Below the pieces are notes generated by a model, which was not told where the DNA came from, ran no database searches, and worked only from the letters and a program-made list of their open reading frames with translations. A stretch of 27,715 bases of DNA, taken from IMG/VR virus record IMGVR_UViG_3300002231_000345, positions 2,510 through 30,224 of that record, one strand, 5' to 3'. A program made the position numbers and the translations under genes. The stretch's first letter is position 1. Each line of letters starts with the position of its first letter. This stretch comes from a virus. Positions 1-27,715 of the stretch are shown here, in pieces.

Positions 1-2
1 AT

Positions 3-389
3 GCGGTTATAGTGGCGGCGAGGAACAACAATGCGGCAACGACCCCATCTGGGCCTCCTCCAGATACAACGCCGCCTTCGCCTACCAGCGCGGCGATCAC
101 GGCTTGTGACGATATATTACAGGCGCAGGGTTTTGCGGCCTACTACGACGAACCTGTGACCTATAAGACGCAGATTGGCTATGGGACGAAACTGGCGCAC
201 ATCACGATGGGGGCATGGAGCGCGTGGTCAACTGTGGCCGAGCCCAACCCGTCGGCGTGGCTCAATACAGGCAGGGTCATGGGAGCGACTGAATACTTCA
301 AGTTCAACATCATCGCCAGGGACACAGCGCTGAATGAGGGCGCCATGCAGTCCGCTTATTTCCAGGCGGTAGCAGGGAGTTGCCCATGA
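3..389 (+). CDS. Partial fibronectin type III-like adhesion protein (C-terminal end)
   Basis: The reading frame is open from the first base of the window, so the gene starts upstream and only about 128 C-terminal residues are seen. A Pro/Thr-rich hinge (PPPDTTPPSP) separates the tail of one domain (VVAARN-like end strand) from a second domain of about 95 residues. That domain ends with the pattern ATEYFKFNIIARDTALNEG, which matches the last strands of fibronectin type III modules (Y-x-Y/F-x-V-x-A-x-D-x-x-x-N). Fn3 modules are common on phage tail and neck fibres, where they bind host surface sugars; that role is inferred here. A GTG at 12 could start a shorter product, but no Shine-Dalgarno site is visible because the window begins there. 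The stop overlaps the next gene's ATG (ATGA at 386-389). It may be part of a tail fibre or a carbohydrate-binding protein working with the glycosidase at 762. Confidence 0.6.
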   Translation, partial: AVIVAARNNNAATTPSGPPPDTTPPSPTSAAITACDDILQAQGFAAYYDEPVTYKTQIGYGTKLAHITMGAWSAWSTVAEPNPSAWLNTGRVMGATEYFKFNIIARDTALNEGAMQSAYFQAVAGSCP

Positions 390-772
390 GGAAGCGTCTG
401 TTGTTGCCGGCAATCGCATTATTCGTAGCCGCGGCTGTAGCGAGTGCGCAGTTCAGTGGGCCGCTACCAAGACATGTGACAATCGATCCGTCTGTAGCGG
501 ATAGCGCCTATGTAATCGACCTAACGCTCTATTCAGGCATGGCCCTACCAAAGCCAGCGAAGATCATAACGGTGAGGTCCACTGCGGATGCGGTAATAGT
601 TTTCGCTGGTGATAGTTACTGGTCTAACAATAGTGACACGACTGTAGTGGTACCAGACACATCCGGCACGGTGTCCGCTGGGAGAAAGCTGATGCTTACC
701 GGGGACATCTACTCCTTGACAATCACTACAGCGGTCGCTGGGGCCACGATTGAGGTATGGGGTGAATACTAG
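386..772 (+). CDS. Small exported beta-rich protein with signal peptide
   Basis: This encodes 128 residues. I chose the ATG at 386 rather than the in-frame TTG at 380 because AGGGAG (about 374-379) sits about 7 bases upstream and the ATG forms an ATGA overlap with the preceding stop. The N-terminus is a classic Sec signal peptide: MRKR, then a hydrophobic stretch (LLLPAIALFVAAAV), then an ASA-Q cleavage site near residue 23. The mature ~105 residues are rich in Val, Thr, Ser and Asp, alternate like beta strands, and contain TVRSTADAVIVFAGDSYW followed by VEVWGEY-like ending residues (IEVWGEY). I do not recognise the family. An exported protein between an Fn3 protein and an exported glycosidase suggests a surface or carbohydrate-related role, but this is inference. 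It could also be a virion protein whose N-terminal helix only resembles a signal peptide. Confidence 0.7.
   Translation: MRKRLLLPAIALFVAAAVASAQFSGPLPRHVTIDPSVADSAYVIDLTLYSGMALPKPAKIITVRSTADAVIVFAGDSYWSNNSDTTVVVPDTSGTVSAGRKLMLTGDIYSLTITTAVAGATIEVWGEY
752..755 (+). promoter_or_regulatory. Ribosome binding site deciding a GTG start
   Basis: GAGG lies 6 bases upstream of GTG 762. The open frame extends upstream to a TTG at 750, but that codon would place a non-typical segment ahead of the signal peptide and has no comparable site at the right distance. GTG 762 also begins a clean signal peptide. Confidence 0.5.
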
Positions 773-3038
773 GCTGGCGGCAATTCTGTTGATGCTGGTT
801 TCGGCGACAGCGCTGGCGTTGCCTGGGATCAAGCTATCCAACGGCGAGGACGCCTACGCGTACCTCAAGAGGAGCGTTGACGGCACGGGGCAACCTTATC
901 CTCTACCCCGACGACTTCTCCCCCTGAGAACGGCTACTGGGCGGCTTCAGGGCTCCGTTTCATGGCCTCCTCTCCGGACACCTGCCCCCGGGTTCGCCAT
1001 TAAGGCTACAGGCATGCACGGGACAGGGAGTCGCCAGTCCCCCAAGTACATCTATGCTGAGAACGCTGGGGATCTGACTGGCGACTCCTATTGTTTCAGC
1101 ATCTACACGAAGCTGGATGGTTTCTTCGCCCCTGACGACACCACACAGCATTTCGCCATTTCGGTCGGATCTGTCCCTTCGAACCCCATCGGTCGGGTCA
1201 AGTGGGACTTCGATGCGGGCGGAAGCGCCTCCATCATCTATGAGGGTTCGGCTGTCGTCAACGCCGGTCAGGACAGTCTGGGTGGCGGCTGGTGGCGTAT
1301 GTGGGAGGTTGTGGACGGGGCCTATCTAATGGGAACCGGGAAGACGAAACTGCGTCCTGCGATATTCCTGTCGTCAGGCCCGCGGTCGTTCATCCCCGAT
1401 GTGTTCCCCGAGTACGAGTTCCTTCGCGGTGGGTATATCATCGGGGCGCGGCTTGAGGTCGCAACAGCCCCGGCGCCTGTGGATGATGTCATTCATTATG
1501 GCCGTCAGTATGTCGCTGGGGACATGGGCACGACCACGGTGCCACAGCCGCCAAATCTAGGCCTATCGTATCCTGGCAACGAGCTGAAGTATTCCTACAG
1601 CCAAGAGGCGGGTATCGGGATCATCAGGCTTGACGCACACTGGAGGGACTTACAGGACGGGACCACGCTGGCCTACAACGACACCGCCGGTTTTTATGGC
1701 AGAATAGAAACCCTGGAGTCCATGGGGATAGAACCGTATATAACATTCATTTCCGACAACGACGAGCTGACCTGCACCTTCTCCGACACTACATGTATCT
1801 TGGCGACAACCCCTCCCGAGACTCTGCTACTCGACCCGACACACAACGACCCGCTCAACGCTCTACCGCTGGATATGACCCAGTGGTACGACTTCGTGAA
1901 CCATGTGGTCGAGAACCTTGACGATACACCGGTAACAGGGTTCAGTATCCCAAACCCCGTGAAGTGGTACTCGATAGCGAACGAGTGGATCACGGCTAAG
2001 AACACCAACGGTGGGTTCATCGGCAACATGTGGAACGGGCTATATGAGGGCATCGAGGACTATGCGAACTCGGCATACTCGGCGGTCAAGGCGGCGTATT
2101 CGAGTGCCAACTTCGTAATGGGAGGCGGGCCAGGTACAGCGGACCTTGGGGCGGCAGTGGTGGATTCTTGCGAGGCCACTAGAACCTATTTCGCTGACTA
2201 CACCATCTTGGCTCCAGCAAACCCAACGAGGGTTCTGGAGGCTTATGATCTACGGCATAACTACACTTCACAGACAGCTATCGATGCGATCAAGGCGATA
2301 TACAAGGCCATCAGCTTTGATTATCTGACCCTCCACCAGTACGGGCCGCTGGCGCACAACAAGACCCGATATGGCTATTGGGATTCTGTTTCGGTAGCCG
2401 ATACCCTGAACGCCCTTCACCCAGGCCAGCCGTTCAACTTCACTTGCGACGAGGGCGGTCCTACTGACCTCTGGGCCGACTCTCCGTTGGACCCGCAGTA
2501 CCCAGACAGGCTTACCTGCGACGACATGAGCTGCGACCCTGGAGGCGTTACATACCTCGCCCTGAATGACACCACGAAATTCAGTGGCGTCTGGTTCGAT
2601 AATCTCGATGCGCAGGCCAAGGGGATGCCGTTCTTCATGTGGTTCCGGATGTTCATGAAGTACGGCGAGAGTAGTCCCGCGAGCAAGATCGCCCTTTGTG
2701 ATTCGCTGGATAACAGGACTAGTGGGTTCTACGCCATGAAGCATGTAGCCGCCCTGTTCGATAGTTCGGCAACGGTTATCCAGTATGTAGGCCAGAAGTC
2801 TGCGTGGAAGATCACCTATGATGATGGCAAGGAGGCCATTATAGGGATCTCAGTTGATGGCGAGAAGTACATCTCCATAGAGCCGTCATTCGCCCCAGCG
2901 CTGACCTACTACATTATCGGCCCTGATCTGGGCGGATACGAAGTCGTCCCCAGCATAGACGACACAGACACAACAAGGGTGGTAGTCGGCCAGCTTCCTG
3001 TGGTGGTTAGCCAGGAAAGCATCATGGAGATCAAATGA
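762..3038 (+). CDS. Exported clan GH-A glycoside hydrolase with N-terminal lectin-like domain
   Basis: This is about 758 codons from GTG 762. A Sec signal peptide (residues 1-20, LAAILLMLVSATALA) is followed by a beta-sandwich region to about residue 240. That region resembles the carbohydrate-binding-like module of phage fibre proteins: DSYCFSIYTK, GGGWWRMWEV and IIGARLEVATAP are its landmarks. A TIM-barrel-type glycosidase follows. IIRLDAHWRDLQ looks like strand beta-2, WYSIANEW holds the likely acid/base Glu408, FDYLTLHQY fits beta-6, and FTCDEGG holds the likely nucleophile Glu564. The NE and E spacing is typical of clan GH-A (families such as GH5 or GH39); the exact family is not resolved. 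It probably cleaves a host or environmental polysaccharide. Bases 888-990 appear to be read in wrong frames (three +1 shifts that cancel), so roughly residues 43-76 of the raw translation are unreliable. The stop overlaps the holin-like gene (ATGA, 3035-3038). Confidence 0.75.
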   Translation: MNTRLAAILLMLVSATALALPGIKLSNGEDAYAYLKRSVDGTGQPYPLPRRLLPLRTATGRLQGSVSWPPLRTPAPGFAIKATGMHGTGSRQSPKYIYAENAGDLTGDSYCFSIYTKLDGFFAPDDTTQHFAISVGSVPSNPIGRVKWDFDAGGSASIIYEGSAVVNAGQDSLGGGWWRMWEVVDGAYLMGTGKTKLRPAIFLSSGPRSFIPDVFPEYEFLRGGYIIGARLEVATAPAPVDDVIHYGRQYVAGDMGTTTVPQPPNLGLSYPGNELKYSYSQEAGIGIIRLDAHWRDLQDGTTLAYNDTAGFYGRIETLESMGIEPYITFISDNDELTCTFSDTTCILATTPPETLLLDPTHNDPLNALPLDMTQWYDFVNHVVENLDDTPVTGFSIPNPVKWYSIANEWITAKNTNGGFIGNMWNGLYEGIEDYANSAYSAVKAAYSSANFVMGGGPGTADLGAAVVDSCEATRTYFADYTILAPANPTRVLEAYDLRHNYTSQTAIDAIKAIYKAISFDYLTLHQYGPLAHNKTRYGYWDSVSVADTLNALHPGQPFNFTCDEGGPTDLWADSPLDPQYPDRLTCDDMSCDPGGVTYLALNDTTKFSGVWFDNLDAQAKGMPFFMWFRMFMKYGESSPASKIALCDSLDNRTSGFYAMKHVAALFDSSATVIQYVGQKSAWKITYDDGKEAIIGISVDGEKYISIEPSFAPALTYYIIGPDLGGYEVVPSIDDTDTTRVVVGQLPVVVSQESIMEIK

Positions 3039-3319
3039 AGAGAACGGACATAGACAAGGAAATAATCTCTGACGAGATGAAATTTCGCCAGTGGGTTATT
3101 ACTAAGTTGACTATGATGGAAGCGAACACACCTGGCAAAGCGGCCCCGTGCCAGCTAAATAATCTGCGCCTTGAGGAGGCGGCTAAGGAGCGAAGCAAAA
3201 TTTCCGACAAGTTAGATGCCGTGGCCGACAAGGTGTCTTCTGGATCGACACAGGCGGCTATTATCGGGTCAGTAGTCAGCTCGCTGATAGTGGGACTTGG
3301 GTTTCTACTCAAGCTATAG
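3035..3319 (+). CDS. Holin-like small membrane protein
   Basis: This encodes 94 residues. The first 50 or so are charged and helical, with a PCQLNNLRLEEAA segment resembling the Cys-containing start of the coiled coil in many small phage holin or haemolysin XhlA-like proteins. A heptad-like stretch (SKISDKLDAVADKV) follows, and a single C-terminal transmembrane helix (AAIIGSVVSSLIVGLGFLL) ends in KL. A GGAG site precedes the ATG, which overlaps the upstream stop. Size, layout and position beside the terminase fit a holin or holin accessory protein that permeabilises the inner membrane at lysis, but one helix and no close motif leave this tentative. It could instead be a membrane-anchored accessory of unknown role. 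No separate soluble endolysin is seen next to it; the lysozyme-like domain at 18.1-18.6 kb is in a virion-type gene. Confidence 0.5.
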   Translation: MKRTDIDKEIISDEMKFRQWVITKLTMMEANTPGKAAPCQLNNLRLEEAAKERSKISDKLDAVADKVSSGSTQAAIIGSVVSSLIVGLGFLLKL

Positions 3320-3326
3320 GGAGGTG
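3319..3326 (+). promoter_or_regulatory. Ribosome binding site deciding a TTG start of the terminase gene
   Basis: GGGAGGTG lies 8 bases upstream of TTG 3333. The next in-frame ATG codons fall inside conserved-looking N-terminal sequence of the terminase and lack such a site, so TTG is the best start. Confidence 0.65.
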
Positions 3327-3332
3327 TAGCAC

Positions 3333-4850
3333 TTGGACGAACAGCAGCGGCAGGTACTAAAGATAGCCTCAGAGAGCATCGAAGCCTTTGGCAAGATGTT
3401 CCTGCCGAAAGCAGTAAGCGCCGCTACTCCTGATTTCCATAGGGACATCTATCAGGACTTGCAGGACAACTCGATCAAGCGTCTTGCCGTCATCGCTCCT
3501 CGTGGCCACTCCAAGTCTACAGTGACTTCCATCCTCTATGTTCTGTGGCGGATTCTGTTCAAGCCGGCAGACGAGGATCTATTGATAGTGATGGTGTCGG
3601 AGTCACAGCAACAGGCGATCAACTTCCTCACTATCGTCAAGACCAACCTTACGGACAACCCGCGGGTGAACGCCTTCTTCGGCGACATGTCAGGGAAGAA
3701 GTGGACCGAGGACGACATCACCTGCGCGAATGGCTCCCGGGTTATAGCCCGGGGCACGGGGCAGAGGATCCGCGGTACGGTTGGCGGAGTCCTTGGTGTC
3801 ACCCGACCGAATGTATTGATCTTCGACGACTTCGAATCAGAGACTAACAGCAACACCCGTGATCAGATAATCAAGAACAAGGACTGGCTGCTCAAGGCTG
3901 CTTTGCCTTCTCTGGCAGATGACGGTCGGGCGATAGCCATCGGCACGATCATCAGTCAGTTCGCCTTCCTGGCCGATGTCCAGAAAGAGGGTAGCGGTTG
4001 GAAGACGCATTTCTATCAGGCGTTCAAGGACGGGAAGATCGGCGGAGAGCCCCTGTGGCCAGAGCGATTCCCTAAAGAGCGGCTGATGGAGATATACAAG
4101 TCCTACGACTCAATGGGCAAGCGCTCCGCCTTCTGGCAGGAGTACATGAACAAGCCTATTGACATTGATAGCCAGACATTCCAAGAAGCCGACTTCCGTT
4201 ACTACAGCGGGTCTATTATCTTGGTAGACGACATTCAGCCGTGTATCCTTGGCAGGGACCACCCGATGCAGGAGGAGGAGGGGTACCCAGACGACTTGGT
4301 GATTCCTCTCTCGGTGTCCCTGGGTGTCGATCTGGCGATCAGTGAGGCCTACGAGGCGGACTTCACGGTGATAATGCCCTTGGCTATAGATGCGTCAGGC
4401 TACAGGCTGATCCTGCCCTTCCTGCGGTTCAAGGAGCCCGACATCGATGTTCTTGTCCAGAAGATCCTCGATACTGCCATAAGCACAGGATGCGGCAGGG
4501 TGAACATCGAGGCCATCCAGTTCCAGCAGGCGGTGGCGAACCACTTCCAGAAGAAGATGATGGAGAGCGGGCGATATATGGTTGTAAGCTGTACCAAACC
4601 CAGGACCAGCAAGGACAGCCGTATCCGTTCGCTCCAGCCGCTATTCAAGTCGCACAAGATTTTCCACCAGGAATGGATGCACGAGCTTGAGGACGAGCTT
4701 ATCAACTATCCTCGGGCTGGTCATGATGATATTCCAGACGCCCTGTGGCTGGCCGAGCAGGAGGCTATCCTGCCCGACATGGACCCGTTCATCGATGGTG
4801 AGAATACAGAGCACAGAGAGGAAGAGGCCGAGTCATGGCTCGTTCTTTGA
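3333..4850 (+). CDS. terL: Terminase large subunit (DNA packaging ATPase/nuclease)
   Basis: This encodes 505 residues, the usual size for the family. It powers genome translocation into the procapsid through the portal and cuts the concatemer. The N-terminal ATPase shows a modified Walker A (APRGHSKST, residues 55-63) and Walker B (VLIFDDFES, 161-169). A GTIISQ motif near 204-209 may be the coupling motif. The C-terminal RNase H-like nuclease has acidic residues in GVDLAISE (Asp333), NIEAI (Glu393) and HDDIPDA (Asp465/466). Translation begins at TTG with a strong Shine-Dalgarno site. The 3' end overlaps the portal start by 16 bases, suggesting translational coupling. No small terminase subunit is recognisable in the window; it may lie upstream or elsewhere. 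The packaging strategy (headful or otherwise) cannot be read from this sequence. Confidence 0.93.
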   Translation: MDEQQRQVLKIASESIEAFGKMFLPKAVSAATPDFHRDIYQDLQDNSIKRLAVIAPRGHSKSTVTSILYVLWRILFKPADEDLLIVMVSESQQQAINFLTIVKTNLTDNPRVNAFFGDMSGKKWTEDDITCANGSRVIARGTGQRIRGTVGGVLGVTRPNVLIFDDFESETNSNTRDQIIKNKDWLLKAALPSLADDGRAIAIGTIISQFAFLADVQKEGSGWKTHFYQAFKDGKIGGEPLWPERFPKERLMEIYKSYDSMGKRSAFWQEYMNKPIDIDSQTFQEADFRYYSGSIILVDDIQPCILGRDHPMQEEEGYPDDLVIPLSVSLGVDLAISEAYEADFTVIMPLAIDASGYRLILPFLRFKEPDIDVLVQKILDTAISTGCGRVNIEAIQFQQAVANHFQKKMMESGRYMVVSCTKPRTSKDSRIRSLQPLFKSHKIFHQEWMHELEDELINYPRAGHDDIPDALWLAEQEAILPDMDPFIDGENTEHREEEAESWLVL

Positions 4851-6897
4851 AGAAGCCAGACGAGATCTACCATATCTGGGATTCGTACCGATCCGAGCGG
4901 GAGCAATGGGCGGTGGAGGCCGCTAATGACGAGGACTTCTATTTCGGGAACCAGTGGACGAGTGCTGACGCGAAGAAGCTGGCCGAGAAGGGGATGGCTC
5001 CGCTTGTAATCAACCGAGTGATGCCGGTGATCCAGCAGGAAATGACGATGTTCCTTGGCCGCCAGCCTCGCTTCAGGTATGTAGCGGCAGAGGACAGCGA
5101 TGTAGCTAAGGCCGGCATATTCGGCGGTATCAGCGATCATGTCTGGGCGATCAGCAACGGCGACCTGCAGATAGCGTCAGCAATGCAGGACTACTTCGTG
5201 ATGGGCGCCGGCTACATGATGGCTCATATCGACCGCTACGCCGACGAGGGCCGTGGTGAGGTGAAGGTGCGGCATGTGCCGGTATGGGATGTCTACCCCG
5301 ACCCCAACAGTCGCCTGATCGATCTTTCTGATGCTAGGCATATCTTCATTAGTCGTTCGATAGACCGCGATGGGCTTATCTACATGTACCCCGATAAGGC
5401 CGCGGCTATCAGGCGCGTCGATATAGATGAGGCCTATGTCTCTGACAGGCCCGAGAGTGGCACCTACAAGAACGGAACAGTTTCCCCTGCCGATATATCC
5501 TATGACGAGCCAGGAGGCGCCTACGGGAAGATCAGGGCCATTGAGAGCTATTCTAAGATCATGGTCCCATTGCTGAAGCTGGTAGATACCAGAACCGGCG
5601 TTACGATGATCGTTGATCCGAAGAAGTTCGATAAGAAATCGGCTTCTCCGTCAGTGCGGGCCATCGAGCTGTATGAGCCCCGCATCCAGGTATCGGTTAC
5701 TGCCGGGAAGTCCGTGAAGCTGGACGAGTATATGCTCCCGATGGACATCTACCCCATCGTGTCCCTCTATCTCCACCATTCAGGGACTCCGTTCCCTGTT
5801 GGCGATGTCCGTATGGTGAAGGGGCTACAGCAGGAGATCAACAAGCGGCGATCCATCATGATCCATAATGCCGCCGCCAGTAGCAACACGCGATGGCTAG
5901 CCGAAAAAGGAACGATCCCTAACAAGGCAGAATGGGAGCGCTCAGGGAATACGCCCGGGGCGGTGCTTGAGTATGTCCGCAGTATGCAGGGCGATAAGCC
6001 GGAAATGCTCCTTCCGGGGCAACTGCCTAGCGCATGGATTCAATTAGAGCAGGAAGCGCAGAACAACCTTGAGTACACCCTCAGTGTATTCGCGCATCAG
6101 ATGGGATCTGCGCAGGACGCCCCTGAGACTTATCGTGGTATGCTGGCCCTGGACGAAAAGGGTAAGCAGAAACTCAACTTCAAGGCCACCCATGCTCGCA
6201 TCGGACTGCGTAATCTCGGCAAGATCATTCTACGGCTTGCGCAGCTTACCTACACTACGCCCAAGGTCATCAGGGTCGTCGGCGAAGAGAGCGGACCCGT
6301 CAAGGAGTTCTTCCTCAACAAGCCACACATCGACCCGCTTACGAATCGTGTCGTCAAAATCAATGATGTCACCATCGGGAACTATGATGTTATTGTTGAG
6401 GACGGGATGTCAATGCCCACCAACAGGCAGGCACAGCTTCAGCAGATGCAGGAGCTATATCAGCTTGGCGTGGTCGATAAGGTGGAGGTCCTGAAGAAGA
6501 CCAGCATCCCCGACCGGGAGGCCGTCATACAGCGTATGGGCGAGATCCAGCAGCTAAGCGGACAGGTCCAGCAGTTGCAGGAGGCGATGAAGAACATCGA
6601 GGGGCTCAACCAGACATTGCGGCGTGAGTTGCAACAGCGTGAGATCCAACTTGGCGTAGAGAAGGAAATGACCAAGGTGCGTAGATACCATGCGTCAGAC
6701 CACTGTTGACGAGCGGGTAACTCGAGGCGAGAATCAAGGATGAACTTATCCTTATCAAGCGCGAGGGTGCGATCAAGAACAACAAGAACGAGGTCGCGTA
6801 TGGGTTCGCGAAGGCGCAAGCGGCGCTGGATGCGAAAAGGGCCAGAATGAAACAGGAGGCACAAGATGAGCGATCAGACAAACACTCCGACGAATGA
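4835..6897 (+). CDS. Portal protein, P22-like, with two apparent frameshifts at its C-terminus
   Basis: The portal is the dodecameric ring at the head vertex through which DNA enters and leaves. The N-terminal pattern DFYFGNQW, then a GMAPLVINRV segment, MTMFLGRQPRFRY and VPVWDVYPDPNS, is typical of P22-type portals. The uninterrupted frame stops at TGA 6707-6709 (624 residues). The sequence continues coherently if one base is skipped near 6685-6692 (reading DTMRQTTVDERV) and another near 6720 (reading LEARIKDELILIKREGAIK), ending at TGA 6895-6897. The downstream frame has no start codon of its own, and the corrected length is exactly 686 codons plus stop. The restored tail is a long charged coiled coil, as expected for the portal barrel. 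The scaffold start at 6866 would then overlap the true end by 32 bases. The frame breaks may be sequence errors or real lesions. Confidence 0.9.
6854..6859 (+). promoter_or_regulatory. Ribosome binding site of the scaffold-like gene
   Basis: A perfect AGGAGG lies 6 bases upstream of ATG 6866, inside the restored portal C-terminus. It supports the ATG at 6866 over the TTG/GTG-type start in the other frame near 6894. Confidence 0.6.
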
Positions 6898-7637
6898 GCA
6901 GAGTGAAGTTACTATTCCTGCACAGCAGGACGACAAGATTCCCGTTTACACCGGGGATGAGGACTTTGCGGCGGCAAGTGAAAAGCCTGCCGAAGCAAAG
7001 GTGGAGAATGCGGCGAGTGACGAACCCCGACTGGAAGGCCAAGTACGAGGAGGAGAAATCCCGGTATGAGGAGCTGTCACAGTACGAGGCGATCATCGAC
7101 CGCATGAAGCAGGATGAGGCCCTTGTGGATGTCCTTGAGGCGCACATTAGGGGCGAGATTCCTGGGGCCAGGGCGGCGTCGGCTAATGATAGCAATAGCG
7201 ACGACGACTTCTGGCGAGATGTAGATGAAACCGAAGCGGCAGGCTATCAGGCGCCCAAACCTCCAGAGCAAAAGCTCTACACCAAGGAGGAAGTGGAAGC
7301 CGAGAAGGCCCGGGCCGCAGCGGCGGCTGAGGTGAAGAAGGAATTGGATAATGTGCTCAGGTATCTTGGGGAGAACGGCGTACCAGAAAGTGTCCAGAAC
7401 GAGTTTATCGCATTCGTAGGCAACCCTAGTGGGGTTACCGGGATGGATTTGCTCAATGTGTTCAAGACCGTAAAGGAACGCGCCGGAGCGCCTATTGAGA
7501 TCAAGCAGCAAGACGAGAAGCATGGCGGCTCTATCATGGATGTCGCCGGGAAGTCTGACAAGCCCGATCCGAATCGGTACTTGTCTCAGGAAGATGCTGT
7601 GGCGTCCAACTACAAGGCGGACCCCAATAACCTATAG
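6866..7637 (+). CDS. Scaffold-like protein with one apparent frameshift
   Basis: Between portal and capsid genes, a hydrophilic acidic protein rich in Glu, Lys, Ala and Gln is nearly always the internal scaffold that templates procapsid assembly and is then removed. The N-terminal part (MSDQTNTPTNEQSEV...) is read from ATG 6866. At the CCCC run near 7026-7029 one extra base switches the frame. Skipping it joins ...NAASDEP to DWKAKYEEEKSRYEEL, and reading continues to TAG 7635-7637, giving 256 residues. The joined product has a disordered N-terminus, a coiled coil around residues 57-85 and again near 140-175 (KEEVEAEKARAAAAAEVKKE), and a short C-terminal helix region. In raw form the gene appears as two overlapping frames of 67 and 247 codons; I treat them as one. 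Function is inferred from composition and position, not a specific motif. Confidence 0.75.
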
Positions 7638-7648
7638 GAGATACAGCC

Positions 7649-9216
7649 ATGAGTGGCGAGTTCGTTTCTAATCCTTTTGACCATTCGACTGGTCTTGATG
7701 TCGGGTCGTTCAACTCTCAGGACGAGTTCCTGGGATACGGCACCCTGTTCAACAACCCCGACCGCTTCGTTCTGCAGATGAGCAAGCGGATCCACATGCT
7801 CAACCCAACCGCCGCGCCGTTCCTTAGCTGGGCGTCCGCGGTTCGCAAGCGTCCCACCGGAGGCACTCACTACAGTTGGATGGAAGACGAGCTCTTCACC
7901 CACCGTGATGTGAAGGCCGTCGTAAAATACAACTCTACCGAAGAGGTCTATACGCTGCAGTTGAAGAATCCTGGAGACTGGCAGGCGTTCGAGGCCGCGG
8001 CTGAAGGCGATGTCTGGTATGACAACAAGCCGATGATCCACATGCTGATTACCCCTGTGGGTTCGACAGCTCCGGTTCTCGGCGTGATCATCAAACAGCC
8101 CGCGTTGTACCTCGGCCCGACGCATCGGTCTTACACTGGTGTTGCTGGCACTGCTACGCTCATCAATGAGATCGTGCTTGCCGAGAACAACACCACGCCC
8201 GTTATCGGCGGCGACAATGCCGAGGTGGATGAGATCCCTCTGCATGATGGCACCCATGGCACATGGGTAAACGGTACCGACTATGGCTTCGGGCTCGATT
8301 TCACCCAGACTGACTGGTACGCATCTATCGGCGCCGACAAGAACACTGATGTCTATGTCCAGGTTGTTACTCCGCAGGAGTACCTCAAGGGCTTTGCTCA
8401 GGGTTCTGGTTTGGCCAACGAGTCGCGCAAGGCGGTCGCGTACCTACGGGAACCACACTCAGATCTTCAAGAAGTCGTGGACCATCGCGGACACGCTCCT
8501 GAAGTCCGAGATGTATGGCCCGAGCGAGCTGGCCCGCCTGCGTCTGCGCAAGACCATCGAGCACAAGGTGGACATCGAGCGGGCGCTGTTCTTCCAGGGC
8601 GGCGGTGTTGAGCATACCGACTGGGGCTCTCTGCCGGAAGCCGGGAAGACGAACCCGAAGACGGTCTTCAAGGGCCTTGGGGTCGGTGTGACTGATCGCA
8701 GTAAAGCCGGGTTCATCAACACGAAGAACGCCGAATGGGAGACAGACTTTGTTCTGCCTACCGCCGCTACGCTCAGCGATGTCAATACGCTGGTCGGCGC
8801 GGTGTTCGACGATAGCGTGGACAGCCCCGTCCTCGACCAAGGTGGCGTTCTGCTCTATGAAGTGGCCCGTTAAGCTCGGCCAGATGGCTCTGCAAACCGG
8901 CGGAGACGGCTTCATGGAGTTCGGACAGCGGATGCAGGCGGGTAACGCCATTGGTATCCGCGGCGTGAACACCCTGATGTCCCCTGCCGGCATGATTCAC
9001 TTCGTCTATACTCCGCTGTTGCGTGGTATCTACGAGAACTATGCCGTGGTTCTGGACATGAACAACATCGAGATCCGCCCGTTCAAGGGTCGCGACACTC
9101 AGCTGCACTCCAACGCTGGGTCGCCCGACATCGACGGTCGCCTCGACTACCTGCTCACTGAATTGGGTATCGAGGTCCATCACGAAGGGACTCACGCCCT
9201 GCTGAAGCTGGGCTAG
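7649..9216 (+). CDS. Major capsid protein (HK97-fold type) with two apparent frameshifts
   Basis: The position after a scaffold, the strong Shine-Dalgarno site (AGGAG 7636-7640) and the following hairpin fit the most highly expressed structural gene. The frame from ATG 7649 runs to about 8440. Skipping one base near 8441 gives ...ESRKAVATYGNHTQIFKK and continues to about 8866. Skipping one base of the CCC at about 8868-8870 gives ...LLYEVAVKLGQMALQ and runs to TAG 9214-9216. The corrected length is exactly 521 codons plus stop. The NHTQIF...ELARLRLRKTIEHKVDIERALFF segment resembles the spine-helix region of capsid proteins in the DUF5309-like group, and GNAIGIRGVNTLMSPAGMIHF is compatible with the A-domain. 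Family assignment is from memory. In raw form the gene looks like three separate overlapping frames, which would be misleading. A genuine lesion in so essential a gene would be lethal, so sequence error is favoured. Confidence 0.83.
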
Positions 9217-9225
9217 ATCCCACAA

Positions 9226-9247
9226 TAGGGGGGCTTCGGCCCCCCTA
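9226..9247 (+). terminator. Hairpin with UUCG tetraloop after the capsid gene
   Basis: A perfect 9-bp stem (TAGGGGGGC at 9226-9234 pairing with GCCCCCCTA at 9239-9247) closes a TTCG loop at 9235-9238. C(UUCG)G is an exceptionally stable tetraloop. It lies in the only sizeable intergenic gap of the window, 10 bases after the capsid stop. There is no T-run after it, so it may be a partial terminator, an RNA 3'-end stabiliser, or a processing barrier that lets capsid mRNA exceed downstream message, rather than a full intrinsic terminator. Confidence 0.7.
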
Positions 9248-9260
9248 ACCTGGAGAAGCT

Positions 9261-9941
9261 ATGACCACCTACAACATCGAGACCGTCACACAGACCGACC
9301 TCCAGAATCGGGTTGCCGCTGGGCTGGACGTCGACCTGAGTACGACTTCGGTGCCTACCACCGACCAGGTGGACGCATGGCTATGGGATGCGGCGATGTT
9401 CTTGGCGACGGTGCTAAAGCCCGATCAGATCCCGTCCCTAATCGGTGACGAGGAGAACGTCACGGCCATGGCGACTGGAACAACGACTCTGGCAGGAACA
9501 AATGTCATTCGCCCCCTATACATCGGGGCCAATACCGATACGACAAACAGCAAGGTTTACAACCCATGCACCATCTACACACAGCAGGAGCATTTCCGCA
9601 TCAAGCAGTTCGCTCCGAACATGCACACCGCGGATAACCCGGCGGCGGTTGTCACCGGCAAGCAAGGTAGTCTGAGCATCGAGTTTTACCCTAGTGGCAT
9701 GACCTTTTACAACATCAGGTACATCGGCGCTCCGAGTCCTGTTGCGAACTGGACGGGCGCGGCGGCTAATTTTGTTCCTCCGTCAGCGTGGGCGCAAGCC
9801 ATGACGGCGTATGCGGTGATGATGGGCAAGCTACAGGATGAAGAGGTCGAGTTGGCTAACATGTCGAAGGCGATATGGGAGACTTCTTTGACTGCGTTAA
9901 TCGGCAAGAGGTCTGTTCAATCGCCGCCTTCCGCGGCATAG
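9261..9941 (+). CDS. Adaptor-like head-tail connector protein 1
   Basis: This encodes 226 residues with ATG at 9261 and GGAG about 6 bases upstream. An N-terminal helix (DQVDAWLWDAAMFLATVLKP) precedes a central beta-rich domain (residues ~70-175), and a C-terminal helical pair (AMTAYAVMMGKLQDEEVELA and following) ends in a flexible SPPSAA tail. The next three genes repeat this helix / beta domain / helical-pair design. In short-tailed phages such proteins form the ring(s) between portal and nozzle. The specific family is not certain; I place it in the broad class of small podovirus adaptor proteins by layout and position. It might alternatively be a head decoration or neck protein. It starts straight after the hairpin and leads the connector-tail gene group. 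Confidence 0.55.
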   Translation: MTTYNIETVTQTDLQNRVAAGLDVDLSTTSVPTTDQVDAWLWDAAMFLATVLKPDQIPSLIGDEENVTAMATGTTTLAGTNVIRPLYIGANTDTTNSKVYNPCTIYTQQEHFRIKQFAPNMHTADNPAAVVTGKQGSLSIEFYPSGMTFYNIRYIGAPSPVANWTGAAANFVPPSAWAQAMTAYAVMMGKLQDEEVELANMSKAIWETSLTALIGKRSVQSPPSAA

Positions 9942-9956
9942 AACTGGAAGGTTGAA

Positions 9957-10736
9957 ATGAATTACGGAGAACTCAGGAGCAACTGGTGGGATGGGCTCGG
10001 GCCTGTGCGCGACACCGTCAGGCAACATGACTTCATGTCGGCCATTGATGGTGCTATGACATTCCTTGCCTCGGCCTTTCCGTACCAGCTATTGCCCAAT
10101 CTGGTCGTGGATCTGGATCTTTCGGGCGAGTATTACACCGACGTGAACCAATTCCCCGAGGTCCACATCAACTACTATCTCGACGCAGGCAACTATGGTG
10201 GAGCAAGAAACTATCTGCTCCCTAACGACCTGCTTCAGCACATCGCCCTTCGCTGGAAGACTTCGGACGAAAAGACCTACGGGTCTGCGGAGATCATTTC
10301 CGAGCGGCTGTTCTTTGGCTGGTCGTCCTTTGAGACTGATCGGATGGCGACCATCGTCAACAACAATGAGAGCGGGACAGAGCAGGCCAAGTCTCCCGGC
10401 ATCCTGGTGATCAACAAGGAGCCATACACCATTACGGGGACTCCAGACACCCTGACGCACCCGTTTTTGACCTACAAGAAGTACCCGACCCCGTACATGC
10501 TCCTCGACGCGAACAACAACGTCACGACTCTTGGCGATACAGCCACACCGGACATTGACTCTCGCTGGCACCACCTGTTGGTGGACAGGGCCATCATCAT
10601 CACCATGCAGAAGCTCGCGAAGTACAAGGAGGCGCAGTTCCTTTCGGCCAAGTTCAACGCCGACATATCGGCCATTGTTAGGCGTAACCCGGCGATCAGC
10701 ATGTTCGATGGCCAGAAGCAGGAGAAGAAGCAATGA
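9957..10736 (+). CDS. Adaptor-like connector protein 2 (paralogue of the next gene)
   Basis: This encodes 259 residues and starts at ATG 9957 with GGAAGG upstream. Start, middle and end align with the next gene: MNYGELRSNWWDGLG against YTYGELKTLWYEGLG, LTYKKYP against LIYKKFP, and PDIDSRWHHLLVDRA against PDIDDLWRHPVMRHA. All are followed by a helical hairpin with a Y-x-E/D-A turn. The central domain is longer here than in its paralogue. By position and shape it is a portal-to-tail adaptor or tail-completion protein; the family is not identified. The Lys-rich C-terminus (GQKQEKKQ) and ATGA overlap with the next gene indicate coupled translation. Sequence divergence shows the duplication is old, so the two probably fill distinct positions in the connector. 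Confidence 0.55.
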   Translation: MNYGELRSNWWDGLGPVRDTVRQHDFMSAIDGAMTFLASAFPYQLLPNLVVDLDLSGEYYTDVNQFPEVHINYYLDAGNYGGARNYLLPNDLLQHIALRWKTSDEKTYGSAEIISERLFFGWSSFETDRMATIVNNNESGTEQAKSPGILVINKEPYTITGTPDTLTHPFLTYKKYPTPYMLLDANNNVTTLGDTATPDIDSRWHHLLVDRAIIITMQKLAKYKEAQFLSAKFNADISAIVRRNPAISMFDGQKQEKKQ

Positions 10737-11368
10737 GCTACACATACGGAGAGCTGAAAACGCTGTGGTACGAGGGGCTTGGTGACGATGTCGGGAGCAA
10801 GGTGACCAATTTCGAGTTCCTGTCCTCCTTTGACGCGGCCCTATCGACAATCGCCTCGGCAGCGCCAATCGAAATGACCCCGATGCTCCAGTCCTCGTAT
10901 CAGGGCTACAATGGTACCCAGGTGTATCTGGATACAACGAAGGGCGTGGAGATTACGGTCCCGGCAGATTTCATGGCGTTCTCGGCACTGAGAATCACTA
11001 CGTCAGCGGGGACTTTCGACACCAGGCTGGTTGACATCGGAACCTTTTTCGAGACGCACGACACCGACCAGGACCCGATCTGCTGTCTCTTGGGGAATGT
11101 GATCGTTGTCAACAAGCCGCACTCTCTAATGGCGGTGGACCCCGTTCTGATCTACAAGAAGTTCCCGGCACTCAACAGCGGGTCGTCCCCGGCCAACACC
11201 GACGAGCCTGACATTGACGATCTGTGGCGGCATCCGGTGATGCGTCATGCGGTGGCCTACACCTTCATCCGCCACGGTCAGTATGACGATGCGGGTGAGG
11301 TGTTAAAGTCCTTGGCTGAGGAGCTCGGGTCGATCATGGCGAATAAACCGAGGGATACAACGCGATGA
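10733..11368 (+). CDS. Adaptor-like connector protein 3 (paralogue of the previous gene)
   Basis: This encodes 211 residues with ATG in an ATGA overlap with gene 2; GGAGAAGAAG upstream supplies the binding site. It shares the YGEL...WYEGLG start, the YKKFP beta-strand motif and the PDIDDLWRHP turn with its neighbour. The C-terminal helices (HGQYDDAGEVLKSLAEEL) match the shared architecture of this group. The middle holds a beta-rich domain including VEITVPADFMAFSALRI and VIVVNKPHSLMAV. The paralogue has VINKEPYTIT at the second place, so the core fold is likely conserved. It is probably part of the head-tail connector. It overlaps the next gene as ATGA at 11365-11368. Confidence 0.55.
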   Translation: MSYTYGELKTLWYEGLGDDVGSKVTNFEFLSSFDAALSTIASAAPIEMTPMLQSSYQGYNGTQVYLDTTKGVEITVPADFMAFSALRITTSAGTFDTRLVDIGTFFETHDTDQDPICCLLGNVIVVNKPHSLMAVDPVLIYKKFPALNSGSSPANTDEPDIDDLWRHPVMRHAVAYTFIRHGQYDDAGEVLKSLAEELGSIMANKPRDTTR

Positions 11369-12003
11369 AGCTTGGAGCGGTTGTCGATTATGTGAGGAAG
11401 GCCGCAGGTAACGGTGACCCGTCTGCCGTAAGTCAGAGCATGGCCATTTCGTATGTCTCTGAGGCGATGGCCTATGTGTCTAAGTTGCTCCCCAGTAGCT
11501 TCTCATCAGAGTTCACGGCTTCCGGGTACTCGATCACGGATCCTCTTGTCTCCTTCATCCACATCCGCGATGTCTGGGTGGACAACCATCGCTGTGAGAA
11601 GATCCGCTGGGACGAGATGTCAGCGATGAAGGATTCGGCCTATTTCGGCGGGATCTATCGGTACTCCTGTACGACTTCGGAGATCCTCATAAGCAAGAAG
11701 GACGGCATAGCTATTGTGTATGGTGGGTTCAAGCCGGCGGCTTATGTCGCGGGGGATCTTTCGGACGACTTGGTTCAGGACGCCTCTCCCTCCACGGGCG
11801 AGGTTGCGGGCATCACGGACGAGAGGTTGGCCATGGTCCGCCTGAGAGCCACCAGATCGGCCTGTGAGGAGGCTGGAGAGCTAGACAAGGCCGTTTACTT
11901 CATGAGGGCCGCTCGTCGCGTGTACGAGGATCTGAGGGCCTCCTACGACCCGGGGCCTGGTGACTACACCGGGCGCGTAGAGATATGGGATGGTATCCAG
12001 TGA
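11365..12003 (+). CDS. Adaptor-like connector protein 4
   Basis: This encodes 212 residues starting at ATG 11365. The N-terminal helix (MKLGAVVDYVRKAAG) begins a helical lead-in (SMAISYVSEAMAYVSKLLP). A beta-rich domain of about 100 residues includes HIRDVWVDNHRCEKIRW and IVYGGFKPAAYVAGD. A helical pair (ITDERLAMVRLRATRSACEE, then LDKAVYFMRAARRVYEDL) follows. The layout matches the three preceding proteins although direct sequence similarity is weak. The C-terminal helix pair with a 'gly/glu - leu/tyr - asp - lys/asp - ala' turn is the recurring element. The last four bases form a GTGA junction with the nozzle gene. It is likely the most distal adaptor ring component, contacting the nozzle, but this is inferred purely from gene order. 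Confidence 0.5.
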   Translation: MKLGAVVDYVRKAAGNGDPSAVSQSMAISYVSEAMAYVSKLLPSSFSSEFTASGYSITDPLVSFIHIRDVWVDNHRCEKIRWDEMSAMKDSAYFGGIYRYSCTTSEILISKKDGIAIVYGGFKPAAYVAGDLSDDLVQDASPSTGEVAGITDERLAMVRLRATRSACEEAGELDKAVYFMRAARRVYEDLRASYDPGPGDYTGRVEIWDGIQ

Positions 12004-14897
12004 GCGAGCGTCGGCTATACAAGCTCGATTGGTCGAGGGGGATCACCGATGGCCGTGTAGGCGAAGGGGCTGTCAGGGACTTGGTGAACGCTGAGTTTTC
12101 CACTAACAACTCGCTCAAGATCCGCGATATGCTTTATGCTGATAGGGCCGATAATGGCTCAACTATTTCGTCCATAAATACAAACTCAGCTCCGGTATTA
12201 GACATCATAGCGGTTCACGGAATCGGGGACTACGAATGGTCGCTGGCTGTCTTGTATGGTGATTATACAGACACGAGCGTAAACCCTGCGGTGTCCTATG
12301 ATCCTACGGTTAGGATCTATCAAGGCTCGCCACTTACGGAGGATACAAACTTAGCGGTTCCCGTGGCAGGCAGTACGGCTATAGAGGGCAGTATGCTGGC
12401 CTTCGATGGCAAGTCTATCTATGTGAACCTTATCAACTCTAGCGGCGTACCGCAGAAATCAAACAGGATCTATTATGCTGGCGCCGGCACGAGGTTCCGG
12501 TATCCGTCTGTGTTGACTGGCGGCACAGGGATGTCTGATGGGCATTCGGATGTGATAAGTGCGTCTATGCTTATAGGGACGACCAAAGCCCCTAATGTGC
12601 ATTTTTCGGTTTACGAGGGAGAACGCACAAAAACAAGCCTGAAGTCTCAGGTTGGGAACTCTATTGATTCAGGGTACGATGTCGATGTTGCTGTATTCCC
12701 TATTTCTGACAGGAGAAATGCCGATGGCAGTGGTCCGGGGAATATACAGTATAGCGTTACAATGCGCCTTGGAGTGCAATACAAGTATCTCGATGGGTCT
12801 GTTTCTCCTATTACAAAATCCAAGGTGTTACGGCTCTCGCTCAACAACACAACCACTAGCCTGTATTCCATAGCCAATGTCCTCGTGTGCAACAAGGACA
12901 TCGACACCTCCATCGAGAGTATTAATGTCTACAGGGAGATCTTGAGTTCTGACAACGACGAAAGCGTTATAACCGAGCTAGAACTTATCTATGTTGCCAC
13001 AATTTTCGAGGCTAGCTCTTATGTACCAGACAACGAGTTTACCGGCGTTGATTTCGTTGATAGACCGTTTGAAGATATGCACATATCGGACGTTGGCAAT
13101 AAGCTCTATAACCTACAACCGGGGATGCCGGGGTTATTGCGTGTAACATCGCAGAACACTTTTAAGGAATATTTGACCGTGTCTACAGATGTGTCGAGAA
13201 CGACATCTGGTGCGACGGCGGTATATGATAGCGGGTGGCTACAGTATACATACGGCACTACAAATGTCATGATGCTGCAATATGAATGTCCAACTATCAA
13301 CGGCGGAAGCATCGATTTAGATATGAAGATGACCGGGTATTGGGACGAACACGGATACCAGTTGCCAGATGGTGCGCATGACCAAGCGTTGACATACAAG
13401 ATTTCAGCCACATCGGCGAAGATGGCCTTTGATGGTTTTAGCAGTTCGTCGAGCAACGTGATAATACGCGATCTTCGCCCGAGCTTGCCGGCATTCAATT
13501 CAACGTTTGAAATAAGACGGCCAAATGTGAGGTATGTCATTACCGGGGCGATGATCTACAAGGTTGAACCTGGGTACTATACACAGGAATACAACACGAT
13601 ACATGGTATAGGTGGGACCAGATATGCCTTTGGCCTGCCAAGGTCAGTGTCCTTATATGTCTTGTCTGCGACTACGGCAACAGCAAGTCTGGAGCATATA
13701 AACAAAGATACAGGATCTACTGTACAGGACGGCACTTCAGACATCTCTACAGGTGATTTTGTCAACGATGAGTTTGTTTCTGTTTATATGGACCAACGCG
13801 CCGCTACTCTGCTTACCTACAAGGATGTTACGGGTGTAGATGAGGCGGAGGTGTCCGATGTTGTCTGCAACTATATCAGGCCAATATCAGGACGCGACTT
13901 CGGCCTCAATGTAGTGCAAGACGGAGAGACCAGAAACTCACGGCTGGTTTACTCCGAGTTCCGGCGTCCTGGTCTGTTCAGCAAGAACAACTATATCGAC
14001 TATTCGCCCAGGGATGATGGCACAGGCGTAGCTATAGCTGAGTTCAATGGCAGGTTGCTGATAATGCACAGCACCTCGGTCTATATCGTGGACATATCCG
14101 CTGGAACAGATGTCGCGTGGAGGGAGCTAGGCGCCAAGCATAATATCGGTTGTAGCAACAGGCGGATGTTCTGTGAAACGCCCTATGGTGTATTCTTCGG
14201 CGATGGCAACGGTGTGTACTATTGGGACGGCAGTTCGAATATCAAGCGTATCAGCGAGAACAAAAACTACTCGATAATGGCATGGTATAGCAATGCAGCT
14301 CAGAGCGTAAATGGTCCTAGATTCACATGGAGGCCAGACACAGAGCAACTAGTGATATTTTATATCGTCAGCTCAGTAAAAGCGTTGATCTTCGACACGA
14401 AACATCAGGCATGGTTGCGCCATGAATACGATGAGAAGTATACACCTAGTGGAGGTTCGGAGACTGATGTGCTTCTTGACCCTATATTCATTTTCTCACA
14501 CGACGATAACCCGTATGTGGTTGATCGTGGTTGGTCGTCTGCAATAGCGATGCCGCAATATACTGGTGTGAGCATCCTGAATCAGCCCGTCAGTATGACC
14601 ATAGACTCCGGTGAGATAGACATGGGCGTTCCCGAGGCAGTGAAGAAAGTCAAGAATGTCTATCTTGACCTAGAGCCGTATTCTTCGGGTCTCGAAGTTG
14701 CCCTTACGGTGAACGGGATAACCAAGACAGTAGCGGCAGTGGATTCTGGCAGGAACGAAATTCGCGACAGGAATAGCTTCAGGGCAAACACATTTTCGGT
14801 GAGTGTCGTTGGAGCCGCGAAAACAGGCGGAGGTGAGATGTGGGCGGGAACAATACACGAGATAGCGGTGAGCTACAAGCTCAAGCGGATAAAATAA
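12000..14897 (+). CDS. Tail nozzle / stabilisation-like protein (large beta-propeller type)
   Basis: This encodes 965 residues from GTG 12000, which overlaps the previous stop as GTGA; the open frame also allows ATG 11985, but the GTG fits the overlap pattern of neighbouring genes. The protein is beta-rich throughout. It opens with RRLYKLDWSRGITDG and has repeated blade-like segments such as IAEFNGRLLIMHSTSVYIVD, YGVFFGDGNGVYYWDG and FTWRPDTEQLVIFYIV. It ends with a separate sandwich-like domain (MTIDSGEIDMGVPEAVKKVK to SFRANTFSVSVVG). This is the layout of podovirus nozzle or tail-stabilising proteins that form the channel below the adaptor. The family name is inferred from structure-like patterns and gene order. 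It uses noticeably more ATA, TAT and CTA codons than the terminase-capsid block. A small gene begins inside its 3' end at 14840. Confidence 0.6.
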   Translation: MSERRLYKLDWSRGITDGRVGEGAVRDLVNAEFSTNNSLKIRDMLYADRADNGSTISSINTNSAPVLDIIAVHGIGDYEWSLAVLYGDYTDTSVNPAVSYDPTVRIYQGSPLTEDTNLAVPVAGSTAIEGSMLAFDGKSIYVNLINSSGVPQKSNRIYYAGAGTRFRYPSVLTGGTGMSDGHSDVISASMLIGTTKAPNVHFSVYEGERTKTSLKSQVGNSIDSGYDVDVAVFPISDRRNADGSGPGNIQYSVTMRLGVQYKYLDGSVSPITKSKVLRLSLNNTTTSLYSIANVLVCNKDIDTSIESINVYREILSSDNDESVITELELIYVATIFEASSYVPDNEFTGVDFVDRPFEDMHISDVGNKLYNLQPGMPGLLRVTSQNTFKEYLTVSTDVSRTTSGATAVYDSGWLQYTYGTTNVMMLQYECPTINGGSIDLDMKMTGYWDEHGYQLPDGAHDQALTYKISATSAKMAFDGFSSSSSNVIIRDLRPSLPAFNSTFEIRRPNVRYVITGAMIYKVEPGYYTQEYNTIHGIGGTRYAFGLPRSVSLYVLSATTATASLEHINKDTGSTVQDGTSDISTGDFVNDEFVSVYMDQRAATLLTYKDVTGVDEAEVSDVVCNYIRPISGRDFGLNVVQDGETRNSRLVYSEFRRPGLFSKNNYIDYSPRDDGTGVAIAEFNGRLLIMHSTSVYIVDISAGTDVAWRELGAKHNIGCSNRRMFCETPYGVFFGDGNGVYYWDGSSNIKRISENKNYSIMAWYSNAAQSVNGPRFTWRPDTEQLVIFYIVSSVKALIFDTKHQAWLRHEYDEKYTPSGGSETDVLLDPIFIFSHDDNPYVVDRGWSSAIAMPQYTGVSILNQPVSMTIDSGEIDMGVPEAVKKVKNVYLDLEPYSSGLEVALTVNGITKTVAAVDSGRNEIRDRNSFRANTFSVSVVGAAKTGGGEMWAGTIHEIAVSYKLKRIK
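14829..14837 (+). promoter_or_regulatory. Ribosome binding site for a GTG start inside the nozzle gene
   Basis: GGAGGTGAG lies a few bases ahead of GTG 14840. Its presence within the nozzle coding sequence, in a different frame from it, supports the small downstream gene being real. Confidence 0.65.
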
Positions 14898-15082
14898 GGG
14901 AATTGAGAGACGAGCTAGACCGTGTCAAGGCGCATTCTGTTCCACGCACGGGTGTCGGCAAGTTTCCGAAGAGCGACGAAGGCGCTGATGCTGATATAAG
15001 GGTTGTGTCCGATAGCTCAGGGAATCACCTTGTATTTAAGGTCGGCGGGCGCTGGCACAAAGTGAAAGGCGAGCAAATCTAA
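14840..15082 (+). CDS. Small coiled-coil virion-region protein
   Basis: This encodes 80 residues from GTG 14840, overlapping the nozzle gene by 58 bases. Residues 10-30 form a charged coiled coil (LQAQADKIRELRDELDRVKA). After a short linker (SVPRTGVGKFPKSDEG) comes a compact beta segment: ADIRVVSDSSGNHLVFKVGG, then RWHKV. The second part resembles small beta-hairpin modules seen at the end of phage structural proteins. No family is recognised. The strong ribosome site, clean TAATG junction with the next gene and coding-like composition make it a real gene. It could be a minor tail protein or a chaperone for tail assembly. Both ideas rest on position only. Confidence 0.65.
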   Translation: MGGNNTRDSGELQAQADKIRELRDELDRVKAHSVPRTGVGKFPKSDEGADADIRVVSDSSGNHLVFKVGGRWHKVKGEQI

Positions 15083-15834
15083 TGCCTGGGAACTACGAAC
15101 GCACAGGGCAACACCTCGTCGTCCCGACCGCCGGCAGATACGCCGAGCAGATCAACAACACCGCCAGAGCCGTTCTGCGGCCCATAGGCGGCTTCAACTC
15201 GACGGACGGGGCGATAGCAGCCCTACACTCCGAGCTCTCCTCAGCGAGCCGTCTAGCGGCCTTAGAGCAGAGCCTCTCTAACGCACGCCTCGGTAACGCG
15301 AGTGCAGAACAGCGGATGCGTTCGTTGATGCAGGGCGACAGCCTGCAGATGCGGCGGAACCAGTTTAACGAGCAGCAGAGGCAACAGCATGCCGGGATTG
15401 TGGGGACGCTGGCGTTCGGGGCAAAAGCCGTCGAAGGTGTATATAACATCGCCAGAGAAGTCCAGGGAGACGGCCAGCAGGGGACGGCCAAGCACATAGC
15501 CGATTTCCTTGGGAAGTTCGCGCCGTCAGCCGAGAAGGCGTATCAAGCCAAGCTGAAGGCGGACGCAGCCGACAAGAAGCTACAGGCGGCAATAGACGCG
15601 AATAAAACCCTCGGCGATAACTACGACAACCTGATTAAAGACTACAGAGAATCTCAAAAAAGGCTTGGTATTTTCATCGGCGGGCTCTTAAGGGACCACT
15701 CTGAAGACTTCGTGCAGTATTCCGATATTTTCGATGGCCTCACTGGGCTGATTGGGGATCTGTTCGGGCCGAGAGATGGTGGTGCCTCAGATTTGCCTAG
15801 CCATTCACCAGGCACACAAGTGGGGAGCTACTAA
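15082..15834 (+). CDS. Probable internal virion (ejection) protein A
   Basis: This encodes 250 residues from ATG 15082 (TAATG overlap with the previous stop). The protein is mostly helical. The first half is Ala/Gln/Arg-rich (LAALEQSLSNARLGNASAEQ, then RMRSLMQGDSLQMRRNQFNE). A hydrophobic helix (IVGTLAFGAKAVEGVYNIA) is followed by a long coiled coil (AYQAKLKADAADKKLQAAID) and a hydrophobic C-terminal region (RLGIFIGGLLRDHSEDF, then LTGLIGDLFG) ending in a Ser/Pro tail. Helical, membrane-active proteins in this position, next to a lysozyme-fused protein and a giant protein, are typical of podovirus ejection cores released into the cell envelope. No sequence family is recognised, so the role is inferred. 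It overlaps the next gene as TAATG. Confidence 0.55.
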   Translation: MPGNYERTGQHLVVPTAGRYAEQINNTARAVLRPIGGFNSTDGAIAALHSELSSASRLAALEQSLSNARLGNASAEQRMRSLMQGDSLQMRRNQFNEQQRQQHAGIVGTLAFGAKAVEGVYNIAREVQGDGQQGTAKHIADFLGKFAPSAEKAYQAKLKADAADKKLQAAIDANKTLGDNYDNLIKDYRESQKRLGIFIGGLLRDHSEDFVQYSDIFDGLTGLIGDLFGPRDGGASDLPSHSPGTQVGSY

Positions 15835-16343
15835 TGTCGTACAGCACGCCAGATAGCGCAGTTCGATACCTGAATGAAGAAACCAACTTCACTCAACAGG
15901 CGAAGGTTGGCCTTGGCGCTGAGTTCATCAACAACTATGTGCGGTCGAAGATGGCGAATGTGGATGTCGGCGGAGCCTTGGATAAAGTCGGGATGGGCAC
16001 TTACGCTAGTGGCATGGAGTTCAGCGGAATCGGCAACAAGCTGTCTGCTAATGTACTCGGCAAGGCCGCGGGGATGATGTCGCAGGCCGAGGTCCAGGCT
16101 AACGACATCAACCAGAAGGCCAAGGTCAACGCGCAGAACATTATGCTACAGCTCGCCCAGCACCAGGACAACATGCAGCTAGAGACAGACAAGCTCAATT
16201 CGCAGGGCGGTGGGTTATTTGGGGCCTTGACTACAGGTTTGTCAATCGCCTCTAGCCTTGAGGGCCTGGGCGCGTTTAAGCATCTGGGCGGGCTCAAGAA
16301 GTTCTTCGGAGGCGGCGAAAGCGCGATCAAAACGCTCTACTAA
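15834..16343 (+). CDS. Probable internal virion (ejection) protein B
   Basis: This encodes 169 residues with ATG 15834 (TAATG overlap; GGGGAG about 8 bases upstream). A long helical stretch centres on SQAEVQANDINQKAKVNAQN followed by Gln/Leu-rich QLAQHQDNMQLETDKLNSQ. The C-terminus is Gly-rich and hydrophobic (GGGLFGALTTGLSIASSLEG), typical of proteins that insert into or cross membranes. This pattern recalls small podovirus internal core proteins such as the T7 gp14 type, although I cannot show homology. It lies between ejection protein A and the lysozyme-bearing protein, with only 13 bases before the next start. Confidence 0.55.
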   Translation: MSYSTPDSAVRYLNEETNFTQQAKVGLGAEFINNYVRSKMANVDVGGALDKVGMGTYASGMEFSGIGNKLSANVLGKAAGMMSQAEVQANDINQKAKVNAQNIMLQLAQHQDNMQLETDKLNSQGGGLFGALTTGLSIASSLEGLGAFKHLGGLKKFFGGGESAIKTLY

Positions 16344-16356
16344 CAGGAGAGTAACC

Positions 16357-18633
16357 ATGGGTATCACACGCACTGACCTGGCCGCAATAGATAGCCTGAT
16401 CGCCCAGCAACAGAAGAACAAAAAGCTAGCGGCGGACCAGACCGACCGTGAGGCGCGTCTTCGTATGGCCGAGATGCAGGTGCGTAACAGCAACATGAAG
16501 ACGAAGATGGATATGGAGAAAACCAGATACGGGATGGTGAAGGACACTCTCCAGACGGCCATCCAGGTGTCTGACCACGAGCAGAAGCGTAGGCTAGACA
16601 AAGTAAATGTTCGATTGATGGAGGGGCAGATAGAACTTAACGCCGCGAAACTAAGTCAAACGAGACAAACTATGGTTCTCGATAAGGTCAAGGAGATGGA
16701 GAACTTCGTCGCAAGAGGGCAGGTGCAGTCAGCGAATATGGGCAAGGAGGCGAGTGGCTATGTTAATCTAGCCAACGGTGCTCTAGAGAACGCCTACGGC
16801 GCATACATGGACACCAGCATACCAGAATCGCCGACTGTAAGGAATACCTTCCTAGACGATTTTTATGGTGCGGTTACACAGAAAACCGGAGGGTCGTCGA
16901 ATAATACGAGGGACAGGTCTAACGCATTTAGCGACACGCTCACGGAGACATCGCGTATTCAATCGACTCTATTACGTGTTGTAGGGATAGAGACAAAGGG
17001 TTCAAAGGACGGGGGGAGCGTCGATGTCCAGGCCAGAGATGTAGTAGACAGGTCCGCAAGGATCAGCTTCATTGGCGGGATAGCCAAGCGGGCGCTTAGA
17101 TCGAAAAACGGTTATGCTAAAAACACGGCCAACATGATCTTAGACGGCATCAAGACATTGTCCGATAAGCGTAGCAAGGAGAACTACACCGAGGCCGATA
17201 TTAAGGAGATCAAGGCCGCTGAAAAGCAGATACAGGACAACTGGCAAAACCTATCCCCGTATGTAAAGGCGAATGGGGCATCGTTCCAGATTCTACAGTC
17301 TCCTGGTGACCCCACGGGCGGCAACAGCCTGGTGAATAATCTCATGACCTCCTATATGCCCAACGTTGGGATGTCGATGACTAACTACCTTATTAACAGG
17401 GACCATGCCGACAATATAGCGCGGAAGAAACGCGCTCTCGAACACAAAGACAGTGCTCTCTTAAATTCCGGGTTATCTATGTTGTCCAATATAACCGCGA
17501 TAGCCGCAAACGGTGGCAGTGTCGGGGATGCTGTGCAGGTGGCTACCGAAGGAAACAACGCCCTAGCTGACAAGCTCCACAGCGGAGTGGACGGCGGCGG
17601 TGGCAATGCTAGCGGCGCCTCCGATACGGCCAACACGGGCCAATCTGGGGCCACTCAGCCCGACAGGGCGGGCATTGCCGGCTCGCTGCATACAGGAGCA
17701 ACCGATACAACCCAGGTTAGTGTTCCCGATTCGTTGCAGATTGGCATGCCCGACACCACGCAGGCTAGTGTAGCGGATACAACCCGAGCTAGTGTAGCCG
17801 ATACGATGAGGGCAGGCGTAGCCGATACGATGCAAACTGCTCAGCCAGATACCATGGGTACCGTTCAGCCCGACACCACGCAGGCTAAATCAGCAGATGC
17901 GCTGTTAAGCCCGGGCCCGGGGAAAGGGACAACTGGTGGTTTTGATATTCCTGAGACACTAGCTAGACCCAAGGACGCCAATAACCCAGAGACAGCACAG
18001 GTTAATCCCGAATACAGAGCCGATAAGATCCCGAGTGAATATAACGGCTTAGCGCTGCATCGATTCCCTGGCTTTGAGGACTCTAATCTGCTACAGAAGT
18101 ACGGAGTGCCTGCAAGGCTCGCAAGGGCCTTGGCCCCGATATTATCCGTCATAAAGCGGGAGGAGAACAGGGTCGGCGGCTACGCTGCTTTCACCAAAAA
18201 CAACAAGGTGGTGTTGGAGGGTGCGTCCACTGGCGGCTATAATTACCCCACACTCCAAGAAGCCATCAATATTGAACGGTCTGGCAAGGCATCGCAATTC
18301 GGGCCCTATCAGTGGACGCCAATATTCATGGAAGACCTGAAGTTGCTCCATGTGAGTCCCGACACGGTGCTAACACCGAAGGTCCAAGATGTTCTTACGG
18401 CGATGCTGCTAATTAAACGCCATAAGATCGATAAGCATATATCACAAGGTGGAGAGAAAGGCATACTCGGGATGGCCGATGGCCTATCAACTTTATTCGC
18501 CAGTATGCCCGGTGATGAAAGCGGCTTATCCAAATATCACGATGTTGGCAGTAACATGGCGAAGATCAGCTGGAACGAGTTCCTCAGTTATATTAGGATG
18601 TCGATGGGCGCTTACAAGAAAGGTGACATCTAA
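16357..18633 (+). CDS. Internal virion protein with C-terminal lysozyme-like domain
   Basis: This encodes 758 residues. The open frame extends back to 16258, but ATG 16357 follows AGGAGA (16345-16350) at good spacing and lies after the previous stop, so it is preferred. Residues 1-130 are a long charged coiled coil (LRMAEMQVRNSNMKTKMDME and on). A helical middle follows to about 430, then a Gly/Ala/Ser linker and eight 8-residue repeats (about residues 449-512). The C-terminal 170 residues look like a lysozyme-fold muramidase: IKREENRVGGY with candidate catalytic Glu602/603, ASQFGPYQW (residues 645-653) matching the A-x-G-x-YQ signature, and VQDVL (Gln677-Asp678) matching the usual QD. It would locally open peptidoglycan so ejection proteins and DNA can pass. 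The exact glycoside hydrolase family is not resolved. It overlaps the giant gene by one base. Confidence 0.65.
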   Translation: MGITRTDLAAIDSLIAQQQKNKKLAADQTDREARLRMAEMQVRNSNMKTKMDMEKTRYGMVKDTLQTAIQVSDHEQKRRLDKVNVRLMEGQIELNAAKLSQTRQTMVLDKVKEMENFVARGQVQSANMGKEASGYVNLANGALENAYGAYMDTSIPESPTVRNTFLDDFYGAVTQKTGGSSNNTRDRSNAFSDTLTETSRIQSTLLRVVGIETKGSKDGGSVDVQARDVVDRSARISFIGGIAKRALRSKNGYAKNTANMILDGIKTLSDKRSKENYTEADIKEIKAAEKQIQDNWQNLSPYVKANGASFQILQSPGDPTGGNSLVNNLMTSYMPNVGMSMTNYLINRDHADNIARKKRALEHKDSALLNSGLSMLSNITAIAANGGSVGDAVQVATEGNNALADKLHSGVDGGGGNASGASDTANTGQSGATQPDRAGIAGSLHTGATDTTQVSVPDSLQIGMPDTTQASVADTTRASVADTMRAGVADTMQTAQPDTMGTVQPDTTQAKSADALLSPGPGKGTTGGFDIPETLARPKDANNPETAQVNPEYRADKIPSEYNGLALHRFPGFEDSNLLQKYGVPARLARALAPILSVIKREENRVGGYAAFTKNNKVVLEGASTGGYNYPTLQEAINIERSGKASQFGPYQWTPIFMEDLKLLHVSPDTVLTPKVQDVLTAMLLIKRHKIDKHISQGGEKGILGMADGLSTLFASMPGDESGLSKYHDVGSNMAKISWNEFLSYIRMSMGAYKKGDI
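17701..17892 (+). repeat. Eight tandem 24-bp units encoding an octapeptide repeat
   Basis: Eight consecutive 24-base units encode (P/A)DT(T/M)(Q/R)ASV-type octapeptides: TDTTQVSV, PDSLQIGM, PDTTQASV, ADTTRASV, ADTMRAGV, ADTMQTAQ, PDTMGTVQ and PDTTQAKS, trailing into ADALLS. The third and eighth units share 17 identical starting bases. The array links the helical part of the internal virion protein to its lysozyme-like domain. It probably acts as a flexible or extended spacer whose unit number could vary. Confidence 0.85.
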
Positions 18634-21600
18634 TGCCGGGTACCCTGGGACAGCCTCTAGGCGCACCTGCCGGGACACAGGATTCGCAGATCCAAGACTA
18701 CTTGATGTCCGTAATCGAGTCGTCGGGCGTGTCGTTCAACAAGGACGATCTCAAGAAGAAGTTGCAGGAGGCGTATGCCGCTGGCGTAAGCCGTGGCGAG
18801 TTGGTGCCAGGTAAGCTGACGCCGGAGGACATGGCTACAGCCCTATATTCCGTCAATCAGGCTTATGGCTCTATCGCCATGCGCCAGCTACAAGTGGACA
18901 CCACCAGCACGAACATGAACGGCAGTGTCGCCCCAGCGGCATTCGCCAACGGGATAGGCCGAGCTGGTGCGGCTGAGTTCAACCCACGCCGTATTGCTCT
19001 TAATGCCACATACAGGTCCGATTCCGGCTTCGGTGACACCGTCAAGGATGCAGGTCTTGCTCTTGCCTACCATCTGGTAGACAGCGCCAGCCTGGGGCTC
19101 ATGGGGGCCCTGGGTAGTGTGCTGAAGAAGACCGGCGTTACCGACAAGAACTTCTGGACCGAGACTAGCTTCCTCGCCGACGCCAAAGAGACACACACCA
19201 AGCTAGGCAAGCTCGGAGCACTCACAGGAGAGGGTCTTGGCTTCTTGGCCCCGGGCGCCGCAGGTAAGCTGGTCAAGGTCGCTGGTAAGGGCCTCCAGGC
19301 TGCCGCTGCTGCAGGCAAAGCGGTCGAGGCGGTCAAGGGGGCGGAAGAGGCGACAAAGGGCGGCAACGCGCTCCTGAGGGCCGCTAAATCGCTAAGGAGC
19401 ATGGAGGCAGAGGCAAAGATCGCTAGCGATGTGAATAAGCTTAGGTCGTCTGCCCGTGGAGCGGCTGGCGGCGTTGGAACGGCCTTGAGCATGACTGCCC
19501 GGAGTGCGTCTTACGGGGCGGGCACAGCCCTGAAGGCAACAGGTGAGGTCGTATCAAAAACACTGTCGGGGCCGCAATACCTGCTCGGGTTGCCGGTAAG
19601 GGGCGTTCGCTGGGCTAGGACTGTAGGCAACAAGGCGGTTACGAAAGCCGCTGTCGATGTGTCCAAGAGTGTAGCTAAGGAGGCGGTGGCAAAAGGCCTG
19701 ATCGACGGCAAGGACGCTGTCACAATCGAAAAGCTCGTCAGGAAGACCGCAGGTAGCCGGGGGATAAAGGAGTCTATCCTCGGTGGGAAGATGGGCGTAG
19801 CGCCATGGAAGCTGGTCCGTGGTGAGTCCCAGAACATCACCATCGACAGCATGAGCATCTTCCGAAGCAAGTTCTTCGATAAGCTCGTCAAGGAAGGAAT
19901 TGACAAGGAAAGTGCTAGCGTACTAGCAGACAAGGCCACTGCCGGGTTAGTCGAGGGTGCGGCTGAGCATGCCCCGAAGTCGCTGGCCGAAATAGGTTTG
20001 AGCACAGGCCTAAACAAGGGCTGGGGTAGCAGGGCTACTGCGCTGGCCTTCAGCGGCGCAATGGTGGAACATGGCCTTGAAGGCGCCCTCAACCTCGCTA
20101 CATTTGGCTCTTTTCGCAGGTTCAGCGACGCCATGGCATACGCTGATGTCAAGCGTGAGTCCTGGGGGGAGTTGATGTCGTTTGCCGGTAGGCGAGCAGC
20201 TGGGGTAATCGACGATCAGGGGAAGGATGTGACCCTCCCGCACAACGCCCTCCTCCACGATATGGCAATAGGCGGAATCTTCCATACAGGCGCGGGCCTC
20301 AAGTTCCTGAAGGTGTCTGGCGAACGATCAGATGCCTTCGGTAGGGCCGTGTCTAAGTATTTCAGGCCGACAAAGGGTTTCGCGGCGTCATTGAATGGCG
20401 GCATGGAGCTGGCGTTTAAGCGTATCGCTGTGGCGACGGGTATCGATGGCCTGGAGAACATGACCTATGGGGAGTTCATCAAGACCCTGGAGAAGCGGAA
20501 GATCAAGGGCCTGCCAGCTCTCGTGAAGGCCTTTGTCCCCAACTACGAGAAGCTCTCGGACGAAAAGCTCCGTGTTCTAGGACTGACTGCGCTCTCGGCG
20601 GCGGAGAAGACAGACCCGCTCGCACAAGCCTATCTCTACAAGATGGGGACATCACTAGAGACAGGTATCAATTTCAACACCATCAAGGCTGATCTTATCT
20701 CATGGCTGGACACAAATGCCGAGACTCAGTTGCGGCAGTATGTGGGTGATAGTGCGGCGGCATTGAGGTCCGACATCTTCAAGGGATTAGGAACAGCGGC
20801 ACTTATCGGATGGACTACCGGCGGACACAACTATTGGGGCAAGAACATCCTGGGGAAAGACAACGGCTATGGAAGCGCCCTGGACTCCTCAATGCTCCTC
20901 TCAGCGGCGTTCGCCCTACAGTCGGGGTTCACGGGCGCATGGGGTGGATCGTTCGCTAAGGGTGTATATGACAGCGCCAGAAGGAGCGAGCGGAACGGCG
21001 AAAGAAACTACTTGATCAACCTGCCCGAGTTCGATGATGCAAGTGACTATACACGGAACCCGTTGCCAGCGGGGTTACGCAAGAAGGTTATGCCGGGGCT
21101 ATCGGATAAAGAGATCCTGCGTCAGCGCAATATGGAGCTCCTTCATGCCATGGGTGTTCCCGGGGCCCGGTATATGTTCGCAGATGCGAAGTACATGTAC
21201 GGGGTTATCAACTCCCCGGTGCAAGCGGCTATCCTCAAAGCCAAGCGTCGCGGCAAGGGCGCCCCGAAGTCCGATGTGACCACACGGTTCCTCGACGATG
21301 TCGGCAGAGAGAAGGCCAAGCTCGACGCCAAGCTGGACTCGCCGGAGGTTCAGGCCGCTATCAGGGACTACAACGAGAGCGTCAAGAACCACGGACCCGC
21401 CAGTGTAGATTCGATCGAGCCGAAGGAAGTCGCCGTAGCTATCGGCCTATTGAACCGAATGAACCAGCTCGGGCTGGAACTGCCCCCGTCACTGCAGAAG
21501 CTAGCGGAAATGTCCCTGCATCTTAGGGACACCGCGCAGAAGCGGCTTGAGGAAGAATCCAAGGTCAGCGGTGAGGACATAGACATGAGCATCGCTAGGC

Positions 21601-24600
21601 TCATGGATAGCGCCGTCAACGACGAAGAGCTTAAACAAGAATCAATCCTGGTTACCTTGGCCATGCGCGAATACATGAAGAGCAACAACTTAGTGGCCCC
21701 TGGCGACAGCCCCCAGGTCAACGCGGACAGTATTGCGCGGCTGTTCTTCTATGAGAAGAATAAGGGCATATCTATCGTCAAACAGGCCTCTGACGCGGCG
21801 GCATACGAGATAGCTACGCTACTGAACATCCCGCAAACGGACGCCCTGCGTACCATCACCACGAAAAACATCAGCTTCGAAGGCGATAATACGGCGGACC
21901 ATGCGCAGTTGCAGCTTTCGGTAAACGGCATACAGAACATCGTCCAGGCGACCCGAGGAACCTCCTCTGTATTCGAGGCCGGCGGTGTGACTATCGACCT
22001 GGGTACACGCGCCGAGTTCGATAAGGGTAATCTCAATGCGGATACCGCCAGGATATTCGACATCAACCTTGAAGAGTATCGCAATGCGGCGGACCCGAAG
22101 ACCCGTGACCAGGAATACCTAGACCTCGCCTGGGATCTGTATCAAGAGAAGGTCAAGGCGTTTCGCGACAACATGGAGAGCACTGTAAGCAAGTTCGAGG
22201 ACAGCTTGTCTGGTGCTGGCTATGGCTACTTCGAGAACGCCTACTTGGCTGCGAATGTCATCGTCAGGGATATGTCGTACATCAAGAGCAACCTGGTACT
22301 TTCTGTCTCACAGCACGGGGATGCTGTCACCGCCGATGGGCAGAGCTGGATGGACATGGAGACCATCCAGGCCAACCTGGTTAAGACTGGCCGGTACCCG
22401 CTGTTGATCGACAGCCCCCTGCCCAACGAGCCCGGCATTAAGTATCTCCCCCCTATCAACGAGAAGGAGTTGGTCAAGAGCCTGGGTGGCGGCGCCGATG
22501 CGGTTAAGAAGGTGGACTTCATCAAAAGCCTCTTCGGGTTTATCGCCCTGGACAAGTCAGGCAACATCGTGCCCATCAACACCTACGAGTTGGCAGACAG
22601 AATCGCCAACAATCTCGGTGGCAAAACCAAGGCAGGAGTCAGCCCGGTAGAGATTACCGATAAAGAGCAGGTCGCATGGATCTTCAAAACACAGCAGTTG
22701 CTCGATAGGGACGGGAATCTTTTTGACGGCAACATGAGCGACTTCCTCAAGAAGAGCGGCCTGTTGACTGGCGTTACCGGGATGGACAGAGAGAGCTTCG
22801 GCGCTGTCAGCAGAATGCGGATGGCCGGTGCCTCCCCGTTGACGCATCGGCTTCATACCCTGATAGAATCTCTCGGCTTAATTGTCAGCCACAATAACCG
22901 GAAAATCTTTATCGGGCCCAAGCGGTTTGCTGAAACCAGCATCATCGATAAGGCTGGGCCTGAGCTTGAGGCCGAGGGTAAAGACCTTGGAGATTTCGAG
23001 GGCGCTACACGGTTTGCCGATGCGGCTCCTGACAACCCACAGCTTCCTGATTACATCGAGGTGTTGAAGACCTACTTTGGCGAGAACCGCCAGGCGTTCG
23101 ACCTGATCGACGCACTGCCTAAAGAGGCGCGGGCCATCCTCGACAACGCCCTTATCGAGATGATGGACATCGGGTTGGTTCACAGCATCGACTCCGCGGG
23201 CCTGAAGTCCGTAGAGGCCGAACAGGGTGTGGCCATCTTCGCCCCGAACAAAGCGGGAGAACGCGAGCTCAACGCCCTGGTAGACGGGATCATGCTGGAG
23301 ACAGAGAAGTATTACGAGGACATCGCCGCGAATGTATCAACGGTGGTGGATAATCTCAGGAACTCATTCAAGAGCGGTAAGCTGAAGGTCGCATCGGTAA
23401 AGCTTGAGAATGCCGTGATGCTTCTTGAGCGGTTTGCCAAGACTGGTGACCGACGCCTGTACAGAAAGGTAGCCGCGCTGTTGGCCGACGCTGAGATCAT
23501 CAAGTTCAAGTCGAAGGTCACGAAGGGCGGCAAGACGGTAGGCCTCAAGACGACCCGTATCAAGCTCAAGGAGACATGGAGCGCCAAGAAGGTCGTAGAT
23601 GCTATAGAGAAGCTGGCTGTATTCGGACAGGACTACAACATCGCTAGAACAGCAGAGCCCTACGAGGACTACAAGGCCAACGCCGAAAGGGTAAGGCACC
23701 AGATCAATGAGCTGGAGGAGGATCTCAAGGACTCCCCCGGTCGATCCACATACGGGCATATCAGGAGCAACCTCGGCCTCAACAAGTCACAAGAGGAAGT
23801 GTTCGATGCGGAGGCCCAGCGAACCGTTCGGGCCCATACAGGATCTCGCGATGAGCTTATCACCAAGATGCGCACATTGCTGGAGCAAACCGTAGGCGAC
23901 AGAAAACCTGCCAAGGGGGATAAAAGCGGCAGGGACATGATCGATGAACTCACGGACTACGACATTCAGGGAATTATTAGTCACCTGAGCGACATCGAGG
24001 AGCAGACCTTTGTAAGCCTGGAGCGCTATTCTCATTCGGGCACCATTCACCCTGCAGACGGACCAGATGCAATAGCAAGGAATGCTGAGGCCGATGGCAG
24101 GCCCGACATCAACGGAAAGCCGACACTCGGAGCAGAGGAGGCGAAAGCCACAGGGAAGCTTGGCCTGGAAGAGGCTAGCTCCGCTACATCCAAGGGTGAT
24201 GCACCTCGCCCGTCGGCCCATGCTGGTAGCGTAGAGGGTGACGCCGTAGTGAGGAAGGAGTGGAAGGCGCCAGACGCCGCCTCACGGCTCTCTCAGACAT
24301 CGGGGCTGCCCGTGGTTCGGATTAGCAACATGGACTCGCGTAGGGGCATGCCACGGCCTCTGACGGCAAGTGGAGAGGCGGTCCAGAAGCTACAGCAGGC
24401 ACACTGGGAGGGCCAGAAGAGCGGAAACACCGTTACCTATGTCAATCTCAACAGGCTAGGCGGTGTGGAGCACCCGACCAAGGCTCGTCCTGACGAATAT
24501 CGTGGGATTCTGGTACCTGTGCCCGGGACCGGGACTATCCACAACTGGCTGTTGCCTAATGTCGATACCGTTGAGGCATTTGTTAAGCACCTGGACACAC

Positions 24601-27600
24601 TCCGCAATGCCTATGAGCCGCTGATCGGAGACAGCAAGGACGCGGCTGATCTGATTAGGTTTATCGGGTCGAAGGAGGACGCGGAGAAAGCGGACAAAAA
24701 CGGGGCCATCATCAATGAAGACGGAGAGGTAGAGCGTGTGGTCCCGGTTCTCGCCCAGGTCTCACACTTGCTCAATAAGAGCATAAGCGAGCTAAGATCT
24801 AATACGGAATTTCTCGAAGCGGTTGACGGCGCAGAAGAACCGTTCACCAACTGGGAGCGCCTTGTTGGGGCTACGGTATTCCATAGCCAGGTAGGTGACG
24901 AAGGGGTTAGGAGCTATCTCGCTATAGGAGAAAAGGGCTCCGAGGCGCTGAACCCGCTTATCCGCCGGCAACTGGTATTCGGTCGCAATGGGTCATATCT
25001 CGATAATGAGTCTGTAAATTGGGCCCTTGATCGTGTGGCGGATGGTGAGAATAGGCGCCGTAGGACGGAGACTATTGACGGAGAAGAGAAGGTAACGCTC
25101 AGGCCATACACCGAAATGGAAATGAACGGCCATTATACAGATAGTGATGGCAATACTGTCCTTAGAATATTGCTTATCGACAATACTGAAGACACCGGCC
25201 TGAGGTCCGACTCTACACTATCTGCGGATAGGCTTGGTGTATTCCAGGGAGACGGTGATGCGGGGCTGAGAAGCGCATACATGGACGGTGTGGTTGCCTC
25301 TAACGGCATAGACCCCACGGAGCCAGTAGGTGCTGTTAAACTAGGGTACATTGCTCAGGGATTCGCCGGTAAGTCGGACACCACCTATCAGCCTGAGTTC
25401 GAGAATATCGGTGCATCGTCTGGTACGGCAGGATACATCGCGGTTGACACAACGAAATACAACTTCCTGGGTGTTAAGCCCGCGAAGTTCCGTATCTATG
25501 GCGATGATGGAATAAGTGTCGAAACATCCAACCATGCGGAGGTCTATCGGGCTGAAGCTGCGGGTAAAAGGGTGGAGGTGCTGAACCCCGAGGAGGCTAT
25601 TCTACATATCAAAGCCAAAGACATAAGGTTCCAAATGGAAGTTACACCCAAAGTCGAGCGGGCAACGGTCACGCATTCTGTATCGTCATATTTAGGCAAG
25701 GACGCCCTTGAGGAGTTTGTAGCGAGGGCTGGGCAGAAACACGGCGAGATCGTGAATCTGTTCACTTCTGTGCTTGGCGGGAATAGCCCGATGAAGGCCC
25801 GGGCCGCAAGGGACATGTTGCTGGACCTGTATGACCCGGAGAAGCTACACCCAGAAGACAGAAGCGACATGGATGTGATCGTCACATACCTGAAGGCTCA
25901 TCCGCTCAATAGCCCCTACGAGATCGGTGGGGCCAAAAAGGTGATGCAGTACCTTATGAGTAGGATCATGGAGACTCACGGCTTCAGGTCAGTAACGAAA
26001 GCAGGAAGTAAGGGGGCCGCGGTTCCCGGGTACCATAACGCCACTAGAGAGGGTGGCATGTTTATCTCTCATGCGGACAGGTCGATAACTGTCCCATTGA
26101 GTGATGCTGTGCTGACGGTCTATATTGATCCGATGATCTCAGGCAGGCGCGACGAGACACACGCGAGAGTCCATGACCTGAACAAACAGTCGGTTGGCAT
26201 TGACGATATAAATGAGCATGAGCGTAGCGCGCGGCCCGTAACCGGAAAACACGATACAGGCAGAAATCACTGGTTCCACCAACTGCTCAGGGCGACCGAA
26301 ACAGGCGAGCATAGTTGGTTCTATAGCCTGCTCAAAGAGACACGGCGCAAGATCAACTACAAGGAAGAGGGCCTATCAAAAGCCGAGCGTGAAATCAGGG
26401 AACGAAACCACATTAGGCTCAGGTCGGCTACTGGAATCGCAAGCCACCACGCACCATTGCTTAGGGCGTTGGCACTTGTCGGGGATGTGCCATTTGAAGG
26501 CGTCAGAAATAAATCCGGCATTGGGGATAAGCGCGGCCTTGGCGAGCTTGCTGGGGACTTTGTGTCTCATGTGATGTCCGGCAGAGCGGGCAAGGCACAG
26601 GCAGATGGGGAGACACTAAAGAAGTATGTACGGCACTTGAAGCGTGGCGTCAATGATGCCGATAGGGCTGTGATTATCGAGGACATCGACAGGCTGATCA
26701 AGCATGCGACAGACGGCTCACTGCGTGGATCCACAGAGGCCGGGCATATCGGTCTAGGTGGCTTAATGGATATTCAGAACATAGCCGCAGGACGCCGTGT
26801 GCGGAATGACGACGAGGCTGGCGGCGTTAGGTTCCAAACCAGGGGGGCAAACTACAGGAAGCTGTTCAGGGACAATGCTGGTGACATCGTTCCAGGTCTG
26901 GAAAACTACGACACATTCACCAGCCACGGAGTTCTGGCTTCTGCTCACAGGTCGCCCACACAGCAACCCAACGATTTGATGCCGATAGTCGTTCAGGGAA
27001 CCCTCAACAGGGAGTATGGCCGTCAGCTTATCATGAACCATCGCGATGTGGTGATGGGCGAGGGCGATTACGATAAGGATCTTTTCAACTACTGGTTCGA
27101 CAACGGGCCAAAGATGGTGTCGCATCTTATGGGCATCAGGAACATCGCTGGCGGCACATCTGAGCCCGGGCTGAAGCCGCTCTACCCTACAGTACCTATC
27201 CGCAACTACAACCCGCTAGCGGCCCCACAGAACATCTCTAACCGCGATGACATCAGGTATGCTCGCAGTATGGAGTTGGCGCAGAAGGGCCGAGGTATGG
27301 TCATCGGCGCCAGGAATGTAGGCCTAGCGTACCTGCGGAAGGGCTTCCGTGCGGAATGGATGCACAACGGCCACATATACCGGCTTGTCCCGAAATACGA
27401 CAAGGTGGACTTCGGCAACAAGGACCTGGTACGGGCGTTGGGAGAGATCTCAAGGCTGGTGCAGGATCACCTGGATACGAAGAAGGGACTCATACCCGAA
27501 GAGCTGTTGAAAATAGACCATCTTATGTTCGTGTTCGACAGGCTATTCAAGATAGAGCAAGAGGACTTCCCGGGTCATGTTGTCTCTGGCGGCAATGTGT

Positions 27601-27715
27601 CTGACAATCAGCAAGCAGTGCGTCTGGCGCATGCCGGGGCGGCCCCCTATAGGCAGTTGCTCAGTATAGGGAAGGACATACACGAGGGCGCCAAGAGCCG
27701 CTCAAAGCCCTTTGA
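18633..27715 (+). CDS. Giant virion-type protein (>3,027 residues, 3' incomplete) with a candidate RNA polymerase core
   Basis: From ATG 18633 (TAATG overlap; AAAGGTGA about 8 bases upstream) I read the frame to the window end without a stop, giving 3,027 whole codons. Residues 1-300 are Ala/Gly/Lys-rich. Hydrophobic, possibly amphipathic stretches occur near 469-495 (ALAFSGAMVEHGLEGALNLA) and 718-765 (GTAALIGWTTGG, SSMLLSAAFALQSGF), as in large phage ejection proteins. Residues about 800-2000 are mixed helical with charged coiled coils and no domain I recognise; residues about 1820-1880 look like a disordered linker. Residues about 2200-2830 hold motifs of a two-barrel RNA polymerase, described separately. 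The position after ejection and lysozyme-type genes fits a protein injected with DNA. N4 and crAss-like phages carry giant virion polymerases, but N4's belongs to a different (T7-like) family whose motifs I did not find here. It may also be a 'polyvalent' multi-domain protein. Confidence 0.85.
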   Translation, partial: MPGTLGQPLGAPAGTQDSQIQDYLMSVIESSGVSFNKDDLKKKLQEAYAAGVSRGELVPGKLTPEDMATALYSVNQAYGSIAMRQLQVDTTSTNMNGSVAPAAFANGIGRAGAAEFNPRRIALNATYRSDSGFGDTVKDAGLALAYHLVDSASLGLMGALGSVLKKTGVTDKNFWTETSFLADAKETHTKLGKLGALTGEGLGFLAPGAAGKLVKVAGKGLQAAAAAGKAVEAVKGAEEATKGGNALLRAAKSLRSMEAEAKIASDVNKLRSSARGAAGGVGTALSMTARSASYGAGTALKATGEVVSKTLSGPQYLLGLPVRGVRWARTVGNKAVTKAAVDVSKSVAKEAVAKGLIDGKDAVTIEKLVRKTAGSRGIKESILGGKMGVAPWKLVRGESQNITIDSMSIFRSKFFDKLVKEGIDKESASVLADKATAGLVEGAAEHAPKSLAEIGLSTGLNKGWGSRATALAFSGAMVEHGLEGALNLATFGSFRRFSDAMAYADVKRESWGELMSFAGRRAAGVIDDQGKDVTLPHNALLHDMAIGGIFHTGAGLKFLKVSGERSDAFGRAVSKYFRPTKGFAASLNGGMELAFKRIAVATGIDGLENMTYGEFIKTLEKRKIKGLPALVKAFVPNYEKLSDEKLRVLGLTALSAAEKTDPLAQAYLYKMGTSLETGINFNTIKADLISWLDTNAETQLRQYVGDSAAALRSDIFKGLGTAALIGWTTGGHNYWGKNILGKDNGYGSALDSSMLLSAAFALQSGFTGAWGGSFAKGVYDSARRSERNGERNYLINLPEFDDASDYTRNPLPAGLRKKVMPGLSDKEILRQRNMELLHAMGVPGARYMFADAKYMYGVINSPVQAAILKAKRRGKGAPKSDVTTRFLDDVGREKAKLDAKLDSPEVQAAIRDYNESVKNHGPASVDSIEPKEVAVAIGLLNRMNQLGLELPPSLQKLAEMSLHLRDTAQKRLEEESKVSGEDIDMSIARLMDSAVNDEELKQESILVTLAMREYMKSNNLVAPGDSPQVNADSIARLFFYEKNKGISIVKQASDAAAYEIATLLNIPQTDALRTITTKNISFEGDNTADHAQLQLSVNGIQNIVQATRGTSSVFEAGGVTIDLGTRAEFDKGNLNADTARIFDINLEEYRNAADPKTRDQEYLDLAWDLYQEKVKAFRDNMESTVSKFEDSLSGAGYGYFENAYLAANVIVRDMSYIKSNLVLSVSQHGDAVTADGQSWMDMETIQANLVKTGRYPLLIDSPLPNEPGIKYLPPINEKELVKSLGGGADAVKKVDFIKSLFGFIALDKSGNIVPINTYELADRIANNLGGKTKAGVSPVEITDKEQVAWIFKTQQLLDRDGNLFDGNMSDFLKKSGLLTGVTGMDRESFGAVSRMRMAGASPLTHRLHTLIESLGLIVSHNNRKIFIGPKRFAETSIIDKAGPELEAEGKDLGDFEGATRFADAAPDNPQLPDYIEVLKTYFGENRQAFDLIDALPKEARAILDNALIEMMDIGLVHSIDSAGLKSVEAEQGVAIFAPNKAGERELNALVDGIMLETEKYYEDIAANVSTVVDNLRNSFKSGKLKVASVKLENAVMLLERFAKTGDRRLYRKVAALLADAEIIKFKSKVTKGGKTVGLKTTRIKLKETWSAKKVVDAIEKLAVFGQDYNIARTAEPYEDYKANAERVRHQINELEEDLKDSPGRSTYGHIRSNLGLNKSQEEVFDAEAQRTVRAHTGSRDELITKMRTLLEQTVGDRKPAKGDKSGRDMIDELTDYDIQGIISHLSDIEEQTFVSLERYSHSGTIHPADGPDAIARNAEADGRPDINGKPTLGAEEAKATGKLGLEEASSATSKGDAPRPSAHAGSVEGDAVVRKEWKAPDAASRLSQTSGLPVVRISNMDSRRGMPRPLTASGEAVQKLQQAHWEGQKSGNTVTYVNLNRLGGVEHPTKARPDEYRGILVPVPGTGTIHNWLLPNVDTVEAFVKHLDTLRNAYEPLIGDSKDAADLIRFIGSKEDAEKADKNGAIINEDGEVERVVPVLAQVSHLLNKSISELRSNTEFLEAVDGAEEPFTNWERLVGATVFHSQVGDEGVRSYLAIGEKGSEALNPLIRRQLVFGRNGSYLDNESVNWALDRVADGENRRRRTETIDGEEKVTLRPYTEMEMNGHYTDSDGNTVLRILLIDNTEDTGLRSDSTLSADRLGVFQGDGDAGLRSAYMDGVVASNGIDPTEPVGAVKLGYIAQGFAGKSDTTYQPEFENIGASSGTAGYIAVDTTKYNFLGVKPAKFRIYGDDGISVETSNHAEVYRAEAAGKRVEVLNPEEAILHIKAKDIRFQMEVTPKVERATVTHSVSSYLGKDALEEFVARAGQKHGEIVNLFTSVLGGNSPMKARAARDMLLDLYDPEKLHPEDRSDMDVIVTYLKAHPLNSPYEIGGAKKVMQYLMSRIMETHGFRSVTKAGSKGAAVPGYHNATREGGMFISHADRSITVPLSDAVLTVYIDPMISGRRDETHARVHDLNKQSVGIDDINEHERSARPVTGKHDTGRNHWFHQLLRATETGEHSWFYSLLKETRRKINYKEEGLSKAEREIRERNHIRLRSATGIASHHAPLLRALALVGDVPFEGVRNKSGIGDKRGLGELAGDFVSHVMSGRAGKAQADGETLKKYVRHLKRGVNDADRAVIIEDIDRLIKHATDGSLRGSTEAGHIGLGGLMDIQNIAAGRRVRNDDEAGGVRFQTRGANYRKLFRDNAGDIVPGLENYDTFTSHGVLASAHRSPTQQPNDLMPIVVQGTLNREYGRQLIMNHRDVVMGEGDYDKDLFNYWFDNGPKMVSHLMGIRNIAGGTSEPGLKPLYPTVPIRNYNPLAAPQNISNRDDIRYARSMELAQKGRGMVIGARNVGLAYLRKGFRAEWMHNGHIYRLVPKYDKVDFGNKDLVRALGEISRLVQDHLDTKKGLIPEELLKIDHLMFVFDRLFKIEQEDFPGHVVSGGNVSDNQQAVRLAHAGAAPYRQLLSIGKDIHEGAKSRSKPF
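25200..27130 (+). other. Candidate two-barrel RNA polymerase catalytic core within the giant protein
   Basis: In order along the protein: GIDPTEPVGAVKLG (residues 2225-2238, with Lys2236 a possible first-barrel lysine), DIRFQMEV (2330-2337), HPLNSPYEIGGAKKV (from 2423), a basic-Gly GSKGAAV segment (2458-2464), HRSPTQ (2772-2777), PIVVQG shortly after, and GDYDKD with Asp2812, Asp2814 and Asp2816. A DxDxD triad following an R-x-PTQ element is what I would expect for the metal-binding second barrel of the crAss-like phage virion polymerase family, a variant of the multisubunit DFDGD motif. The segment between the two halves is long (about 290 residues from the ITVPLSD strand to HRSPTQ). A second first-barrel lysine is not evident, so activity is not assured. 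Confidence 0.55.

Follow-up and report, generated by a model that had tools for sequence, protein, structure and literature searches.

A giant protein of an uncultivated podovirus clade: a probable two-barrel virion RNA polymerase with a terminal-cysteine pattern that recurs in Crassvirales

Our analysis of a 27,715-nucleotide stretch of viral DNA (hereafter the window) indicates that residues ~2,150-3,250 of a giant open reading frame (ORF) very probably make up the catalytic region of a single-chain RNA polymerase of the two-barrel type, in a protein that would be packed into the virion, ejected into the host and used there to transcribe early genes. Membership of the two-barrel (double-psi beta-barrel, DPBB) RNA polymerases, whose features have been described (PMC7824862, PMC7886860), had been proposed in an earlier note on this DNA and is well supported by homology in the second barrel (DPBB-B), by conservation of an aspartate triad and by the predicted fold of relatives. 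The divergent branch claimed in the same note is upheld within the two-barrel virion RNA polymerases of an uncultivated podovirus clade, while its crAss-like label holds for the enzyme, with the phi14:2 virion RNA polymerase (vRNAP; 6vr4) as top match of the relatives' model. For the phage itself, with its P22-type portal, PHROG 38 terminase and a coat and adaptor like those of phage SU10, we saw no sign of membership of Crassvirales. The most surprising result is a pattern of terminal cysteines in the giant and in the protein encoded next to it, which ties the window clade to Crassvirales independently of fold.

The frame of the giant is still open at the end of the window (3,027 aa) and reaches a length of 3,624 aa in the parent IMG/VR contig of 41,594 bases, where its stop lies ~1.8 kb past the window and a single codon, at residue 3028, is ambiguous. 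An N-terminal part of ~2,050 aa precedes the predicted RNA polymerase core, which lies towards the C-terminus (Table 1). All motifs quoted in the earlier note were found in this one frame and where it had placed them, namely GIDPTEPVGAVKLG (last residue 2238), KDIRFQME (residues 2329-2336), HPLNSP, HRSPTQ (H2772-Q2777, nt 26946-26963) and DYDKD; for HPL..P a conserved counterpart was not found. The DYDKD sequence is the sole DxDxD within the giant, with the triad at 0.78 of its length, and since shuffled copies of the giant average 0.96 DxDxD per protein, so that about one is expected by chance at this length, the five-residue motif alone proves nothing. The composite R.P...P.D...DxDxD, on the other hand, had 0 occurrences in 2,000 shuffles of the giant, and it is the block R-x-P…P-N-D…E-G-D-Y-D-x-D as a whole that is evidential. 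The relatives' second-barrel profile scored 37.7 bits at residues 2770-2831, as against at most 4.3 bits in 200 shuffles, and a profile of 27 relatives' cores from which the window had been left out (A4) found this block as its sole match in the window contig (E 4e-11).

Table 1. Features of the late operon and of the giant protein, in window coordinates.
Feature	Position	Strand	Evidence or remark
Large terminase subunit (PHROG 38)	3333..4850	+	E 4e-91; route to related phages
P22-type portal protein	4835..6709	+	Pfam P22_portal, E 1.2e-76
791-aa ORF, candidate ejection protein	16258..18633	+	Directly upstream of the giant; cysteine-free
Giant ORF	18633..27713 (contig 21142-32016)	+	First 3,027 of 3,624 aa
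AVKLG...FAGK, residues 2234-2247, putative part of lysine-bearing DPBB-A	25332..25373	+	Alignments A7, E-INS-i
KDIRFQMEVTP, residues 2329-2339	25617..25649	+	Alignment A7: end of relatives' DPBB-A (KDIELGAVVKP in L110)
DPBB-B motif block, residues 2770-2831	26940..27125	+	hmmsearch 37.7 bits, profile E 4e-11, hhalign E 6e-7
D2812-Y-D-K-D2816, predicted magnesium-binding aspartate triad	27066..27080	+	Conservation in relatives
RDDIRYARSMELAQKGRGMVIGARN..., putative bridge-helix region after DPBB-B	27234..27330 (approximate limits)	+	Alignment A7; helix in low-confidence model
PYRQLLSIGKDIHEGAKSRSKPF, colinear with relatives' block after trigger-loop region	27639..27713	+	3.0 bits vs 1.3 as best of 300 shuffles

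The relatives were reached through the terminase, a search with which led to distantly related podovirus contigs, and these records were then searched with the window core. Matches to the first four giant ORFs were nearly confined to the HRSPTQ-DYDKD block (~32% identity), and alignments of these four giants yielded 14 and then 50 further loci. The same motif block, which reads R-[YN]-P-R-T-R-P-N-D ... E-G-D-[YF]-D-x-D in the relatives, is carried by ~60 related contigs in proteins of 2,800-3,060 aa, and nearly all of the further loci have it in ORFs of 2,800-3,000 aa. The conservation of DxDxD among loci selected by motif is partly circular, as part of the motif had gone into the search patterns; however, six distant giants were reached via the terminase and not via the motif, and all six keep DxDxD at a similar relative place (DFDGD, DYDGD, DGDGD, DHDGD, DFDFD and DYDYD). 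Four of the six (G005, G006, G008 and G012) are also hit by the family profile over the region of the first barrel. No homologue lacking DxDxD was found among those checked, these six included. The DYDKD variant, which the earlier note had counted among the signs of divergence, is present in the giant, yet it amounts to a small variation only when set beside DYDVD, DYDAD, DYDID, DFDVD and DFDGD in the relatives. The giant of G012 (L170:3367-11165) lies in two overlapping frames of 1,500 and 1,119 aa, one of which has the matches to the first barrel while DxDxD falls in its partner, representing either a split enzyme or a frameshift.

The window core had no match in Pfam, PHROGs, PDB sequences or INPHARED (tblastn, megablast), and none in IMG/VR when used there as a single sequence. 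Likewise, the cores of three relatives had no match in INPHARED, tblastn among 50,697 phage records returned no relative, and no matching locus was found in GTDB genome contigs. An exact-spacing pattern scan returned 4 loci only, of which the one inspected has an internal stop. The family profile met just coiled-coil noise among PDB sequences, the comparison of the family with PHROGs and Pfam gave scattered singletons, and global hhalign produced no useful match.

Structure prediction indicates that the family folds as a two-barrel RNA polymerase with both barrels and the bridge helix. An AlphaFold2 model of the core of relative L102, computed with 27 sequences, reached a pLDDT of 75.8 and a pTM of 0.73, and its top PDB match in Foldseek was 6vr4, the phi14:2 vRNAP (E 2.5e-7). 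In VIA-align the same model gave a Z of 12.5 to QDE-1 over 498 residues across both barrels, 9.1 to the phi14:2 vRNAP over 668 residues, and 9.1 and 8.9 to the polymerases of phages P74-26 and P23-45, respectively, so that the nearest solved fold is the phi14:2 vRNAP by Foldseek, while QDE-1 stands above it by VIA Z. The matches of the model among viral predicted structures included crAss-like proteins, one of them annotated as a putative RNA polymerase. Several crAss-like proteins matched in BFVD with a probability of 1.00, e.g. A0A7M1RUN7 and A0A7M1RVD7, are named 'DNA helicase' or left uncharacterised, and these are possibly misnamed polymerase proteins.

In the window protein itself a lysine-bearing first barrel (DPBB-A) is putative. 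In alignment A7, AVKLG, FAGK2247, KDIRFQMEVTP and the late block PYRQLLSIGKDIHEGAKSRS, the last with a score just above shuffles, meet conserved elements of relatives L110 and L118, and AVKLG...FAGK is aligned with the relatives' KPxIxSxG...LGKT. A profile search for DPBB-A in the window protein was not significant, pairwise comparisons gave p 0.02-0.05 at best, and two alignment settings, E-INS-i and L-INS-i, disagree on its register. The register at 2348-2423 of the window protein (L-INS-i, A5) does not retain the K, GK and SxxK residues of the family and was set aside for this reason, as a judgement call. Under the preferred alignment ~200 aa more than in the relatives separate the two halves, in agreement with the long insertion described in the earlier note. 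A structure model of the window core, which was built on A6, that is on the other DPBB-A register, with the family alignment borrowed, was poor (pLDDT 47.2, pTM 0.46). Its first 50 PDB rows were all RNA polymerases, at a Foldseek E of only 0.02, and its alignment with QDE-1 covers both halves, but these matches are not independent because the family alignment went into the model.

The extreme divergence of the giant, the failure of the profile to find DPBB-A in the window protein and the weak window model would also fit a structural or ejection protein without catalytic activity, derived from such a polymerase, that has kept the fold for threading or as a channel. We consider this improbable, since even far-diverged relatives preserve the triad and R-P-x-D with little or no change, and a protein that had lost catalysis would hardly be expected to do so. 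It is harder still to believe that the giant belongs with the N4-type virion RNA polymerases, whose domain is the T7-like palm, an affiliation that some authors have assumed for similar podovirus proteins such as that of phage StenR_269 from the same argument of comparable size (3,500 aa in N4 gp50) and cysteine scarcity (PMC10747016), given that the relatives are predicted to fold as two-barrel enzymes, with a PF00940 search of the contig silent, as was its control.

Terminase, P22-type portal, coat, adaptor and giant form one same-strand late operon, in which the portal type recognised in the earlier note was confirmed by Pfam (E 1e-76) and in which the 887-aa ORF after the giant is homologous and syntenic to the ORFs after the relatives' giants. 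The gene order and the cysteine scarcity of the giant suit an ejection protein, in support of the earlier claim of a giant, probably ejected protein (3,624 aa, late operon, near-total absence of cysteine); one cysteine in 3,624 aa is what one would expect if the chain has to pass an oxidising compartment as a thread. According to the polymerase reading, DPBB-A would supply lysines and DPBB-B the residues D2812, D2814 and D2816 for magnesium, with a bridge helix after them. The giant would be made late, packed into the virion together with the 791-aa protein encoded before it and the 887-aa protein encoded after it, ejected unfolded through the short tail and refolded in the host, where it would transcribe early phage genes before the host RNA polymerase is used. 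Of this scheme we infer the early transcription, the packaging and ejection steps and, for the window protein, the first barrel.

The coat protein extends across three overlapping ORFs in three frames (window 7649-9216: 7649-8611, 8283-8873 and 8749-9216), of which the second and third match successive parts of one ~543-aa ORF in relatives; these are apparent frameshifts, real or due to sequencing error. The 791-aa ORF (window 16258-18633) contains a low-complexity repeat stretch in mid-protein (...ADTTRASVADTMRAGVADTMQ...), and its C-terminus had no match among PDB sequences. Past the late operon (L003:5080-11593) the likely genes lie on the opposite strand, and several of them encode small zinc-ribbon-like proteins with CxxC motifs (e.g. 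MAKKCPKCG...). No promoter-like repeat was found among the early-region repeats, and those seen looked like coding or gene-junction repeats.

The one cysteine of the window giant is its last residue, Cys3624, which is encoded outside the window, and the 887-aa ORF downstream carries Cys3. Each of the 50 unique complete giants, which include many close relatives yet about a dozen deeply separated branches, contains a single cysteine, which lies 0-10 residues from the C-terminus. The ORFs next downstream contain exactly one in 47 of 48 cases, within the first 25 residues, the lone exception having an over-extended start; some of the loci behind these counts are incomplete at the giant's 5' side or the next ORF's 3' side. 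By comparison, ORFs of 400-1,100 aa elsewhere in these contigs contain 5.2 cysteines per 1,000 aa. Cultured phages provide a parallel. In phi14:2 (KC821624; L176/L177), where gp076-gp078 are three consecutive virion proteins, the only cysteine of gp078 is its last residue, 1797, the vRNAP gp077 has Cys3 and Cys2179, and gp076 only Cys3. In crAss001 (MH675552; L179), gp47, which is encoded on the other strand, has only Cys2339 of 2341 residues, the RNA polymerase gp50 has Cys5, Cys1334 and Cys2404 of 2412, and gp49 only Cys5. The cysteines in the RNA polymerase cargo of both phages are almost only terminal, and their placement is that of three proteins linked end to start in a row. Among the comparison phages, N4 vRNAP, T7 gp15 and T7 gp16 are free of cysteine and T7 gp14 has only Cys2. 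Terminal cysteines in otherwise cysteine-poor cargo, a criterion that we propose here, are found throughout the counted giants of the window clade. We found no earlier mention of this pattern in the open-access literature; the phi14:2 structure paper may nevertheless have noted it.

As an addition to the explanation given above, we tentatively propose that in the virion the C-terminal cysteine of the giant is joined by a disulfide to the N-terminal cysteine of the next protein. On an equally tentative footing, short-tailed phages with two-barrel vRNAPs, that is the mostly marine uncultivated clade and Crassvirales, could deliver their cargo as an end-to-end disulfide train. Such a chain would pass the tail under traction as one unit and, its bonds being reduced by the host cytoplasm, would then fall apart; the terminal disulfides would also fix the threading order and free the polymerase in that reducing environment, and in crAss-like phages they would join three proteins. 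The proposal draws on the matching single terminal cysteines of 50/50 giants and 47/48 downstream ORFs, on the repetition of terminal pairs in gp078-gp077-gp076 of phi14:2 and gp47-gp50-gp49 of crAss001, and on the far greater frequency of cysteine elsewhere (the 5.2 per 1,000 aa of other ORFs). However, it is read from sequence, and as virions assemble in the reducing cytoplasm, the disulfide could only arise once the particles are released. Moreover, terminal cysteines could serve other ends, and the cysteine-free N4 vRNAP and the single gp14 Cys2 of T7 indicate that ejection can do without such bonds.

It is also conceivable, if rather unlikely, that the terminal cysteines join nothing and are by-products of overlapping stop and start codons and ribosome-binding sites, or else ligands of lipid or metal. 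The two genes do overlap or abut in the window and in many relatives, but the cysteines lie 0-10 residues from the end of one protein and 3-12 from the start of the next even where 100-200 nt separate the genes (L110, L111, L174). In addition, the position of crAss001 gp47 on the opposite strand excludes overlapping start and stop codons as the cause there.

The tail channel for ejected proteins is only wide enough for unfolded chains, and phages that bring a polymerase of their own must get very large proteins through such a channel before early transcription can start. With the present family, a clade of uncultivated podoviruses joins the phages with a two-barrel virion polymerase. The terminal-cysteine pattern that it has in common with cultured crAss-like phages makes the order and the pulling of the cargo a testable question.

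Among known systems, N4 gp50 is similar to the window giant in size (~3,500 aa) and in belonging to a podovirus, and it is cysteine-free and ejected with the DNA; it differs from the giants in its T7-like palm fold, known from the literature, and in having no terminal cysteine. The RNA-interference polymerases QDE-1 and RDR2 come first by Z (12.5) in the comparison with the relatives' model, with both barrels spanned, but are eukaryotic, use an RNA or DNA template and undergo no ejection. The vRNAP gp96 of P23-45, which is fused to the tape measure and was discovered via its DFDGD motif, resembles the giant in combining a two-barrel core with DxDxD in a giant virion protein, whereas its core is N-terminal, in the tape measure of a long-tailed phage, and is flat without a clamp (PMC10770324). 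An N-terminal core of this tape-measure type is not what the window giant has, its core lying in the C-terminal part. P23-45 gp64 and P74-26 gp62 show a VIA Z of ~9 to the relatives' model. For crAss001, the RNA polymerase proteins have been reported from virions, with extrusion in a partly unfolded state as the presumed mode of delivery (PMC10172136). Finally, the phi14:2 vRNAP (gp077, KC821624; 2,180 aa, a length that fits the 6vr4 enzyme), which is listed in its record as a virion protein by mass spectrometry, shares with the window family a single chain with both barrels in a giant cargo protein. It is the best fold match of the relatives and, like the giants, has terminal cysteines and none internal. 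However, its sequence similarity to the giant is undetectable, its aligned core begins near residue 594 as compared with ~2,050-2,150 in the window giant, and in this member of Crassvirales the chain of terminal cysteines runs through three proteins, in contrast to two in the window clade.
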